The notes under the pieces were generated by a model. It searched no databases. It had not been told where the DNA came from and was given only the letters and a program-made list of their open reading frames with translations. A program made the translations under genes and the position numbers. Shown in pieces: positions 1 through 64,000 of a stretch of DNA of 64,000 nucleotides. The DNA is from Antarctobacter heliothermus. Lineage in GTDB: Bacteria > Pseudomonadota > Alphaproteobacteria > Rhodobacterales > Rhodobacteraceae. The stretch is from NCBI RefSeq assembly GCF_900188425.1, contig NZ_FZON01000015.1, forward strand, positions 1 through 64,000, read 5' to 3'. Positions within the stretch are counted from its first letter, which is position 1; the number at the start of each line of letters is the position of its first letter.

Positions 1-312
1 AGCGACCGATGGGATGCCTTCACCGCTTTCCTGGAGGATGGGCGCATCTGCCTGACCAACAATGCCGCCGAACGCGCCCTCAGAGGGATCGCATTGGGAA
101 GAAAGTCGTGGCTTTTTGCCGGATCAGAGCGCGGCGGCGAAAGGGCGGCCTTCATGTATACCCTGATTGTCAGCTGCAAGACGAACGACATCGACCCGCA
201 AGCCTGGATGGCAGATGTCCTGGCGCGCTTGCCAGACATCACCGTGTCACGCTTGCCTGAATTGCTCCCATGGAACTGGAAGGCCGAGCAGAAAGCTGTC
301 AAGGCCGCGTGA
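1..312 (+). CDS. IS66 family transposase, C-terminal 103 residues (5' end off window)
   Basis: Frame 1 is open from the first base to the stop at 310-312. It encodes the end of the IS66 TnpC-type DDE transposase: a TNNAAERALR helix followed by GRKSWLFAGSERGG, then MYTLIVSCKTND and a closing LPELLPWNWK. These blocks are typical of the IS66 catalytic C-terminus, where the Glu of the NNxAER motif is the third acidic catalytic residue. The rest of the gene and any tnpA/tnpB partners would be to the left. The reading frame is intact here, so activity of the element cannot be excluded. Confidence 0.85.
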   Translation, partial: SDRWDAFTAFLEDGRICLTNNAAERALRGIALGRKSWLFAGSERGGERAAFMYTLIVSCKTNDIDPQAWMADVLARLPDITVSRLPELLPWNWKAEQKAVKAA

Positions 313-336
313 CCGCGTCCCTCGCCGGATGCTTAC
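1..336 (+). mobile_element. IS66-family insertion sequence, right end only
   Basis: The window opens inside an IS66-type element. It holds the 3' end of the transposase gene and a terminal repeat reading CCTCGCCGGATGCTTAC that ends at 336; reversed it starts GTAAGC, the characteristic terminus of IS66 elements. The bases directly after it (337-344, GCTTGATT) are the candidate 8-bp target duplication, the size known for the family; the left copy would lie outside the window. The insertion cuts a receiver-domain gene. Confidence 0.8.
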
Positions 337-704
337 GCTTGATTGTGGACGACGTTGAATTTGACAGGCGCATGATGCGCCGGGTGATGGCAAAACATTG
401 CCCTGAGATGCCGCTGATTGTTGCCCGCAACCTGGGTGAGGCGCGGGCGCGTCTTCGGTCGGAAAATGTATCGATCCTGTTCCTCGACAACGCCTTGCCG
501 GACGGGATGGGCGTGGACTTTCTGACGGAAATGAAGGCGGACAAGGCCCTCAGCCAAGTGCCGGTGATCATCGTCAGCGATTTTCCTTCACCGTTCATGT
601 ACGCCAAGGCACAGGCCGCAAAGGTCTGTGAGGTCTGGTCAAAACGTGAATTTGTCGGCGCCGCTGTACGGCGCGTCATGCAGAAACATGTGCAGATCCA
701 CTGA
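337..704 (+). pseudogene. Response-regulator receiver domain gene truncated at its 5' end by the IS66 element
   Basis: From 337 to the stop at 704 the frame encodes an almost complete CheY-like receiver: an acidic pair in LIVDDVEFDR, the phospho-acceptor Asp in ILFLDNALPDG, the switch Ser in IIIVSDF and the conserved Lys in WSKREF. The first strand starts exactly at the IS66 terminus, so the native start codon and first few residues are missing. An open frame runs back into the IS to an ATG at 270, so a short fused product is possible, but the native promoter is lost. It is a stand-alone receiver with no output domain. The receiver call is firm; pseudogene status is inferred. Confidence 0.75.
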
Positions 705-745
705 TCGCACAAGCTTCGCCTTGCAACCGGCTGTATCTGCGACAT

Positions 746-1363
746 TTATCCGGTCAAGCAGTGATCTTCGTTGGCCAGACGCCATGCGTTCCACGCCTCT
801 GGCGTGTCCAGATCGGTCAAGGCGCGTCGACCGGACAAGGTAACCTGACGCACGCGATGCGCATTCATCCTTAGAATTTCCCGCGCGCCTTGGTCTCCGG
901 TCAGGGTTTGCAAAGCCATGAAACAATCCTCGGGGAAAAGTACCGGGTGGCCCGGTGTGCCATCCTCGGACGTCGCCTGGTGCAACATCGGGAAGGGGCT
1001 GGATTGAAAGCTCTGGATAAGTTTCTGAATATCCTCGGTTTCTATCTCCGGCATGTCCGCAGGAAGGATGACAACCGCTTTGATGTTCCGCGGGAGGAAA
1101 CCCACGCCGCGGCGAATGGATGCGGACATGCCCAGATCTGAATCCGGCACCTCGATTACCTGCACCGGCAGCCCTTGCAGGGTCTTGGCGCGCGGGTGAT
1201 CCCAGCCAGGCAGGGTGACAGCCACATGGGCGCCCGTGGCCTGCGCGCGCAAAGCCTGCCGCCGCAAGAGCGGCAGGCCGTCGATGTTTTCGGTCAATTT
1301 GTCCAGACCGCGCATTCGTGACGACGCGCCTGCGGCGGGGATGAGAATCGCAATATTCAGCAT
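746..1363 (-). CDS. MobA-like NTP transferase (MocA-type molybdopterin nucleotidyltransferase)
   Basis: A 205-residue protein opening with ILIPAAGASSRM, the nucleotide-binding loop of MobA/MocA/GlmU-type transferases, followed by a DKL segment and VVILPADMPEI, whose Asp-Met-Pro matches the metal-binding site of the family. GTPGHPVLFP is the usual GxPxHPVLF block. Relatives attach CMP or GMP to molybdopterin in molybdenum hydroxylase maturation; the exact nucleotide is not readable here. The start at 1363 puts the loop at the N-terminus; a longer frame begins at 1414 but adds an unlikely leader. No molybdoenzyme gene is adjacent in the window. Confidence 0.75.
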   Translation of the reverse strand: MLNIAILIPAAGASSRMRGLDKLTENIDGLPLLRRQALRAQATGAHVAVTLPGWDHPRAKTLQGLPVQVIEVPDSDLGMSASIRRGVGFLPRNIKAVVILPADMPEIETEDIQKLIQSFQSSPFPMLHQATSEDGTPGHPVLFPEDCFMALQTLTGDQGAREILRMNAHRVRQVTLSGRRALTDLDTPEAWNAWRLANEDHCLTG

Positions 1364-1485
1364 GAACCAGACACTACCACAGGTAGCGCAAGATTGTGGC
1401 GCATGTTGTGTCACATCCGCAACTTTTTGTGTCGCGGGCCTTCGGGATCGCTATATGCTGCGGTGCCGCACTGCGCACGCGGCAT

Positions 1486-3891
1486 TCACCCACGCATCCG
1501 CGCGCCATCCTTGTCAAACAGCGGTTCGGCGATCAGTCGGGCGGGCCGCATCTGACCGAGGATCTCAATCTCGACGTGCAGTCCTTGGGCGGCTTTTTCC
1601 CGTGGTATCAGTGCGATAGCTATCGATTTTTGCGCAAAGTGGGAAAACCCGCCTGAGGTGCAGAACCCCTGAACCTCGCCGTCGATCCAGACCGGTTCAA
1701 AGGCGTTGACGTCCGCGTCCAACGCATCCACCTCAAAGGCCACAGACATCCGTTGCGGCGGTGCAGCGCGCTCTGCCTCGGCTGCGGCACGCCCGATGAA
1801 ATCGCCTTTTGTCCACATGATGAAGCGGTCCAGCCCGGTCTCTGCGCATGTGTAGTCCGGTGAGTACTCACGGCCCCAGGACCCAAAGACCTTGTCCAGT
1901 CGCAACGACATCATCGCCCGCATCCCGAAAGGTTGCATGCCAAACGGTACCCCCGCCGCCCAAAGTGTTGACCACAGTTGTCGTTGGGCCATCGGATCGC
2001 AGTAGATCTCAAACCCAAGGTCGCCGGTGTAAGAGACGCGCTGCACCAGGCAATCGGTCATGCCAACCACCATGCGCCGCGCATCCATGAACCGCATGTC
2101 GGACAGGTCAGAACGCGTGCAGGCCTGCAGGATGTCGCGTGCACGCGGGCCGGCGATCTGGAAGCCGTTCAGTTTATCACTGATATTTTCGATGCTTACG
2201 CCATCTTCTTGATGTTGCAGGAACCAGCGCAAGTGATAGGCCTGTGCGCCGTAAGAGGCGGTCAGCTGGAACTCGGTGTCTGCCAGACAACTGACAGTGA
2301 AATCCCCGATGATACGTCCTGCGGGCGACAGCATCGGCGTCAGGGCAAGGCGACCAACCTTGGGGATTCGCCCGGCCATGATCCGATCCAGCCAGGCGCG
2401 GGCATTCGGGCCGGTCACCCGGTACTTGCCAAAATTGTGAACCTCGTTGATGCCCGCCGCCTCACGCACCGCGCGGACCTCACGCGCCGTGGCCTCCCAG
2501 GCATTGGAGCGGCGGAAAGAGGGCGTTTCGTAGCGCGGCTCATCGCTGGTCGCAAAGTAGTTCACCACCTCAAGCCCGTATTGCGCGCCCCAGACCGCAC
2601 CCATGCTGTCAAAGATGTCGTACATCGGCGTGGTGCGATTGGGCCGGGCCGCGGGCAGTTCCTCGTTCGGATATGAGACAGAAAAACGTTTCTGATAGTT
2701 TTCAATGACTTTCGGCAGGGTGTAGCCGGACGATATCCAGTCGCCAAAGCGCGCCACGTCCATCGCGCCGGTGTCGCGTTCACACTCGCCCTCAACCATC
2801 CATTGCGCCAGCATCAGACCGACGCCGCCGCCTTGGCTGAACCCGGCCATGACACCGCAGGCGGACCAATAGCCACGCAAGCCGGGGATCGGGCCGACCA
2901 GCGGGTTGCCATCGGGCGCAAAGGTAAACGGCCCGTGGATTACCGATTTTACCCCGGCACGTTCCAGAACGGGGAATCTTTTATATGCGAATTCAATGCT
3001 TTGCTCGATCTTGTCAAAGTCATTCGGCAAGAGTTCATGGCCAAACTCCCAAGGCGTGCCATCGACCGCCCAGGGGCGGCAAGGTTGTTCGTAGAAACCA
3101 ATGCACAGCCCGCGCCCCTCTTGCCGCAGATAGCTTTCGCCGGCCGGATCCATGACATGCGGGTGTTCGCTGTCGCGCTCAAAGATCTCGGGGGTTTCCT
3201 CGGTCACCAGATACTGGTGTTCCATCGGGTGCAACGGCAGGTAGACACCCGCCAGCGCGCCGACCTCACGCGCCCAAAGACCGGCGGCATTGACCACATG
3301 TTCGGTGTGGATCGTGCCCTTGTCTGTCACCACATCCCAGGTGCCATCTGGCCGAAGAGTGGTTTCCAACACTTTGGTATGCAGACAAATTTTCGCACCG
3401 CCCATGCGCGCGGCCTTGGCATAGGCATGGGTCGTGCCCGAGGGATCAAGGTGCCCGTCGAGAGGGTCATACAGCCCGCCAAGAATGCCTTGGGTGTTCA
3501 CGATCGGTGCAATCTGGGCGATTTCCTCTGGGGTGACGATCGCCGTTTCCAGCCCCATGTAGCGATGCTTGGCGCGTTCCGCCAACAGCATGTCAAAACG
3601 GTCCTTGTTGTCAGCCAATGTCACGCCGCCGACGTGGTGCAACCCGCAGGACATGCCGGTCAATTCTTCCAGTTCGCGGTACAGCCGGATGGTATAGCCT
3701 TGCAGCGCGGCCATGTTGGTGTCGCCGTTCAGGGTGTGAAACCCTCCCGCTGCGTGCCAGGTCGATCCAGAGGTCAGTTCGGACCGTTCCAGCAGCATGA
3801 CATCGGACCACCCCAGTTTGGTCAGATGATACAGTACAGAGCAGCCGACAACGCCGCCCCCGATGACAACAACGCGCGTGGTGGTTTTCAT
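1486..3891 (-). CDS. FAD-dependent oxidoreductase / GcvT fusion (dimethylglycine-sarcosine dehydrogenase family)
   Basis: An 801-residue enzyme. Residues ~1-390 form a DAO-type flavin domain opening VVVIGGGVVGCSVLYHL; GSTWHAAG carries the His that is covalently flavinylated in dimethylglycine dehydrogenase. Residues ~440-800 are an aminomethyltransferase (GcvT) domain with a FGKYRVTGP block, which in the family passes the one-carbon unit to tetrahydrofolate. The substrate is probably an N-methylated glycine or related amine, but it cannot be read from the sequence. The start ATG at 3891 has GGGAGA just upstream. It lies 100 bp after an HpcH/HpaI aldolase on the same strand and is a paralogue of the divergent gene at 4916-7336. 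Confidence 0.85.
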   Translation of the reverse strand: MKTTTRVVVIGGGVVGCSVLYHLTKLGWSDVMLLERSELTSGSTWHAAGGFHTLNGDTNMAALQGYTIRLYRELEELTGMSCGLHHVGGVTLADNKDRFDMLLAERAKHRYMGLETAIVTPEEIAQIAPIVNTQGILGGLYDPLDGHLDPSGTTHAYAKAARMGGAKICLHTKVLETTLRPDGTWDVVTDKGTIHTEHVVNAAGLWAREVGALAGVYLPLHPMEHQYLVTEETPEIFERDSEHPHVMDPAGESYLRQEGRGLCIGFYEQPCRPWAVDGTPWEFGHELLPNDFDKIEQSIEFAYKRFPVLERAGVKSVIHGPFTFAPDGNPLVGPIPGLRGYWSACGVMAGFSQGGGVGLMLAQWMVEGECERDTGAMDVARFGDWISSGYTLPKVIENYQKRFSVSYPNEELPAARPNRTTPMYDIFDSMGAVWGAQYGLEVVNYFATSDEPRYETPSFRRSNAWEATAREVRAVREAAGINEVHNFGKYRVTGPNARAWLDRIMAGRIPKVGRLALTPMLSPAGRIIGDFTVSCLADTEFQLTASYGAQAYHLRWFLQHQEDGVSIENISDKLNGFQIAGPRARDILQACTRSDLSDMRFMDARRMVVGMTDCLVQRVSYTGDLGFEIYCDPMAQRQLWSTLWAAGVPFGMQPFGMRAMMSLRLDKVFGSWGREYSPDYTCAETGLDRFIMWTKGDFIGRAAAEAERAAPPQRMSVAFEVDALDADVNAFEPVWIDGEVQGFCTSGGFSHFAQKSIAIALIPREKAAQGLHVEIEILGQMRPARLIAEPLFDKDGARMRG

Positions 3892-3991
3892 GACCGTCTC
3901 CCGGAGTCTGCTTGCCCTAGCGGTGGCAGGGCGTGCCGCCGCGCGCAAGACCGTCCGCGACGGGTGATGTCGAAAACGGACGCTGGAGGGG

Positions 3992-4747
3992 TCAGCCCTG
4001 CGCCCAGCCCGCCAATTCTGCGGCGCGCGCCCGAATCCACAACAGATCGAACCCGGCGAGGATCCGGTAGCCCTGTGCAAAGGCGGCGTCGGCCTGCGCC
4101 TTGGTCATTGCAATGGTCCCCAGCGGCACACTTGCCGCTGCGGCAGCCGTTTCTATGCGTGTGACGGCTGCCTTGTAGTCGGGATGGTTGAATTGGCCCG
4201 ATATTCCCAGTGCCGTCGACAGGTCGAACCCGGCGACAATCAGAACGTCCAGCCCGTCCACAGCGCAGATGGTCTCGATATTGTCGACCGCTTCGACGGT
4301 TTCGATCAGCGGCATGCAAACCATTTGGGGGGCCACGTCGCGCGCATAGCCGGGTATGTCCGTCGCCCAACGCGACTGCGCGATAAAGGGGCCGAACCCA
4401 CGGGTGCCATCGGGGGGATAACGCAGCGATCTGACCGCCCATTCGGCGTCCTGCACGTCGCGGATCAGCGGAAAGCAGATGCCCTCTGCGCCCAGATCCA
4501 GCGCCCGTTTCACATGGGCATCGGTGTTTTCGGGGATGCGGACGATGGGCGCGCAGTCGGTTCCGGCAGTGGCCGCGATCATCGCGTGGGCCGATCCATA
4601 ATCGACCGCCCCGTGTTCCAGATCGATCAGCACGCAATCCACGCCGGACGCCGCGATGGCTTGTGGCACCGTGGCCGAGGGGATCGTGCAGACGACCGAG
4701 GTCAACCGGCGCGCGGGGTCTTGCAGTTTGGCCTTGAGGCTGGGCAT
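3992..4747 (-). CDS. HpcH/HpaI aldolase / citrate lyase family protein
   Basis: A 251-residue TIM-barrel class II aldolase of the HpcH/HpaI family. VLIDLEHGAVD holds the D-x-EH active-site block, VRIPENTD the conserved Arg, MPLIETVEA the metal-ligand Glu and AGFDLSTALG the metal-ligand Asp. Family members cleave 2-keto-3-deoxy acids or 4-hydroxy-2-oxo acids to pyruvate plus an aldehyde. It is the first gene of a leftward pair with the FAD/GcvT dehydrogenase and is divergent from the second dehydrogenase, which suggests work on a product of the same amine-degrading pathway; that link is inference. The start at 4747 gives the usual family length. Confidence 0.8.
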   Translation of the reverse strand: MPSLKAKLQDPARRLTSVVCTIPSATVPQAIAASGVDCVLIDLEHGAVDYGSAHAMIAATAGTDCAPIVRIPENTDAHVKRALDLGAEGICFPLIRDVQDAEWAVRSLRYPPDGTRGFGPFIAQSRWATDIPGYARDVAPQMVCMPLIETVEAVDNIETICAVDGLDVLIVAGFDLSTALGISGQFNHPDYKAAVTRIETAAAAASVPLGTIAMTKAQADAAFAQGYRILAGFDLLWIRARAAELAGWAQG

Positions 4748-4915
4748 CGGGCGTGTCCTCTTGTTGCGTGGGTGCCGCAGGCTAAGGCAGTTCCGCCATT
4801 GAACCAATGCCTTTGGTGCCTTGTGCAGCCGCGACGCCGGATGTCGGATTCCGGCAACAAAGCCGCACGGCGGCGTCGCATCGTTCGGGCACAAGGCATC
4901 CAAGGGAGATTTGTC

Positions 4916-7336
4916 ATGCGCAGCCATGCTCAGGCCGTCGTCATCGGGGGCGGCGTCATCGGGTGTTCGATCCTGTATCACCTGACCAAGCTGGGCTGGA
5001 CAGACTGTGTCCTGCTGGAGCGGGATGAGCTGACATCAGGGTCCACCTGGCACGCGGCGGCGAACATTCACGGGCTGCACGACAGCACCAATATCTCGCG
5101 TCTTCAGCACTATACCATGACCCTGTACAAGGATCTGGAGGCCGAGACCGGGCAAAGCTGCGGGGTGTTCCAGGCTGGATCCTTGTATCTTGCGCAGACC
5201 GAGGCGCGCGAACACCAGCTGCGCCTTCAGGCGGCCAAGGCCAGGCTCTACGGGATGAATTTCCACGAGGTCAGCGTGGATGAGGCAGAGCGCCTGCATC
5301 CGCTGGTCGATTTCACCGGCATCCGCTGCATCATGTTCGAACCCGATGGCGGCAACGTCGATCCCTCTGGCGTGACGGCGGCCTATGCGGCGGGGGCGCG
5401 GCAGCGGGGGGCCGAGATCCACCGCTTTACCCCCGTGACGGCGACGGAACCGCAACCGGACAGCACATGGATCGTGCGCACGCCGAAGGGTGATATTCAC
5501 ACGCCTTGGGTGATCAACGCCGCCGGTCTCTGGGGGCGAGAGGTGGCGGCCTTGGCCGGGCTGAAGCTGCCGCTGCAACCGACCGAGCATCAGTATTTCG
5601 TGACCGAGACCATCGCGGAAATCGCCGCGATGGACCGGCGGTTGCCCTCGGTCGCGGACCGCGACGGCGAATACTACCTGCGGCAAGAGGGCAAGGGCCT
5701 GCTGATCGGCGCCTATGAGCGGGACGTGCGGCTGTGGGCCGAAGAGGGCACGCCACTGGACTTTGCGCATGAGTTGTTTGCAGACGATCTTGACCGGATC
5801 GAGGACAACATGATGCGCGCCATTGACCGGGTGCCGTTGGTCGGGTCGGCGGGGATCAAACGGGTGATTAACGGGCCGATGATCTGGTCGCCGGATGCCA
5901 ATGTGTTGTTGGGGCCGGTGCCGGAACTGACGGGCTATTTCTGCTGCAACGGGATCATCCCGGGGTTCTCGCAATCCGGCGGCATGGGTCTGATGGCGGC
6001 GCAGTGGATCGTCGAGGGAGAGATGCAGTACGACATGTTCCCTTGGGACATGGCACGCTTTGGCGACTGGGCGGATGCGGCGTTCACCAAGGCGCGGGTC
6101 AAGAACCAGTACGCCCACCGCTTCGCGATCCATTTCCCCGGCGAGGAACGCGAGGCCGGGCGCCCCGTCCGGACGCGCCCGGTGTATGAGACACAACAGG
6201 AGATGGGCGCAAAGTTCGGCCTGAACTACGGCTGGGAACACCCAGCCTATTTCGACGCGGATCAGCCCGATACGCCAGGGTTTACTCGGCAGGGCTGGTG
6301 GGCAAGCGTGGGCCGTGAGGCGCGCGCCCTACGCGAGACCGGCGGCATCATCGATATATCGAACTTTGCCAAATACCGCGTGACCGGGGCGGGGGCCGAG
6401 GACTGGCTGAACGCTGTCTTCGCCAACCGCATGCCGCGCAAGGTGGGCCGGTCCTGCCTGACTCCGCTGATTGGCAAGCGCGGTGGCATCGCGGGCGATT
6501 TCACCGTCACGCGGCTGGGAGATCAGGAGTTCTGGGTGATCGGCTCTGGCATGGCCGAACGCTATCATCTGCGCTTTTTCCGCGAGGTTCCCTTGCCCGA
6601 GGGGACCGAGTTCACCTCGATGACAGAGGCGATGTGCGGCTTCAACGTGGCCGGACCGCGGGCGCGCGAGATGCTGGGGCGGCTGACCAACGCGTCGCTT
6701 GCGACCGTGGATTTCCCCTTTATGGCGTCGCGCTGGATTGACATGGCCGGTGTGCAGGTGCTGGCGTTGCGGGTGTCGTTCACCGGCGATCTGGGGTGGG
6801 AGTTGCACTGCGCGACAAAGGATCAGGCGCGGCTGTATCAGGCGTTATTGGAAGAAGGGCGGGGCATGGAGATCGGCCCGGTGGGCAGCCGCGCCCTGAT
6901 GAGCCTGCGCATCGAAAAGGGCTATGGCTCGTGGAGCCGTGAATATTCACCGGAATACTGGCCGCAAGAGGTCGGGCTGGCGCGGTTGTGCAAGCTCGAC
7001 AAGGATTTCCTGAACAAAGCGGCGCTGCAGGACGTGATCGACAAACCGGCACGCGAGACGCTGGTGATTCTGGCGCTGGACGAGGATGTGGTCAGCGCCT
7101 CCAACGCCGACGCCAGCGGCGGAGAGCCGATTTTCCGCGACGGGCAGGGCGTCGGGCGTGTCACCTCCGGCGGCTATGGGTATTCGGTGGGCCGCAGCCT
7201 TGCGCTTGGCTACGTCAAGGCGGGTTTGGCGGGGCCGGGAGACCGGGTCGAGGTCATGGTGCTGGGCAAACCCCACGGAGCGGTGATCCTCGCGGAGCCG
7301 CCGTTTGACCCCGAGGGCAAACGCCTGCGCGCCTGA
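4916..7336 (+). CDS. FAD-dependent oxidoreductase / GcvT fusion, second paralogue
   Basis: An 806-residue enzyme with the same architecture as 1486-3891: N-terminal flavin domain (VVIGGGVIGCSILYHLTKLGW), the flavinylation-type block GSTWHAAAN, then a C-terminal GcvT domain with ISNFAKYRVTG. The two paralogues share long blocks but differ throughout, so this is an old duplication or separate acquisition rather than a recent copy. The ATG at 4916 follows an AAGGGAG ribosome site; an in-frame extension back to 4184 only runs antisense to the aldolase and is rejected. It is divergently transcribed, with the 168-bp gap 4748-4915 as the shared control region. Confidence 0.85.
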   Translation: MRSHAQAVVIGGGVIGCSILYHLTKLGWTDCVLLERDELTSGSTWHAAANIHGLHDSTNISRLQHYTMTLYKDLEAETGQSCGVFQAGSLYLAQTEAREHQLRLQAAKARLYGMNFHEVSVDEAERLHPLVDFTGIRCIMFEPDGGNVDPSGVTAAYAAGARQRGAEIHRFTPVTATEPQPDSTWIVRTPKGDIHTPWVINAAGLWGREVAALAGLKLPLQPTEHQYFVTETIAEIAAMDRRLPSVADRDGEYYLRQEGKGLLIGAYERDVRLWAEEGTPLDFAHELFADDLDRIEDNMMRAIDRVPLVGSAGIKRVINGPMIWSPDANVLLGPVPELTGYFCCNGIIPGFSQSGGMGLMAAQWIVEGEMQYDMFPWDMARFGDWADAAFTKARVKNQYAHRFAIHFPGEEREAGRPVRTRPVYETQQEMGAKFGLNYGWEHPAYFDADQPDTPGFTRQGWWASVGREARALRETGGIIDISNFAKYRVTGAGAEDWLNAVFANRMPRKVGRSCLTPLIGKRGGIAGDFTVTRLGDQEFWVIGSGMAERYHLRFFREVPLPEGTEFTSMTEAMCGFNVAGPRAREMLGRLTNASLATVDFPFMASRWIDMAGVQVLALRVSFTGDLGWELHCATKDQARLYQALLEEGRGMEIGPVGSRALMSLRIEKGYGSWSREYSPEYWPQEVGLARLCKLDKDFLNKAALQDVIDKPARETLVILALDEDVVSASNADASGGEPIFRDGQGVGRVTSGGYGYSVGRSLALGYVKAGLAGPGDRVEVMVLGKPHGAVILAEPPFDPEGKRLRA

Positions 7337-7344
7337 GCCGTGCG

Positions 7345-8706
7345 CTACTGCATCCCCGGCCATCCGATTCTGTGGCGCAAGTCCGCGCATTTGTCGGTGC
7401 AGTCGGCGCTGCACCGGCGGGCACGCCCGTCGTGGGTGATGTAATCGCATTGCCCCACCGTGCCGTCGGGTTCGCAGAACACCACCATCTCTGTCCCGTC
7501 GTCGCCGAACAGCCGGTATTCGCGGATCGCGCTGGCCGAGTGATAGGTGCATTTCGAACCGCTCTGCCGCGCTGCATGGACGTTGTGGATGTGGTCCAGA
7601 TGATGCCCGCCGTCGAGCGTGAAATAGGCCGAGACGCCGGTCTCCTTGCCGTCCTTAAACTGGATGCGGGATTTGATCGGCCCCGGGGCCGTGCCGCCCG
7701 CCGGATCGGCGAAATAGGCGCAGGCGACATATGTGGCGTCGTCCCCCGGCGGGATACGGAAACTCAGGGCCTGCCCGGTCGGGTCGGGGTTGCGGGCGGG
7801 GCATGAGCCCGCCGGACCGGGGGCGGTCGCGCCACCGTCCAACCGCTGATCCAGCGCAGCGATCTGGTCGTTCAGCAGCGTTATGTAGTCGCCGATCCGG
7901 TCGCGCATCTCTTGCGATTGCCGCAGGATGCCGCGCACGATGGTCGCGATCTGCACGCGGAATTCCGGGCTGTTGAAATCGCCCGCCGCGCCGGCCTCGA
8001 AGATGGCCAGAGTGACCTCAACATTCAGGTCCTTTCTGATCAGAACCCGGGGCGGTCCACCGTCCAGATTTGGCAACAGGTAGGTGTCCGCATCTTTCAG
8101 CATCGCCGCATAGCGGTCCCGCTCGGCCTGTATCTTGTCGCGTTGCAGACGCAACGCCACGTCCCGCGCCGCGCGGCTGGCCGCCTGATCCTTGCGCGCG
8201 GTTTCCAGTCCGCGATAAAGCCGGTCACGGGTCTGCCGCAGGTCCGTCAGATCCTTGACCAGACCCACCCGCCGCTGTTCGCGCGTGTCGTAATAGGCAA
8301 ACAGCGTCTTGATCGTGGTGCAGGGCGGCGCGCAATCGTCGACCTGTCCGCCGTCCAGCCCCGACAGGCGGGCGCGTTCGGCCAAGAGCGCGCGCATGTC
8401 GTCGTTCAGCCTTTGCGAATTCTGGTTGAAAGCCCCCATGCGTTTCAGCGCCTCCACCTCGGCCCGCAAAGCGCCGATCTTGCGTTCATTCTCCTGCCAA
8501 GGCTGAATCCAGTCGGCCCAGATGCGAAGTTGAAAAGAGTGGATGTCCTTCTTCTCCACCTCCTTTTCAAAAATCTCCGACTCGGTCTGTTTGATGTCCT
8601 GACGCAGGCGCGCGATAGTTTGTTCGATCTCCTGCGCGGTATCGGCGCTACCCGGCGCCGCCAGCAGAAGACATGTCAGCAAGGACCAGAAAAATCGGTG
8701 CGTCAT
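7345..8706 (-). CDS. Secreted coiled-coil protein of unknown function
   Basis: 453 residues. The N-terminus (FFWSLLTCLLLAAPGSA) is a signal peptide, followed by ~200 residues of charged heptad-rich sequence (IEQTIARLRQDIKQTESEIFEKEVEKKD and similar) predicting coiled coil. The C-terminal ~150 residues hold at least nine cysteines, several likely in disulfides, and a HHLDHIHNVH histidine cluster that could bind a metal. The start at 8706 is backed by GAGAGGG seven bases upstream. It follows the next secreted protein gene by 16 bp, so the two are probably co-transcribed. No family was recognised. Confidence 0.6.
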   Translation of the reverse strand: MTHRFFWSLLTCLLLAAPGSADTAQEIEQTIARLRQDIKQTESEIFEKEVEKKDIHSFQLRIWADWIQPWQENERKIGALRAEVEALKRMGAFNQNSQRLNDDMRALLAERARLSGLDGGQVDDCAPPCTTIKTLFAYYDTREQRRVGLVKDLTDLRQTRDRLYRGLETARKDQAASRAARDVALRLQRDKIQAERDRYAAMLKDADTYLLPNLDGGPPRVLIRKDLNVEVTLAIFEAGAAGDFNSPEFRVQIATIVRGILRQSQEMRDRIGDYITLLNDQIAALDQRLDGGATAPGPAGSCPARNPDPTGQALSFRIPPGDDATYVACAYFADPAGGTAPGPIKSRIQFKDGKETGVSAYFTLDGGHHLDHIHNVHAARQSGSKCTYHSASAIREYRLFGDDGTEMVVFCEPDGTVGQCDYITHDGRARRCSADCTDKCADLRHRIGWPGMQ

Positions 8707-8722
8707 GTGATGCCCTCTCATC

Positions 8723-9358
8723 TCAGTTCACTGGATCGGCGGGGCGGGCAAACCGGCACTCTGTGACCGGCTCCACGATCCGCAGGGTCAGGGTATCGGT
8801 GTCCCGCGAAACCAGCAGCGTGACGGCGATGTCCTCAACCAGATCGACCACCGCGCCCGATCCATCGCGACGGGTCACCCGGGCCGGAAATTGGCGCGCG
8901 TAAGAGAAAAAACGGCTCGGGTCGTCTGGGTGGGCCGCGCCGGGCAGGGCCGGACCCGGTGTGGCATCGAAAAGGGTTGTGACTTGGTAGCCGTCCACCG
9001 GATCAACCCGGGTGCTTTCGGCGGTGTATCTGTCGCCGGATTGCTGAAATTCCAATTGCCGGTCATCGCAGGCCGATCCGACCCCGGTCCAGCGCCCGGC
9101 CAGCGCGGAGGGCGGAAAGGGTGCGACGGGGGGCAGCGCGTCGACTGTCGTCTCAACCGCCGCTTCGGGGGACGCGGTCAGGCCGCGCATCGGCAGGTCT
9201 GGCGCGGTCGCCTCGGGTGGCGCACCGCCCTTCAGCAATTCGTTGATGTCAAACCCCTGCGCCAGTCGAAGGGGCGGGGGATCGGTCTGTGTCCGGGCAT
9301 GACCTGCCCCGCCAAGCGCGATACACGCCGCAAGACCCAAGGTGCACAATCCTCTCAT
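8723..9358 (-). CDS. Secreted protein of unknown function
   Basis: 211 residues with a signal peptide (LCTLGLAACIALGGAGHA) followed by a proline-rich linker and a likely beta-rich domain beginning near LAGRWTGVGSACDD, with a second Cys in VTECRF near the end. The SALAGRWTGVG opening resembles small lipocalin-like or secreted beta-barrel domains, but the call is weak. ATG 9358 is preferred to the upstream GTG at 9370 because GAGAGGG lies at a workable distance from the ATG. First gene of a pair with the coiled-coil protein. Confidence 0.55.
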   Translation of the reverse strand: MRGLCTLGLAACIALGGAGHARTQTDPPPLRLAQGFDINELLKGGAPPEATAPDLPMRGLTASPEAAVETTVDALPPVAPFPPSALAGRWTGVGSACDDRQLEFQQSGDRYTAESTRVDPVDGYQVTTLFDATPGPALPGAAHPDDPSRFFSYARQFPARVTRRDGSGAVVDLVEDIAVTLLVSRDTDTLTLRIVEPVTECRFARPADPVN

Positions 9359-9572
9359 GGCGGCTTTCACCCTCTCTTGGCCCGACGGTTGTCTGATGTC
9401 GGAATGGTCATCAGGCTAGCAGGGCACAGCGCGGCGGCATTGAGAGAGATCAACCGCACGCGAAGGAATACAGGCGCAGATCACGCTGTACCGTCTTGCG
9501 CCGGAGGCAAGTGCATTGATGGGTCTTTGATTTCTCCACGCGCCGCAGGCGGCCGCGTGCAGTTCCGGGGCG

Positions 9573-10895
9573 TCAGCCGACCTCGGGTGCCAGCGGGCGC
9601 ACCTTGAGCCGGGTGATCCGGTTGTGTTCGCGCGCCATGACCTCGAACCGGAAGCCGTGAAAGCTGAACACTTGTCCCATGGTCGGGATCATTTGCGCCT
9701 CATGGATCACAAGGCCCGCAACGGTGTTGGCCTCATCGTCAGGCAAGTTCCAGTCCGTTGCCCGGTTGAAATCGCGGATCGTCATCTGGCCGTCGATCCA
9801 ATAGTGGCCATCCTCGGCCTTGCTGATCGGGTGATCCGCGTCCGGGTCGAATTCATCGGTGATCTCTCCGACGATTTCCTCAAGGATGTCCTCCAGCGTG
9901 ATCAGCCCCTGCAAGGCGCCGTATTCATCGACCACCAGCGCAAAATGCGTCCGCCTGCGCAGGAACTGGCGCATCTGTTCGTCCAGAGAGGTGGTGTCGG
10001 GCACGAAATAGGGTTTCATCGCCACATCCGTCACCTTGAAATCGGCAAGGGCGCCCGCCATCGTCTGATCCTCATCCACCAGCCGGTACATGGCGCGCAG
10101 CAAGTCTTTGGCGTGTATCACACCAAGGATGTTCTCGGGATCGTCGCGGAAGACGGGCAGGCGGGTGTGGCTGCTTTCAAGGCATTGTTGCAGGACCTCC
10201 TGCGGGCGTGCATTGGCGTCCAGCATCTCGATCTTGGAGCGGTGCAGCATGATCTCTTCGACCGTCCGGTCGCTAAGATCAAGCGCGCCAAGGATGCGGT
10301 CGCGGTCTTCCTTTTCGACGACACCTTCGGAATGGCCCAGATGCAAGGCCCCGGCGATTTCCTCCCGCACCGCGAGAATATGGTCGTCCGGGTCGGTCTT
10401 GACGCCGACAATGCGCAAAAGCGCACGCACCAGCACGCGCACCGCCGAGACCATCGGCGCAAACAGCCAGATCACCCCCGCAATTGGCGCGGACACGCGC
10501 GCGGCGGCGGTTTCGGGGTTGGTGATGGCGTAGGTTTTCGGCAGCACCTCGGCAAAGATCAGCACCACAAGGGTCATGACAGCGGTGGCATAGACCACGC
10601 CGCTTTCGCCCAGAGCCTGGGTAAAGATCATCGTGGCCAGTGCGGTGGCCAGGATATTCACCAGGTTGTTGCCCAGCAGGACAGAGCCGATCAGGCGTTC
10701 ATTGTCCTCGGTGATGGTCAGCGCCCTTTCGGCGCCAGTCGATCCCTTGTCGGCGGCTGCGCGCAATTTGCCACGCGATGCGGCGGTGAGCGCGGTTTCA
10801 GAGCCCGAGAAAAAGGCCGAGAGCATGATCAGGCCGATGATCGAGGCGGCAGTGATCCAGAAGGCGGCGTCAAGGGTTTCTGGCGTGGCATCCAT
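9573..10895 (-). CDS. CNNM/HlyC-CorC family membrane protein with CBS domains
   Basis: 440 residues: an N-terminal DUF21/CNNM membrane domain with three or four helices and the SAFFSGSETALTA block (residues ~20-180), a tandem CBS region (~215-335; HTRLPVFRDDPENILGV and FALVVDEYGALQGLITLEDILEEIVGEI), and a C-terminal CorC/HlyC domain (YWIDGQMTIRDFN, then GFRFEVMAREHNRI). Family members are linked to Mg2+/Co2+ efflux or homeostasis; bacterial hemolysin annotations are historical. Start at 10895 precedes the first membrane helix directly; the upstream in-frame extension to 11018 has no family similarity. Confidence 0.85.
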   Translation of the reverse strand: MDATPETLDAAFWITAASIIGLIMLSAFFSGSETALTAASRGKLRAAADKGSTGAERALTITEDNERLIGSVLLGNNLVNILATALATMIFTQALGESGVVYATAVMTLVVLIFAEVLPKTYAITNPETAAARVSAPIAGVIWLFAPMVSAVRVLVRALLRIVGVKTDPDDHILAVREEIAGALHLGHSEGVVEKEDRDRILGALDLSDRTVEEIMLHRSKIEMLDANARPQEVLQQCLESSHTRLPVFRDDPENILGVIHAKDLLRAMYRLVDEDQTMAGALADFKVTDVAMKPYFVPDTTSLDEQMRQFLRRRTHFALVVDEYGALQGLITLEDILEEIVGEITDEFDPDADHPISKAEDGHYWIDGQMTIRDFNRATDWNLPDDEANTVAGLVIHEAQMIPTMGQVFSFHGFRFEVMAREHNRITRLKVRPLAPEVG

Positions 10896-11038
10896 GGGGG
10901 CGGTCCTTTGGGTTTGCCTGGTTATGGGGGGGCTGGAGAGCGCATTCAAGGGGGGCGTTTCGAGGAGGGGCGGTGATCGGCGCGCGTCACGGCCTGCGGC
11001 CGCAACATTGCCCCGCACACCGTCCCCGGCCGCAAGGC

Positions 11039-11968
11039 TCAGGCATCTTTGGCAAGGGGATGGTGTTCGAGAACCAGATCGCGCAGCCGTTCTTCGAGCA
11101 CATGGGTATAGATTTCCGTCGTGGCAACATCGGCGTGGCCAAGCAGGGTCTGGATCGCGCGCAGATCGGCCCCGTTTGCCAGCAGGTGTGTGGCAAAGGC
11201 GTGCCGCAGGGTGTGTGGCGTGACCTTGTCCGGTGAAACGCCGGCCTCAACCGCGAACTCCTTGATCAGCATGTAAAAGGCATGTCGGGTCAGATGCCCG
11301 GCCTTGCCGCGTGACGGAAAGAGGTGCGGTGAGTGTGGCTTGCCTTCGGCGTGCGCGGTGTCGTCCTGCGAGTTGCGGGTTTGCAACCAAAGCGCCAAAG
11401 CTTCGCGCGCGGGGGGCGATAGCGGCACCATGCGTTCCTTGCCGCCCTTGCCCCGGATCAGCAGCATACGCGGATCGCCACGCGCGGCGGCGACGGGCAA
11501 GGAGACCAGTTCCGTGACCCGCATCCCGGTGGCGTAGAGCAATTGCATCAGGCAGGCGTTGCGGGTGCGGTCGCTCTCGGTCCGGCCATGCGCCTCGGCA
11601 GCGGTCAGCAGGCGGTCGACCTCCTGTACTGACAGCGTCTTGGGCAGGCGTTTGTCGCGGCCCGGTCCGGCGATCTGCAAGGCGGGGTTGTCGGTGCGCA
11701 GACCCTCTTCAAAGGCAAATCGAAAGAGTTGTTTCAACGACGACAGCCGCCGCGCGCGGGTGGCCCGCGACAGGCCCTGTTTGTCACAATGGACAAGGTA
11801 GGCCTCTATTGTGTCTTCGGCGGCGTTGTCAAAATCCTTGCCATTGTCGTGCAACCAGTCCCGCGCGTGGGCCAGATCGCGGTCGTAGGCGGCCAGTGTG
11901 TTGGCCGCCGCCCCGCGTTCAGCCGCCAACGCCTCAAGGAAAAGCGGAACCCAGCGGGCCGGGGTCAC
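11039..11968 (-). CDS. xerD: Tyrosine recombinase XerD
   Basis: 309 residues with the N-terminal SAM-like core-binding domain and a C-terminal catalytic domain. The catalytic set is visible: Arg in ATGMRVTELVSL, Lys in GKGGKERMVP, HTLRHAFATHLL with His-x-x-Arg, and LGHADVATTEIYTHV with the His and the nucleophilic Tyr. XerD pairs with XerC to resolve chromosome dimers at dif during division. The GTG start overlaps the stop of the preceding gene (GTGA), indicating translational coupling. Confidence 0.9.
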   Translation of the reverse strand: MTPARWVPLFLEALAAERGAAANTLAAYDRDLAHARDWLHDNGKDFDNAAEDTIEAYLVHCDKQGLSRATRARRLSSLKQLFRFAFEEGLRTDNPALQIAGPGRDKRLPKTLSVQEVDRLLTAAEAHGRTESDRTRNACLMQLLYATGMRVTELVSLPVAAARGDPRMLLIRGKGGKERMVPLSPPAREALALWLQTRNSQDDTAHAEGKPHSPHLFPSRGKAGHLTRHAFYMLIKEFAVEAGVSPDKVTPHTLRHAFATHLLANGADLRAIQTLLGHADVATTEIYTHVLEERLRDLVLEHHPLAKDA

Positions 11969-13464
11969 CGCCGCGCCCTTTCGGCGTCAAGGATCATCAG
12001 TTCCAGCGCCGCGCGCCGGGCCAGATCCTCCAGCCCGAGGCTGCGAAAGCTGGCGATGGCGTCGGTCAGATCCTGCCCGTTGCCGGCGGACCCGGAAGCA
12101 AACAGAACCATCGACCGCAAGATCACTTCTCCCAGCCGTCCATCGGCCAGTTGATCCCGCAGGACCGGCGGCATCGGGGCACCGGAAAACCCGTCGGCAA
12201 CCGCCTGGGCGTGGGGCAGATCGGCCAGGTTGGCGGGGGCCTGGCCCTGCGCGATGGCGGACAGGAACCGTGTTTCCGCGCTGTCGTCCGTCAGACCCAG
12301 TGCAAGGCTTTCATAGGACGGCGACAGAAAGCCGATGCGCCGGGCGATCCCGGCGGCGCGGCCTTCCAGCTTTAGCCGGGCCAGACGTTCACCGTACAGC
12401 TCGGCGAATGGCACCAGCAAACGGCCCGACGCCATCTGCGGCCAGACCTGTTGCAGCTCCTGCGCCACCGTGTCCGGGGCACCGCGCCCCAGCGCGCGCT
12501 CAAAGTTTTGTAGCGCGTCGACCCGGTCCCAGACACCGCCCGAGGCAGCGGGCTGGCGCAGTGTGTAGATGCCCAGCAGACGGTTGGCCGGAAGGCTGCC
12601 CGCGCGGGCCAGTCTTTCGGCGGCCTGGATCTGGGCCCGCCAGCCGTTGTCGCCGGACAGGTCCAGAACCGCGTAGTGCAGCGGCAAAGGTGCGGTGGGC
12701 AGCGGTTCGCCAAGCGCCTCGAAAAGTCGAAATTCCAGCGGTGTGGGGCGAACAGGCGGCAAAAGCGGGTCACCGCTGCCGGCCTCCGGGTCCAGAAACC
12801 GGGTCAGCAGTTCGGCGCGGCGGCCGGTTATGTCGCCCAATGTCTGGGCGCTGTGCAGGACCAGCGCGGCGCGGCGCCAATCGCCGTTGCGGGCGGCGCA
12901 AAAGATCCGCAGGCTGAGATCGTTGCTGAGCCGCGGTTGCGCGGCCAGTGCGCGGCAGACCGGCTGTGCCTGGCCCAGCAGCAATGCCAGGTCGGCCCAG
13001 ATTGTGAACAGATGGGGGTCCTGAATCCCGGTGATGTCCAGCAAGGCCAGCGCCTCTTCCACCAGGCCCTGTTCTTCGAGCCAGGTCAGTCGCGCGGTCA
13101 GGTGGGCCAGATCCCGGTCACCAAGCGGCGGATCGGCCTCGGCCAGCATCATGACCCGCATCTGCGCGCGCAGGGCAGGGACCGGCAGATCCAGCGCGTG
13201 AATCAACCCCTCCAGCGTGGCCGGATCAGATCCTGACCACAGAGTTGACGGAAGGCCGGTGACGCGTGGGGCCAGCAGACCGGCGGCTCCGGGGTTGGGC
13301 GCGGACAGCGGCGCCGCCTCGACCCGGGGCGGGGTTGCGTCTTGTGCGACCGGGTTGTCCTGGGCACAAAGGCCCGTTGCCGCCGCCAAGGCAGCGCAGA
13401 GGGAAAACGCCCCGCCCGCCCGCGAAATCGCCCTTTTGAATGCCCTGCAAGGGTCAGCTGTCAT
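11965..13464 (-). CDS. Secreted alpha-helical (TPR-like) protein of unknown function
   Basis: 499 residues. A signal peptide (residues ~15-40, AGGAFSLCAALAAATGLCAQ) precedes ~450 residues of alanine- and leucine-rich helical hairpins (for example LTWLEEQGLVEEALALLDITGI), resembling TPR/Sel1-type solenoids. Proteins of this kind sit upstream of xerD in Rhodobacterales, but no function is known to me. ATG 13464 is chosen because it places the signal peptide near the N-terminus. It overlaps the small membrane-protein gene upstream and xerD downstream, forming a three-gene leftward operon. Confidence 0.65.
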   Translation of the reverse strand: MTADPCRAFKRAISRAGGAFSLCAALAAATGLCAQDNPVAQDATPPRVEAAPLSAPNPGAAGLLAPRVTGLPSTLWSGSDPATLEGLIHALDLPVPALRAQMRVMMLAEADPPLGDRDLAHLTARLTWLEEQGLVEEALALLDITGIQDPHLFTIWADLALLLGQAQPVCRALAAQPRLSNDLSLRIFCAARNGDWRRAALVLHSAQTLGDITGRRAELLTRFLDPEAGSGDPLLPPVRPTPLEFRLFEALGEPLPTAPLPLHYAVLDLSGDNGWRAQIQAAERLARAGSLPANRLLGIYTLRQPAASGGVWDRVDALQNFERALGRGAPDTVAQELQQVWPQMASGRLLVPFAELYGERLARLKLEGRAAGIARRIGFLSPSYESLALGLTDDSAETRFLSAIAQGQAPANLADLPHAQAVADGFSGAPMPPVLRDQLADGRLGEVILRSMVLFASGSAGNGQDLTDAIASFRSLGLEDLARRAALELMILDAERARR

Positions 13465-13603
13465 TGAGTTGCACCGGCATGCGGCGTTCAAACTGTTCGG
13501 GTCCGAAATCAGCCCCCAGGATCGGGCCGATATAGGCATAGACGACCAGCGCCAGAAACCCGAGCACCAGCAGATAGAATAGCCATTTGATCAGTCGACC
13601 CAT
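13454..13603 (-). CDS. Small single-span membrane protein
   Basis: 49 residues starting MGRLIKWLFYLLVLGFLALVVYAY: a short positive N-terminus and one clear transmembrane helix, then an acidic/polar tail ending QLNDS. It is the first gene of the leftward operon with the secreted TPR-like protein (11-bp overlap) and xerD, and is divergent from aroK across a 95-bp gap that must hold both promoters. Function unknown. Confidence 0.65.
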   Translation of the reverse strand: MGRLIKWLFYLLVLGFLALVVYAYIGPILGADFGPEQFERRMPVQLNDS

Positions 13604-13698
13604 GTTGTCCTGTCCCCGCCTCGTCTTTTTTGAACTTATACCTAGCCTTTTTGTCGCGATCACGTCATTCACGCAACAGGTTAAGCGATGGGCGAAGG

Positions 13699-14268
13699 AT
13701 GGCCGAAGGCACGGTTCACAAGGGTTTGATCCTGCACAAGACAATTGTCTTTGTGGGAATGATGGGCGCTGGAAAGACGGCAGTCGGACGGACGCTCGCG
13801 GCGCAACTGGGTGTTGTGTTTCGCGATTCGGATCATGAGATCGAAGAAGCCGCCAACATGACCATCGCCGAGATCTTTGCCCGCGATGGCGAGCCGTTTT
13901 TCAGACGCAAGGAAAGCCAGGTGATCGAACGCCTGCTGGAGGGCGAGCCCGGCGTGCTGTCGACCGGCGGCGGGGCCTTTTTGGCGGCGGGAAATCGCGA
14001 AATGATCTCTCGGATGGGGGTTTCGATCTGGTTGGATGCCAATCTGGACCTGTTGTGGGATCGCGTCCGGCACAAGGACACGCGGCCCTTGCTGCGGACA
14101 CCTGATCCCAAGGGCACGCTGAGTCGTCTGTACGAGGCGCGTGTGCCGATCTACCGTCAAGCGGATGTGACCGTGCCCTCGACCCCGTCGACGACGCTGG
14201 ACCAGATGGCGCGGCGGGTGTCCGCCGCGCTGCTGGAAAGCCGCCCGGATGTGTTGGAGAAACTGTGA
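13699..14268 (+). CDS. aroK: Shikimate kinase
   Basis: 189 residues, P-loop kinase. VGMMGAGKTAVGR is the Walker A loop, FRDSDHEIE the Asp-x-Asp Mg/shikimate site, FFRRKESQ the substrate Arg region, LSTGGGAF the Walker B-like Gly triplet and RPLL the lid Arg. It phosphorylates shikimate in the chorismate pathway. ATG 13699 gives a ~15-residue lead before the P-loop strand; more upstream starts in the same frame have no support. The gene is translationally coupled to aroB (TGATG overlap), a common pairing. Confidence 0.92.
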   Translation: MAEGTVHKGLILHKTIVFVGMMGAGKTAVGRTLAAQLGVVFRDSDHEIEEAANMTIAEIFARDGEPFFRRKESQVIERLLEGEPGVLSTGGGAFLAAGNREMISRMGVSIWLDANLDLLWDRVRHKDTRPLLRTPDPKGTLSRLYEARVPIYRQADVTVPSTPSTTLDQMARRVSAALLESRPDVLEKL

Positions 14269-15380
14269 TGATCGAAACTGTGACTGTCCCGCTGCCGGGG
14301 CGCGAATATGACGTGCGCATCGGTGAGGGCTTGTTGGCGGGCGCGGGGGCAGAGATCGCGCCGCTGTTGCACCGCCCGCGTGTTGCCGTGGTCAGCGACG
14401 AAACCGTAGAGGCGGCGCATCTGGCGACACTGGAATCAGCCCTGGCGTCCGAAGGGATCGCGATGGTCGCGCTGACCCTGCCGCCGGGTGAATCCACCAA
14501 AAGCTGGCCGCAGTTCACGCGGACGGTTGAATGGCTGCTGGAGCAAAAAGTCGAGCGGCGCGATGTCGTTGTTGCCCTTGGTGGCGGCGTGATCGGCGAT
14601 CTTGTGGGGTTTGCCGCCGCCGTGCTGCGGCGGGGCGTGCGTTTTGTGCAGATCCCGACCTCTCTATTGGCGCAGGTTGACAGTTCTGTGGGCGGCAAGA
14701 CCGGAATCAACGCGCCGCAGGGCAAGAACCTGATCGGCGCTTTTCACCAACCCGCGTTGGTGCTCGCCGACATTGGTGTCCTGGATACGCTGACGCCGCG
14801 CGACTACCTGGCTGGCTACGGCGAGGTTGTGAAATACGGCATGCTGGGCGATGCGGCGTTTTTTGCCTGGCTGGAACAGAACGGCGCGCGTGCCGCAGGC
14901 GGCGACCGCGCCGCGCGGGCCTTTGCGGTGAAACGTTCCGTCCAGATGAAGGCCGAGATTGTGCTGCGGGATGAGACCGAACAGGGTGACCGTGCGCTTT
15001 TGAACCTTGGGCATACGTTTTGTCACGCGTTGGAGGCCGCCACCGGCTATTCCGACCGGCTTTTGCACGGTGAGGGTGTGGCAATCGGCTGTGCGCTGGC
15101 GTTTGAGCTGTCCGCCCGTCTGGGTCTGTGTGCGCAAGAAGACCCCAGCCGCGTGCGCGCCTTGTTGAAATCCAGCGGAATGCGCTGTGATCTCAAGGAC
15201 ATCCCCGGCGATCTTCCGGATGCCGGGACGCTGCTGGACCTGATGGGACAGGACAAGAAGGTGATCGACGGTCAGTTGCGGTTTATCCTTGCACGCGGCA
15301 TCGGACAGGCTTTTGTCACCTCCGATGTCCCGTCGGATGCGGTCCTGACGCTGTTGCAAGACCAGCTCGCGGCGCGCTGA
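14268..15380 (+). CDS. aroB: 3-dehydroquinate synthase
   Basis: 370 residues. ALGGGVIGDLVGFAAAVLRRGVRFVQIPTSLLAQVDSSVGGKTGIN is the NAD/substrate core of AroB (here quoted only as landmarks: GGGVIGD, PTSLLAQVDSSVGGK), and LNLGHTFCHALE plus LLHGEGVAIG carry the zinc-ligand histidines. It converts DAHP to 3-dehydroquinate, the second step of the shikimate pathway. The ATG overlaps the aroK stop. It is convergent with the M50 protease gene, with only 28 bp between the stops. Confidence 0.92.
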   Translation: MIETVTVPLPGREYDVRIGEGLLAGAGAEIAPLLHRPRVAVVSDETVEAAHLATLESALASEGIAMVALTLPPGESTKSWPQFTRTVEWLLEQKVERRDVVVALGGGVIGDLVGFAAAVLRRGVRFVQIPTSLLAQVDSSVGGKTGINAPQGKNLIGAFHQPALVLADIGVLDTLTPRDYLAGYGEVVKYGMLGDAAFFAWLEQNGARAAGGDRAARAFAVKRSVQMKAEIVLRDETEQGDRALLNLGHTFCHALEAATGYSDRLLHGEGVAIGCALAFELSARLGLCAQEDPSRVRALLKSSGMRCDLKDIPGDLPDAGTLLDLMGQDKKVIDGQLRFILARGIGQAFVTSDVPSDAVLTLLQDQLAAR

Positions 15381-15408
15381 TCGGGTTGGCCTGCGTCGGA
15401 TACCGTCC

Positions 15409-16470
15409 TTATTTTCGTGACCGCAGAACCATCATCTCACCGATGTTCTCTGAAGTGACATAGCCGATCATATGACCGGTCTGATCCGTTGCCGCCACGG
15501 CGGGCGCCTGTTGCAGGGCGTCCAGTGCCTGTGCCAACGGCGCGGCAAGCGGCAGGCTCGGCACCTGGGTCATGACGTCTCCCACGGGTTGCGCGGTCTG
15601 TCCGTCGGCCATCGCATGAAACAGCGCCTGCCGGGTCAGGAAACCGGCCAGTCGCCTGTCTGCGTCGAGCACCGGAAATTCGTGCTGGGTGGTGCGGATC
15701 AGGGTCTGGGCGGCAACATGCATCGGGTCTGCGGGTGCAAGGCTCTCAAAACTGGTGATCATTGCGTCCCGCAGGTGCAATCCTTCTGCGAGATCACGGC
15801 TTTCCACATCGCGCGCCTCTGCCTGGGCGGCCATGAAGACGAAAAGCGCGATCAGCAGCAAGATCAGATTTCCCGAGGTCAAGCCAAGGAAACCAAAAAG
15901 AAACGCCACAATTTGGCCCGCCGTTGCCGCAATCCGTGTGGCGCGCACCCGGTCAGTGCGCAGCGACAACAGCGCACGCAGCACCCGTCCGCCATCCATC
16001 GGAAAGGCCGGAATCAGGTTGAACAGGGCAAGAAACAGGTTCACCGCCGCCAATCGGCCCATGAATTCCTGGGGATTTGAGGGGTCGGTCAGCGCCCCCA
16101 TCTCTGTCGAGGCACCAAGCACGATCAGGACCGCCCAGATCACCACGTTGACGGCCGGACCTGCCAGCGCCACGGCGATCTCCTGTCCCGGTTTTTCAGG
16201 CATCCGCTCCAACCGGGCCATGCCGCCGATCGGCAACAAGGTGATGTCCGGCGTGCGGATGCCGTAGCGCCGCGCCATCAACGCGTGGCCGTATTCATGC
16301 GCGACCACGCAGCCAAAGAGGATCAAGACAAACAGCGTATTGTCCAGCGCCGCCGCAGGACCGCTTTCTGCCCATGCCGCTGCCGCCACCCAGGCCAGCA
16401 ACAGGAAAAACGTGGCGTGCACGCGCAGTTCAGAGCCAAGGAGGTGGCCAAGGCGAAAAGTCCAAGTCAT
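15409..16470 (-). CDS. Site-2 protease family (M50B) zinc metalloprotease with CBS domains
   Basis: 353 residues. Six or so hydrophobic segments fill residues 1-215, with the zinc site HEYGH near residue 60 and the third ligand in FNLIPAFPMDGGR. The C-terminal ~130 residues form a CBS pair (EFPVLDADRRLAGFLTRQAL and VAATDQTGHMIGYVTSENIGEMM). This is the SpoIVFB-type branch, intramembrane proteases in which the CBS module senses a small molecule. The substrate is unknown. It is monocistronic, convergent with aroB. Confidence 0.85.
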   Translation of the reverse strand: MTWTFRLGHLLGSELRVHATFFLLLAWVAAAAWAESGPAAALDNTLFVLILFGCVVAHEYGHALMARRYGIRTPDITLLPIGGMARLERMPEKPGQEIAVALAGPAVNVVIWAVLIVLGASTEMGALTDPSNPQEFMGRLAAVNLFLALFNLIPAFPMDGGRVLRALLSLRTDRVRATRIAATAGQIVAFLFGFLGLTSGNLILLLIALFVFMAAQAEARDVESRDLAEGLHLRDAMITSFESLAPADPMHVAAQTLIRTTQHEFPVLDADRRLAGFLTRQALFHAMADGQTAQPVGDVMTQVPSLPLAAPLAQALDALQQAPAVAATDQTGHMIGYVTSENIGEMMVLRSRK

Positions 16471-16576
16471 GTCGTCTCCTGTCGGGAAGCTGGGTCACCG
16501 TTGAGATAAGGTGCGTTCCCTCAGCGTGCCAGCGGGTGCGGGAATTTGCCTTGGGGTTGCGCTGACACGTCGCGCG

Positions 16577-16622
16577 CAAAAAACAAAACGCCCGACGGGC
16601 AGGGCTGCTACGTCGGGCGTTT
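16577..16622 (-). terminator. Rho-independent terminator downstream of ssb
   Basis: An 11-bp perfect stem (AAACGCCCGAC at 16586-16596 with GTCGGGCGTTT at 16612-16622) encloses a 15-nt loop. On the minus strand the stem runs into TTTTGTTTTTT, giving the U-rich tail. It lies ~45 bp after the ssb stop. Confidence 0.85.
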
Positions 16623-16664
16623 CAGTTGCAGTGTGCTGCGTGGCCTTGGGGCGCGCAGCCCGTT

Positions 16665-17198
16665 CTAGAACGGGATTTCGTCGTCGATGTCGCGTGATGG
16701 CGCGCGCGAGGGGCCAGAGCCGCCACCGGACCCGCCACCAGAACCACCACTCGATCCACCGCCATAGCCGGGATCGTCGTAACCGCCCGGGTAGCCGTCA
16801 TCACTGCGACCACCGCCATCGCCACGACCACCACCACCGCCGCCATCGCGACCGTCCAGCATCACCAGTGTTCCGCCAAAGCCCTGCAAGACGACCTCTG
16901 TGGAATAACGGTCCTGCCCGGATTGGTCCTGCCATTTGCGTGTCTGCAACTGGCCCTCGATGTAGACCTTGGAGCCCTTGCGCAGATATTGTTCTGCCAC
17001 CCGCACCAGACCCTCTTGGAAGATCGCCACGGAATGCCATTCGGTCCGTTCACGGCGCTCGCCGGTGCTGCGGTCCTTCCAGTTCTCCGAGGTGGCGATG
17101 CGCAGGTTGCAGACCTTGCCGCCGTTCTGGAAGGTGCGCACTTCGGGGTCTCTCCCTAGATTACCCACGATGATCACCTTGTTCACGGAACCAGCCAT
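16665..17198 (-). CDS. ssb: Single-stranded DNA-binding protein
   Basis: 177 residues. The N-terminal OB fold ([19 protein letters not shown] through [10 protein letters not shown]) is followed by a glycine/serine-rich disordered linker (residues ~115-165, runs of GGG) and the acidic tip DIDDEIPF that docks DNA repair and replication partners in all bacterial SSBs. Start ATG 17198 gives the standard MAGSVNKV opening. Monocistronic with its own terminator; 149 bp separate it from the divergent transglycosylase gene. Confidence 0.93.
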
Positions 17199-17347
17199 GT
17201 CTTTCCCCTTCGAATCTTTTCGGCGCCTGTCCGCCGACCCTATACCAGCCATGGAACCGGGCGGAAGGGGCGCGCCGGGAGCACTGGCGAAAAACTGGGA
17301 AATGAGTATAGTCGGCCCTGTAGTGTTAAGATGCGGGGGACAGTGGC

Positions 17348-17959
17348 ATGGTAAAACAGGCAATTCGCGCGGCAGGGTTCGTAATTGCGTTTGTGGGACT
17401 GGCCGGCAGCGCCGGGGCCGAGGTTCTGTCGTCCAAAAGCAGGTCGCTGCTGTTCAGCAGCCAGACCAAGGTTCTGGATAACCGCGCAGCCCAGCAATAC
17501 AAAAGCTCTGTCCGACTGCAACCGCCCAAGGTTGTCACGCCGACAAAGTGGGGGTCGGGAACGGATGGTGATCTGCCGGTCTATCGCGGACGTTACAAAG
17601 GTGAATATGTGGCCATGGCCCGCACGGCGGCGCGCAAGCATGGTGTCCCCGAGGACTTGTTCCTGCGTCTGGTGATGCAGGAATCGCGGTTCAACCCCAA
17701 GGCAAAGTCGCACAAGGGCGCCATTGGTCTGGCGCAGTTGATGCCCGGCACCGCCGCGTTGTTGGGGGTCAATCCGAACGACCCGCAACAAAACCTGGAA
17801 GGTGGCGCGCGGTATCTCAAGCAGCAATATGCCAAGTTTGGAACTTGGCGGCTTGCCTTGGCGGCATACAATGCCGGACCCGGAGCGGTGATCAAACACG
17901 GCGGCGTGCCGCCATACCGCGAGACCAAGAACTATGTGAAAAAGATCTGGGGCAGCTGA
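17348..17959 (+). CDS. Lytic transglycosylase, SLT domain
   Basis: 203 residues: signal peptide ([17 protein letters not shown]), a ~60-residue spacer, then a compact SLT domain. [14 protein letters not shown] contains the catalytic Glu, [10 protein letters not shown] the conserved Gly-Leu-Met block and [11 protein letters not shown] the terminal motif. It would cleave peptidoglycan glycan strands to 1,6-anhydro ends in the periplasm, as in recycling or in making room for envelope complexes; which one is not evident. Confidence 0.88.
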
Positions 17960-18091
17960 CCGTTTGGGCGCACCGGAATTGGTGCGGCTTAAACCTTGGT
18001 TATGGCTTTGCTGTCAGAGTGATCGCCGTGGACGCCGGTAGTGCGGGAACGGTGGATGATGGTTGCCCTTTTCTGTTTGATGTGTCGCGGT

Positions 18092-19015
18092 ATGCGAATG
18101 ATGCCTCTGGCCCTCTGGCTGGCTATTGTTGCTGGGGGCGTGCCTGGGTCGGCTGCGGCGCAAAACTGTCAGATGCCGCCGGATCTCATGGCCGTTGCCC
18201 GCACCCTTGCGGCCTTGCCGGTGGACCTGCCGGACCTGCCGCCTGCGATGTCTGCCCGGCTGGCCCAACAGATGCTGTCTGTCTCTGAGGCGCGGATCCT
18301 CAACACCCTTAAGGATAGCGGGTTGCACAGCATTTCACCCGTTGCGGTCGATGTTCTGGCAGAGGCAGAGCGGTTGGCCGGCGGGGCCGCGTTTCAGCCG
18401 GCGCGATTGTCTGCCTTGCTGCGCAAACTTGATGAGCAAAGCATGTTGGCCTGCGTCGACAACGGAAAGTCCATCTTTCAGAACGGGCAGCAGGGGCGCA
18501 GCGGCGGGTTCTTCGACGAAAAGGGGTTCAGCTGGTCAGAGGTCAATAAACGCGCCGAAGAGGAAAAGCTGTTTGCTGCCGGGGCCGTGGTCTTTGCCAT
18601 GGTCGGTTTCATTTCGATGCTGGTGCTGATCGACAGCGGATTCCGCTGGATCATGGCGCTGCTGTATAACCGCAAGGCATGTCGCATACCGGCGGATCTG
18701 AAGGTCGGGGACAAGGTAATCGACGGTCTGGTTGTCACGCTAGGCCGGGGTGGATGTCGGTTTCATCCGATCGACACGATGGCTTTTGACGCGGCTCTTG
18801 CCGATATTCGCGGCACGGCGGTGCGTCTCCTGATCGAGGATGAGGAAATTGAGGTCAGATGCAGCGGCATCTACGACTCGGTGACGGATTTCCGGTTTGA
18901 GCGGTCGATCACCATCAAACATCAACGCGCCTTGCTGGTCCATTCCACGATCTCGCCCTACTACATCCGCAAATCGCGGGATGGCGGAGCCAAGGCCGTC
19001 GAAGGGCTGATTTGA
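18092..19015 (+). CDS. Membrane protein with signal peptide and a possible PilZ-like C-terminal domain
   Basis: 307 residues. A signal peptide (LALWLAIVAGGVPGSAAAQ), ~150 periplasmic helical residues, one strong transmembrane segment (FAAGAVVFAMVGFISMLVLI) and a ~100-residue cytoplasmic beta-rich domain. The last part (VGDKVIDGLVVTLGRGGCRFHP ... IRGTAVRLLIEDEEIEVRCSGIY) has the strand pattern of PilZ domains, but the canonical RxxxR ahead of the barrel is not clear, so c-di-GMP binding is only a suggestion. An upstream GTG at 18041 or ATG at 18056 would lengthen the N-terminus. Confidence 0.6.
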   Translation: MRMMPLALWLAIVAGGVPGSAAAQNCQMPPDLMAVARTLAALPVDLPDLPPAMSARLAQQMLSVSEARILNTLKDSGLHSISPVAVDVLAEAERLAGGAAFQPARLSALLRKLDEQSMLACVDNGKSIFQNGQQGRSGGFFDEKGFSWSEVNKRAEEEKLFAAGAVVFAMVGFISMLVLIDSGFRWIMALLYNRKACRIPADLKVGDKVIDGLVVTLGRGGCRFHPIDTMAFDAALADIRGTAVRLLIEDEEIEVRCSGIYDSVTDFRFERSITIKHQRALLVHSTISPYYIRKSRDGGAKAVEGLI

Positions 19016-19172
19016 TCTCAGGCAGAGCAGAGCCTTCGCGACAGTCGCGGTGCAAGCACGATGATCACAGTCGGTGCTTCCTTTGCTCTAGCCGCCAGAC
19101 CTGTGTCACCCGCCTTGTCGAGCTTCCTGAACGGGCCGGTGCAAGCGCCTTTCGCGCAGGGCGGTCCCGGTC

Positions 19173-20591
19173 TCAATACGCCAGATACCGGGCGCTGGCG
19201 TAACCGCTTTGTCCTGACGGGGTCTTGATCTGGAACCACATCCAGTCCGTGTCGATGCAAGATTGCAGTGCGGCGCTGTCATAGGGTTCGCCCAATTCGG
19301 CCCTTTGGCACAACGCCACACACGCCTGATGGCGCGGATGTCTGAAATCGGCATCCGGCACGCTGGGAATCTCATAGCTGCTGCCCAGAGGCAGTTCGGC
19401 CAGACGCGCGGCGTCATGGGACATGACTTGCCGCAGCGATGTAAAGGACTGTACGTTGGTGACCCGCGCGCGGCCGGTAGATGACATGCAAGGCGTGTCC
19501 GACAGCACGCGGGCCGTTTCGCCGGTGCCACGGGCCGCCTTGAGTTCCTTCAGGGTTGTCTTTGCCGGCAGCAGCGCGGCGGGCGGGATCACCGGCCAGC
19601 GGCCCGGCGCTTCAGTGCCTTGCAGGCAAGTGTCGGGGCCAACCTGCGCCGAAAGATTCTCGCGGTAGCCGCAAAGTACCGCCTGCGTGCCGCCCTGATA
19701 GATGGCGCGCAGACCGACTTCGCAGGCATACGTCATCATTCCTGAGAAATCGACCTTGAACCGTTGACCGTCGGCAAATCCGTCCTGACCCTGCGTCGCA
19801 TCGATGCTGTGGCTGTAGCCGTCCGGCTGATAGGGCAACTGATCCTGTTCCAGCCGTGCAGTCCATCCGGTCATGTTCTGGCAGGCGTAGATCATGCCCT
19901 CGTTGGTCAATTGCGGCGGGGTAAAGCCGAACAAGGCGATGTCCCATCGCCCGGCCTTGTTCACCGTATCGATCTCAAAGAACTCCTGTCCCTTGTGCTG
20001 TAGCATCGCCTCAAGCAGGTCGCCGTCCACAAAAGGGCGCGGTGTGTCGGGACGGGGCCGCGCGGCGAGGGCGAGGAAATTCAGCGTCGCCTCAATGGCA
20101 AGGTCAAAGGCGGCAGCCACATCGTCGACGCTGTAGTTGCGGCTGCGATCCAGTGTCAGATCCGGTTGGTGAAACCCCAGACGCCCCCCCACATGCAGAC
20201 GGCGGTTGGTGAGGGCGACGGATTCGTGCTGATGCGCCGTCCCGAACATAAAGACCAGCGCGCAGGCTGACAGACAGTCCGCACCATCGTCGATGACCGT
20301 TCCGATGCGGTTGTCCAACACATAGCGCGCCAGCTCCAGTCCGCTGGACAGACTACCGCCGGGACTGTCCAGACAGAGCGCGGCCCAACTGCCATCCTCA
20401 AAGTTCGACCACCAGATCGGTCTGTCCATCGGCGCGGCGCGCAGTTTCTCGACGTCGCCGGGGGCGATTTCACCCTCAAGCGTGACGCGGCACAGACCGG
20501 CCTTGCCAGCCGTGATCCGGGCGGCCTCTGCCGTGTCGGCAAAGACTGCGGCAGCCAGAAAACCCACAAGCAACCAGACAAAACGCATCAT
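19173..20591 (-). CDS. Periplasmic ClpP/crotonase-fold protein with C-terminal SH3-like segment
   Basis: 472 residues. After a signal peptide (FVWLLVGFLAAAVFADTAEA) comes a domain of the type found in predicted periplasmic ClpP-like proteins: LCLDSPGGSLSSGLELARYV matches the oxyanion loop and DCLSACALVFMFG holds the candidate nucleophilic Ser. A long middle region lacks recognisable motifs, and the last ~25 residues (WFQIKTPSGQSGYASARYLAY) look like an SH3b end. Cysteines are frequent, as expected for an exported protein. The start has AGGA seven bases upstream. Peptidase activity is not established. Confidence 0.65.
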   Translation of the reverse strand: MMRFVWLLVGFLAAAVFADTAEAARITAGKAGLCRVTLEGEIAPGDVEKLRAAPMDRPIWWSNFEDGSWAALCLDSPGGSLSSGLELARYVLDNRIGTVIDDGADCLSACALVFMFGTAHQHESVALTNRRLHVGGRLGFHQPDLTLDRSRNYSVDDVAAAFDLAIEATLNFLALAARPRPDTPRPFVDGDLLEAMLQHKGQEFFEIDTVNKAGRWDIALFGFTPPQLTNEGMIYACQNMTGWTARLEQDQLPYQPDGYSHSIDATQGQDGFADGQRFKVDFSGMMTYACEVGLRAIYQGGTQAVLCGYRENLSAQVGPDTCLQGTEAPGRWPVIPPAALLPAKTTLKELKAARGTGETARVLSDTPCMSSTGRARVTNVQSFTSLRQVMSHDAARLAELPLGSSYEIPSVPDADFRHPRHQACVALCQRAELGEPYDSAALQSCIDTDWMWFQIKTPSGQSGYASARYLAY

Positions 20592-20651
20592 GCCATTCCT
20601 ATGCAGAAGGGGCGTGCAGTCCCAAAACAAACTGCGCGCCCGTGGGGGGTA

Positions 20652-22739
20652 TCATTCCGCCGCGATCTGGATGACTGGCTCCATGTTGGCGAAATCCACA
20701 TCGGACAGGTGGCACTTGATCTGATGGCCATCTGCCACGACGCGCACCGGCGGCACCTCTTTCTCGCACAGGCCCCCGGGAACCTTGTCTTTCCAGCCGC
20801 AGCGCGTCTGGAACGGGCACCCCGGCGGCGGATTCATCGCCGAAGGAATGTCTCCCTCCAGCACGATGTGCTTTTTCTTGACGCGGGTATCGGCGATGGG
20901 CACCGCAGACAACAGCGCCTCTGTGTAGGGATGGTAGGGCGGGGAGAAGACCTGATCGGTCGAACCCAGTTCCACCACATGGCCCAGATACATCACCATG
21001 ACGCGGTCGCTGAGATAGCGCACAATCGACAGGTCGTGACTGATGAACAGCAAAGTGGTCTTTTGCTCACGCTGGATTTCCATCAGCAGATCTGTCACTG
21101 CCGCCTGCACCGACACGTCCAGCGCCGAGACGGGCTCATCCGCGACCACGATGCGCGCACCGCCGGAAAAAGCCCGTGCGATGCCGACGCGCTGTTTTTG
21201 CCCGCCCGACAGTTGGCGCGGCATACGTTCGGCAAAGGCGCGCGGCAGCTTCACCAGATCCAGCAGGCGCAACATTTCTTCGCGGCGTGCACTGTCTGAA
21301 TCGCCGAAGTCAAAGATCTCCAATGCCCGCATGATCTGCCGCCCGACGGACATCGACGGGTTCAGCGTGTCGAACGGGTTCTGGAACACCATCTGCACGT
21401 CAGCGATGGTCTTGGTATCGCGCTTTTCGATCGGGGTGCTTTCGATGTTGCGGTTGTCCAGCAGGATCTGCCCGCCGGTCGCCGTCTCCAGCCCCATCAG
21501 CACCTTGGCAAAGGTTGACTTGCCGCAGCCGGATTCCCCCACGATGGCCAGCGTTTCGGATTCGCGGGCCTCAAAGCTCAGGGTCTCATTGGCCTTGACC
21601 ACTTTCTTTTCGCCAGAGCTGCCGAACAGCGCGTTTGCGGCCACCTCATAGTATTTCTTGAGCTCATCCATTTTCAGGACAACCTTGCCCGGGGCGGGCT
21701 TTTCGGTGGACTTGACGTTCTGTGGCGGTGCGGCCCAATCGATTTCCTCGATCCGCAGACAGCGCGAGTTGTGTCGGTCGTTGCCGGGTATCTTGGACAT
21801 CGGCACCCGCTCTACCGCATCACAGCGTCCGGCCTCGAAATAGTCGCAGCGCGGGCCAAAATTGCAGCCCGGCGGGCGTTCATGGGGCAGGGGAAAGTTG
21901 CCCGGAATAGCCACCAGCGGGCTGGCGTTCTTGTCGGCACCCGGTAGGGGGATCGAGCGGAACAGCGCCTGCGTATAGGGATGCTGCATCTCGTCGAACA
22001 CGTCTTCGATGCTGCCGGTTTCAACCGCCTCGCCGGAATACATCACGCAGATCCGGTCACAGGTTTCCAGTACCAGCCCAAGGTTGTGCGAAATGAACAG
22101 CATCGAGGTGCCGTATTTCTTGCCCAACTCCTTGACCAATTCGACCACCGCCGCCTCGACCGTCACATCCAACGCGGTTGTCGGCTCATCCAGGATCAGC
22201 AACGCGGGCTCCGCCATCAACGCCAGCGCGATCACGATACGCTGCTGTTGGCCGCCCGACAGTTGGTGAGGATAGCTGTCGAGGATACGCTTGGGGTCCG
22301 GCAGTTTGACGTCCGTGACCACCTGCAGCGCGCGGGCATAGGCGTCTTCCTTGCCGACTCCCTTGTGGATCATCGGCACTTCCATCAGCTGTTGGGCCAC
22401 TTTCATCGCCGGGTTCAGCGAGGCCATGGGTTCCTGATAGATCATGGCGATCTCAGAACCGCGGATCTCACGCAGTTCTTCCTGGCTCATCTCGTTCAGG
22501 TTGCGGCCCTTGAACCGGATCGAGCCGCCGACAATGCGTCCGTTTTTGCCCAGGTCCTGCATGACCCCCAGCGCCACGGTGGATTTTCCGCAGCCGGATT
22601 CACCGACAAGGCCAACGGCCTCTCCCGGCTGGACCTTGACCGAGAAATCCATCACGGCGGGGATTTCGCGCAGGCGGGTAAAGAAGGAAATAGAGAGGTT
22701 GTCGATCTCCAGGATCGGCCCGTCATAGTCGTCTTTCAT
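20652..22739 (-). CDS. Peptide/nickel-type ABC transporter, double ATPase (DppD-DppF fusion)
   Basis: 695 residues with two complete ATPase domains. Domain 1: Walker A GESGCGKST (~45), Q-loop YQEP, signature LSGGQQQR, Walker B LLILDEPTTALD, then the oligopeptide-transporter C-terminal cysteine block CNFGPRC. Domain 2: Walker A GESGCGKST (~405), LSGGQKQR, VVADEPVSALD and CPFQTRC. The Cys blocks are typical of OppD/DppD/DppF, which bind an iron-sulfur cluster in some members. It powers import through the two permeases upstream in the same leftward operon. A hairpin repeat lies in the 102-bp gap ahead of it. Confidence 0.9.
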   Translation of the reverse strand: MKDDYDGPILEIDNLSISFFTRLREIPAVMDFSVKVQPGEAVGLVGESGCGKSTVALGVMQDLGKNGRIVGGSIRFKGRNLNEMSQEELREIRGSEIAMIYQEPMASLNPAMKVAQQLMEVPMIHKGVGKEDAYARALQVVTDVKLPDPKRILDSYPHQLSGGQQQRIVIALALMAEPALLILDEPTTALDVTVEAAVVELVKELGKKYGTSMLFISHNLGLVLETCDRICVMYSGEAVETGSIEDVFDEMQHPYTQALFRSIPLPGADKNASPLVAIPGNFPLPHERPPGCNFGPRCDYFEAGRCDAVERVPMSKIPGNDRHNSRCLRIEEIDWAAPPQNVKSTEKPAPGKVVLKMDELKKYYEVAANALFGSSGEKKVVKANETLSFEARESETLAIVGESGCGKSTFAKVLMGLETATGGQILLDNRNIESTPIEKRDTKTIADVQMVFQNPFDTLNPSMSVGRQIMRALEIFDFGDSDSARREEMLRLLDLVKLPRAFAERMPRQLSGGQKQRVGIARAFSGGARIVVADEPVSALDVSVQAAVTDLLMEIQREQKTTLLFISHDLSIVRYLSDRVMVMYLGHVVELGSTDQVFSPPYHPYTEALLSAVPIADTRVKKKHIVLEGDIPSAMNPPPGCPFQTRCGWKDKVPGGLCEKEVPPVRVVADGHQIKCHLSDVDFANMEPVIQIAAE

Positions 22740-22811
22740 GTCACAGTGCTCCCTGTAGGAGAGGCCACGAAACGTCTTGCGCTTCTTCTTGGCCCAAATA
22801 CCTCCGGGGGT

Positions 22812-22830
22812 CTGGGGGCAGCGCCCCCAG
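22812..22830. repeat. GC-rich palindrome between ABC permease and ATPase genes
   Basis: CTGGGGGC-AGC-GCCCCCAG is a perfect 8-bp inverted repeat with a 3-nt loop, preceded by TTGGCCCAAATACCTCC. There is no T-run on either strand, so it is unlikely to be a simple terminator. It looks like a dispersed intergenic palindrome or an mRNA-stability element within the operon; the genome-wide copy number cannot be seen here. Confidence 0.5.
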
Positions 22831-22841
22831 CCCAACCGTCA

Positions 22842-24293
22842 TCAGTCACGCAAGCTTTCTTCGCGCAGTCCGTCCGCCAGCAGGTTCAAACCCAGAACCA
22901 GCGACAACAGCGACAGCGCAGGCGGCAGCGCAGGGTGCAGGTAGATCGACAGCAGCTTGCGCCCCTCGTTGATCGTCGAGCCCCAGTCGGGCGATTCCGG
23001 CGGCAGGCCGAGGCCAAAGAACCCCAAAGTCCCCAAAAGGATCGTGGTGTAGCCGATGCGCAGGCAGAAATCGACGATCAGCGGCCCACGCGCGTTGGGC
23101 AGGATCTCCCACAGCATGATGTACCACGGGCGTTCCCCACGGGTCTGCGCCGCTGCCACATAATCGCGTGTCTTGATGTCCATGGTCAGGCCCCGCACGA
23201 TGCGGAACACCGTGGGAGAGTTGACGAAGACCACTGAGACAAACACCACCAGAACGCCGCCTGGAATGTCGAAGAAGTCCAGCGGCCAGAACGTGATCTT
23301 GCTGGACGAGGGATCGGGGTTGTTGATCAGCGACAGGTAGATCAGCAGCATCGGGATCAGAACAATCGCAAGATAGAGGTAGTTCTTGCTTGGCTGGGTC
23401 CGGTAGCGCGAGTGGATCAGCACGCCCGAAAAGATCAACGGGAACAGGAACAGTACCACCGCCATGAATTGCGGCAGACCTGTTGCCACGATCTCTGGCG
23501 TGACCAGCAGGTAGAACAGCAGGATCACCGGAAAGGCGAGGATCAGGTTGGCGACAAAGCTGAGCGCGGTGTCCAGACGCCCGCCGTAAAAGCCTGCCGG
23601 CAGACCCAGCGTGATGCCGACCATAAAGGCAAACAGCGTCGCCAGCGGCGCGATGGCCACAACAATGGTCGATCCGGCAACCACGCGGCTGAAGATGTCG
23701 CGCGCAAGGTTGTCACCGCCAAACAGATACCACTGAAAATCGCCGTCCTCTGCGCCGCGCAGGGGTGTGCCGGGCACCTTGTTTTTCATCCCCGAGGCCT
23801 GCCCCAGCGGGTCATGCGTGGCGATCCAGTCGAAGACACCGTAAAAGATCGCTGTATAGACCCAGAACATGACGATGCCGAACCCGATCATCCCGATCAT
23901 CGAATCGAACAGCTTGCCATACAGGCCCAGCCTTCGCTTGTAGTGGATCGACGCGACATAGGTGGCAACGAGGGCGATCCAGACCGGTAGGAATTGGCGG
24001 CTGATGCCCCCCACGATGCCCGCGCCAGTGCCCAGCACGGCACCAAGGATCAGATAGGCCAGCGCCAGAATGAGAACCGCCAGCCCCAGCCAGTTCACCA
24101 GCTTTGCCGACAGCCCCCAGATGCCGCCGGTGGCCATGATCGTGCCGTCGGGGTTGGTCTGGATGCCGGTATCCGGCTCGAAGAAAGACAAAAAGATCCG
24201 CGCCACCAGTGCCACCGCAAAGACGGGCAACAGGATGGTCAGGATCGGGTTCAGGATGCTCCCCAGGGAGCCGGTCCAGGTTAAAGGGTCCAT
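22842..24293 (-). CDS. Peptide-type ABC transporter permease, DppC-like, extended
   Basis: 483 residues, much longer than the ~300 of typical DppC. The N-terminal ~190 residues add three or four extra membrane segments; the usual BPD_transp_1 core follows, with the permease ATPase-contact loop near YVAAAQTRGERPWYIMLWEILPN. FLGTLGFFGLGLPPESPDWG-type sequence near the end is characteristic of the DppC/OppC branch. It forms the inner-membrane channel with the next permease, 10 bp away in the same operon. Confidence 0.85.
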   Translation of the reverse strand: MDPLTWTGSLGSILNPILTILLPVFAVALVARIFLSFFEPDTGIQTNPDGTIMATGGIWGLSAKLVNWLGLAVLILALAYLILGAVLGTGAGIVGGISRQFLPVWIALVATYVASIHYKRRLGLYGKLFDSMIGMIGFGIVMFWVYTAIFYGVFDWIATHDPLGQASGMKNKVPGTPLRGAEDGDFQWYLFGGDNLARDIFSRVVAGSTIVVAIAPLATLFAFMVGITLGLPAGFYGGRLDTALSFVANLILAFPVILLFYLLVTPEIVATGLPQFMAVVLFLFPLIFSGVLIHSRYRTQPSKNYLYLAIVLIPMLLIYLSLINNPDPSSSKITFWPLDFFDIPGGVLVVFVSVVFVNSPTVFRIVRGLTMDIKTRDYVAAAQTRGERPWYIMLWEILPNARGPLIVDFCLRIGYTTILLGTLGFFGLGLPPESPDWGSTINEGRKLLSIYLHPALPPALSLLSLVLGLNLLADGLREESLRD

Positions 24294-24303
24294 GGATGCC
24301 TCC

Positions 24304-25440
24304 TCAGGTGACGCTGATGCGCGGGTTCAGATAGACATAGCCGATGTCGGAAATCAGCTGTGTCACCAGGACGACGAAGACGGACACAACCGAAATCGCC
24401 AGCAACATCTCGATGTCGTTGTTGCCCGCCGCGCGGACCAGTTCCCAGCCGACGCCCTTGTACTGAAACAGGGTCTCGACGATGACGACACCATTCAGCA
24501 GCCACGGGAATTGCAGCATGATCACCGTAAACGGCGCGATCAGCGCGTTGCGCAGCGCGTGTTTCATGACGATGTTGCCGAAACTCACCCCTTTCAGGCG
24601 CGCGGTGCGGATGTATTGCGCGGTCATGACCTCGGCCATCGAGGCGCGCGTCATCCGGGCGATGTAGCCCATGCCATAGAGGGCAATGGTCAGCACCGGC
24701 AGAAAGAAGTTCTCGAACGTCGCGTTGTCCATTGCGCTGGTGGCGGTGCCCTTGAACCATTTCAGGCCCACGGCAGACGAGGTGAAGATCGCGATGAACA
24801 AAACACCAGAGACATATTCCGGCGTCGCCGTCGTGGTGATCGAAAAGGTCGACAGCGACCGGTCAAGGGCCGATCCCTCGCGCATGCCGGCCAGCACGCC
24901 CACGATCAGGGCTGAGGGCACCATCAGCAACATGACGCAAAGCATCAAAAAGCCGGTGTTGCCGATCCGGGTGCCAAGCGCCTCTGACACTGGCGTCTTG
25001 GCCACGGTCGACCACCCCCATTTGCCTTGCAGGATCCCGCAGAAGGTGGGGGCCTCTGCCGGGTCGGTGCCGGGCAGGATGCACCGGCCGCGCGGGACGC
25101 CGTCGCGGCTTTCTCCGGTCCAGCCCGGATAGACACCGATCCATTCCGCATAGTTGCGGAAGATGCGCGGGTCGAAGCCGGTGTTCACTTTGGCGGACGC
25201 CTCTTCAAGCGTGATCTTGTCGCTGCGGAAATCCTCCAGCACCTGTGGATCCAGTGGCGACCGATAGCCATTGCTGGACAGCCAGGTGGCGACCTCGATA
25301 TCCGTCATCCTGAAATTGCCTTCGGATTTGGCGAGCTTTTCCAGATTGGGATAGAGGTTCGTCATCACGAAAACGAGGAATGTCAGGCAGAAGGCGGTCA
25401 GGAGCATGACCCCGATCCGCCTGAGAATGAATAGACCCAT
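24304..25440 (-). CDS. Peptide-type ABC transporter permease, DppB-like
   Basis: 378 residues. It opens with the classic first helix of DppB/OppB (FILRRIGVMLLTAFCLTFLVFVM) followed by a large periplasmic insertion (residues ~35-140) that contains cysteines, then five core helices. RTARLKGVSFGNIVMKHALRNALIAPFTV is the EAA-type loop that contacts the ATPase. It pairs with the DppC-like permease. A strong hairpin stands between this gene and the upstream binding-protein gene. Confidence 0.87.
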   Translation of the reverse strand: MGLFILRRIGVMLLTAFCLTFLVFVMTNLYPNLEKLAKSEGNFRMTDIEVATWLSSNGYRSPLDPQVLEDFRSDKITLEEASAKVNTGFDPRIFRNYAEWIGVYPGWTGESRDGVPRGRCILPGTDPAEAPTFCGILQGKWGWSTVAKTPVSEALGTRIGNTGFLMLCVMLLMVPSALIVGVLAGMREGSALDRSLSTFSITTTATPEYVSGVLFIAIFTSSAVGLKWFKGTATSAMDNATFENFFLPVLTIALYGMGYIARMTRASMAEVMTAQYIRTARLKGVSFGNIVMKHALRNALIAPFTVIMLQFPWLLNGVVIVETLFQYKGVGWELVRAAGNNDIEMLLAISVVSVFVVLVTQLISDIGYVYLNPRISVT

Positions 25441-25526
25441 GTCAGCCCCTGTTGCTGGGGAACGACCGATGCATTGCCGACCGCTCTTTCTTGCTGAGGT
25501 CCGCTTGTATCGCGCGGACCGAGGCG

Positions 25527-25556
25527 AAAAGGGCCGCGCGGTTGTCCGCGCGGCCC
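25527..25556 (-). terminator. Intra-operon terminator/attenuator after the binding-protein gene
   Basis: GGGCCGCGCGG (25531-25541), a TTGT loop, then CCGCGCGGCCC (25546-25556) form a perfect 11-bp stem; on the minus strand it is followed by TTTT (25530-25527). It lies just after the binding-protein stop and ahead of the permeases. Partial termination would make more binding protein than permease; the stem would also shield that mRNA from 3' decay. Confidence 0.75.
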
Positions 25557-25572
25557 TGTGTTTGGCGGCCGG

Positions 25573-27243
25573 TCAGGCCTTGAACCCAAACTTGTAGATC
25601 TGGGGCAGATCGGCGATGTGCTTGTCCACACCCACCAGGTTTTCCCTGTGGTGGCGGATCGCGGTCCGCCAGTAGGGCTGAACGGTCACACCTTCGTCGA
25701 TCATGATCGCTTGCAGTTTGCCCATCACCGTGCGGCGCGCGTCTGCATCCGCGATAGAGTTGGCCTCTGCCAGCAGTGTGTCGAACTCTTCGTTGGCAAA
25801 GCCCGACTCGTTCCAAGCTTCACCGGATTTATAGGCCAGCGCCAAGGTTTGGGTTCCCAGCGGACGGTGGTTCCAGTTGGTCGACGAGAACGGATATTTG
25901 GTCCAGTCGTTCCAGAAGGTCGAGCCGGGCAGAACTGTGTGCCTTGCCTTGATGCCCGCATCGTTCAGTTGCGCCACCATTGCGGCGGTGGTGTTGCGGC
26001 GCCAGTCATCGTCGATCGACTGGACCTCATGCTCAAAGTCCTCCATGCCGGCCTCTTTGATCAGCTCAAGCGCCTTGGCCGGATCATAGGGAATGCGGGT
26101 CACGGACGGATCGTGCTCCGGGTGCATGGGGCCGACGTGGCAGTTGTCGGCAACAATGCCGTATCCCGCCATGCCCAGCTCAAGGCAGATGTTGTTGTCA
26201 ACGGCCATGGCCAAGGCCTGACGCACACGTTTGTCGCCATAGATCTTGTTGCCATTGGCGTCTTCGGCCAACTGGTTGGGACGGATCACGATGGTAAAGC
26301 CCGACGGGATCTCCGAGCGTTGCAGGCCGATGGCGTCGAAGATGTCGACAAATTCACCCACAGACTCCCAGTTCATGTCGATTTCTTCGGCCTCGTAGGC
26401 GGCGATGAACGCAGCCGGGTCAGTGCCGTAGTCGATGAACTCGATCCGGTCGATATAACCGCCCTTGCCAGCCGCATAGCCCCACCAGTCGTGGCCCTCG
26501 TTGCGCACCAGCACGCCCTTGACGCCGACTTCGTGGCTTTCGGGCAGCATGAAGCCGGTGCCGATCGGGTTGCCCAGCATGTTGTTCGGGTCGTGGCTGC
26601 TGTGGACGATGGCTGCGGGATAGTCGGCCATCCCCGGGATCAGTGAGATGTCGGGTACGTTTGCCATCAACTTGACGGTGTGGCTGTCGACAACGGTGAT
26701 CGCGCCTTCGGATGCCTTTTTCGTCGTCTCGTCGATCAACGAGCCCATGCGCGCGGCCATCGAGTTGCCCTCGACCTCGCTTTCGCACCACATCGCGATG
26801 TTGCGGGCCACGTCCTCGGCGGTGAAATCGTCGCCGTTGTTCCACTTGACGCCCTTGCGGACATGCAGCGTGTATTCGGTGGCGTCGTCGTTGGTTTCCC
26901 AGCTCTCCAGCAGCATCGGGTCAAAGGAACCGTCGCTGTTGTACTCAACCAGATACTCAAGCCAGCCAGCGGTAAAGGTCGCGATCTGGGTCCAGTCGTA
27001 GGTGCGCGGGTCTTTCAGGGCGCGAACTTCCATCTGGTAGCGGATGGTGCCGCCTTGCTGAACATGCGCCGCAGCCTCTGCGGGACGCTGCAAACCGCCA
27101 AGCGTGTAGGCTGCCGCAGATGTCAGGCCAAGCGCAGTGGTGCGCGCCAGAAACTCGCGACGGTCAAGCAGTCCTTGCTTGAGTTCACGCGCGTACATTT
27201 TTGCAGCCGGGTGGACCCGCTGCAGGTGATCCATCGATGTCAT
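25573..27243 (-). CDS. ABC transporter substrate-binding protein, family 5 (peptide/opine type), Tat-exported
   Basis: 556 residues. The N-terminus contains a twin-arginine signal ([20 protein letters not shown], then a hydrophobic stretch ending in AEAAA). The mature part has the family 5 (DppA/OppA) layout: the LKDPRTYDW segment, [35 protein letters not shown], and the terminal MLQ-type hinge. It would capture a peptide or amine-containing compound in the periplasm. It is the first gene of the transporter operon; the 249-bp gap upstream should hold the promoter. Confidence 0.88.
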
Positions 27244-27492
27244 ACTAGTCTCCCTGTGACATTTATTATTCAGCCGGGGTCTCTTTCTTGGCTTCTGTGC
27301 GGGTTGTTGTCTTTCACCCTTTGGCCATGCCCACGCTGCAAATCATTCCGCACGAGAAGCCTTGTCCCGTCAACGCCCGCTTTCGTCCTTTTGGGGTCTA
27401 AAAGCGACATCAGCCTTATTCAAAAGCGACACGCGCCTATGTGCAAGTCACTAACATGGTACCCGGCAAGTTTTTTTTGTGTTCCGCAGGAG

Positions 27493-28347
27493 TTACGGTC
27501 GGGCCGCTGGTTGGCGGCTCGCCGCACGCAGCGCTGACGGTGACTGGCCGGTGTGGCTCTGGATGAACCGGGTGAAATAGGCCGGAGAGGTGAACCCCAG
27601 TGCGCGCGCCACCTCCTTGACCGCCGGTTTGGGGCTTTCCAGGGCCATCCGGGCGGCGTGCAGCTTGCGTTCGGTCAGGATGTCGGCGGCGGTCTTGCCA
27701 CAACACAGGCGGCAGACCCGGCTGAGATGCGTTGGCGTCACGTCCAGCGCCTCGGCGTATTGGCCCATCAACTGCGGCTTGCGGAAATCTTGCGCGACGG
27801 CGCGTGCATAGCGCCTCACCAGTCGCTGGGCCGCGCTTTCAGCGGGAGAATCGGTTGCGCCCGCCTGCACCTGACGGTGCAACCAGACGGCTATCAGTCC
27901 GACATGCGCTGCCAGCGCCTCTTGCAGCATTGCGCGGTTCTGCGTCACTTCGCGGTTCATCGCGTCAATGGTGCCGGTCAGCTCGGCCTGCGCAAGGCTG
28001 TTGCGTACGCGTAGCAAAAGCGGGGCATGGGGCAGGTAGGGGCTAAGCCCTGACGGGCTTTGGACCATCAGCGCCTGTGTGCCTTGCTGCATGTCGATGG
28101 CAAACAACGTGCCCGCCGGGACAAACAGCGCGTTGTTGACAGAGATGCCGCGGCGGATGCCGTTGACCACCACGCGGCCCTGTCCCTTGGTGACCCAAAG
28201 CACGACGTCGTCTTCGCGGTCGTGCAGCAGGGTGAATTTCCACGGCGCGCCCTGAAGTTCCATCGCATACGACCCGCTGCGCACCGGGCCCTTGGGTTTT
28301 GGCGGGGCGGGCGGCATCGGGGTTCGCAGGAAACCGGGACGCGACAT
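27493..28347 (-). CDS. AraC-family transcriptional regulator (cupin type)
   Basis: 284 residues. The N-terminal half is a cupin-like sensor (FTLLHDREDDVVLWVTKGQGRVVVNG ... LFVPAGTLFAID); the C-terminal ~95 residues hold two helix-turn-helix units ending with the AraC signature VARALGFTSPAYFTRFIQSHTGQSPSALR. Its ATG overlaps the miaA stop (TGATG), so it is translated with miaA. It lies directly downstream of the transporter operon's control region, and regulation of that operon is plausible but unproven. Confidence 0.85.
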   Translation of the reverse strand: MSRPGFLRTPMPPAPPKPKGPVRSGSYAMELQGAPWKFTLLHDREDDVVLWVTKGQGRVVVNGIRRGISVNNALFVPAGTLFAIDMQQGTQALMVQSPSGLSPYLPHAPLLLRVRNSLAQAELTGTIDAMNREVTQNRAMLQEALAAHVGLIAVWLHRQVQAGATDSPAESAAQRLVRRYARAVAQDFRKPQLMGQYAEALDVTPTHLSRVCRLCCGKTAADILTERKLHAARMALESPKPAVKEVARALGFTSPAYFTRFIQSHTGQSPSALRAASRQPAARP

Positions 28348-29252
28348 CAGGCCAGCTCCCGTGCCGTCAGATGGTGCCAAGGACCCATCCGGGCGCGAAA
28401 CCACGTCCGCTGGCGCTTGGCGAATTGGCGGGTCAGGATCGTGGCGCGGTCTATGGCCTTGTCCAGAGTGATCTCTCCATCAATGACCGCCATCAGTTCG
28501 GCGGCGCCAATGGCCTTGGCCGACGGCCGGTCCGGGGTCCAGCCAGGCCGGTTGGTGCGGGCCTCTTCCAGTGCGCCGCGTGCGACCATCTGGCGGAACC
28601 GCATCTCGATCCTTGGGGTGAGCCATTCTTTTGGGGCATCGACAACAAATGCCGTTGCGCGCGCCAGCGGTAGCAGAGGGGGCGGGGTCTCATCCTGCCA
28701 GGCGGCAATTCCGCGTCCCGTGGCGCGCAGGACCTCCCATGCGCGAGCGACTCGGGCCGGGTTGCGCAGGTCGATCCGCGCGGCGGACTGCGGGTCCAGA
28801 TCGGACACCATTGCGGCCAAGCCGTGGATTTCCAGCAGGGCCTCCCCCTCGGTGCGGATATGCGGTGGCGTGGCCGGGATCTGGGCCAGACCCTCGGTCA
28901 AGGACGTCAGGTAAAGCCCTGTTCCACCGACAAAAATGGGTCTTAAGGGCCCGTCCAGAAATGCTGCCGCCTCACGCAGCCAATCGCCCAGGCTATAGGG
29001 CTGGTCGCCCGGCACATGTCCGTAAAGGGCATGCGGTGCGCGCGCCTCTTCCTCGGGGGACGGTCGGGCCGTCAGCACGCGCCAGTCGGCAAAGACCTGG
29101 ATCGCATCGGCATTGACGATGACGCCGCCCTGCGCCTCTGCAATGGCCAGCGCCAGCGCCGATTTGCCGCTGGCGGTCGGTCCCGCGATCAGCACGGGCC
29201 GATCCGGCGCGCAGGCCGCAAGGCATGCCTCGATTGCCGATTTGTCACGCAT
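28347..29252 (-). CDS. miaA: tRNA dimethylallyltransferase
   Basis: 301 residues. [15 protein letters not shown] is the P-loop and [20 protein letters not shown] the nucleotide/Asp block of Mia[20 protein letters not shown] and [11 protein letters not shown] are also family hallmarks. It transfers a dimethylallyl group to A37 of tRNAs reading UNN codons. ATG 29252 is preferred; a longer frame to 29324 is unsupported. It is the first gene of an overlapping pair with an AraC regulator and divergent from pyrH. Confidence 0.92.
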
Positions 29253-29362
29253 TCCGAAGCCTGTCCCGATGTCCCTTGCCGGAGTCCGCTGGGCCATTGC
29301 AGCCCAAGCGGTTTTCCGCCACATATGCGCGCGATCATATCCCCCCCACGACGGAGCGCAAC

Positions 29363-30142
29363 ATGACCGAGGCCAGCACCCCGCAAACCACCTACAGACG
29401 TGTCATGCTCAAGATTTCCGGCGAGGCATTGATGGGCGATCAGGGCTATGGCCTGCATCCGCCAACGGTGCAGCGCATCGCCCGCGAAGTGAAATCGGTT
29501 CAGGAAATGGGCGTCGAGATCTGTATGGTGATCGGCGGTGGCAACATCTTTCGCGGGTTGGCGGGCAGCGCGCAGGGGATGGAACGCACAACGGCCGACT
29601 ACATGGGCATGCTGGCCACGGTGATGAACGCGCTGGCGATGCAGTCCGCGTTGGAGGGGGTCGGGGTCTTTACCCGCGTGATCAGTGCGATCCGCATGGA
29701 CGAAGTGGCAGAGCCCTACATCCGCCGCCGGGCCGTGCGCCACCTGGAGAAAAAGCGGGTCTGCATCTTTGCCGCCGGCACCGGCAACCCGTATTTCACA
29801 ACCGATACCGCTGCGGCGCTGCGCGCCAACGAGATGGCCTGCGAGGCGATCATCATGGGCAAGAACGGAACCGACGGGGTGTACGACAGTGACCCGCGCA
29901 CCAATCCCGACGCCAAGCGCTATGATCAGGTGACATTCGACGAGGTGCTGTCAAAGAACCTCAAGGTCATGGATGCCTCGGCGATTGCGCTGGCGCGCGA
30001 CAACGACATGCCGATCATCGTGTTTTCACTGGACGAGCCGGGCGGCTTTCGCGGCATTCTTGCCGGGCAGGGCACCTACACCCGCGTCTGCGAGAAAGCC
30101 CCGCGCGCGCAGCCGGACAGACCGGGGCCGTCCCCGGCCTGA
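29363..30142 (+). CDS. pyrH: Uridylate kinase
   Basis: 259 residues, amino-acid-kinase fold: [38 protein letters not shown] and [13 protein letters not shown] are PyrH landmarks. It phosphorylates UMP to UDP. The usual end (GTYTRV) is followed by about 18 extra Pro/Ala/Arg residues, a short non-conserved tail. It is separated from frr by an oppositely oriented regulator gene, a break in the pyrH-frr pairing seen in many bacteria. Confidence 0.92.
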
Positions 30143-30353
30143 CAGGCGCTGTCTGGGTCCGCGTTTGCCTGCTCAGGCGTGGACACTGTGGCGGCGGTGC
30201 GTTCGGTCGCGATTGCGTCAGGGACAGCGGCCCATGACCCTCGCACGCTGGTGTGTCCCTGCCTCCACTGCCGATTTGGGGACTGCCGGCATGGCTGCTC
30301 CTCCGGTGTCCGCGTGTACCGCAGGACAATCCGCGCATCGTGATGCGTTATGG

Positions 30354-31343
30354 TCATGATCCGCCCGCGCGGCGCTGCCCGTCACACGCAGCGCTTGTCT
30401 GACCCAAGGGTTCACCCGTTCGCCGCGCACGGCGCTGGCTGCGCGGGGGGGCGCCAAAGCGGGCGCGATAGCTGCGGGTAAAGGCCGATGGAGAGGCAAA
30501 GCCCGCCGCGCGCGCAACCTCTTGCACGGACAGTTCGGTGGCCGAGATCAACTGCGCCGCCCGGTCCAGCCTGAGACCATTGTAGACCTGTGCCGGGGTC
30601 TGCCCCAACCCCTTGCGACAGCGCAGGCGCAACTGTTTCGGGCTCAGTTCCAGCTCGGCGGCGACCCGTTCAACCGGGATTGGGTGTTCGATATGTGCCG
30701 CCATGATCGCCTGCATCCGGTCCAGCAGCGGGTCGATGGCCTGCACCAGTCGCTGCTGCGCCCCTGCCTGACCGATGCGACCATGGGCAAGCGACTCTGC
30801 CACCCGCGCGGCCAATGCCGGGCTGTGCGCCCGTGCGATCCAGGCCAGTAGCGCATCGCCGGTGGCCATTCCGCCCGCCGTTGTCAGCCGTTGCCGGTCA
30901 CAGGAAAATGCCCCCTCTGTCAGGGCGATGGTGTCGCCCTTATCGTCCAGTTGGGTCAGCGCGGCATGGTCCAGCACTGCCGTGCGCCCGGTCAGATAGC
31001 CCAGTCTGGCCAAGATCACTGCGCCACCATCCAGCCCGCCCAGGGTGGCCCCCGTCGCCTCGGCGCGGTTGAGAAAGGCGCGCAGGCCCATCGGCAGGGC
31101 GTTCAGCGGGTCATGCCCCGCGCAAAGCAGCACCAGATCAAATCCCTGTGCCCCATGCCAATCTGGCTGATCTCCGGCCACCGCCGTTCCGTCGGCGGCC
31201 ACCACGTCCGTTCCCGTGACCGTCCGTGTCTGGACCGAAAACAGATGTTGGCCCGCGCAATCGTTCGCCAGCTGCAACACCTCGCGTGCGAGGACATGGG
31301 CCAGCATTGGAAAGCCGGGAAAAAGGATCAGGCAGATGTGCAT
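30354..31343 (-). CDS. GATase1-like AraC-family regulator (GlxA/ArgR/CdhR type)
   Basis: 329 residues: an N-terminal DJ-1/PfpI-like domain (CLILFPGFPMLAHV, LVLLCAGHDPLNALP, GATLGGLDGGAVILARLGYLTG) and a C-terminal AraC DNA-binding domain (PIPVERVAAELELSPKQLRLRCRKGLGQTP; VARAAGFASPSAFTRSYRARFG). Regulators of this class often control catabolism of quaternary amines or arginine; the two methylamine-type dehydrogenases in this window would be logical targets, but there is no direct evidence. It is inserted between pyrH and frr on the opposite strand. Confidence 0.82.
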   Translation of the reverse strand: MHICLILFPGFPMLAHVLAREVLQLANDCAGQHLFSVQTRTVTGTDVVAADGTAVAGDQPDWHGAQGFDLVLLCAGHDPLNALPMGLRAFLNRAEATGATLGGLDGGAVILARLGYLTGRTAVLDHAALTQLDDKGDTIALTEGAFSCDRQRLTTAGGMATGDALLAWIARAHSPALAARVAESLAHGRIGQAGAQQRLVQAIDPLLDRMQAIMAAHIEHPIPVERVAAELELSPKQLRLRCRKGLGQTPAQVYNGLRLDRAAQLISATELSVQEVARAAGFASPSAFTRSYRARFGAPPRSQRRARRTGEPLGQTSAACDGQRRAGGS

Positions 31344-31518
31344 TTTGCGGCGGACCCGGTCGGCTGAACACGGCTGGTTTTGCCACGCCCGGGTTAACGA
31401 TCGGTTTCCGGGGGCGGGCACCGGGGGCACCGGCCTCTCTGGTCAAGCATGATTGATCTGCGGTAAAGGTCGGGCTAACCAGTGCTACCCGAGCACAAAT
31501 GATCAACGAGGGGCCAAG

Positions 31519-32082
31519 ATGTCCGAAGATTTCGAACTCGATACCGCTGACCTGTCGCGCCGCATGGATGGCGCCATGGCTAACCTGCGCACGGAATTTG
31601 CGTCGCTGCGCACCGGACGCGCTTCGGCCTCGATGCTGGAGCCGGTGCAGGTCGACGCCTATGGCCAGATGACGCCGATCAACCAGGTTGGCACCGTGAA
31701 CGTGCCCGAACCGCGCATGGTCACTATCAACGTCTGGGACAAGGGACTGGTCGGCAAGGTCGAAAAAGCGATCCGCAATTCCGGTCTGGGCATCAACCCG
31801 CAACTGAACGGCACCATTATCATGTTGCCGATCCCCGAGTTGAACGAGGAACGCCGCCGCGAACTTGGCAAGGTGGCGGCGCAATACGCCGAACACGCCC
31901 GCGTCTCGATCCGCAACGTCCGTCGCGACGGCATGGAACAGATCAAGAAAGCCAAGGCTGACGGCATGAGCGAGGACGACCAGAAACTTTGGGAATCCGA
32001 AGTTCAGGATATGACTGACACCTTTATCAAGAAGGTCGACGACGCGCTTGAGACCAAACAAGCGGAAATCATGCAGGTCTGA
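31519..32082 (+). CDS. frr: Ribosome recycling factor
   Basis: 187 residues with the RRF pattern throughout: the helical bundle ([23 protein letters not shown]), the beta-rich domain ([24 protein letters not shown]) and [16 protein letters not shown]. It separates ribosomal subunits after termination. ATG 31519 follows an ACGAGGGGCC ribosome-binding sequence. The 235 bp between frr and uppS holds no gene I can support. Confidence 0.95.
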
Positions 32083-32317
32083 CGCCGTTCATTGGCACAG
32101 CTGCGCGGCGCGGGGGCACCGTGTGCTGCTCGGCGCCTGCGCGTTGACTGTTGCAGGTCAGGTGCAGTGTTCCGCTTGCGTCATGCCGTGGCCACAGTGT
32201 CGTCTTTCGCGAATGGCACAGTTGGCCTAGTCACATGCCGGTATCGTTGCTTTGGATCGGCGGACATGTTGAGTTAAGCCTGTAGTCGCGGCGTATTGCG
32301 CCCTGGAAGGAATTTTG

Positions 32318-33043
32318 ATGGCCAGACCGATGCTAGACACGATTGGCCCGAAACACGTGGCCATCATCATGGATGGCAATGGCCGTTGGGCAACCATGCG
32401 GGGGCGTCCGCGTCTTTTCGGGCATCATGCTGGCGCGCGCCGCGTGCGCGAGGTGGTAGAGGCTTGCCCGGATTTCGGCGTCAAATACCTGACGATCTTC
32501 GCCTTCTCGACCGAAAACTGGAAGCGGACCCAGGTAGAGGTTGCCGGCCTGATGAGCCTGTTCCGGCGGTACATCATGAAAGAGATGCAGGCCTTCGTGA
32601 AGGAAAACGTGCGCGTGCGCTTCATCGGCGACCGCGTTCGGCTGGACGCCAAACTGCGCGCGCTGATGGACGAGTCCGAGGATTTCACCAAACATTGCAC
32701 CGGCGTCAACCTGACCATCGCGCTGAACTACGGCGGTCGGGATGAGGTGGCGCGCGCCGCGCAACGGCTGGCGATGGATGTGCAGGCGGGCAAGCTGGAC
32801 CCGGCACAGATCGACGTTGAAACCCTGCCGCGCTACCTTGATACCCATGTCCTGCCCGATCCGGATCTGGTGATCCGCACCAGTGGCGAGGCACGGATTT
32901 CCAACTTTCTGCTTTGGCAGTCTGCCTATGCCGAATATGAATTTCTCGATACGCTCTGGCCCGATTTCGGGGCCGAGGAACTGGGGCGACTGTGTGCCAA
33001 GTTCGGAGAGCGCGACCGCCGGTTCGGTGCCGTGAAAGCATGA
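32318..33043 (+). CDS. uppS: Isoprenyl transferase (undecaprenyl diphosphate synthase)
   Basis: 241 residues. HVAIIMDGNGRWA carries the catalytic Asp and Gly-Arg-Trp block; FAFSTENWKR, LTIALNYGGRDEV and DLVIRTSGEARISNFLLWQSAYAE complete the cis-prenyltransferase motifs. It makes the C55 lipid carrier for peptidoglycan and O-antigen. ATG 32318 has GGAAGG at the right distance; a TTG one codon earlier is less likely. It overlaps cdsA (ATGA). Confidence 0.95.
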   Translation: MARPMLDTIGPKHVAIIMDGNGRWATMRGRPRLFGHHAGARRVREVVEACPDFGVKYLTIFAFSTENWKRTQVEVAGLMSLFRRYIMKEMQAFVKENVRVRFIGDRVRLDAKLRALMDESEDFTKHCTGVNLTIALNYGGRDEVARAAQRLAMDVQAGKLDPAQIDVETLPRYLDTHVLPDPDLVIRTSGEARISNFLLWQSAYAEYEFLDTLWPDFGAEELGRLCAKFGERDRRFGAVKA

Positions 33044-33828
33044 GCGACAAGTGGCGTGACCTACGCATTCGCGTATTGTCTGCGGTTGTTCTTTTGGCAG
33101 TGGCGCTGGGGGCGTTTTTGTCGGGGCCGACCGCGTTTCAGTTTCTGATCGCAGGTGTGACCGGCGTGATGATCTGGGAAATGTGCAACTTGCTGGACCC
33201 TCGTCACCGCGCCTTGCCGGTTGTGGCGGCGGTGGCCGTCACGGCGCTGTTTATCTGGATCTTCCGGCTGGGCCGGGCGGACGCCCTGGAAAGCGGTCTG
33301 GTGTTGCTGGGCCTGTGCATCGGTTTCGCCCTGATCGCACGGCGCGGCTGGTGGATCGGCTTTCTCTATGGCGGGGCGGTGCTGCTGTCCGGGCTGTGGC
33401 TGGCGGCCTTTGCCGTTTTGCAGCCCGATCTGATCCTGATGCTGCTGGGGATCGTCATCCTCACCGACATTGCCGGGTATTTTGCCGGGCGCGCCTTTGG
33501 CGGGCCCAAGTTCTGGCCGCGCGTCAGCCCGAAAAAGACCTGGGCCGGGATCGTCGCGGGCTGGATTGCGGCAGCGATCCTTGCCGCGGGACTTGCTTTG
33601 AATGCGGGTCTGCCGATGCGGATCGTGCTGATCTGGACGTTTGCGGCGATGTTCCTGTCGCTGGCCTCGCAATTGGGGGACATCGCCGAAAGCGCGATCA
33701 AACGGCGGGCAGGGGTCAAGGATGCCTCGGACCTCATTCCGGGGCATGGCGGTTTCATGGACCGGTTTGATGGCATTGTCGGCGCGGCCTCGCTGTTTTT
33801 GATCCTGAGCCTGCTGGGCGCGCTTTGA
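33040..33828 (+). CDS. cdsA: Phosphatidate cytidylyltransferase
   Basis: 262 residues, polytopic with about eight membrane segments. The family signature is at the C-terminus: SAIKRRAGVKDASDLIPGHGGFMDRFD. VSPKKTWAG is also conserved. It converts phosphatidate and CTP to CDP-diacylglycerol at the inner membrane. Overlaps uppS upstream (ATGA) and dxr downstream (TTGA). Confidence 0.93.
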   Translation: MSDKWRDLRIRVLSAVVLLAVALGAFLSGPTAFQFLIAGVTGVMIWEMCNLLDPRHRALPVVAAVAVTALFIWIFRLGRADALESGLVLLGLCIGFALIARRGWWIGFLYGGAVLLSGLWLAAFAVLQPDLILMLLGIVILTDIAGYFAGRAFGGPKFWPRVSPKKTWAGIVAGWIAAAILAAGLALNAGLPMRIVLIWTFAAMFLSLASQLGDIAESAIKRRAGVKDASDLIPGHGGFMDRFDGIVGAASLFLILSLLGAL

Positions 33829-35000
33829 GCCGCCGAATCTCCATCTTTGGCGCGACCGGGTCGATCGGGCAAAACACGATCGACCTGATTGCGCGGGATC
33901 GGGACGCTTACCGCGTTGTTGCGCTGACAGGTGGCGGCAACATTGCCCAACTGGCGCAGGATGCCCGTGCCCTGAGTGCCGAAGTCGCCGTTACGGCACA
34001 GGAGGATCGGCTGGGCGACCTGCGTGCCGCGCTTGCGGGCAGTGGCGTCGAGGCCGCCGCCGGACGTGCAGCCCTGGTCGAGGCCGCCAGCCGTCCCGCA
34101 GATTGGGTCATGTCCGCCATTGTCGGGGCGGCGGGGCTGGAACCGGGGCTGCGTGCCTTGCAGCAGGGGGCCACGCTGGCGCTGGCCAACAAGGAAAGTA
34201 TGGTCTGCGCCGGGCCCTTGATGCTGCGCACCGCGCGCGCCCATGGCGGTCAGATCCTGCCGGTCGACAGCGAACATTCGGCGGTCTTTCAGGCCCTTAT
34301 CGGTGAGGACTTGGCGGCGGTCGAACGGGTGATCATCACTGCTAGCGGCGGCGCGTTCCGCGACTGGCCGCTAGAGGAACTGGTCCGCGCCACCCCGGAG
34401 CAGGCCGCCACACATCCGAACTGGTCCATGGGCCAGCGTATCACCATCGACTCTGCTTCAATGTTCAACAAGGCGCTGGAACTCATTGAAACCAGAGAGT
34501 TCTTTGGAATGGATCCGGCGAAGATCGAAACTGTGGTCCACCCGGAATCGATGATTCACGCCTTGGTCGGGTTTACCGACGGTGCGCTGATGGCCCATGT
34601 CGGCCCGCCGGATATGCGCCACGCCATCGGCTTTGCCTTGCATCACCCGACGCGCAAGCCGCTGCCGGTAGATCGGCTGGACCTGGTCAAGCTCGGCCAA
34701 CTCACGTTCCGCGACCCCTGCGAGACCCGCTGGCCCGCCCTACGGCTGGCGCGTGAGGTCATGCAGGCGGGCGGGCTGATGGGCGCGGTCTTCAACGCGG
34801 CCAAGGAACGGGCGCTGGATGCTTTTATCGACCACCGGATTTCTTTTCCCGGGATGGCCGAGGTTGTCGAAGAGGTACTGGTCAGGCTTTCGTCCCAAGC
34901 GGGTCACAATGCCGCCGGGATTACCCTTGATATGGTTGCCGAGGCAGACCATCTCGCACGCATAGAGGCCGACGCGGTCATGCAACGAAAAACCTGGTAA
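33825..35000 (+). CDS. dxr: 1-deoxy-D-xylulose 5-phosphate reductoisomerase
   Basis: 391 residues. The N-terminus ISIFGATGSIGQNTIDLI is the NADPH-binding loop; ALANKESMVCAG, LPVDSEHSAVFQAL and TASGGAFRDW are substrate and metal-binding blocks, and TIDSASMFNKALELIE follows. It commits DXP to the MEP isoprenoid pathway, feeding uppS upstream. The start is TTG at 33825, overlapping the cdsA stop; no better in-frame start exists before the Rossmann strand. Confidence 0.94.
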   Translation: MSRRISIFGATGSIGQNTIDLIARDRDAYRVVALTGGGNIAQLAQDARALSAEVAVTAQEDRLGDLRAALAGSGVEAAAGRAALVEAASRPADWVMSAIVGAAGLEPGLRALQQGATLALANKESMVCAGPLMLRTARAHGGQILPVDSEHSAVFQALIGEDLAAVERVIITASGGAFRDWPLEELVRATPEQAATHPNWSMGQRITIDSASMFNKALELIETREFFGMDPAKIETVVHPESMIHALVGFTDGALMAHVGPPDMRHAIGFALHHPTRKPLPVDRLDLVKLGQLTFRDPCETRWPALRLAREVMQAGGLMGAVFNAAKERALDAFIDHRISFPGMAEVVEEVLVRLSSQAGHNAAGITLDMVAEADHLARIEADAVMQRKTW

Positions 35001-35014
35001 AGGGAGCCCGCAGC

Positions 35015-36358
35015 TTGGACCCGACGACATTTATTCCGCAGTTCGGCGGAGCCCTCTGGACCGTGATCTTTTTCGTGGTCGCGCTTTCGGTGATCATCGC
35101 GGTCCATGAATACGGGCACTACATCGTCGGCAAGAAGTCCGGCATTTTCCCCGAGGTGTTCAGCCTGGGCTTTGGTCCGGTGATCTGGTCCCGCGTGGAC
35201 CGCGACGGCACCAGGTGGCAGCTCGCGGCGATTCCCTTTGGCGGCTACGTCAAGTTCCGCGGCGATGCAAACGCCTCTGGCGGTGTCGACGAAGAGGCGG
35301 TTGAAGGGCTGAGCAAGGATGAGATGCGCAGCACCATGTCCGGTGCACCGCTCTGGGCGCGCACGGCGACCGTGGCGGCGGGGCCGCTGTTCAACTTTGC
35401 CCTGTCGATCCTGATCTTTACCGGCGTGATCATGTTCCGTGGCGAACTGGCAGAGCCGCTGACAGTGGGCGACCTGCGTCCACTGCCGGTGCAGCAAGAG
35501 CTTCAGACCGGCGACCGAATCCTTGCCATCGAGGGCAGCCAACTGCCCGATTCCGAGGACAGCGCTGTAATGGGGGCCTATTTCGACGCGCTGCCGCACC
35601 AGCCGACGCTGGACTATACCGTTGCCCGCGACGGGCGTGAGGTCACCGTGGCCGGCCCATACACCTACCCGCCGCTGGCGACCCAGATCGCGCCGCGCTC
35701 TGCCGCCGGTGACGCGGGCCTGCGCGCCGGTGATGTGATTACTGCCGTGGACGGCGAAGAAATCTACGCTTTTGAACAACTCAAGGCGCGGGTCGAAGGG
35801 TCTGAGGGCGCGACGCTGCAGCTGACTGTTTGGCGAGATGGCGCGATTCTGGACAAGGAAATGACCCCGCGCCGCGTGGATGAACCGCAGCCGGGCGGAG
35901 GCTTCCAGACCTTTTACCGTATCGGAATCGTTGGCGGTATCGCCTTTGAGCCAGCGACCGAGGCGACGGGAATCGGGTCTGCGCTGGGATCTGGTTTCAC
36001 GCAGGTGGGCCGGATCATCGAAGGGTCGCTGTCGGGTCTGTGGCACATGGCGACCGGTGCCATCAGCACCTGCAACCTGTCGGGGCCGATTGGAATCGCC
36101 GAAACCAGCGGCGACATGGCCAGCCAAGGCACCACGAATTTCATCTGGTTCATAGCGGTCCTGTCGACGGCTGTCGGCCTGCTGAACCTGTTTCCGGTGC
36201 CTGTGCTGGACGGCGGACACCTGGTGTTCTTTGCCTATGAGGCCGTGTCGGGCCGTCCGCCCAGTGATCGTGCGCTCAAGGTCCTGATGTCGATCGGGCT
36301 GACTGTTGTGCTTTCGTTGATGGTCTTTGCACTTTCCAACGATTTGTTCTGTCCTTGA
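35015..36358 (+). CDS. rseP: RIP metalloprotease RseP
   Basis: 447 residues. The first helix contains AVHEYGHYIVG (zinc site HExxH); one PDZ region is clear (APRSAAGDAGLRAGDVITAVDGEEI), preceded by a degenerate one near QTGDRILAIEGSQL; the final helices hold NLFPVPVLDGGHL with the third zinc ligand. It cleaves anti-sigma factors and signal-peptide remnants within the membrane. Start is TTG 35015 with AAGGGAG upstream. It sits before bamA, as in most proteobacteria. Confidence 0.93.
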   Translation: MDPTTFIPQFGGALWTVIFFVVALSVIIAVHEYGHYIVGKKSGIFPEVFSLGFGPVIWSRVDRDGTRWQLAAIPFGGYVKFRGDANASGGVDEEAVEGLSKDEMRSTMSGAPLWARTATVAAGPLFNFALSILIFTGVIMFRGELAEPLTVGDLRPLPVQQELQTGDRILAIEGSQLPDSEDSAVMGAYFDALPHQPTLDYTVARDGREVTVAGPYTYPPLATQIAPRSAAGDAGLRAGDVITAVDGEEIYAFEQLKARVEGSEGATLQLTVWRDGAILDKEMTPRRVDEPQPGGGFQTFYRIGIVGGIAFEPATEATGIGSALGSGFTQVGRIIEGSLSGLWHMATGAISTCNLSGPIGIAETSGDMASQGTTNFIWFIAVLSTAVGLLNLFPVPVLDGGHLVFFAYEAVSGRPPSDRALKVLMSIGLTVVLSLMVFALSNDLFCP

Positions 36359-36363
36359 CATAA

Positions 36364-36397
36364 ATTCGGGCAGGTGCCGTCAAAATCCTGCCTGAAT
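36364..36397. other. Inverted repeat after rseP
   Basis: ATTCGGGCAGG (36364-36374) and CCTGCCTGAAT (36387-36397) pair over 11 positions with one G-T mismatch around a 12-nt loop. It begins 5 bp after the rseP stop. No U-run follows on the plus strand, so it may be a stability or processing hairpin between rseP and bamA rather than a true terminator. Confidence 0.4.
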
Positions 36398-36443
36398 CAC
36401 ATGGCATATCAAGGCTGCACTGACGCAACCGAGGACCGATTCC

Positions 36444-36575
36444 ATGCATACGATTCACGCGGGCTATCGCAGTATGAGCTTGCTGGTGACCATTAACTGG
36501 GACCGGCTGCTGTACATCTCGACCATCGTCTTCGCCTTGTTTTTCGGGGGATGGCTGGGCCTGATGATGCACTAG
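36444..36575 (+). CDS. Putative 43-residue single-span membrane protein
   Basis: A short frame between rseP and bamA: starts MHTIHAGYRSMSLLVTINWD and continues with one hydrophobic segment (LLYISTIVFALFFGGWLGLMM) before the stop at 36575. GAGG lies nine bases ahead of the ATG. The charge pattern, helix and position fit a small membrane protein, but no family is recognised, and a chance ORF is possible. Confidence 0.45.
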   Translation: MHTIHAGYRSMSLLVTINWDRLLYISTIVFALFFGGWLGLMMH

Positions 36576-36618
36576 TCGCTGTCAGGCGACAGTTGTCTAA
36601 ATTCGCGCCTACGGGCTT

Positions 36619-36647
36619 TTGACAAGCCACCGCATTCCCGGTACTCA
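36619..36647 (+). promoter_or_regulatory. Possible sigma-70-type promoter ahead of bamA
   Basis: TTGACA (36619-36624), a 17-bp spacer and TACTCA (36642-36647). The predicted start of transcription (~36654) is only a few bases before ATG 36658, which would favour translation from the in-frame ATG at 36679. Pattern match only. Confidence 0.3.
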
Positions 36648-36657
36648 CGACTCCGGG

Positions 36658-39051
36658 ATGTCAAAGTGGATTGTGAAGATGGCAAAGGTCATTTCCGCGC
36701 GAAAAGCGCAGGGCCGTGCAACGGGTTATCACGTCGCAAACGCGGGCAGGGCAGTGGCCCTGAGTTTCGCTGTTGCGATGGGGGCGGGGATGGCGACCAT
36801 CCCTGAAATTGCCTACGCACAAAGCTATGTTTTCAATGCCGTTTCGATTGAAGGCAATCGGCGGGTCGAGCCGGGCACAATCCTGTCCTACGCGGGAATC
36901 GCGCGGGGGGATCGCGTATCGGCGGCACAACTGAACGACGCCTATCAGCGAATCCTTGGCTCCGGTCTGTTCGAGACCGTCGAGATCATCCCACAAGGGT
37001 CACGCCTGGTCATTCGTGTCGTTGAATATCCGACCATCAACCGCATCGCATTTGAGGGCAACAAGCGGATCAAGGATGAGGATCTCGCCCAGATCGTGCA
37101 GTCCCAGTCGCGCCGCGTGTTCAGCCCGCGCGTGGCAGAGGCCGACGCGCAGGCGGTCAGCAAGGCATATGAGGTGCAGGGCCGTCTGGCGGCGCGTGTC
37201 TCTCCCAAGGTCATCCGACGCAGCGACAATCGTGTCGATCTGGTGTTCGAGGTGTTTGAGGGCGGCGTTGCCGAGGTCGAGCGCATCGGCTTTGTTGGCA
37301 ACGGACAGTACTCTGACCGGCGTCTGCGCCGCGTGCTGGATACCAAGCAGGCGGGCCTGCTGCGCGCCGTGATCCGCAAGGACACCTTCATCGAGGACCG
37401 CGTCGAGTTCGACAAGCAGCTCCTGCGCGATTTCTATTCCTCGCGCGGCTATGTCGATTTCCGCATAACCGGCATCAACGCCGAACTCAGCCAGGAACGC
37501 GACGGGTATTTCGTCACCTTCAACGTCGAGGAAGGCCAGCAATTTACGGTCGGTGAGGTTTCCGTGACCTCCGACCTGTCAGAGGTCGATTCCGATCTGT
37601 TCGGCAGCAAGATCCGTCTCAAGCGCGGCAAGGTCTATTCGCCCGCGCTTGTCGAGAATGAGATTGCCCGCCTTGAAAAGCTGGCGGTGAACGAGGGTCT
37701 GAACTTTGTCCGGGTCGAACCGCGGGTCAGCCGAAACGACCGCGATCTGACGTTGGACATTGAGTTTCAACTGGTGCGCGGTGAGCGTATCTTCATCGAA
37801 CGCATCGACATCGAGGGCAACACCACCACGCTTGACCGGGTCATCCGGCGCCAGTTCGAGGTGGTCGAGGGCGATCCGTTCAACCCGCGCGCCATCCGTG
37901 AAAGCGCCGAACGCATCCGCGCGCTTGGTTTCTTCAACAAGGCGGACGTGGACGCGCGCGAAGGGTCCAGCCCGCAACAGGTGGTCATCGACGTAGACGT
38001 CGAGGAAAAGCCGACCGGCTCCATCAGCTTGGGCGGTTCCTATTCCACGGCCAACGGCATCGGTGTCACCTTTGCCTTTTCCGAAAAGAACTTTCTTGGT
38101 CGCGGGCAAGCGTTCAGCTTCAAGATCAGCAATGCCGCCGAATCGCAGCAATACGGCCTGCGGTTCGCGGAACCGGGGCTGTTCGGGCGTGATCTCGCGC
38201 TGGGGTTCCAGCTGGGCTATTCGGAAACCGATAACCTGAACGCCGATTTCGACACTGTTACCGGCATCTTCCAGCCTTTCCTCGAATTCCCGGTGGCCGA
38301 ACAGGCACGCCTGCAACTGCGCTATACGCTGGACTACGGCCACATTCGAAATGAGACTGACGTCGGTGATATCGTGACCGCCGAGGCGGCCGAGGGTGAA
38401 CGTTACGACAGTTCGCTTGGCTACACCTACATCTTCGATTCGCTGGCGAAGGGTCTGGACCCGAACACCCGCTATCGTTTCGAATTCGGACAGGATTATG
38501 CCGGTCTTGGCGGCGACACGACCTTTGTCAGAACCAATGCAAAGGCCATCGCCCAGACACGCATCATGAACGAAGAAGTGACGCTGCGCGCAACGCTGGA
38601 AGGCGGGGCGCTGAGCTATTCCAAAGGCAACAGCCGGGTGACGGACCGTTTCCTGATCGGGTCCGACATCATGCGCGGCTTTACCTACGGCGGCATCGGT
38701 CCGCGTGAGGTGGGCACTGGTGTGGACGACTCGTTGGGCGGCAATTTCTACGCCGTGGCCCGGTTCGAGGCGGAATTCCCGCTTGGCCTGCCGGAGGAAT
38801 ACGGCATCTCCGGCGGTTTGTTCTATGACGTCGGCTCAGTCTGGGGACTGAGCGATGCAACCAAGAACAAGGTCACAACTCCCGGAAACAAAGTTGTCTC
38901 CACCGGCTTTGACGCACGCCATGTGATCGGCTTTTCGATCTTCTGGGACAGCGCGCTTGGGCCGCTTCGTCTGAACTTCTCCGAACCTCTGGTAAAGCGA
39001 AAGTACGACGAGACGCAGAATTTCAACCTGACGATCTCGACTCAGTTCTGA
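36658..39051 (+). CDS. bamA: Outer membrane protein assembly factor BamA
   Basis: 797 residues from this start. A signal peptide (AVALSFAVAMGAGMATIPEIAYAQ) precedes five POTRA domains (~50-425; each with a GN-type turn such as VSIEGNRRVEPG, IAFEGNKRIKD, IGFVGNGQYSD, IDIEGNTTTLD) and a C-terminal 16-strand barrel with the RGF lid motif in DIMRGFTYGGIGPRE, ending in Phe (ISTQF) as expected for an outer-membrane barrel. It folds and inserts outer-membrane proteins. Start choice is uncertain among TTG 36619, ATG 36658 and ATG 36679, because no strong ribosome site is visible. Confidence 0.93.
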   Translation: MSKWIVKMAKVISARKAQGRATGYHVANAGRAVALSFAVAMGAGMATIPEIAYAQSYVFNAVSIEGNRRVEPGTILSYAGIARGDRVSAAQLNDAYQRILGSGLFETVEIIPQGSRLVIRVVEYPTINRIAFEGNKRIKDEDLAQIVQSQSRRVFSPRVAEADAQAVSKAYEVQGRLAARVSPKVIRRSDNRVDLVFEVFEGGVAEVERIGFVGNGQYSDRRLRRVLDTKQAGLLRAVIRKDTFIEDRVEFDKQLLRDFYSSRGYVDFRITGINAELSQERDGYFVTFNVEEGQQFTVGEVSVTSDLSEVDSDLFGSKIRLKRGKVYSPALVENEIARLEKLAVNEGLNFVRVEPRVSRNDRDLTLDIEFQLVRGERIFIERIDIEGNTTTLDRVIRRQFEVVEGDPFNPRAIRESAERIRALGFFNKADVDAREGSSPQQVVIDVDVEEKPTGSISLGGSYSTANGIGVTFAFSEKNFLGRGQAFSFKISNAAESQQYGLRFAEPGLFGRDLALGFQLGYSETDNLNADFDTVTGIFQPFLEFPVAEQARLQLRYTLDYGHIRNETDVGDIVTAEAAEGERYDSSLGYTYIFDSLAKGLDPNTRYRFEFGQDYAGLGGDTTFVRTNAKAIAQTRIMNEEVTLRATLEGGALSYSKGNSRVTDRFLIGSDIMRGFTYGGIGPREVGTGVDDSLGGNFYAVARFEAEFPLGLPEEYGISGGLFYDVGSVWGLSDATKNKVTTPGNKVVSTGFDARHVIGFSIFWDSALGPLRLNFSEPLVKRKYDETQNFNLTISTQF

Positions 39052-39058
39052 GGCGGAT

Positions 39059-39679
39059 GTGCAGTTGACCGCCCGTCTTGCGATCCTGCTGCTGGCGCTT
39101 TGGTGCGTCGCGGCAGGCGCGCAGGGGCAGGGCAGTCCTTTTGCAACCACGGTTTCCAAGACGCCGATCCTTGTCATCGAGTTCGAGCGGGTCTTTTCCG
39201 AAAGCGCCTTTGGCCTCCGTGTGAACAGCGAAATCGAGCAGGCGGGTCGCGCCATTGCGACCGAGAATCGCAGGATAGAGGCGGAACTGACCGAAGAAGA
39301 GCGGCGGCTGACCGACCTGCGCCCGACCTTGGCGCCCGACGAATTCCGCAAGCTGGCCGATGCCTTTGACGAAAAGGTTCAGCGCCTGCGCGATGAGCAG
39401 GACACCAAGGCACGCGCGCTTGGGGCGCGCACCGATGAGGCCCGCCGCCGATTCCTGACCGTCGCCCAACCGGTTCTTGAGGGCCTGCTGCGCGAGGCAG
39501 GTGCTGCTCTGATCCTTGAACGGCGAACGGTTCTTGTGGCGGCGGATTCCGTTGACATAACCGACCGGGCCATCGCGCGGATCGACGCCCAGATCGGCGA
39601 CGGGGCCGCCGCGTCGCCCGATCCCGCCCCTGATACTGTGCCAGAGGCCCCCGAGGCGCAACCTGACCCGCAGGAGTGA
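39059..39679 (+). CDS. OmpH/Skp family periplasmic chaperone
   Basis: 206 residues, GTG start. Signal peptide (LTARLAILLLALWCVAAGA), then the Skp pattern: a strand (PILVIEFERVFSESAFG), a long charged coiled coil (EQAGRAIATENRRIEAELTEEERRLTDLRP ... DEKVQRLRDEQDTKARAL; cited as landmarks) and a closing strand (AALILERRTVLVAADSVDIT). An acidic, Pro-rich tail ends the protein. It holds unfolded outer-membrane proteins on the way to BamA, encoded directly upstream. Confidence 0.87.
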   Translation: MQLTARLAILLLALWCVAAGAQGQGSPFATTVSKTPILVIEFERVFSESAFGLRVNSEIEQAGRAIATENRRIEAELTEEERRLTDLRPTLAPDEFRKLADAFDEKVQRLRDEQDTKARALGARTDEARRRFLTVAQPVLEGLLREAGAALILERRTVLVAADSVDITDRAIARIDAQIGDGAAASPDPAPDTVPEAPEAQPDPQE

Positions 39680-39745
39680 GCCCGCGCTTGCCCCCGCCCG
39701 CCGCCGTTGCTAGGGATTACGCCAAAACTCGAAGGGAGCCCGCCC

Positions 39746-40207
39746 ATGACCGACACGCTTCTCAGTGCGGACATCCAGCTGATCCAGCGCATTCTGCCGC
39801 ACCGCTATCCATTCCTTCTGGTCGATCGGGTCGAACAGATCGACGGCACGCGGTCGGCGGTTGGCATCAAGAATGTCACCATGAACGAGCCGCATTTCCA
39901 GGGCCATTTTCCCGGCCTGCCGATCATGCCCGGCGTGACCATCGTCGAGGCCATGGCCCAGACCGCCGCCGTCATGGTTGGGGCCGCGCTGAACATGGCC
40001 GACAAGGAGATGAAGGTCTATTTCATGGCCATCGACAAGTGCAAGTTCCGCCGCAAGGTCGTTCCCGGTGACCAACTCAGGATGCGCCTGAGCACCCTGC
40101 GCGGCAAGCCGGGCGGCAAAGTCTGGAAATTCAGCGGCGTGGCCGAGGTTGAGGGCGACATGGCCGCCGAGGCCGAGTTCACCGCCATGATGGACCTGCC
40201 GTCTTGA
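39746..40207 (+). CDS. fabZ: 3-hydroxyacyl-ACP dehydratase
   Basis: 153 residues, single hot-dog fold. [24 protein letters not shown] contains the catalytic His and Glu. It dehydrates 3-hydroxyacyl-ACP in fatty acid synthesis; the same 3-hydroxyacyl pool feeds LpxA encoded next door. ATG 39746 follows GAAGGGAG. TTGA overlap with lpxA. In many genomes lpxD lies just upstream of fabZ; here it is absent from that position. Confidence 0.94.
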
Positions 40208-40995
40208 GCGGCGACCCGGTGATCCACCCCGCCGCCGTCGTCGAGAACGGCGCGCAAATCGGGCAGGACTGCGTGATCGGCCCGTTCTGCCATATCGGGC
40301 CGGAGGTGGTGCTGCACGACGGTGTCGAGCTCAAAAGCCATGTGGTGGTCACCGGAAAGACCGTGATCGGTACAGAGACGGTGGTCTTTCCCTTCGCGGT
40401 GATCGGCGAGATCCCGCAGGATCTGAAGTTCCGTGGCGAAAAGACCAGTCTGGTTATCGGTGAGCGCAACCGTATCCGCGAACATGTGACCATGAACACC
40501 GGGACTGAAGGCGGTGGCGGCGTGACCCGGGTGGGCAACGACGGGCTGTTCATGGCGGGATGCCATGTGGCGCATGACGTACAGGTGGGCAACAATGTGA
40601 TCCTCGTGAACAACGCCGCGCTGGCCGGGCACTGCGTGATCGAGGATGACGTGATCATCGGCGGATTGTCGGGCGTGCATCAATGGGTGCGCATCGGGCG
40701 CGGCGCGATCATCGGGGCCGTCACGATGGTGACCAACGACGTGATCCCGCATGGGTTGGTGCAGGGGCCGCGCGGCGTGTTGGACGGGCTGAACCTTGTC
40801 GGTCTCAAACGGCGTGGTGTAGCCCGGTCCGACATCACAGCACTGCGTGCGGCCTTTCAGATGCTGGCGCAGGGTGAGGGGGCCTTTCAGGACCGTGCGC
40901 GGCGGTTGGGTGAGGAAACCCAAAGCGATTATGTGCGTGAGATTGTCGAATTTGTGCTTGGCGACAGCGACCGCAGTTTCCTGACACCGGGTTGA
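40204..40995 (+). CDS. lpxA: UDP-N-acetylglucosamine acyltransferase
   Basis: 263 residues, left-handed beta-helix: repeated hexapeptides such as [20 protein letters not shown] and [15 protein letters not shown], with the catalytic His in [12 protein letters not shown] and the LpxA-type helical C-terminus ([10 protein letters not shown]). It adds the first 3-hydroxyacyl chain in lipid A synthesis. The TTG start overlaps the fabZ stop, indicating coupling. Confidence 0.94.
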
Positions 40996-41001
40996 GGGGC
41001 G

Positions 41002-41790
41002 ATGCTGGCATTGATCGCAGGGCGTGGGGCCTTGCCTGCTGCAGTGGCCGGGGCCGTGTCCGGGTCCGTCGTTGTCTGCGGGTTGGAGCAATGTCCGCCT
41101 GATCACCTGAAGGCCGATCACCTATTTCGCCTGGAACAGTTGGGCGGATTGCTTGCCTGGCTAAAGGCGCGCGGGGTGACGCAGGTGTGTCTTTGCGGCG
41201 CCGTGAGCCGTCCCGACCTGTCGCTGACGCGACTGGATATGCGGACCTTGCCACTTGTTCCGCGTATCCTGCGCGCGCTGCGCTATGGCGACGACGGTGC
41301 CTTGCGGATCGTCATAGACATCCTCGAAGGTGCCGGGTTCACCGTCATGGCCGCGCATGATCTGGTTCCGGACCTGTTGCCAGACGCTGGAGTGCCGACC
41401 GTGTCCCAGCCGGACAAGGCCGCAGCGCAAACGGTCCGCATGGGCGATGGCGTCTCTGACGACCAAGCGCGGCGCGATCTGGGACAGGCCTGTGTTCTGC
41501 ACGCCTCCCGGATCATCGCGCGCGAAGGGCAGGACGGCACCGATGCCATGCTGCGCGGCCTGGGGCCGGAGGCGCGTGGTGGGGTTTTGTACAAGGCGCC
41601 CAAGCCCGGTCAGGATCGCCGCGCCGATCTGCCGGTGATCGGCATCGGCACAGCGGAGGGCGCAATTGCCGCCGGTCTTGCCGGCATTGTGATCGAGGCA
41701 GGCGGCGTCATGGTTCTGGATCTTGTCAGCGTGATAGAGCGGCTGAACGCTGCCGGATTGTTCTTGTGGGTGCGTGAAAGGGGGGCATGA
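41002..41790 (+). CDS. lpxI: UDP-2,3-diacylglucosamine pyrophosphatase LpxI
   Basis: 262 residues. LALIAGRGALPAAVA opens the N-terminal LpxI domain, and the C-terminal (DUF1009) domain shows GTDAMLRGLGPEARGGVLYKAPKPGQDRRADLPVIG and IEAGGVMVLD. It replaces LpxH in alphaproteobacteria for making lipid X. Six bases after lpxA and overlapping lpxB (ATGA). Confidence 0.92.
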   Translation: MLALIAGRGALPAAVAGAVSGSVVVCGLEQCPPDHLKADHLFRLEQLGGLLAWLKARGVTQVCLCGAVSRPDLSLTRLDMRTLPLVPRILRALRYGDDGALRIVIDILEGAGFTVMAAHDLVPDLLPDAGVPTVSQPDKAAAQTVRMGDGVSDDQARRDLGQACVLHASRIIAREGQDGTDAMLRGLGPEARGGVLYKAPKPGQDRRADLPVIGIGTAEGAIAAGLAGIVIEAGGVMVLDLVSVIERLNAAGLFLWVRERGA

Positions 41791-42950
41791 TGCAGGTGTT
41801 CATCACCGCCGGGGAACCCTCTGGGGATCGCCTTGGCGCGGCGCTGATGGCGGGGCTGAAAGAGCTGGTTCCAGAGATCACGTTTCGCGGAATTGGCGGG
41901 CCGCTGATGCAGGCCGAAGGGCTGGACAGCCTGTTCGACATGGATGAAATCAGCATCATGGGGATTGGAGAGATCCTCAAGGAATACCGTCATCTCAAGG
42001 CGCGGATCCGCCAGACTGCCGATGCGGTTGTGGCCGAACGGCCTGACGTTTTGATCACCGTGGACCTGCCAGAGTTCAGCCTGCGTGTGGCGCGTCTGGT
42101 CAAGGCGGTGTCTGACGTACGCGTGGTGCATTACGTTGCGCCTACCGTCTGGGCCTGGCGGCCCAAGCGGGCCGAAAAGATGGCGGCGCATGTGGATCAG
42201 GTGCTGGCCTTGTTGCCGTTTGAGCCACCTTACATGGAGGCGGCGGGTATTCCCTGTGATTTTGTCGGCCATCCGGTGGTGATGGAGCCACAGGCCACGG
42301 CAGAGCAGGCGAAGGGTTTTCGCGCGCGCCATGGGATTACCGGTGAGATGGCGCTGATCCTGCCCGGTTCGCGCCGGTCCGAGGTCAGCCGCCTGTTGCC
42401 GATCTTTGCGCAGGTGGCACAACAGCTGCACGCCATGCGACCGGATCTGCGGCTGGTGATCCCTGCCGCCGGGCCGGTTGCAGCCACGGTGCGTGCGGCG
42501 GTGGCGACGTGGCCCGGCGCGCCTTTGGTGATTGAGCCAACCAATGATCCCGGCGGGCTGGAAAAGCGCGCGGCCTTTGGTGCGGCGGATGTGGCGCTGG
42601 CAGCCTCGGGCACCGTTTCATTGGAACTGGCGGCAGCAGGGACGCCGATGGTGATCGCCTATGACATGAGCTGGCTCAGCCGCCAGATCATTGGCCGGAT
42701 GCTGCGTGTGGACAGCGTGACGCTGGTCAGCCTGGTGTCTGAAACCCGCGTGATCCCGGAGTTCATCGGCGCCAAATGCCTGCCCGGACCGATCACACAG
42801 GCCATTGGCGCGGTTCTGGACGCGCCAGACGCGCAGCAGGCGGCGATGGACCTGACCATGCAGCGGCTGGGGCGCGGGGGCGAACGCCCCGGATTGCGTG
42901 CCGCGCGCGCCGTGCTGGATCGATTACCGGTGGGCAAACCGCTGCACTGA
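41787..42950 (+). CDS. lpxB: Lipid-A-disaccharide synthase
   Basis: 387 residues, glycosyltransferase family 19. ITAGEPSGDRLGAALM, FRGIGGPLM, YVAPTVWAWRPKRAEKM, FVGHPVV and LPGSRRSEV are standard LpxB blocks. It joins UDP-diacylglucosamine and lipid X. The C-terminus appears complete for the family. The prophage end begins about 15 bp after the stop, so lpxB was spared but its downstream neighbour in the ancestral operon has been cut off. Confidence 0.93.
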   Translation: MMQVFITAGEPSGDRLGAALMAGLKELVPEITFRGIGGPLMQAEGLDSLFDMDEISIMGIGEILKEYRHLKARIRQTADAVVAERPDVLITVDLPEFSLRVARLVKAVSDVRVVHYVAPTVWAWRPKRAEKMAAHVDQVLALLPFEPPYMEAAGIPCDFVGHPVVMEPQATAEQAKGFRARHGITGEMALILPGSRRSEVSRLLPIFAQVAQQLHAMRPDLRLVIPAAGPVAATVRAAVATWPGAPLVIEPTNDPGGLEKRAAFGAADVALAASGTVSLELAAAGTPMVIAYDMSWLSRQIIGRMLRVDSVTLVSLVSETRVIPEFIGAKCLPGPITQAIGAVLDAPDAQQAAMDLTMQRLGRGGERPGLRAARAVLDRLPVGKPLH

Positions 42951-42972
42951 CTCCACTAAGGCAGATGTAGCG

Positions 42973-43012
42973 TGACACGCAATTTTTCAGAGTTTGACAC
43001 GCAATTTTTCAG
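42973..43012. repeat. Two direct repeats at the prophage terminus (probable transposase end-binding sites)
   Basis: TGACACGCAATTTTTCAG occurs at 42973-42990 and again, identical, at 42995-43012, a 22-bp period or about two helical turns. The first copy begins seven bases inside the presumed TG terminus (42966). Paired transposase-binding sites near the ends are the rule for Mu-like phages. Confidence 0.7.
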
Positions 43013-43060
43013 CAAACGCTTTTTGGTCGAGCGGGCCGTCAACGCCGCTTTAAGGGCCGC

Positions 43061-44044
43061 TTAATCGCCCTCCTCGTCCTCGCCGCGCTCGACGTCAACC
43101 CGACTGCGCAGGCTGGACCCGAGCTCGTGCTCCACGCGCCGGATGTGCCACTCGCCTGACAGCTCCGCCCGGATGTCCGGCAGGTCGACAAGCCCGCCCG
43201 CGAACAGCCCGGCGTCGAACCCGCCGAGCTCCAGCGTGCCCTTGCCCAGCCCCCGGCGCGCCCGGTTGAGGGCGGCGTCGGCCGCGCGCTTGGCTGCCTC
43301 CTCCGAGCCGTAGACCTCGCGCAGCTCGAGGATAGGCTCGCCCTCTCCCACCTCGACCACGCGCACCTGCCCGGCGCCGATCTCCGCCCATTCGGCCTTC
43401 ACGGTCTTGTAGACCTCACGGCCGGACAGGTCGAAGTTCCAGCGCGTCAGCCGTGAGAGAGGCAGGGGCACGGGCGGGATGTCCTCGCCCTCAGCCGTCT
43501 GCTTCGATCCCCGGCGCACCACGACGAGACGCCCGGCCGCAGGCTTGGCGGTCGCATCCAGCGCCTCCGCCAGGCGGGTGAGAAGGTGCAGGTCGCTCTC
43601 TGCTGTCTGCGCGACCATGTCGTAATGCGTGGTGGCGATATCCTCGCCCACCACGGGGTCGAGCCCCGCCTCGCCGGCGATCTTCTTGACGATATTGCCC
43701 AGGGTCACGTCCTCCCAGGCGCGCGTCTTCGGCGACCGTATGCGGCCGGTCATGTCGGCCGCCTGGGCGCGGATCGTGATCTTCTGGACAGGCCCCTCGA
43801 CCGATACCGCGTCAACCACGTAGAGCCCCATGGGCGAGAGGCCGGTCTCGCGATACCCGAGGCGCAGCTCCACCTCCGCCTCCCTGGCGGGCAGCGCGAC
43901 CCGGCTGTCGCGATCGTCGATCGTCATCACCAGCCGGTCGGCCTCGAAGCCCTGCTCGTCGACCAGGCGCAGCGACACCAGCCTGTCGCGCACCAGCGGC
44001 GTGATGTCCGAGCCGTCGGCCTCGATCAGGAAGTCCGGTGTCAC
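43061..44044 (-). CDS. Phage late control gene D protein (tail hub, GpD-like)
   Basis: 327 residues, P2 GpD / VgrG N-terminal-like fold: DFLIEADGSDITPLVRDRLVSLRLVDEQG opening, the RSPKTRAWEDVTLGNIVKKIAGEAGLDP block, TESDLHLLTRLAE and the C-terminal ELSGEWHIRRVEHEL. It forms the hub between tube and baseplate spike. The GTG start overlaps the gpX stop. It is the last prophage gene before the terminus, as in P2-type tail operons. Confidence 0.88.
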   Translation of the reverse strand: MTPDFLIEADGSDITPLVRDRLVSLRLVDEQGFEADRLVMTIDDRDSRVALPAREAEVELRLGYRETGLSPMGLYVVDAVSVEGPVQKITIRAQAADMTGRIRSPKTRAWEDVTLGNIVKKIAGEAGLDPVVGEDIATTHYDMVAQTAESDLHLLTRLAEALDATAKPAAGRLVVVRRGSKQTAEGEDIPPVPLPLSRLTRWNFDLSGREVYKTVKAEWAEIGAGQVRVVEVGEGEPILELREVYGSEEAAKRAADAALNRARRGLGKGTLELGGFDAGLFAGGLVDLPDIRAELSGEWHIRRVEHELGSSLRSRVDVERGEDEEGD

Positions 44045-44253
44045 GCCTCTTTCCCCCAGAGCCGGATTTGCGCGACCGCGGGCGCCGTGACGCGATCGGG
44101 CAGGCGCACCTCGATGCCGGCGGGCAGGATCGGGCCGCGGTCGGCGAGCCCCGGATTGGCGCGCAGGAGGTCGAGCGTGTAGCCGTCATCGCCGTATTCC
44201 GCCCAGGCGATGGCGTCCACGGTGTCGCCTTGCTGTGTGGTGTAGGTCGTCAT
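44041..44253 (-). CDS. Phage tail protein X (LysM-like)
   Basis: 70 residues: YTTQQGDTVDAIAWAEYGD is a LysM/GpX motif, followed by VLRLPD-type ends. P2 GpX is needed for tail completion. ATG 44253 overlaps the gpU stop (ATGA). Confidence 0.85.
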   Translation of the reverse strand: MTTYTTQQGDTVDAIAWAEYGDDGYTLDLLRANPGLADRGPILPAGIEVRLPDRVTAPAVAQIRLWGKEA

Positions 44254-44654
44254 AGCAGGTCCGCCCCATAGGCGCGCAAGGTGATGGTGAACTCGATCTT
44301 GCGCGGCGCGCCGTCGCGCATGAAGTAGCTCTTGCGCTCCTCGACGCCGACGATAACCCACTGCTCCCAGATCCAGCCAAGCCCGTCGACCAGCATCATG
44401 GGCTGGCCCAGATCGGCCGTGGCGCGCATCAGCTCGACCTGCCGCAAGCCCCCCTTGAAGTGCGGGTAAATCACCCCTTCAAGCACCAGGTCGTGGGCGT
44501 CCGGCCCGAGGTATTGAAGCGCTGGCGCGCGACCGACGCGGTCGAGCTTCTCCCATCGCCACGCCGCCTGCCGCGTGAGCGACTGGTAGGCGGCGTGGTT
44601 GACGCCGAAGCGGAACGCGCCGAGCGCCATCATCACCAAGCTAGTCCCGATCAT
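44250..44654 (-). CDS. Phage tail protein U
   Basis: 134 residues matching P2 GpU: MMALGAFRFGVNHAAYQSLTRQAAWRWEKLDRVGRAPALQYLGPD (landmarks only) and GWIWEQWVIVGVEERKSYF. In P2 it caps the tube at the tail terminus. Overlaps the tape-measure gene by 14 bp. Confidence 0.86.
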   Translation of the reverse strand: MIGTSLVMMALGAFRFGVNHAAYQSLTRQAAWRWEKLDRVGRAPALQYLGPDAHDLVLEGVIYPHFKGGLRQVELMRATADLGQPMMLVDGLGWIWEQWVIVGVEERKSYFMRDGAPRKIEFTITLRAYGADLL

Positions 44655-47600
44655 ACTGCCCTCCGTCGTGCAGCCCGTTGGCCGAGCCGCTCTCGCGCCC
44701 GATACGCTCGATCTCGCGGCGCACCTCGGCCGCGATGTCCTGCGGGCTCATGCCGGGCGCCGCGTGGATATGGATATCTCCGACCGTCACGCCGCCGACC
44801 TGCTGGTTGCCGCCCGCACCCACCAGGCTGGGGCTGCGGTCGATGTTCGGCATCTCGGCCGCGATGGCCGCCGGATTGAACGACGCCAGCGCGGCCATGT
44901 CGACCGCACCGGCCGCAGCGACCGCCGGCACGCCCGCCATGGAGGCCGCCATGATCATGCGCGACACCCGCGCCGGGATTACCCGGCCGGCGACATCCGG
45001 AACGAATATCTCCTCGCCTTGCTCGTTGATGCGATAGCCGAAACCGGGCCGCACCGACCCGCCAAGGGCGCGCGCCCCGGCCGGGCGCGGTTCGCCGCTG
45101 GTGGTGCCTGTCGGCGCCGCCCCGTTGGCCGTGCCGCCAGGGAGGTTGCGCAGCGCACCGGAGAGCTCGCGCACGCGCTCAAGGGCGCGCTCGATCGACG
45201 TTACATTGATCTCCGGCGCCGCCTCGGTGTCGGACAGAACCGCGAGCGCGGCCTCCAGCTGATCCGACTGCGCCTCGGCCTCGGCGATCTGCCCGACCAG
45301 CGCCTCGAGCTCCGCCTGCGCCTGCCCGAGCCGACGGCGGCGCTCGGCCGAGGCCATCATGTCGCCCGGCCCCATCGGGCCGGTGAGCTGATCCTCCAGC
45401 GCGGCGATCTCGGCGCGCGTGGCCTCAGCCTCCTCCCGAAGCTCCGCGATGCGCTGCGCCGGCAGGGCGCTACGCCCCGCCGCCGCCTGCACCGTTTCGG
45501 CAGCCTGCCGCACCTCGGGCGTGAGCCGATTGAAGCCGGGCATGTCCGCCACGACCGGCGCCTCAACGATCGGGCTGTCATCGCGCCCCATCAGCCAGAG
45601 CAGCCAGGCGGGCGGCTCGGGCCACGTGATCAGGTCGCCGAAGTCGATCTTGCCGATGAAGCTCCAGCTCCAGTCGGGCAGGAAGTCGCTCCACTGGAAG
45701 CCGAAAATCCACTCCATCAGGGCGGTGAAGGGGGCTATCGGCAGCCAGACGGCCCAGTTGATGACCTCGATCAGATTTTCCCAGGTGAACCACTTCCTGA
45801 TTTCCTCGACATAGCCGCTGAGCGCCTCACGGCTAAGGTATTCATCCCACCCGACGGGCTTGATCAGGAAACTCCAAAGGAGCTCCCCGGCCAGGAGCGC
45901 CCAACCGATCGGGCCGATGAGGGCTCGGCCGCCGATCCTCGCGGCCCAGACGAGCGGCCTGACCAGCGCACCCCAGCCACCCCTCGTCATACCCAGAACG
46001 CCGAGGCCAAGAGAGCCCCAGCGGATGGCCGGAATTAGGCGCCGCGTCCACCTGAGGGGCGCCACCAAAGCACTCACCGCTAGCCGCGCACCGCCCGTCG
46101 CGATACTGCGGAAGCGTAGCGCCGAAAGGCGGGGGATAAGTGCCGACGCCGCCCAGCTGAGCGGCCTAAAGAGTGCCGACACCGCAAGCCTGCTACCTAC
46201 GGCCAGCGCCACCCATGTCGCCCTCGCGAGCCTTGGTATAAGCGCGCCCCACGCCAGCGCCTTGAAAAGACCCGAGACCAACAGCCGCCTCCCGCCGACT
46301 GCGAGGGTAAGGAAAAGCGACCATATGAGGCGCGGGATCAAGGCCACCCACCGGAGGGGTGTCAAGAGCCGCGACAGGCGCAACGCGCGCAGCCCTGACA
46401 GTCGCGCCATCCCGCCCACGACGCTGCCGAGCAGGCGGCCGAACATGCGCAGCGGCCATGTGGCAACCCGCAGCGCCAGACGCAGACCCATGACGCCAGC
46501 GGTCACCAGCGCCACGCCCTGCGCGACGGCTGGCGATGCCTCGATCCACTCGATCAGCTGCGCGACCACGCCGCCGAGCCAACCGCCGGCCGTCTCGCCC
46601 CACTCGGCCCACGCCTCGGCACTCGCATCGAGCGGCGCCACCAGGGCGCCGATCCATTCCGCCAGCGCCTGCGCCCGCTCGACCAGCCAGTCGAGCAGCG
46701 GGGCGGCAGGCCCGAGCGCGGCGCGCAGCCCCACGCCAAAGCCCTGGAAGAAGGCGAGCAGCCCCTCCCAGTTGTTCCAGATCCAGAGGCCCGCGAGCGC
46801 GATGCCCGCGACGATCGCGCCGATCCCGCTGGCCAGCAACGCCACGCGCAGGGCAATCATCGCCCCGCGCACCAGCGCGAAGGGGTTGAGCAGGGCCAGC
46901 AGCGCGCGCCCCAGCACCGGCAGGAAGGCAACCAGCCGCCCGCCCGCGCCGATCAGGCGCAGCACGGGCACGGCCGTGGTGAGGGCGGCATAGCGCAGAA
47001 CCAGCGAAGCAACCCGAAGGCCAAGCAGCCCCGCGGTGAATGTGCCGATCTGGGCGATCAGCTCCGGGTTTGCGTCCGCCCAGGCCGCCGCCATCTCGAC
47101 AATGGGCGCAATGCCCTCAGCGACATCGGTCAGAGCGGGCAGCAAGGCGTTTCCGGCCGCGATCGAGGCGCTCTCGGCGACGCTCGCCAGCCGTCTCAGG
47201 GAGCCCTGGGCGTTATCGTTCATCTGTGCCGCGATGCCGGCGGCCGTTCCGGCGCGATGCAGGCTTTCCGCGTACTCGTCGAGCCGCCCGGCGCCAGCCC
47301 GCTCAAGGAGGATTTCCGCCGCGCTCGACGCTTCGCGCCCGAAGATCGCGGACCGCATGCCCGCGCGCTCCGCGCTGCCGAGGTCGGCCATGGCCGCGTC
47401 AATCTCGGCGAGCAGGGTGGGCATGTCGCGCAGGTTGCCGTTGGCATCGCTGGTCTGCACACCGAGGGCCTCAAGCGCCGCCTGCCCCTCGCCGCTGGCG
47501 CTGCTCAGCCGGTCGATGACGGCACGCAGCCCGGTTCCGGCCTTGCTCCCCTGGATGCCTGCGTCACCCAGCAGGCCGGCCATCGCCGCCGTCTGCTCCA

Positions 47601-48249
47601 GCGACACACCGGCCGCCTCGGCGGCGGGCGCGACGAACTCCATTGTCGTGCCCAGCATTCGCAGATCGACGTTCGAGCTGGTGAAGGTGTTGGTCAGGAC
47701 GTCGCCGAGCCGCCCCATTTCGTCGGCCTCCATGCGGAAGCCGCTGAGAATGTTGGAGGTGATGTCAGAGGTGTCGGCAAGGCTGGTCTGCGCAGCCGAG
47801 GCCAGGTTCAACAGGCCCGGCATTGCCTCGATGGTCTCGTTCACATCGAAGCCGGCCTGCGCGAGAAACCGCATGCCGTCCGCCGCAGCGCTGGCGGCAT
47901 GCGGTGTCGTGGAGCCCAGGCGCCGCGCCTCTTCGGTCAGCCGCTCCAGCTCTTCCTGGCTGGCCCCGCTGACAGCCCCGACGCCCGCCATGGCCTCCTC
48001 GAAGCGCACCGCCGGGCGCATTGCCTGGAAGAGGGCAAAGCCCATTCCGACGGTTCCCATGGCCGCGCCGCGCATCGCCGTGCGGCTGGCCTGCGCGGCC
48101 GCGATGCTCCGGTCGGCGAAGGCGGCGGTCCGGTTGCCCGCCCGCGTCGCGCTTTCGGCGATGCCGCTGAGCGCCCCGCGAACCTGCCTTGCCGGTGCGC
48201 TGACCCGATCGACCAGTCTCAGGATCATGGCGATGTTGAGATCGCTCAT
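44641..48249 (-). CDS. Phage tail tape measure protein
   Basis: 1202 residues. The N-terminal ~350 residues are a TP901-type tape-measure core (FEEAMAGVGAVSGASQEEL ... LGSTTPHAASAAADGMRFLAQAGFD ... FVAPAAEAAGVSLEQTAAMAGLLGDAGIQG). Hydrophobic segments follow near residues 370-470. Residues ~625-765 hold about five imperfect ~33-residue units. A coiled coil (LREEAEATRAEIAALEDQL) and a C-terminal Gly/Ala-rich tail end the protein. It sets tail length during assembly; by the usual 0.15 nm per residue this implies a tail near 180 nm. Starts within the E' stop (ATGA). Confidence 0.9.
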   Translation of the reverse strand: MSDLNIAMILRLVDRVSAPARQVRGALSGIAESATRAGNRTAAFADRSIAAAQASRTAMRGAAMGTVGMGFALFQAMRPAVRFEEAMAGVGAVSGASQEELERLTEEARRLGSTTPHAASAAADGMRFLAQAGFDVNETIEAMPGLLNLASAAQTSLADTSDITSNILSGFRMEADEMGRLGDVLTNTFTSSNVDLRMLGTTMEFVAPAAEAAGVSLEQTAAMAGLLGDAGIQGSKAGTGLRAVIDRLSSASGEGQAALEALGVQTSDANGNLRDMPTLLAEIDAAMADLGSAERAGMRSAIFGREASSAAEILLERAGAGRLDEYAESLHRAGTAAGIAAQMNDNAQGSLRRLASVAESASIAAGNALLPALTDVAEGIAPIVEMAAAWADANPELIAQIGTFTAGLLGLRVASLVLRYAALTTAVPVLRLIGAGGRLVAFLPVLGRALLALLNPFALVRGAMIALRVALLASGIGAIVAGIALAGLWIWNNWEGLLAFFQGFGVGLRAALGPAAPLLDWLVERAQALAEWIGALVAPLDASAEAWAEWGETAGGWLGGVVAQLIEWIEASPAVAQGVALVTAGVMGLRLALRVATWPLRMFGRLLGSVVGGMARLSGLRALRLSRLLTPLRWVALIPRLIWSLFLTLAVGGRRLLVSGLFKALAWGALIPRLARATWVALAVGSRLAVSALFRPLSWAASALIPRLSALRFRSIATGGARLAVSALVAPLRWTRRLIPAIRWGSLGLGVLGMTRGGWGALVRPLVWAARIGGRALIGPIGWALLAGELLWSFLIKPVGWDEYLSREALSGYVEEIRKWFTWENLIEVINWAVWLPIAPFTALMEWIFGFQWSDFLPDWSWSFIGKIDFGDLITWPEPPAWLLWLMGRDDSPIVEAPVVADMPGFNRLTPEVRQAAETVQAAAGRSALPAQRIAELREEAEATRAEIAALEDQLTGPMGPGDMMASAERRRRLGQAQAELEALVGQIAEAEAQSDQLEAALAVLSDTEAAPEINVTSIERALERVRELSGALRNLPGGTANGAAPTGTTSGEPRPAGARALGGSVRPGFGYRINEQGEEIFVPDVAGRVIPARVSRMIMAASMAGVPAVAAAGAVDMAALASFNPAAIAAEMPNIDRSPSLVGAGGNQQVGGVTVGDIHIHAAPGMSPQDIAAEVRREIERIGRESGSANGLHDGGQYDRD
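45967..46372 (-). repeat. Imperfect tandem repeats inside the tape-measure gene
   Basis: About four to five units of ~33 codons follow the pattern [P/A]L.W.AxLIPRL ... LAVGxRxLVSALF: PLRWVALIPRLIW ... VSGLF, ALAWGALIPRLAR ... VSALF, PLSWAASALIPRLS ... VSALV, PLRWTRRLIPAIRW ... GALV and a partial PLVWAARIGG unit. Boundaries are approximate. They probably form repeated amphipathic helices in the tube lumen. Confidence 0.65.
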
Positions 48250-48718
48250 CGTCTCGGGCCTCCGTTCGCGCGCGCCTCCGCCTCCCTGCGCTCGCGCGCC
48301 ATGGCATGCCAGCGCGCGAGCTCTTCGATTTCCATGGCCATCATCTCGGACGGCTGGACGTGCAGGACCATGGCCACATCGGCCATGGCCTGCTCTACGT
48401 CATCGGGGAGCTTCAGGCGTTCCCCTGTGCTGCCAGCCCCTCCAGCTGCTCCGCCCTGGCGAAAAAAAGCAGCAGCTTTCCCGACAGGTCTGTGAAGTCG
48501 GCCGGGTCCAGCGCGGCCACCTGGTCGGGCGTGAGCGCGGGCCGCGTCACGCGCGGCAGGAGCGTCATCAGGGCGGTGACATCCATCTGCAGCACGTCGG
48601 TCATTTTCAGACCGCGCAACGCGCCGACCGAGGGCTTGGTGACCTCGACCTCGTGGATTTCCTTGTCACCGTTCTTGAGGGGTGCGCTCAGCCGGGTCTT
48701 GTGGGTCTTGTCGCTCAT
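48246..48718 (-). CDS. GpE+E' fusion made by programmed -1 frameshift
   Basis: After TTT at the T7 run the -1 frame stays open to TGA at 48246, past the E stop at 48413. It adds about 70 residues, including LKLPDDVEQAMADVAMVLHVQP and MMAMEIEELARWHAMARERREAE. This is the expected size and position of P2 E' and lambda GT-type extensions. The E' stop overlaps the tape-measure ATG. Confidence 0.75.
48413..48718 (-). CDS. Phage tail assembly chaperone GpE
   Basis: 101 residues, P2 gpE/TAC family: an N-terminal beta region (LSAPLKNGDKEIHEVEVTKPSVGALRGLK) then a helical part ending in LLLFFARAEQLEGLAAQ. It holds the tape measure during tail-tube assembly. Downstream it is extended by -1 frameshifting into E' (see slippery site). 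Confidence 0.82.
   Translation of the reverse strand: MSDKTHKTRLSAPLKNGDKEIHEVEVTKPSVGALRGLKMTDVLQMDVTALMTLLPRVTRPALTPDQVAALDPADFTDLSGKLLLFFARAEQLEGLAAQGNA
48461..48468 (-). promoter_or_regulatory. Slippery heptamer T TTT TTC for -1 frameshift
   Basis: On the coding strand the E frame reads CTT TTT TTC; the heptamer T_TTT_TTC allows both tRNAs to slip back one base. It lies about 50 bases before the E stop, with GC-rich sequence after it. Confidence 0.75.
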
Positions 48719-48730
48719 GGCTCAGCCTCC

Positions 48731-49228
48731 TCAGATGCCCATGGCGCGGCGCAGCTCGGCGAGCTGGTCGACCCCGCCGATGACGCGCACGCCGTTCTCG
48801 ATGTCGATCTCCCACAGCTCCTCGCCGTCCTTTTCGAGGCGGTAGTAGTCGACCTCCATGGTGATCTTCAGGGTCGACTTGTCGCCGGCCTTCAGATCCT
48901 CGGGGCCGTTGACGCTGATGCGCCCGCCCAGGGTGGCGATGTAGGTGTCGGCCGAGAAGTCGTCCTCGCCCATGGCGCCGGGGCGCATGACGAAGCGCGT
49001 GCGCCGGCCGAAGGACTTGAGCAGCGCCGGGTCCCATTCGGCGAAGGTGATCTCGGACTGCATGCCCTCCATGCCCATGTCGATCGCGACGGGGCCGTCC
49101 ATGCCCGCGCCGCGATGCGCCTCGGTGTTGAGGGTGATCGGGGGGAGTTTCGCCTCGTCGACGCGCCCGAAATAGCTCGTGCCGTCGACGAAGGCGTTGA
49201 AGTTGCGGATAGTGCGGGGGTACGCCAT
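48731..49228 (-). CDS. Phage major tail tube protein (FII)
   Basis: 165 residues of the P2 FII family: MAYPRTIRNFNAFVDGTSYFGRVDE opening (landmark), MEGMQSEITFAEWDPALLK and LKITMEVDYYRLEKDGEELWEIDIENG. Hexamers of it stack to form the rigid inner tube of the contractile tail. 12 bp after the sheath gene. Confidence 0.9.
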   Translation of the reverse strand: MAYPRTIRNFNAFVDGTSYFGRVDEAKLPPITLNTEAHRGAGMDGPVAIDMGMEGMQSEITFAEWDPALLKSFGRRTRFVMRPGAMGEDDFSADTYIATLGGRISVNGPEDLKAGDKSTLKITMEVDYYRLEKDGEELWEIDIENGVRVIGGVDQLAELRRAMGI

Positions 49229-49240
49229 TTGCCGGTCTCC

Positions 49241-50776
49241 TTAGCTGGCCTGGGCGACATCGGCGACGAGTTCTTCATAGTACTCGCCGTTGCGATGCGC
49301 GCGGAAGATGAGGTGCTCGAGCGGCGCGGGCGGCTCGATGTCGAAATCGAGATAGAGCTTGCCGGCCTTGAGCTGGGCCTCGGTGTTGAGCTCGGGATCG
49401 AGCCAGACGCGCCCGCCCAGGATCGCGCCGAGCGCCTTGAGGTGGCGCAGGTAGGCATCGACCCCGTCGCGGATGTCGTTGATCAGCTGCGCCGAGAAGG
49501 GGCGGTCCATGGCCCACAGATGCGCCTGCTCGACGCTCTCGTAGATCATGTCGGCCGTGCGGCGCACGCTCAGGAAGGCCCAGAGCGGATCGGCCGTGGT
49601 CGAGCGGTTGCCCCAGAGGCGGTAGCCGTCCTTGCGCACGATCGTCGCCACCTCGTTCTCGTTGAGGATGTTCGCGCGCGAGTTCGGATCGGACAGGCCG
49701 AAGGACACCGCCCGGGCGGTGCCGGTGATGCCGTTGATCAGCTTGTTCGAGGGCGACCACCAGAAGCCGTTGTCGGCATCGGTGCGCGCGATCACGCCCG
49801 CCACCCGCGCCGAGACCGGCGCGACCACCTCCTTGGCGGCCACGGTGTCGAACACCGTCACCCAGGGATCGACGATATAGACCCGGTCGGAGCCGAACTC
49901 GCCGCGATACTCGATCGCCTCGGTGTCGGTGGTGTTCGGGCCGTCGGCGATGATGACCGCGCGCAGCCGTTCGGCGATGCCGATCATCTCGCTGACCACG
50001 CCGGTGTTCTGGGTAAAGCCCGGAGCGATCAGGATGCGCGGCGAGACATGCACGATGCTCTCGGCCGCGGCGAGGGCTTGCAGCCCCTCGTAATCGCCGG
50101 TCACGCCGTCGACGCCACCGATGATGTTGGCCTGCGTCTCGGCGTCGTCGGTGCCCTCCTCGACCCGGACGACCACGACGACGGCGCCGGCCTGGTCGAA
50201 GATCGCGTCGAGCGCGGCGGGCAGCGTGCCCAGGCCCTGGCCGGTCGCGTCGAGCTTGGCCGCCTCGCGCCGGCTGCCCGCGATGAGCACGGGGGTGTTG
50301 AGCGGGAAGGGCTCGTCGGCGCCATCCGCCAGCTTGGTTGCCGCCTTGGCGCGCACGACGCCGGAGCCGTCGCTGGTGCCGGCATGCGTGACTGCCACCA
50401 GGGCGGCGGCATCGACGTCACCCTCGATCGCGGTCTTGACCTCGGCCGCGGTCGAGGTGATCGCGCCCTCGGCGTCGGTGGCCAGCGCCACCGAGATGGC
50501 GTTGCCGTCGACGGTCACCGCGATCGCGGCAGTGCTTTCACCGGGATCGGTGAAGGCGACCGAGATCAGGTTGCCGTCGAGACCGGCGGCCTGGGCGGTG
50601 AAGGTGAGCGCGGTATTCAGCGCGGTCGACCCCAGGGTGAGGGTTGCCGCCGTGGCGCCGGCGGCGTCGGGCGCGGTGCCCACCACCCCGATAACCGAGG
50701 AGCGGACGGTACGGATCGGGCGCAGGCCGTCGTCGATCTGGACGACCTCCACCCCGTGAAGGAACTGCTCAGACAT
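49241..50776 (-). CDS. Phage tail sheath protein (FI) with inserted adhesin-like domain
   Basis: 511 residues, about 110 longer than P2 FI. The ends match contractile sheath proteins (LHGVEVVQIDDGLRPIRTVRSSVIGVVGTAPD; FPLNTPVLIAGSRREA; NIIGGVDGVTGDYEGLQAL; LEHLIFRAHRNGEYYEELVADV, all as landmarks). Residues ~39-155 interrupt the first domain with a beta-rich module (LTFTAQAAGLDGNLISVAFTD, GNAISVALATDAEGAITSTAAEV, GSDGSGVV-like ends) resembling Ig-like decorations of phage structural proteins. Contraction of this sheath drives the tube through the target envelope. Confidence 0.9.
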   Translation of the reverse strand: MSEQFLHGVEVVQIDDGLRPIRTVRSSVIGVVGTAPDAAGATAATLTLGSTALNTALTFTAQAAGLDGNLISVAFTDPGESTAAIAVTVDGNAISVALATDAEGAITSTAAEVKTAIEGDVDAAALVAVTHAGTSDGSGVVRAKAATKLADGADEPFPLNTPVLIAGSRREAAKLDATGQGLGTLPAALDAIFDQAGAVVVVVRVEEGTDDAETQANIIGGVDGVTGDYEGLQALAAAESIVHVSPRILIAPGFTQNTGVVSEMIGIAERLRAVIIADGPNTTDTEAIEYRGEFGSDRVYIVDPWVTVFDTVAAKEVVAPVSARVAGVIARTDADNGFWWSPSNKLINGITGTARAVSFGLSDPNSRANILNENEVATIVRKDGYRLWGNRSTTADPLWAFLSVRRTADMIYESVEQAHLWAMDRPFSAQLINDIRDGVDAYLRHLKALGAILGGRVWLDPELNTEAQLKAGKLYLDFDIEPPAPLEHLIFRAHRNGEYYEELVADVAQAS

Positions 50777-50806
50777 TGAAGCCTCCTTTGAAGAGCGTGT
50801 TCAGGG

Positions 50807-50825
50807 TTCGTGAAAGCGGGCCGGA
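50807..50825 (-). repeat. VR-end-like sequence after the reverse transcriptase gene
   Basis: The minus strand reads CTCCGGCCCGCTTTCACGAA just after the RT stop. The end of the variable repeat has TTTCGGCCCGCTTTCGCGAT at 52634-52653. The core CGGCCCGCTTTC is identical and 16 of 18 bases match. It may be a relic of a second variable repeat end or mark the border of the avd-TR-RT cassette; chance is not excluded. Confidence 0.4.
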
Positions 50826-50827
50826 GC

Positions 50828-51919
50828 TCATGCGCACTGCCTCCTTTCGGGTTCGAGGGGTGCCACCTTGCGCGGCGGCGGGATGAAGACCTGCCCGCTG
50901 ACCACTTTGCGGCGCAGCGTGTAGGTCTGGGCGTGGCCGGCATGGCCGACCCAGCTGGCGACGACGCGCTGCACGCGGTCCAGGTCGATCTGGCCCTCGT
51001 GGTATTGCCGCGCCATGCGCTTCATCTTCTTGCGCATACGGCCGACGCTGTCGCGGCGCAGGAGCCGGTGCGTGGGCCAGATGCGGTAGCCGAGGAAGTC
51101 CAGCGACCGGCCGCCGGGGCGGACGGGAAAGACCTGCGTCTTGGCGTTGAGCCTGAGCGCAAGATGCGCATGCAGGAAGCCGTCGATCTCGCGGCGCAGC
51201 TCGTGCAGCCGGGCCTTGTCGGCATCCACGATCGCGAAGTCGTCCATGTAGCGCAGGTATCGCTTCACGCGCAGGTCGTTCTTCACGAAGCCGTCGAGCT
51301 CGTGGAGGTAGATGTTGGCGAAGAGCTGCGACGTCAGGCTGCCGATCGGGATGCCGCGCGGCAGCGGATCGCCGGGCTCGGCGGTGCTGTCGATGATGTC
51401 GTCGATCAGGCGCAGCGTGGGCGCGCAGGCGATGCGCCGGCGCAGGAGGCGCTTGAGCGCGTCGTGCGACACCGAGGGGAAGTACTTGGCGATGTCGGCC
51501 TTGAGCACGTAGATGCAGCCCGCCTCGCGCTGGACGGCGCGCAGCATGGCCTGCGCCCGGTCGACCCCGGCATGGGCGCCCTTGCCCGGCCGGCAGGCAT
51601 AGCTGTCATGGATGAAGCGGCACTCCCAGATGGGCTCGATCGCCTCGATCAGGGCGTGCTGGACGATGCGGTCCTTCAGCGGCAGCGCCGAGATCGCGCG
51701 CTCCTTGGGTTCGAACACCTTGAAGTGCCGGTAGGGGCCGGTGGCGTAGGCGCCCAGCCGCAGGCTTTCCTGCAGCGCGATCAGGTTCGGCTCGAGGTCG
51801 CGCTCGAAGCGCAGCACGTCCGCCTGGGCGCGGCGGCCCCGGATCACGCGGCCCCAGGCGCGGTGCAGCGCCTCGAAATCCGCGATCTGCTCGAAGAGGT
51901 TGTTGTAGGTGCAGGCCAT
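50828..51919 (-). CDS. DGR reverse transcriptase
   Basis: 363 residues. RT landmarks in order: VLKADIAKYFPSV with the first catalytic Asp (~142), IGSLTSQ (192-198), the (I/L/V)GxxxSQ form typical of DGR and retron-type enzymes rather than the QGxxxSP of group II introns, and YMDD (224-227). Thumb-like sequence follows (LDFLGYRIWPTHRLLR); there is no maturase or endonuclease domain. It copies TR RNA into cDNA with adenine-specific errors that replace the VR. ATG 51919 has GGGAAG upstream. The order target-avd-TR-RT is that of the Bordetella BPP-1 element. Confidence 0.93.
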   Translation of the reverse strand: MACTYNNLFEQIADFEALHRAWGRVIRGRRAQADVLRFERDLEPNLIALQESLRLGAYATGPYRHFKVFEPKERAISALPLKDRIVQHALIEAIEPIWECRFIHDSYACRPGKGAHAGVDRAQAMLRAVQREAGCIYVLKADIAKYFPSVSHDALKRLLRRRIACAPTLRLIDDIIDSTAEPGDPLPRGIPIGSLTSQLFANIYLHELDGFVKNDLRVKRYLRYMDDFAIVDADKARLHELRREIDGFLHAHLALRLNAKTQVFPVRPGGRSLDFLGYRIWPTHRLLRRDSVGRMRKKMKRMARQYHEGQIDLDRVQRVVASWVGHAGHAQTYTLRRKVVSGQVFIPPPRKVAPLEPERRQCA

Positions 51920-52086
51920 CACGCGACTTCCCGGATACTGGGGCGGCCGGCGCGAAGGGTCGCGCTTGCGCTACTGTCCCGCCCCGGCCTGTTCATTTTT
52001 TCCGGCACTTGGCCGAGGGATACGGGGCCTTTCGAGGGCGCGCTGGACGGCACCCCGTGAGGCACCGCCTTCCGGCTTTCCCCGAG

Positions 52087-52203
52087 AGCGGGCCGAAACC
52101 CGATGTTCGAACTCGCGTTCGAGCGCGGGTTGTTCAGGTTGAGGGCGAACACGCCGGCATTCGAGCCGTTGTTCCAGTTGCCCCCACGGATCGGCAGACG
52201 TTC
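52087..52203 (-). repeat. DGR template repeat (TR)
   Basis: 117 bp shared with the VR (52643-52759, offset 556). On the coding strand it is rich in AAC codons (GGCAACTGGAACAACGGC and further on). It contains 23 adenines; 12 differ in VR. Among the other 94 positions only one differs (T/G next to a changed A, near the 5' end). It starts at the avd stop and ends 168 bp before the RT; the intervening noncoding stretch is probably the 3' part of the template RNA. Confidence 0.93.
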
Positions 52204-52558
52204 AAGCCACATTGCCCGCACCCCTTTGCTTGAGGCTCCGGAACCAGCCGCCGACCATGCGCCCGAGCTCGTCGAGGTGACGGCTCCAGACCTCGCACTT
52301 GCGAAACGGCAGGTACTGCAGCTCGCGCGACAGCCGCACCTGGCTGCGCAGCAGGTCGAGCTCGCCGTCGAGGTCCTGCATGGTGGTCTTCTTGTGGTAG
52401 CGGCGGTTGCAGATGATGATCAGCCGCAGCACCCGCCACATGGTCTGGCGGATTTCCTGGCTCAGGACATGACGCTCCGCCTTCGGGAACTGCCGCAGCG
52501 CGACATAGCCGTAGGCGATCATCTCCTCGCATTTCCGCCTGATCTTCAGATCATCCAC
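52202..52558 (-). CDS. avd: DGR accessory variability determinant (Avd-like)
   Basis: 118 residues, basic and all-helical: RRKCEEMIAYGYVALRQFPKAERHVLSQEIR, MWRVLRLIIICNRRYHKK, DLDGELDLLRSQVRLSRELQYLP and WSRHLDELGRMVGGW define four helices (landmarks). This is the Avd/23S-intervening-sequence four-helix bundle that forms a pentamer binding RT and template RNA. The start is GTG with GGAAAAGG upstream. Its stop overlaps the first bases of TR. Confidence 0.9.
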   Translation of the reverse strand: MDDLKIRRKCEEMIAYGYVALRQFPKAERHVLSQEIRQTMWRVLRLIIICNRRYHKKTTMQDLDGELDLLRSQVRLSRELQYLPFRKCEVWSRHLDELGRMVGGWFRSLKQRGAGNVA

Positions 52559-52586
52559 TGGTTCGGGCCTTTTCCTTTGGTGTATC

Positions 52587-52606
52587 GGGCGGGCTCTCGC
52601 CCGCCC
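52587..52606 (-). promoter_or_regulatory. Hairpin/cruciform after the variable repeat
   Basis: GGGCGGGC (52587-52594), TCTC, GCCCGCCC (52599-52606): a perfect 8-bp GC stem. On the coding strand the loop is GAGA, fitting the GRNA loop consensus of hairpins that aid target recognition in characterised DGRs. It lies 36 bp beyond the VR and 24 bp beyond the target gene stop. No T-run, so not a terminator. Confidence 0.75.
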
Positions 52607-52630
52607 TGTCAGAGTTCAGGTGGGCGGATT

Positions 52631-53710
52631 TCAGATCGCGAAAGCGGGCCGAAACCCGATGAGCGAACTCGCGCTCGAGCGCGGGTTGTGCAGGCCGAGG
52701 GCGAACACGCCGGCAAACGAGCCGCTGCTCCAGTCGCCCCCACGGCGCGGCAGACGTTCCCCCTCGTTGCGCATGTAAAAGCGCCCGCGGGTCATATCGA
52801 CTGCGTGCGGGAAGAGGCCCAGAACCTTGGCGATGTCGGGCACGGTCACGCCGGCCTCGGCGGTCAGGTCCTTGTACATCTCGGATGCGCTGTTCGAGCC
52901 GTCTGACTGGCTGGTAACAGAGGTGTTGAGGATCGGGCTGCCGGTGCCGTCGGCGCCGGTCGCGTCCCATTTCAGCGTGTCGGTCGTGCCGGGCGCGACG
53001 AGCGAGCCGTCCTGGAGGATCGCCTGCCAGAGCGTGCTGGCGTCCGAGTGATCGGCATCGGTGGCGGCGGCGTTGTTGTCGGCGATGATCTGGATTTCAC
53101 CGCCCACCAGGCGCAGGCCGCGCACCCACTCCCAGACATTGCCGGTCAGGTCGGCGATGCCGGCGGGGCTGTTGTCGTGATACCAGCTGGCCGGACCCGA
53201 GCCCGTGAGGGTGCGCGCAGCACCATTGGTGTCACCCGGATCGCCGCCGTCCTGGCGCCGGCCGGTCTCGTAGGTCTGGTCGTAGTCGCGGCCGTAATCG
53301 GTGTTGCCGCGCGGCATGAAACCGTTTTTCCAGCACCACAGCGCGACCGCCGACCACTCGGCATTCGTCATCATGTGCCAGCCCGGCCCCTTGTCGGCGC
53401 AGCGCTGGTCGGCCGTGTCGAAATCGATGCTCGCCGCCGGGTCCTGACCGGGCAGAGACAGCGCGCGGTCGTCGTGGATCGTGGCCTGGAACTTGCCGAC
53501 CATGATCTCGGACTTCTGCGCACCGTCGATCGTGAAGGCCGGGTGCACGCCGCTGCCCAGGGCCGGGTCGATATCCTCGATGTTGAAGCGGGGCACGACG
53601 CACATGATCGACGGGTAGCCGCGATCGTCGTAGAGCACCGTGTTGACGCCGCCGGAGGCGGCCTCGACCGACTGCCGGAAGGCATCGGGGGCGGAGATGA
53701 TGATGGACAT
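52631..53710 (-). CDS. DGR target: formylglycine-enzyme/C-type-lectin-fold tail tip protein
   Basis: 359 residues. The N-terminal ~80 are unlike known enzymes and may attach to the tail. Residues ~85-355 have the FGE-sulfatase/CLec pattern: MVGKFQATIHD, WHMMTNAEWSAVALWCWKNGFMPRGN, AGIADLTGNVWEWVRGL, and the end RLPRRGGDWSSGSFAGVFAL ... GFRPAF where VR falls. This is the fold of most phage DGR targets; variable residues cluster on the ligand face. It probably recognises the host or target cell surface. Enzymatic use of the fold is unlikely because the catalytic Cys pair of true FGE is not evident. Confidence 0.88.
   Translation of the reverse strand: MSIIISAPDAFRQSVEAASGGVNTVLYDDRGYPSIMCVVPRFNIEDIDPALGSGVHPAFTIDGAQKSEIMVGKFQATIHDDRALSLPGQDPAASIDFDTADQRCADKGPGWHMMTNAEWSAVALWCWKNGFMPRGNTDYGRDYDQTYETGRRQDGGDPGDTNGAARTLTGSGPASWYHDNSPAGIADLTGNVWEWVRGLRLVGGEIQIIADNNAAATDADHSDASTLWQAILQDGSLVAPGTTDTLKWDATGADGTGSPILNTSVTSQSDGSNSASEMYKDLTAEAGVTVPDIAKVLGLFPHAVDMTRGRFYMRNEGERLPRRGGDWSSGSFAGVFALGLHNPRSSASSLIGFRPAFAI
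52643..52759 (-). repeat. DGR variable repeat (VR)
   Basis: The 3' end of the target gene. Relative to TR nine codons differ: Ile to Arg and eight Asn codons to Asp, Ser, Ser, Phe, Gly, His, Ser and Leu. One AAC is unchanged. The end (GGGTTTCGGCCCGCT) is invariant, as expected for the initiation-of-homing region, and differs from the TR flank just beyond 52643. Confidence 0.93.
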
Positions 53711-53716
53711 GGGGTC

Positions 53717-54067
53717 TTACTCCTCGTTTTCCGTGGGCAGCTCCGGCAGCCCGTAGAGTTGCAGGGTCACGGCCGCGAGATTGAGCGGCTGCGCGACGTG
53801 ATCCTGGTAGGTGATGGTTTCGCCGTCGCTCTCCTCGGTGACTTCGCCCAGCTCGTAGCGGCGCGGCGGGATGATGATCGTGGCGGCGTGCAGGTCGCCC
53901 TCCGGGTCGAGCCCGCCCGCGGCATCGGCGCGCAGTCCGATCACGACCTCGGCGTCGCGCTCGCGCGCGGCCAGGTCGATGACCTGGGCGGGGCTGCCGA
54001 TGTGCAGCTCGGTGCCGTCAAGGTGGTGCTCGAGCACCCGGCCTTTCGTCATGTGTTGAACGTCCAT
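53717..54067 (-). CDS. Prophage protein of unknown function upstream of the DGR target
   Basis: 116 residues, acidic, likely beta-rich (VLEHHLDGTELHIGSPAQVIDL; ATIIIPPRRYELGEV; PLNLAAVTLQLYGLPELP). It ends seven bases before the DGR target and starts eight bases after the fibre gene, so it is co-expressed with both. It could be a fibre accessory or chaperone; nothing specific is recognised. Confidence 0.6.
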   Translation of the reverse strand: MDVQHMTKGRVLEHHLDGTELHIGSPAQVIDLAARERDAEVVIGLRADAAGGLDPEGDLHAATIIIPPRRYELGEVTEESDGETITYQDHVAQPLNLAAVTLQLYGLPELPTENEE

Positions 54068-54074
54068 TTAAGCC

Positions 54075-54992
54075 TCACTGGTAGCGGGGGTTGAGAAGGG
54101 TCCAGCGGATGCGGATGTTGTCGGCCGAGCCGCTGGCCTTGATCTTGAAGCCGTTGCGCGCCTTGTCGTAGGCGGTCAGCGCGCCGACCCCGGCGAGGTT
54201 GGTCGCGCCCTCGACCTCCAGCGCGACGCCGTAATCGGCCGCGGGCAGGGCCTCGGCGAACGCCACCGAGACGAAGGGCGCTGCGTCGACCCGCCATCCG
54301 CTTTGCGGGCGCACGACGCGCAGATCGGTCAGGGTGACCGCCGACAGGTCGCCGGCCGTGTCGTTCGCGGGCAGGTCGAGCCGGTAGAGCACCAGCCCGT
54401 CATCGGGCACCTCCTGGGCCACGCCGACGCCGTAGCCGCCGGGGCCGTCATGCAGGAAGGCGTAGTAGCTCACCGCCTCGTCGGTCTCGTTGGTCGGCAC
54501 CGAGACATGGTTCGCCTCGTCGGCCAGCGTGATGGTCAGCCCGTCGATCCAGGCGCGCGACGCGCCGCTGCCCACGGTGCCGCTCTGCGACAGGTCGAGC
54601 GCGCGGATCCCCGATTTGCTCAGCACCATCCCCGAGATGACGTGCTTGTTCTTGAGCACCACCTCGCCCTGGGCGAGCACCCGGTTGCGGATCACGTCGA
54701 TCTCGCGCGACAGCACGCCGGCCAGGCCGAGCGCCTCCTGCGCGGCGCCGATGATGGCCACCTGGTGCTCGGGCGAGAGCGCCTGGAGCAGGTCGAGCCG
54801 GTCGCCCAGGGTCGCCTCGTCGCCGCGCGCCTCGACCAGCTCGTCGGCCTTCTGCTTGAGCCAGGCGGTGCGGTTGGCCAGCTGCTTGGCCTGGACGTTC
54901 GAAATCCCGTCCGGGCCGCCGACCACGGGGTCGGTGGTTTCGATCTGGTAGATGCCGCTCGGCCATGAGGCGTTTTCGGATAGGTTCGCCAT
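54075..54992 (-). CDS. Probable tail fibre protein
   Basis: 305 residues. The start ENASWPSGIYQIETTDPVVGGPDGISNVQAKQLANRTAWLKQK (landmark) is the N-terminal piece of many P2/Mu-type fibres that docks on the baseplate. A helical stretch (GDRLDLLQALSPEHQVAIIG) and a beta-rich distal part (SGWRVDAAPFVSVAF ... NIRIRWTLLNPRY) follow. It is shorter than P2 GpH, with the receptor role perhaps passed to the DGR target nearby. Confidence 0.75.
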   Translation of the reverse strand: MANLSENASWPSGIYQIETTDPVVGGPDGISNVQAKQLANRTAWLKQKADELVEARGDEATLGDRLDLLQALSPEHQVAIIGAAQEALGLAGVLSREIDVIRNRVLAQGEVVLKNKHVISGMVLSKSGIRALDLSQSGTVGSGASRAWIDGLTITLADEANHVSVPTNETDEAVSYYAFLHDGPGGYGVGVAQEVPDDGLVLYRLDLPANDTAGDLSAVTLTDLRVVRPQSGWRVDAAPFVSVAFAEALPAADYGVALEVEGATNLAGVGALTAYDKARNGFKIKASGSADNIRIRWTLLNPRYQ

Positions 54993-55005
54993 GTGTGTGT
55001 CCTCT

Positions 55006-55443
55006 CTAGAAGATGATGGTCCAGCTGCCGTCGAGGCTGATGTCGTCGGCCTTCTCGATCGCCGCGCGGGTCTTGCGCGCGAACAGCGTCCCGTCGGCCG
55101 TGATCAGCCCGAACTCGCGGATCGCCAGCCCGTTGGCCTCGGTGGTCTCGAGCCGCCAGTCGAAGCGCACCTCGCCGGCGGCCGGGTAGGCAAAGCCGCT
55201 CACCGGCTTGGTGAAGGCGCCGGTCAGCCCGGTATCGCCGGGCGCCGGCCCGTCGCCGTTGGTGCCCACGCCGATCTCGGCGATGTGCTTGCCCGCCCCG
55301 TCGCCCGCGATCAGCGCCGCCATGGCCGTGCGCGCGGCCCCGAGGATCATGTTGGGCATGGCGATCCGCTCGATGATCACGCCATCCCTGCGCACGGTGA
55401 TGTCGAGCGCGCCCCTCACTGTCAGCCTGTCGGTTGCCTGCAT
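55006..55443 (-). CDS. Tail-associated protein of unknown function
   Basis: 145 residues, likely beta-rich (ITVRRDGVIIERIAMPNMIL; AGEVRFDWRLETTEANGLAIREFGLITADGTLFARKTR, as landmarks). The last part resembles distal fibre-type domains that start with natural decoration (FGLIT-DGTLFAR), suggesting a short fibre or fibre-cap. ATG 55443 has GAGGGG upstream, while the GTG at 55455 that overlaps gpI does not. Confidence 0.6.
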   Translation of the reverse strand: MQATDRLTVRGALDITVRRDGVIIERIAMPNMILGAARTAMAALIAGDGAGKHIAEIGVGTNGDGPAPGDTGLTGAFTKPVSGFAYPAAGEVRFDWRLETTEANGLAIREFGLITADGTLFARKTRAAIEKADDISLDGSWTIIF

Positions 55444-55451
55444 CGTGCCCC

Positions 55452-56465
55452 TCACATTGCCGTCATCGCGGCGGTCTCTGCCCCGCTGTGGTAGATGCCC
55501 GCCCAGTAGGGCTGGCTCGCGTCGAAACTCAGCGCGCCGTCGTGGACCGCGCCCGCATGCCGGTGCCGGCCGTCATGCAGCCGGTGGCGCGTGAGCGTGA
55601 TCGGCATCGCCGTGTCGGCCGCCGGCGGCTGGCCCGCGCCATGGGTGATGCCCGAATGCCGGAACCGGCCGTCATGGGCCGGCGCGATCTCCATCCGGTC
55701 GGACTGGCCAAGGTCGATCCCGATCCGGGTGCGCACGCGCACGGCGTCGTGACGCCCCTCGATGTCGGTCCAGCCGGCATAGGCCACGGCCCCGCCGTGA
55801 TCCTGCGCGCCGTCATGGGCGAGGCGCATCGCATCCTCGTGCTGCGTCGTGCCGTCATAACGCCGCCCCCAGGGCAGGACGTCGGAGGCGGTGTGCGCGA
55901 CCTCGGTCTCGATGTCCTCGGCCAGCTCGGCGGTGTCGGCCACGCCGACCCGGAAGGCGAGATCGGCAAGGTGCGAGCGCACCGGCTTGACCCGGCCGAC
56001 CGCGTCGATGACGCGCGCCACGCCCTCGTCGCTCAGCCCGCGCCATTCGCCAAGGTCGAGGGTCAGGGTGAACATGGCCCAGCGGGTGCCGCCGCCATAG
56101 GTTTCGGCCCCGGCATGGGTCTCGGTGGCGTCGTAGCGCGCAACCGGCAGGCCCTCGTCGATCTCGACCTCGGCAAAGCCGATGGCCTTGAGCGCATCGC
56201 GCAGCGCGGCCGGCGTGCCCTTGCGGCGATGCACGGCGACCGAGCGGCGCAGCGTCTGGCGCTTGACCGCCTCGGGCCAGTCGGTCTCCCAGTTGTCGAC
56301 CGAGAGCGCCCAGGCCAGCCAGGGCAGATGCGCGGCCGGACAGGTGTCGGGGTTCCACAGGTGGCGCACCGGCACCGCCATCTCGTCGAGGCGCAGGCCG
56401 GCACGCTCGACGCCGCGCTCGGCCTCGGTGGCGTTGGGCGGCAGGAGAGAGGCGAACTCAGACAT
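55452..56465 (-). CDS. Phage tail protein I, with a His/Asp-rich repeat extension
   Basis: 337 residues; P2 GpI is about half that. Residues 1-190 match the GpI family (LLPPNATEAERGVERAGLRLDEMAVPVRHLWNPDTCP; VHRRKGTPAALRDALKAIGF). Residues ~197-330 contain several HDG-centred units (HDGAQDHGGA, HDGRFRHSGITHGAG, HDGRHRHAGAVHDGA), probably beta-turn repeats. GpI links baseplate wedges to fibres, so the extension may help attach the fibre set. Overlaps gpJ by 8 bp. Confidence 0.85.
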   Translation of the reverse strand: MSEFASLLPPNATEAERGVERAGLRLDEMAVPVRHLWNPDTCPAAHLPWLAWALSVDNWETDWPEAVKRQTLRRSVAVHRRKGTPAALRDALKAIGFAEVEIDEGLPVARYDATETHAGAETYGGGTRWAMFTLTLDLGEWRGLSDEGVARVIDAVGRVKPVRSHLADLAFRVGVADTAELAEDIETEVAHTASDVLPWGRRYDGTTQHEDAMRLAHDGAQDHGGAVAYAGWTDIEGRHDAVRVRTRIGIDLGQSDRMEIAPAHDGRFRHSGITHGAGQPPAADTAMPITLTRHRLHDGRHRHAGAVHDGALSFDASQPYWAGIYHSGAETAAMTAM

Positions 56466-57360
56466 CGCGACCTCCCACGCTCACGGAGATACTGCCGCAA
56501 TGGGCGGCCTGGGTGTCGTCGACCACGATGTCGGCGGCCGGCTGGATCAGCTCGACGCGCTGGACGCCCTCGACATGCAGCGCGGCAAAGAGGCCCGAGC
56601 GCGTGATGTCGTGGCCGATCCGGTGGTGGCGGGTCGCGAACGCCTCGACCGAGGCACGCGCCGCGGCGGCAACCACGTCTGCGTCGGGGCCGTGATAGAG
56701 CGTGAGCTCGGCCTCGATCGTGTAGTCGACCACGGCCGCGCTGGACACGGTGACGTGATCGGTCAGCGGGCGCACGTCCTCGGCGCCGACGGCCGCCTCG
56801 ACCGCGTCCACCAGGTCCTGCGGCGCGGTGCCGTCGCCCTCGGAGGCCAGCACCGTGACCAGAACCTCGCCGGCGCCCGGCGAGATCACGCTGGCATCGC
56901 GCACGCGCTCGTCGGCGGCGCGGGCATGGAAGAGATAGGCGCCCTCGGGGCCGGCCACGCTCTGCGCCTCGAGCGACAGCTGCACCCGCTGGCGCAGCGC
57001 GTCGTCGGCCTCCATCACCGCCGGGATCGGCGGGACGGCGTCGGGGTCGCCGGGCGAGATCGTGAGCCGCTCGACACCGAAGAGCGCGGCGAGGTTGTCG
57101 AGGTCCGCCCCGCTGGCGCGTGCCAGCATCACGGCCTCGGCCGCGTCATTGACCCGCTGGCGCAGCAGCAGCTCGCGATAGGCGAATGCCTCGATCAGCT
57201 TGACCACCGGCTCGCTTTCCAGCGCCAGCACATCGGCGAGCTCGGGCGCGGCCGCCTCGACATCGGCCTTGATGGCCGCGACGATGGCCTCGTAGTCGAG
57301 GGTTTCGACGACATCGGGGGGTGTGAGTGCCGACAGGTCGATCTGGACGAAGCGGCTCAT
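56458..57360 (-). CDS. Baseplate assembly protein J
   Basis: 300 residues, P2 GpJ / Mu gp47 family: APELADVLALESEPVVKLIEAFAYRELLLRQRVNDAAEAVMLARASGADLDNLAALFGVERL and DALRQRVQLSLEAQSVAGPEGAYLFHARAAD (landmarks). It builds the wedge arms of the baseplate. Start 57360 overlaps the gpW stop (ATGA). Confidence 0.88.
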   Translation of the reverse strand: MSRFVQIDLSALTPPDVVETLDYEAIVAAIKADVEAAAPELADVLALESEPVVKLIEAFAYRELLLRQRVNDAAEAVMLARASGADLDNLAALFGVERLTISPGDPDAVPPIPAVMEADDALRQRVQLSLEAQSVAGPEGAYLFHARAADERVRDASVISPGAGEVLVTVLASEGDGTAPQDLVDAVEAAVGAEDVRPLTDHVTVSSAAVVDYTIEAELTLYHGPDADVVAAAARASVEAFATRHHRIGHDITRSGLFAALHVEGVQRVELIQPAADIVVDDTQAAHCGSISVSVGGRDV

Positions 57361-57695
57361 GCGCCACCTCCCAGGGCGGTGCGCACCGCCCGGGTGACGC
57401 CGGCGACGTCGCCCTCGACCACCAGGTCGAAGCGCCCGGCCTCGGCCCGCTCCACCTGGACGCGGCGCGCGCGGAAGCGCGGCTCCCACTCGGCGAGCGC
57501 CTCGGCGGTGGCAAGGAAGATGTCGACGACCGTCTCGCCGTTCATCGGCTGGTCGACGATCTCGGCCAGGCGCGAGCCGTAGTCGCGCCGCATGACCCGG
57601 CTGCCCACCGGCGTCATCAGGATATCCGCGATCGACTGCTCCAGGTGCGCGGCGTCGTCGATCCGGCGCAGGGATGTGGTTGCAAGCCCCGCCAT
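57357..57695 (-). CDS. Baseplate assembly protein W (GPW/gp25 family)
   Basis: 112 residues: IDDAAHLEQSIADILMTPVGSRVMRRDYGSRL and NGETVVDIFLATAEALAEWEPRF match the gp25/GpW lysozyme-like fold of the baseplate inner ring. It anchors the sheath to the baseplate. ATG 57695 with GGGAAG upstream is preferred to the GTG one codon earlier; TGATG overlap with gpV. Confidence 0.87.
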   Translation of the reverse strand: MAGLATTSLRRIDDAAHLEQSIADILMTPVGSRVMRRDYGSRLAEIVDQPMNGETVVDIFLATAEALAEWEPRFRARRVQVERAEAGRFDLVVEGDVAGVTRAVRTALGGGA

Positions 57696-58144
57696 CACTG
57701 CGGCTTCCCGGTGACCGAGCCGATGCTCTCGGGGTGGATGTGATTGACCAGGCTGATGCCGTTCGCGATCACGTCCTGGGTGACCGTGACGGTGCCGTCG
57801 ATCTTGATGTCGCCGATGATCGACAGGATCGAGCCGCCGAGATCGATGGTCGGGGTGGCCGCATCGGGCGCCACGGCGCCCCCGTCAACGGGGATTGAAG
57901 GGCCGATGAAGGCCCGCTCCATGTCGCCCCGCGGGGCATAGACCACGACCTGCTCGCCCGGCGAGGGCATCCACTGGAACCGGACGGTTCCCGAGCGCAG
58001 CTGCGTGACGGGCAGCGGCTGGGTGTCGAGCCCGCCGATGCGCACACGGGCACGGTTGGCGCCGGTGTCGATCGCGGTGACCGCGCCGACCTGGACGATA
58101 TTGGTGGCACGGCGATCGGCCTCGGCGTGCTGGAACCCAGCCAT
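57695..58144 (-). CDS. Baseplate spike protein V
   Basis: 149 residues. The OB domain is seen in RATNIVQVGAVTAIDTGANRARVRIGG and FQWMPSPGEQVVVYAPRGD; then a repeat-type spike (IDLGGSILSIIGDIKIDGTVTVTQDVIANG) and the tip VNHIHPE. The HxH motif is like that of P2 and phi92 spike tips, where six histidines of the trimer bind iron. It punctures the target outer membrane. Confidence 0.88.
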   Translation of the reverse strand: MAGFQHAEADRRATNIVQVGAVTAIDTGANRARVRIGGLDTQPLPVTQLRSGTVRFQWMPSPGEQVVVYAPRGDMERAFIGPSIPVDGGAVAPDAATPTIDLGGSILSIIGDIKIDGTVTVTQDVIANGISLVNHIHPESIGSVTGKPQ

Positions 58145-58701
58145 CAGCTCGCCCCTCCAATCTCGGTGTAGTCGCCCTCATGCTCGGCGCCGACCTCCGG
58201 GGCCTGGCCGAGATAGAGCTCGATCGCCAGCGGCTCGGGTGTCGTGTAGCCCTGCACGACGGCGGGCTGCGACCAGGTGACGGCCCAGAGGCTCGTCGCC
58301 GCGTCGCGCGTCTCGGGGGTGACCAGCGATTGCAGGCGCACGGCGCGCGCCTGGCCGAGCGCACTCTCGCCCCAGGCGTTGTCGGGGATCATGCTCAGCA
58401 GCACCTGGCCGATATTGGCCGCCGCCGCGTCGCGAGGCAGGCCGAGCCGGTCCTTGGTGACGATGAAGGCCGCCATGTCGAGCAGGAAGCCGTGATGCGG
58501 CCCGGTCCAGTCCTGCTCCTGGCGCGCGCCGAGATGGGCGACCAGAACGGCCGGGTGGCGGATGGACTGCTTGCGCAGCTCGCCCACGGAAAACCGCCCC
58601 GCGATGCCGCGGCATTCGGCGAGATCGGGGATCCGCGTGGCCACCTGCGTGGCGATGACGTCGGGCAGCGTGGCAAGGAGATCGTCGCGCACTTCGCTCA
58701 T
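58144..58701 (-). CDS. Mu gp37-like (DUF1834) tail protein
   Basis: 185 residues. RHPAVLVAHLGARQEQDW, MAAFIVTKDRLGLPRDAAAANIGQVL and ATSLWAVTWSQPAVVQ are consistent with the gp37/DUF1834 family, which lies after gp36 in Mu-type genomes and is thought to act at the head-tail or tail terminator region. TGATG overlap with gpV, ATGA with gpG. Confidence 0.75.
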   Translation of the reverse strand: MSEVRDDLLATLPDVIATQVATRIPDLAECRGIAGRFSVGELRKQSIRHPAVLVAHLGARQEQDWTGPHHGFLLDMAAFIVTKDRLGLPRDAAAANIGQVLLSMIPDNAWGESALGQARAVRLQSLVTPETRDAATSLWAVTWSQPAVVQGYTTPEPLAIELYLGQAPEVGAEHEGDYTEIGGAS

Positions 58702-59177
58702 TGCAGCAGGTCTCCCAGCCGGTCGGCGACGAAGGTCTCGATCTCCTGGCGATCATCGTCCGACAGCCCCAGATAGGGGCGCGCCGGGATGTCGCCGAAT
58801 GGGATGGGGCTGCCGCGCGAGGTGTTGCCGAAGGCGCCCTGGGCGGCGCCGAACTGGTGCACCGCGGCATAGACCATGTTGCTGCCGACCTCGACCTCGG
58901 TCGGGCTGGCGTAGCGCTGGATGCTTTCCAGCAGGCCGGGGTTGCCCGAGGCCACGAGCAGCGAGTGCTGGGCGCGGCGGGTGGCGGCGTAGTCGGCCGA
59001 CCAGTCCGCCCAGGGCGTGCCGTCCGGCGCGGTCTTCTCGTCGGCGATGCGCACCTTGGTGCTGTCCTCGACGATCGCGCCGACCTCATCGAGGATCTGC
59101 GCGGCGTCGAAGCCCGCCAGGCGCTGCAGCCCGTCGAGCGCGGCCTCCATGCCTTCGGTGGTCAGAGTGACAGCCAT
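58698..59177 (-). CDS. Phage virion morphogenesis protein (Mu gpG-like)
   Basis: 159 residues with the phage virion morphogenesis pattern: LVASGNPGLLESIQRYASPTEVEVGSNMVYAAVHQFG and IPARPYLGLSDDDRQEIETFVADRLGDLL (landmarks). In Mu and P2 relatives it is involved in tail completion or head-tail joining. Start 59177 shares a base with the stop of the fused ORF upstream (TGATG). Confidence 0.8.
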   Translation of the reverse strand: MAVTLTTEGMEAALDGLQRLAGFDAAQILDEVGAIVEDSTKVRIADEKTAPDGTPWADWSADYAATRRAQHSLLVASGNPGLLESIQRYASPTEVEVGSNMVYAAVHQFGAAQGAFGNTSRGSPIPFGDIPARPYLGLSDDDRQEIETFVADRLGDLLQ

Positions 59178-59695
59178 CAGAACCCCCGCATCTTGTCGCG
59201 CGAGAACAGCCGCTCGGGGCCGTGGCGCACGACCGGGGTCGGGCCGTCGCCTTCGCCATCGCCGTCGGGGTCGGCTTCGAGCGAGGGCAGGTGCAGCGCG
59301 GCGCGGCCCTCGGCGATCCGCTTTAGATGATCGCGGCCGTCCTCGTAGCGCCGGCGGTGCTCGTCGGAGAGCACGTCGCGCGAGAGCGCCAGGCGGTAGA
59401 GCGCGAAGTCGACGGCGATCTGGCGCAGGATGCCCGGCACCTCGGGCAGCGGCAGGCGGTAGCGCACGGCGAGGTAGCTGTCGATCTCGTCGCTGGCCTG
59501 GCGGACACGTCCCGAGCCGGGGTCGAACCCCGACGCCTTGAGGCGATCCACCACCAGCCGCAGGTCGGCCTCGGTCATGTCGCGCATGCTCGCCTTGCCC
59601 GTCGCGGCCTGCTGGAGGTCGCGGCGGGCATCGGCATCGAGGCCCAGCTCGCGGCACCCGACATGGATCAGCTTCTGAAGGTCGCGCGCGCCCAT
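59177..59695 (-). CDS. In-frame fusion of GemA N-terminus with Mu gp36-like protein (DUF1320)
   Basis: 172 residues. Residues 1-57 (LQKLIHVGCRELGLDADARRDLQQAATGKASMRDMTEADLRLVVDRLKASGF, landmark) are the start of GemA/DUF1018, an early regulator. From residue ~66 (ASDEIDSYLAVRYRLPLPEV; VLRRLACD-like ILRQIAVDFALYRL; RRYEDGRDHLKRIAEG; FSRDKMRGF) it is gp36/DUF1320, normally encoded just after the major capsid gene. Junction about 59498-59524. Everything that belongs between them in Mu (late activators, lysis, terminase, portal, head) is absent. Confidence 0.82.
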   Translation of the reverse strand: MGARDLQKLIHVGCRELGLDADARRDLQQAATGKASMRDMTEADLRLVVDRLKASGFDPGSGRVRQASDEIDSYLAVRYRLPLPEVPGILRQIAVDFALYRLALSRDVLSDEHRRRYEDGRDHLKRIAEGRAALHLPSLEADPDGDGEGDGPTPVVRHGPERLFSRDKMRGF

Positions 59696-59696
59696 G

Positions 59697-59840
59697 TCAT
59701 GCCCCGCCCATGCCCAGTTCGACGCGAAGCTGTTCCTGCCGGGCCAGCAGTTCGAGCTCGCGGCCCACGTCGCCGCGGTCGTTCGCCACCGCGATACCCC
59801 ACTGGATGCGCCAGTATTCGTCCATCTTGTCGGCCTTCAT
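59697..59840 (-). CDS. Small early prophage protein
   Basis: 47 residues, acidic (MDEYWRIQWGIAVANDRGDVG). GGGAGGA lies just ahead of the ATG. It ends one base before the GemA-gp36 fusion start. No function recognised. Confidence 0.55.
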   Translation of the reverse strand: MKADKMDEYWRIQWGIAVANDRGDVGRELELLARQEQLRVELGMGGA

Positions 59841-59869
59841 GGTCAGTCCTCCCTGTTTGTGTTCACGGC

Positions 59870-60520
59870 TCACACCCTCGCCAGGTCGAGCACGACCGGC
59901 TCCCACGCCGCCTCGGCGTGATCGCGCATGTAGCAGCGCACATAGGTCTTCGAGCCGACCACCCGCATCGCGTCGCGGATCGCCGACATGGCGCGCTGCC
60001 AGCGGGCGTCCTCGATCTCCAGGCGCAGGAGCATGAAGATTTCCGAGCGGTTGATCTGGCCTTCCTTGTCGGTGTTGAAGGCGCGGGTGACGATCGCGCG
60101 GATTTCCGGGCGGGCGTCGGCCGCCCACTCGTTGAGGCACTCATCGATCAGCGTCTTGGCGATCTGCAGCTCCGGCCCGAAATCCACCCGGTCGGCCACC
60201 GCGATCTGCACCTTGAAGCAGCCATCATAGGACATCAGCGTCTTGTTGCCCTTCGCGCCGCCCAGCGTGAGCTCGTATTCCTGGGCGAGCAGTGCCTCCA
60301 GATCGCCCACATCCTCGAAGACATGCGCCTTGAAGCGCTGCATCTGCGCGCTCAGCGCCTTGGCATAGCCGACGATCTTGCGCACCGTCTCGTCCTGCAG
60401 CTGATCCTGCGCCTTGACGACCTCGACCGGCACGAGCGCGCCCTTGGCGTCGCGCATGTAGGTCTTGCCGTCCATCTCGATCCTGCCCGACTGGATCGGG
60501 GCTGGCTCATGTTCCGTCAT
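59870..60520 (-). CDS. DUF3164 family early protein
   Basis: 216 residues: GALVPVEVVKAQDQLQDETVRKIVGYAKALSAQMQRFKAHVFEDVGDLEALLAQEY (landmark), GNKTLMSYDGCFKVQIAVADRVDFGPELQIAKTLIDECL and ARWQRAMSAIRDAMRVVGSKTYVRCY. This family is found only in Mu-like early regions; databases often misname it as sulfate transport. It may act in transposition or host takeover. Overlaps the previous gene (ATGA). Confidence 0.75.
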   Translation of the reverse strand: MTEHEPAPIQSGRIEMDGKTYMRDAKGALVPVEVVKAQDQLQDETVRKIVGYAKALSAQMQRFKAHVFEDVGDLEALLAQEYELTLGGAKGNKTLMSYDGCFKVQIAVADRVDFGPELQIAKTLIDECLNEWAADARPEIRAIVTRAFNTDKEGQINRSEIFMLLRLEIEDARWQRAMSAIRDAMRVVGSKTYVRCYMRDHAEAAWEPVVLDLARV

Positions 60521-60741
60521 TGATCGTCTCCTGTTGAAGAGGGGGTTGAAGGGGCGGCGATCGCCCCCTTGTGAAGCTCCTCGGACGAGGCCAGCGCGCC
60601 GGAGAGCACCAGCAGGCAGGCCATCGCGTCGATCTCCTCCATCGTGCAGAGCGTGGTGCCGCGCGCGCCGAGCAGGTCGATCTTGTGGGCCGCCTTCGCC
60701 GCCAGGCGCAGCATCTCGCCTTCGGTGAACCGCTCAGGCAT
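60517..60741 (-). CDS. Small early prophage protein
   Basis: 74 residues starting MPERFTEGEMLRLAAKAAHKI. ATG 60741 has GGAGG five bases upstream; the ATG at 60753 does not. Probable alpha-helical protein of unknown function in the overlapping early operon. Confidence 0.55.
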   Translation of the reverse strand: MPERFTEGEMLRLAAKAAHKIDLLGARGTTLCTMEEIDAMACLLVLSGALASSEELHKGAIAAPSTPSSTGDDQ

Positions 60742-61084
60742 CGGCGCCTCCATCGTCGAGACCCGCGTCGACCAGGTCGTCGCGGGTGATCGCGAGCAGC
60801 AGCGCGCCGCTGAGCTCGGAGATCGACATGCCGCGCGCGGCCGCATGCGGGGCGAGCGCCTCGCGCAGCCCGGCGGGCGGGTCGCAGATCACGAAGCGGG
60901 TCCGCCCGATGCGTCCGGACCCGGGCGGGGCGTGCGGGATGTCGGCACCCTTGCGCCGCTCGTAGCTCAGCAGGCAGGACACGGTGTTCGCATCCAGCCC
61001 CATGCGGGCCGCGATCTCGCGCGGGGGATTGCCCTGCCGCGCCAGCGCGATGATCTCGTCGCGTTCAGCCATCGGTGCCGCCAT
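60734..61084 (-). CDS. Early prophage HTH protein
   Basis: 116 residues. The N-terminus (DEIIALARQGNPPREIAARMGLDANTVSCLLSYERRKG) forms a sigma/resolvase-type helix-turn-helix. The C-terminal half (RFVICDPPAGLREALAPHAAARGMSISELSGALL) resembles a small ribbon-helix or degenerate domain. GGGAGG precedes ATG 61084. A regulator of early genes is likely. Confidence 0.6.
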   Translation of the reverse strand: MAAPMAERDEIIALARQGNPPREIAARMGLDANTVSCLLSYERRKGADIPHAPPGSGRIGRTRFVICDPPAGLREALAPHAAARGMSISELSGALLLAITRDDLVDAGLDDGGADA

Positions 61085-61454
61085 CGCCGCCTCCCTTGTT
61101 GATCGGGCAGCGGTTGCAGGCCCGGAACATGGTCACGTTGCGGGTGTTGGCATTGGACAGCTTGCGCGACTTCGCGCGCCAGTGCCGGCACTCGTCCAGC
61201 GGCATCATGCCCATGGCCGGGCAATCGACGGTCTGCGCCTCGAACGCGCCGCGATAGAGGTCCTCGACCCGCGCCATATCGCCCGGGTACTTGCCCGCGA
61301 TCACGTTCGAGATCAGCGCCGCGGAAACGCCCATGCGCTTGGCCACGCGGTTCTGGCTGGTCTCCGCGCAGGCGCGCGCCAACCCCTCGACCCAGTCGGG
61401 AATATCGCCGCCATAGGCCGCGCGGGCGCGCTCGATCGGTGTCACCTGGTTCAT
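61065..61454 (-). CDS. Early prophage HTH regulator with Cys pair
   Basis: 129 residues. DWVEGLARACAETSQNRVAKRMGVSAALISNVIAGKYPG is a Cro/C1-type helix-turn-helix. The C-terminus has CPAMG ... ECRHWRAKS ... CNRCPINKG, four Cys and a His that could bind a metal. Proteins of this plan recur in Mu-like early regions. ATGA overlap with the upstream gene. Confidence 0.65.
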   Translation of the reverse strand: MNQVTPIERARAAYGGDIPDWVEGLARACAETSQNRVAKRMGVSAALISNVIAGKYPGDMARVEDLYRGAFEAQTVDCPAMGMMPLDECRHWRAKSRKLSNANTRNVTMFRACNRCPINKGGGDGGTDG

Positions 61455-61816
61455 GCGACACCTCCGGCGATGTAGGCGTACTCGCCGCGGTTGTCGTCCC
61501 AGACGGCGCGCACCCGCTTCTCGCGCGGCGGGCGCGGGCCGGTGTCGCGCACCAGGCGGTAGACGGCCAGCCGACCCTTGGGCTGCGCCTTGCGCTCGAC
61601 CCGCAGATAGCCGGCATTGGCGAGCATCCGGCAGTAGTCGCGCGCAGCCCCTTCCGAGACCGGCACGCTGCTTGTGTTGGCGTGCATCGCCACGTCGCGG
61701 TAGGTGAAGGCCCCCAGCCCGCGAATGGCGCGCCACATGTTGCCCTGGGGCGTGGCGGCGCGGACCCGGCGCACCCCCCGCACGGCAGTGTCCTTCGGGT
61801 TCCGGTCTTGCGTCAT
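61451..61816 (-). CDS. Early prophage winged-helix-like protein
   Basis: 121 residues. The core (AIRGLGAFTYRDVAMHANTSSVPVSEGAARDYCRMLANAGYLRVERK) has the spacing of a winged helix, with GRLAVYRLVRDTGP as the wing. Starts inside the MuB stop (ATGA). It probably acts in early regulation or replication, but its role is unknown. Confidence 0.6.
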   Translation of the reverse strand: MTQDRNPKDTAVRGVRRVRAATPQGNMWRAIRGLGAFTYRDVAMHANTSSVPVSEGAARDYCRMLANAGYLRVERKAQPKGRLAVYRLVRDTGPRPPREKRVRAVWDDNRGEYAYIAGGVA

Positions 61817-62556
61817 GCCGAAATCCTCCGTGCGTCGGGCGTGATGCCGGTGAAGAAGTCGCGCCGCCCCCAGTCCTCGAGCGTCAGGCGGTCGAGGTTG
61901 CGGGTGGCGGCGATCTCGCGGGCGAGCTCGAGGTTCTCCACGATCCGCCGCGCCGAGCCGCCCGAGGCGGTGCGCATCTTGGCCAGCAGGGGCGCGTCGA
62001 TCTCGACCTCGGGGCAGCGGATGCGGCGCAGCAGGTCGAAGTCGTCATCGTCCGCGGGCTCGGCCGCGACCCAGCTCAGGATGCGGCCGTGCACCCGCTC
62101 CCACTTGCGCAGCTTCTGCGGCAGGAGCTCCTCGCCGATCAGGATGACCGGCACGAAGGAGCTCTCGTAGATGTCGCGCACGATCTCGATCATGCCCTTC
62201 TTGACCAGGAAGTCGGCCTCGTCGATCAGGAGCGGCACGCCCTCGCGCGCCAGCACCTCGGCGATCTGGTCGACCATGTCGCCGATCACCTTCGCGGGAT
62301 GCACGCCCAGCTCGGCGAGGATCGCCTGGCAGAGCTTCTTCTGGGTCCAGACCGACTTGACCTGGACGACGCATGCCTGCTCCTCGTTGGCGACGTAGAC
62401 GCTGGCGGTCGTCTTCCCCAGCCCCGACGGGCCGTAGAAGCAGCCCATGCCGGGCAGCCCGTGGCCGCGGTTTTCCAGTCGGCGCACGAGCGTCAGGAAC
62501 GCGGTCACGTTCCGCATCGGCGCCAGTGTATTGTATAAAGCTCTTGTCTCTGCCAT
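61813..62556 (-). CDS. MuB-like AAA+ ATPase, transposition target-capture protein
   Basis: 247 residues. Walker A GPSGLGKTTA, Walker B PLLIDEADFL, sensor-1 region FVPVILIGEELLP, Arg-rich sensor region ASGGSARRIVENL. Like Mu B it should coat target DNA, deliver the target to the transposase and give immunity to self-insertion. ATG 62556 is preferred (GCGAGG upstream) over GTG 62580. The N-terminal HTH domain of Mu B is absent. Confidence 0.85.
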   Translation of the reverse strand: MAETRALYNTLAPMRNVTAFLTLVRRLENRGHGLPGMGCFYGPSGLGKTTASVYVANEEQACVVQVKSVWTQKKLCQAILAELGVHPAKVIGDMVDQIAEVLAREGVPLLIDEADFLVKKGMIEIVRDIYESSFVPVILIGEELLPQKLRKWERVHGRILSWVAAEPADDDDFDLLRRIRCPEVEIDAPLLAKMRTASGGSARRIVENLELAREIAATRNLDRLTLEDWGRRDFFTGITPDARRISA

Positions 62557-62617
62557 CTTCACCTCGCTTGTGTTAAGCACCGGCGCGGTCGGGCGGGCTG
62601 GCCCGCCGCGCCACCTT

Positions 62618-64000
62618 TCACCCCAGCATGTCGGGATGCTTCCTCAGCACATCGCGCTGCGCGATGTACTCGGCCGTCGACTGGTAGCTTCGCAGCCACG
62701 CGGCCTGCTCCTCTCCGATCTCCTCTCCGCGCCCCAGGCGCGCTTCCAGCTCGATCGCCGCCCGGAAGCGCGACCGCTCGGTCTCGGCGCGCGGGCGGGT
62801 CGCCTCGGCCTGCCGCCGCTTCGCCTCGAAATCCGCCACTACGGCCTGGTGCGCGGCATCCTCCTCGGGGCTGCGCTCGCGCGGCGTGTAGACGGCCGCC
62901 GCCTTGGGCTTGCTGTTGAAGGTCGGGCGAACGACCTGCGCCTCGGCGGCCGGCGTCTCGCCGGTCGGCCGGGCGGCATCCAGGTAGCCGCCAACCTCCG
63001 CGGCGCGCATCCGCTGCAGCGCATCGGCGGCGGCGCGCTCCTTCTTGACGAAGTGGCGCTTGGCGGCGGCGTGGTTGCGCGCATCCTCCAGGCTGAAAAA
63101 GCCCCCCTTCTCTATGCACTCGGCGTGGCCGATATAGGCGCTGTCGAGCCCATAGAGATGCAGCCCGGCATGCAGGTCGGCGGGGTCGAACCGCGCGACC
63201 ACGCGGCGCCCGGCGATCTGGTGCATCCAGGGCGCCCAGTACTTGTTCTCCATGAGCTTGATCTCGCCGTTGCGGCTGTTCGCGTGCAGACCCTCGGCCC
63301 CCATCAACCAGAGCCGGCGCTGCTCCTCGGTCGCCTTGCGGATCGGCGCGGTCGCGTAGCTGTCCTCGAAGGTCTCCAGCAGGCTCCGCCCCTGCGTGGT
63401 CTGACCGCGGCGGCCGGGGCGCGCGTTGTGCTCCTCGATGCCCTCGGCCAGCACCGCGAGGAAGTCCTCCAGCGAGATCGCGCGATTGCCGTAGTTCTCC
63501 GGCTTCGCGTCGGGCCGGTTGCCGGTATAGGCGCCGGCCAGGCGCGGATCCTTGGAGATGTCGTCGCAGAAATCGCGGAAGGCGCGTTCGATCGGCTTGG
63601 ACTGCCCGCTATAGGGCATGGCCCAGTGGACCTCGCATCCCAGCGTCTTGAGGATGCCGGGAATGTCGTCGTCCTTGACCTTGAAGCGGTAGCGCGTCGG
63701 CACCTGCCCGGTGAGGAACTTGTTGGCGAACTCGCGGCCGTTATCGAGAAGGATGTGCTCGGGGATACCGAAGCGCTCTATCATGTCGCCCAGCGCGAGG
63801 CTCACGCCCACCTTGTTCGGCGTCCGGTCGACACGCCAGCTCACGATGCGCCCCGAATAGATGTCCTGGAACGCGACCAGCTGGGGTCGGATGATCTCGC
63901 ACTCATTGTCGCCCTCGTAGCGCGGCCAGCGCACGAACACGTCGAAGCGGTGGTAGTCGGCGTTGACCGCCTCCATCGCGTGCAGCGCGGTGCGGTCCCT
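62618..64000 (-). CDS. Mu-type DDE transposase (5' end off window)
   Basis: At least 460 residues, open to the window edge. RNase H-like core: VNADYHRFDVFVRWP (first Asp), LLDNGREFANKFL (second Asp) and SKPIERAFRDFC (Glu). The Mu transposase beta-barrel domain follows (GLHANSRNGEIKLMENKYW; GRRVVARFDPADLHAGLHLY), then a charged coiled-coil tail that in Mu contacts B and ClpX. It cuts and joins the prophage ends. N-terminal DNA-binding domains, repressor and ner would be to the right. Confidence 0.9.
   Translation of the reverse strand, partial: RDRTALHAMEAVNADYHRFDVFVRWPRYEGDNECEIIRPQLVAFQDIYSGRIVSWRVDRTPNKVGVSLALGDMIERFGIPEHILLDNGREFANKFLTGQVPTRYRFKVKDDDIPGILKTLGCEVHWAMPYSGQSKPIERAFRDFCDDISKDPRLAGAYTGNRPDAKPENYGNRAISLEDFLAVLAEGIEEHNARPGRRGQTTQGRSLLETFEDSYATAPIRKATEEQRRLWLMGAEGLHANSRNGEIKLMENKYWAPWMHQIAGRRVVARFDPADLHAGLHLYGLDSAYIGHAECIEKGGFFSLEDARNHAAAKRHFVKKERAAADALQRMRAAEVGGYLDAARPTGETPAAEAQVVRPTFNSKPKAAAVYTPRERSPEEDAAHQAVVADFEAKRRQAEATRPRAETERSRFRAAIELEARLGRGEEIGEEQAAWLRSYQSTAEYIAQRDVLRKHPDMLG

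Follow-up and report, generated by a model that had tools for sequence, protein, structure and literature searches.

A Mu-like phage lineage whose diversity-generating retroelement very probably diversifies two genes from one template, found as a putative defective prophage in Antarctobacter heliothermus

The retroelement cassette

The window analyzed here (64,000 nucleotides of A. heliothermus, contig NZ_FZON01000015.1 of assembly GCF_900188425.1) contains a textbook diversity-generating retroelement (DGR) on the minus strand, with an RT (reverse transcriptase) whose active site is intact, Avd, and a template repeat (TR) and variable repeat (VR) that differ at TR adenines (Table 1). The order target-avd-TR-RT is that of Bordetella phage BPP-1 (mtd-avd-TR-brt), whose DGR has one target. 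All four parts that the initial annotation had listed were found in this order, their reading frames are open, and both canonical motifs, IGSLTSQ and YMDD, lie in the RT frame. The RT shared 40.6% identity with the BPP-1 RT across 92% of the query, and a search of the genome with it gave the cassette RT as the sole match at E ≤ 0.001. Target 1 is a lectin-type (CLec/FGE) protein, in line with the lectin fold first read from the sequence; its residues 2-358 aligned with TaqVP (PDB 5vf4), a homology that places it among CLec-fold targets. Encoded in the tail module, it is most likely a host-recognition protein with a presumed tail role.

Table 1 Features of the DGR and the Mu-like element. Positions past the window end are those of contig C66.
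Feature	Position	Strand	Evidence or remark
Target-site duplication (5 bp), left GCAGA copy	42961-42965		right copy C66 70032-70036, past window end
Mu-like element, part in window	42966-64000	-	whole C66 42966-70031, 27,066 bp, TGT...ACA ends
Tape measure, 1202 aa	44641-48249	-	PF10145 2.1e-48
Tail tube FII	48731-49228	-	PF04985 2.9e-47; PHROGs family name "head closure"
Tail sheath	49241-50776	-	PF04984 8.1e-24
DGR RT, 364 aa	50828-51922	-	RVT_1 6.4e-21; phrog_1423 2.5e-140
TR, 121 bp, 23 A	52083-52203	-	serves VR1 and, putatively, VR2
avd, 118 aa	52202-52558	-	PF22296 bAvd 2.6e-28; phrog_3206 1.8e-41
VR1 hairpin, 8-bp GC stem, GAGA loop	52587-52606	-	z = -3.70; downstream of VR1
Target 1, 359 aa, FGE-type CLec protein	52631-53710	-	PF03781 1.1e-6; phrog_2889 1.8e-146; PDB 5vf4 6.8e-109
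VR1, 121 bp	52639-52759	-	repeat comparison with TR
Deletion junction	59499-59500		11,734 bp of near-identical relative missing
MuB-type transposition ATPase	61813-62580	-	phrog_296 4.8e-60
MuA-type transposase, part in window	62618-64000	-	DDE_2 1.5e-47; whole gene C66 62618-64762, phrog_310 6.2e-166
VR2 hairpin, 7-bp stem (centroid), TCCG loop	C66 66869-66886, past window end		z = -2.41
Target 2, 385 aa	C66 66905-68062, past window end		early region, CLec part
VR2	C66 66913-67033, past window end, within target 2		repeat comparison with TR

Aligning TR with VR1, a check proposed with the initial annotation, gave mismatches at 14 of 121 positions: 12 at TR adenines, one at a T and one at a C (hypergeometric P = 8.6e-9, with 23 A in TR). 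The repeat had been described as a 117-bp pair with 13 differences, 12 of them at A, which is the same repeat trimmed by a few bases; the sole non-A change within that length is at column 13 (ATC to CGC), at the 5' border. In the core (columns 16-116) the differences are at A in 11 of 11 cases. Translations of the stretch agree with the earlier count of nine altered residues in the target C-terminus, eight of them from Asn. The C-to-T change at column 117 was common to all five close-group VR alleles observed (VR1 of this copy and of loci L012 and L013, and VR2 of this copy and of L063), and would mark the VR-type (IMH) versus the TR-type (IMH*) end. The hairpin 3' of VR1 has a GC stem and a four-nucleotide loop that fits the published loop consensus, GRNA; the TR flank matching the VR hairpin site gave no comparable hairpin (z = -0.06). 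Between 49500 and 55000, TR/VR is the longest among the 20 listed of 22 direct-repeat families, the next longest reference copy among those listed being 38 nt. The likeness to BPP-1 thus covers gene order, adenine-limited differences, a VR-type 3' end and a hairpin after the VR, the last three as described for that phage (PMC3240598).

The Mu-like element and its natural relatives

The cassette lies in an element with MuA and MuB genes and a 5-bp target duplication, whose ends coincide with the limits of the match to near-identical relatives. The earlier reading as a Mu-like prophage therefore stands for the transposition genes and the duplication; the tail genes fit it less well, being in what we take to be P2 order. 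The host flanks are presumably lpxB-like and transketolase-like. A gene that we take to be Ner-like was named from sequence reading, and a Pfam search with it gave no match. A ParB match was weak (6.6e-5, below the curated cut-off), and two ARAGORN tRNA matches inside tail genes were taken as chance.

The stretch missing at the deletion junction carries lysis, terminase, portal, protease and capsid genes. Portal_Mu, Mu-like_gpT, terminase and amidase are present in the relatives L131 and L136 and absent from this copy, in which the full head, packaging and lysis set was not found. Because the deletion removed the lysis, packaging and head genes, this copy is probably a defective prophage and should not yield infectious particles alone.

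Metagenome contigs L012, L063 and L131 were treated as one near-identical phage, on the assumption of a single-phage origin. Between this phage and the present copy the RT is 100% identical and TR is identical. Of the 63 differences found across 27 kb, 26 fall within the 242 bp of the two VRs, a divergence of 10.7% compared with 0.14% elsewhere (Fisher P = 3.8e-37), and 24 of these 26 are at TR adenines. VR1 differs from that of L012 at 14 positions, only two of them non-A (columns 13 and 17, at the 5' border), whereas the 12 sites at which VR2 differs from that of L063 are all at TR adenines. Compared with TR, the L063 VR2 has 14 core differences, all at A. Locus L013, with an identical TR, provides a third VR1 allele, and its differences from this copy (columns 0-116) are at A in 18 of 18 cases. 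The A-only variation anticipated among relatives was thus found almost without exception. These alleles show that both VRs have diversified in nature, and they support RT-dependent mutagenic retrohoming as the probable source. The earlier impression that the system looks active is therefore borne out for the DGR of the phage lineage, by its VR alleles, but does not extend to this prophage without its lysis, packaging and capsid genes; for this particular strain, DGR activity is something that we infer. The VR changes of this copy could predate the deletion.

A second target in the early region

The same TR cassette appears to diversify a second gene, target 2, in the early region beyond the window end, and this gene is missing from the initial annotation because it lies outside the window. 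VR2 is a distal VR that shares TR at a distance of 14.7 kb, and its core differences from TR (columns 16-116) are at TR adenines in 11 of 11 cases. Exact copies of a 15-nt string taken from the 3' end of TR occur three times in the genome, at TR, VR1, and VR2; four one-mismatch copies were rejected as VRs because at most 52 of 121 sites resemble TR. The stem of the VR2 hairpin is there, but its TCCG loop is outside GRNA. Target 2 lies near the repressor and transposase genes. An AlphaFold2 model of target 2, from a 7-row alignment, had a mean pLDDT of 37.6 and was set aside as unusable. With PADLOC, neither target 2 nor six adjoining or nearby genes gave a defense match at E ≤ 0.001; among the proteins tested, only the RT matched (74 models, most of the 25 listed being RT-based).

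An early target served by the tail target's TR was found in seven phages, this one included and one of them weak, and in Pigmentiphaga the early target is served by a second DGR. VR2 is adenine-biased in the six other phages, one of which (L019/L171) was joined from two contigs of one metagenome (3300038336) on the assumption that they are one phage. The weaker case is Castellaniella (G404), where 17 of 26 differences at the target-2 end, and 17 of 22 from column 22, are at A. A target-2 homologue in G408 (IMGVR 2574180442) matches neither TR and was counted as non-supporting, with 12 of 38 differences at A against TR1 and 9 of 20 against TR2. Only 10 of the 20 records searched have a long target-2 match, and target 2 is therefore accessory; two Mu backbones that are clearly distinct both carry it among their early genes.

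We also scanned 64 loci from two RT scans (51 viral and 13 genomic) for their own TRs. No TR was found in 12 loci, a TR without a VR in 3, and a TR/VR pair in 49, and these loci are partly non-independent since at least five pairs share an identical TR and VR1 (17 loci compared). Every core difference is at a TR adenine in 33 pairs, 12 pairs have one exception, and four are worse (L028, L049, L050, and L146; in L028 the scan probably exchanged TR and VR).

Explanations and biological meaning

Taken together, we consider it very probable that, in this Mu-like phage lineage, the DGR uses one template to diversify two genes and that the copy here is a defective prophage. As in BPP-1, TR RNA would be reverse transcribed with the aid of Avd, template adenines would be miscopied during cDNA synthesis, and every gene with the matching end sequence and a downstream hairpin would have its 3' end replaced by the cDNA. 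If the DGR instead had a single target, VR2 would be a passive duplicate of a VR, as its remoteness from the RT, its deviating hairpin loop and the records without a long target-2 match would allow; this is scarcely credible given the 12 adenine-only sites separating two natural VR2 alleles against 0.14% divergence elsewhere, and given the adenine bias of VR2 in the other phages, the weak and the joined one included. Target 2 could simply be a second virion tail protein. Its CLec part matches the PHROG tail family phrog_5302 (7.6e-36), and in the distant homologues L174 and L176 the N-terminus, read by eye, resembles a tail fibre, but its place among early genes in both backbones is outside the late tail module; we regard this as a serious possibility that falls short of being probable.

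Open tail-gene and DGR frames beside lost head genes might also point to a domesticated tailocin, its killing range tuned by the DGR. The lysis amidase belongs to the missing part, however, the loss looks recent because the intact relative is 99.65-99.89% identical to this copy, and none of the seven relatives that reach the junction (L063, L131, L123, L132, L133, L014, and L134) spans 59499/59500, which makes a tailocin very improbable. It is likewise very improbable that faulty assembly produced the 11.7-kb deletion and that the prophage is whole: the assembly is a draft of 159 contigs and matches on the two junction sides overlap by only 2 nt, but a probe of 9,701 bases from the missing part had no match in this genome while it did find both control records (2/2), and completeness is given as 100%. 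The defective two-target prophage thus remains the preferred reading.

Bacillus phage BalMu-1, found as an RT match and presumably Mu-like to judge by its name, is a transposable DGR phage in which no early second target was noted. BPP-1, too, differs from this Mu-like phage, which has a second, remote target. Hankyphage is another transposable phage with a DGR, and the available part of its description mentions no early-region second target (PMC12135933). The TaqVP system of Thermus aquaticus resembles ours in its variable protein, a homologue of target 1, and as a prophage DGR with avd and TR (PMC6328139), and many genes in the prophages of this host are annotated as Mu-like (PMC4605624); excerpts of both accounts describe no second target. 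One TR with two CLec targets is reported for tentaclin phage DGRs, but both targets are within the cassette and the topologies differ (PMC10743442, in part). One DGR serving several VRs is described for remote variable proteins of cyanobacteria (PMC7517822) and for multi-VR DGRs, some of whose VRs are distant (PMC3521204, PMC6642488), whereas the portions of these sources at hand describe no fixed locus early in a phage genome. In 2025, four species of gut prophage were reported to carry a second VR at a long distance from the RT cassette, near counter-defense genes such as a methyltransferase (PMC12629997, in part), and the two-target arrangement here therefore belongs to a known kind; it differs from what that extract describes in that the distal VR is in a Mu-like early region and recurs across several related phages.

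Surveys limited to RT-adjacent sequence overlook distal targets, as a 2021 metagenome survey admits for targets away from the RT (PMC8144416, in part). Phage DGRs are usually explained by tail-based host-range switching, which alone poorly explains a recurrent early-region target diversified from the same template. We tentatively propose, as a reading with less than even support, that in transposable phages a single DGR hypermutates two proteins, the receptor binder of the tail and an early, intracellular protein of lectin type, which may meet variable host molecules (e.g. defense proteins or rival prophage regulators), that this pair moves between Mu backbones, and that one lineage built a second DGR for the early target only. 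The early-region target suggests that phages put targeted hypermutation to a second use.

The DGR cassette and its Mu-like prophage

RT, Avd and target 1, a tail-module gene, matched families associated with diversity-generating retroelements (DGRs) in family searches. PDB 5vf4 aligned with residues 2–358 of target 1 (E = 6.8e-109); this entry is the DGR variable protein TaqVP from a prophage of Thermus aquaticus (PMC6328139). The template repeat (TR) and the variable repeat of target 1 (VR1) were unlike at 14 of 121 sites, 12 of which were TR adenines (P = 8.6e-9). The complete DGR reported in the initial annotation was thus borne out, with all parts in place, an adenine-biased TR/VR1 pair and family matches.

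Features of the prophage and its DGR
Feature	Position	Strand	Remark
Mu-like element	42966–70031		27,066 bp; 5-bp duplication GCAGA at both sides
RT	51922–50828	minus
TR	52203–52083	minus
avd	52558–52202	minus
Target 1	53710–52631	minus
Target 2	66905–68062 (likely start)		beyond the window; 385 residues; third TR-end string copy at 3′ end
S24 repressor	68431–69105		near target 2

The element carries MuA-type and MuB-type genes, DUF3164 and matches to the tail families S, V, J, I, fibre, sheath, tube, E, tape measure, U, X and D, an order that we take to be that of P2 (P2 gene letters). Head or packaging genes were not found among its matches, apart from two PHROGs names, head closure for the tube gene and portal (2.2e-12) for a 185-aa ORF at 58144–58701. 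A near-identical IMG/VR relative (3300039191_000174, locus L012, and 3300039191_000291, loci L063, L131 and L136, assumed to be one phage; 99.65–99.89% identity) has 11,734 additional bases exactly at 59499/59500, encoding an amidase, small and large terminases, portal, minor head protein, protease and capsid. A search with 9,701 bases of this stretch gave no match in the Antarctobacter genome and was positive in two of two control records. Matches left and right of the junction overlap by 2 nt, and the 319-aa ORF at 58698–59657 is a fusion across it. Since the lysis, packaging and capsid stretch is missing, an intact DGR resides in a prophage whose own genes should support neither head formation nor cell lysis.

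The gpS-like gene of the intact relative begins inside the fusion ORF. The tape measure (44641–48249) has 1202 aa, 100 fewer than the 1302 aa in L012; the shortening, at 45789–45834 in a repetitive Trp-rich part, may reflect a change in tail length or an assembly collapse. ARAGORN predicted two tRNAs inside tail genes (44861–44951 and 57540–57614), both probably spurious. On the host side (36619–42950), the element directly follows an apparent outer-membrane and lipid A gene cluster, whose last gene we read as lpxB-like.

A second target and variation of both repeats

The window covers bases 1–64000 of a 93,536-base contig. A 15-nt string of the TR 3′ end had three exact copies in the genome, namely, TR, VR1 and 66920–66934; four one-mismatch copies elsewhere in the genome were not variable repeats. 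The repeat of target 2 (VR2) differed from TR at 11 sites over columns 16–116 of the 121-bp alignment, all of them adenines. The TR–VR2 distance is 14.7 kb in the present element and would be ~26 kb with the missing stretch restored.

Target 2 matched phrog_5302, a tail-protein family (7.6e-36), and phrog_2889, the target-1 family (1.3e-30), and a profile from its alignment matched 5vf4 at 8.5e-16. The inclusion of tail proteins in its family is consistent with a second virion protein, a reading that we place a little below even. Target 2 is flanked by a small gene, presumably Ner-like from its sequence, on one side and by ParB-like and MuA genes on the other. Its position among early genes and the absence of any markedly hydrophobic segment (19-residue means peak at 1.21) point to an intracellular role, which we rate clearly short of even and slightly less likely than a second virion protein.

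The RT of L012 is 100% identical to that of the Antarctobacter element, and the TR is also the same. Across 27,027 aligned bases, the element and this relative showed 63 differences, of which one (42965) belongs to the host flank. VR1 holds 14 and VR2 12 of them, a rate of 10.7% in the repeats versus 0.14% elsewhere (Fisher P = 3.8e-37). Both non-adenine exceptions among the 26 lie at the 5′ border (columns 13 and 17). Another locus, L013 (97.4–97.7% identity), shares this TR and carries yet another, third allele of VR1. The comparison among sister strains proposed with the initial annotation therefore held, with 24/26 differences from the near-identical relative and 18/18 between the L013 and Antarctobacter VR1 (columns 0–116) at TR adenines. 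These alleles show that VR1 and VR2 both vary in nature.

Candidate homing signals are present. Column 117 is T in all five close VR alleles and C in TR. A hairpin with an 8-bp stem and a GAGA loop follows VR1 (z = −3.70), and one with a 7-bp stem in the centroid and a TCCG loop follows VR2 (z = −2.41); the TR flank showed no such hairpin (z = −0.06). Efficient homing in BPP-1 depends on a hairpin of this kind whose loop is GRNA (PMC3240598). The Antarctobacter VR2 loop is outside this consensus, yet VR2 alleles have diverged; L170, another Mu-like locus, has GAAA at the equivalent position.

Target 2 in other phages

Of 394 family genomes, two contained RT relatives at E ≤ 1e-30, counting the Antarctobacter genome itself. 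Of 390 order genomes, one, again the Antarctobacter genome, contained target 2 at E ≤ 1e-40. Among 20 records picked as containing RT relatives or being close kin, target 2 matched all 20 at E ≤ 0.001, in most cases through the VR end or through the domain common to both targets, and 10 gave a long match (E ≤ 4.3e-29). VR2 differences from each record's own TR (columns 16–112) fell at adenines in 14/14 cases for G411, 10/10 for G413, 10/10 for G412/G394, 11/11 for G405/G396, 14/15 for G395 and 17/26 for G404 (Castellaniella); the paired records share TR and VRs. The value was 9/10 for L171 with L019, two contigs assumed to be one phage. G396 and G317 are probably one genome because their coordinates are identical. 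Seven phages have a target 2 fitting the tail target's TR, with the Antarctobacter element counted with G411 and G404 the weakest.

Pigmentiphaga humi (L142, 9349–12756) and IMGVR 2574180442 (L035, same region) each carry a pair of neighboring DGRs, with an avd, an RT and a TR apiece. Both second TRs lack a VR inside the locus searched; for Pigmentiphaga, this covered both strands of 21 kb. Pigmentiphaga TR2 differed from the remote target-2 homologue at 15 sites, all A (columns 18–117); TR1 was rejected as its template, with just 18/43 differences at A. The second Pigmentiphaga DGR thereby appears dedicated to target 2. In IMGVR 2574180442, where both RTs are present, the homologue fitted TR2 poorly (9/20 at A).

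DGRs in Mu-like phages are already known from hankyphage (PMC12135933), as are multiple and remote VRs in bacteria (PMC3521204, PMC7517822, PMC6642488), two-target phage cassettes (PMC10743442) and, since 2025, a distal second VR in four gut prophage species (PMC12629997). BalMu-1, a Bacillus phage that is Mu-like by name and was found as an RT match, likewise bears a DGR. In the open-licence literature, we found no paper on DGRs in Rhodobacteraceae prophages and, judged by titles and abstract openings, no description of a recurrent early-region DGR target. Given these known systems and literature negatives, the cassette is classed as a DGR and its two-target layout as a variant that appears new.

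In L170, L171 and L172, target 2 follows DUF3164, and their MuA is only 34–36% identical to that of the Antarctobacter element; in L170, a late activator and an amidase come after target 2. Different Mu backbones thus retain target 2 in their early regions. Its place there differs, after DUF3164 in L170 (5739–6929) and before the ParB-like and MuA genes in Antarctobacter, and for this reason target 2 seems to move as a unit.
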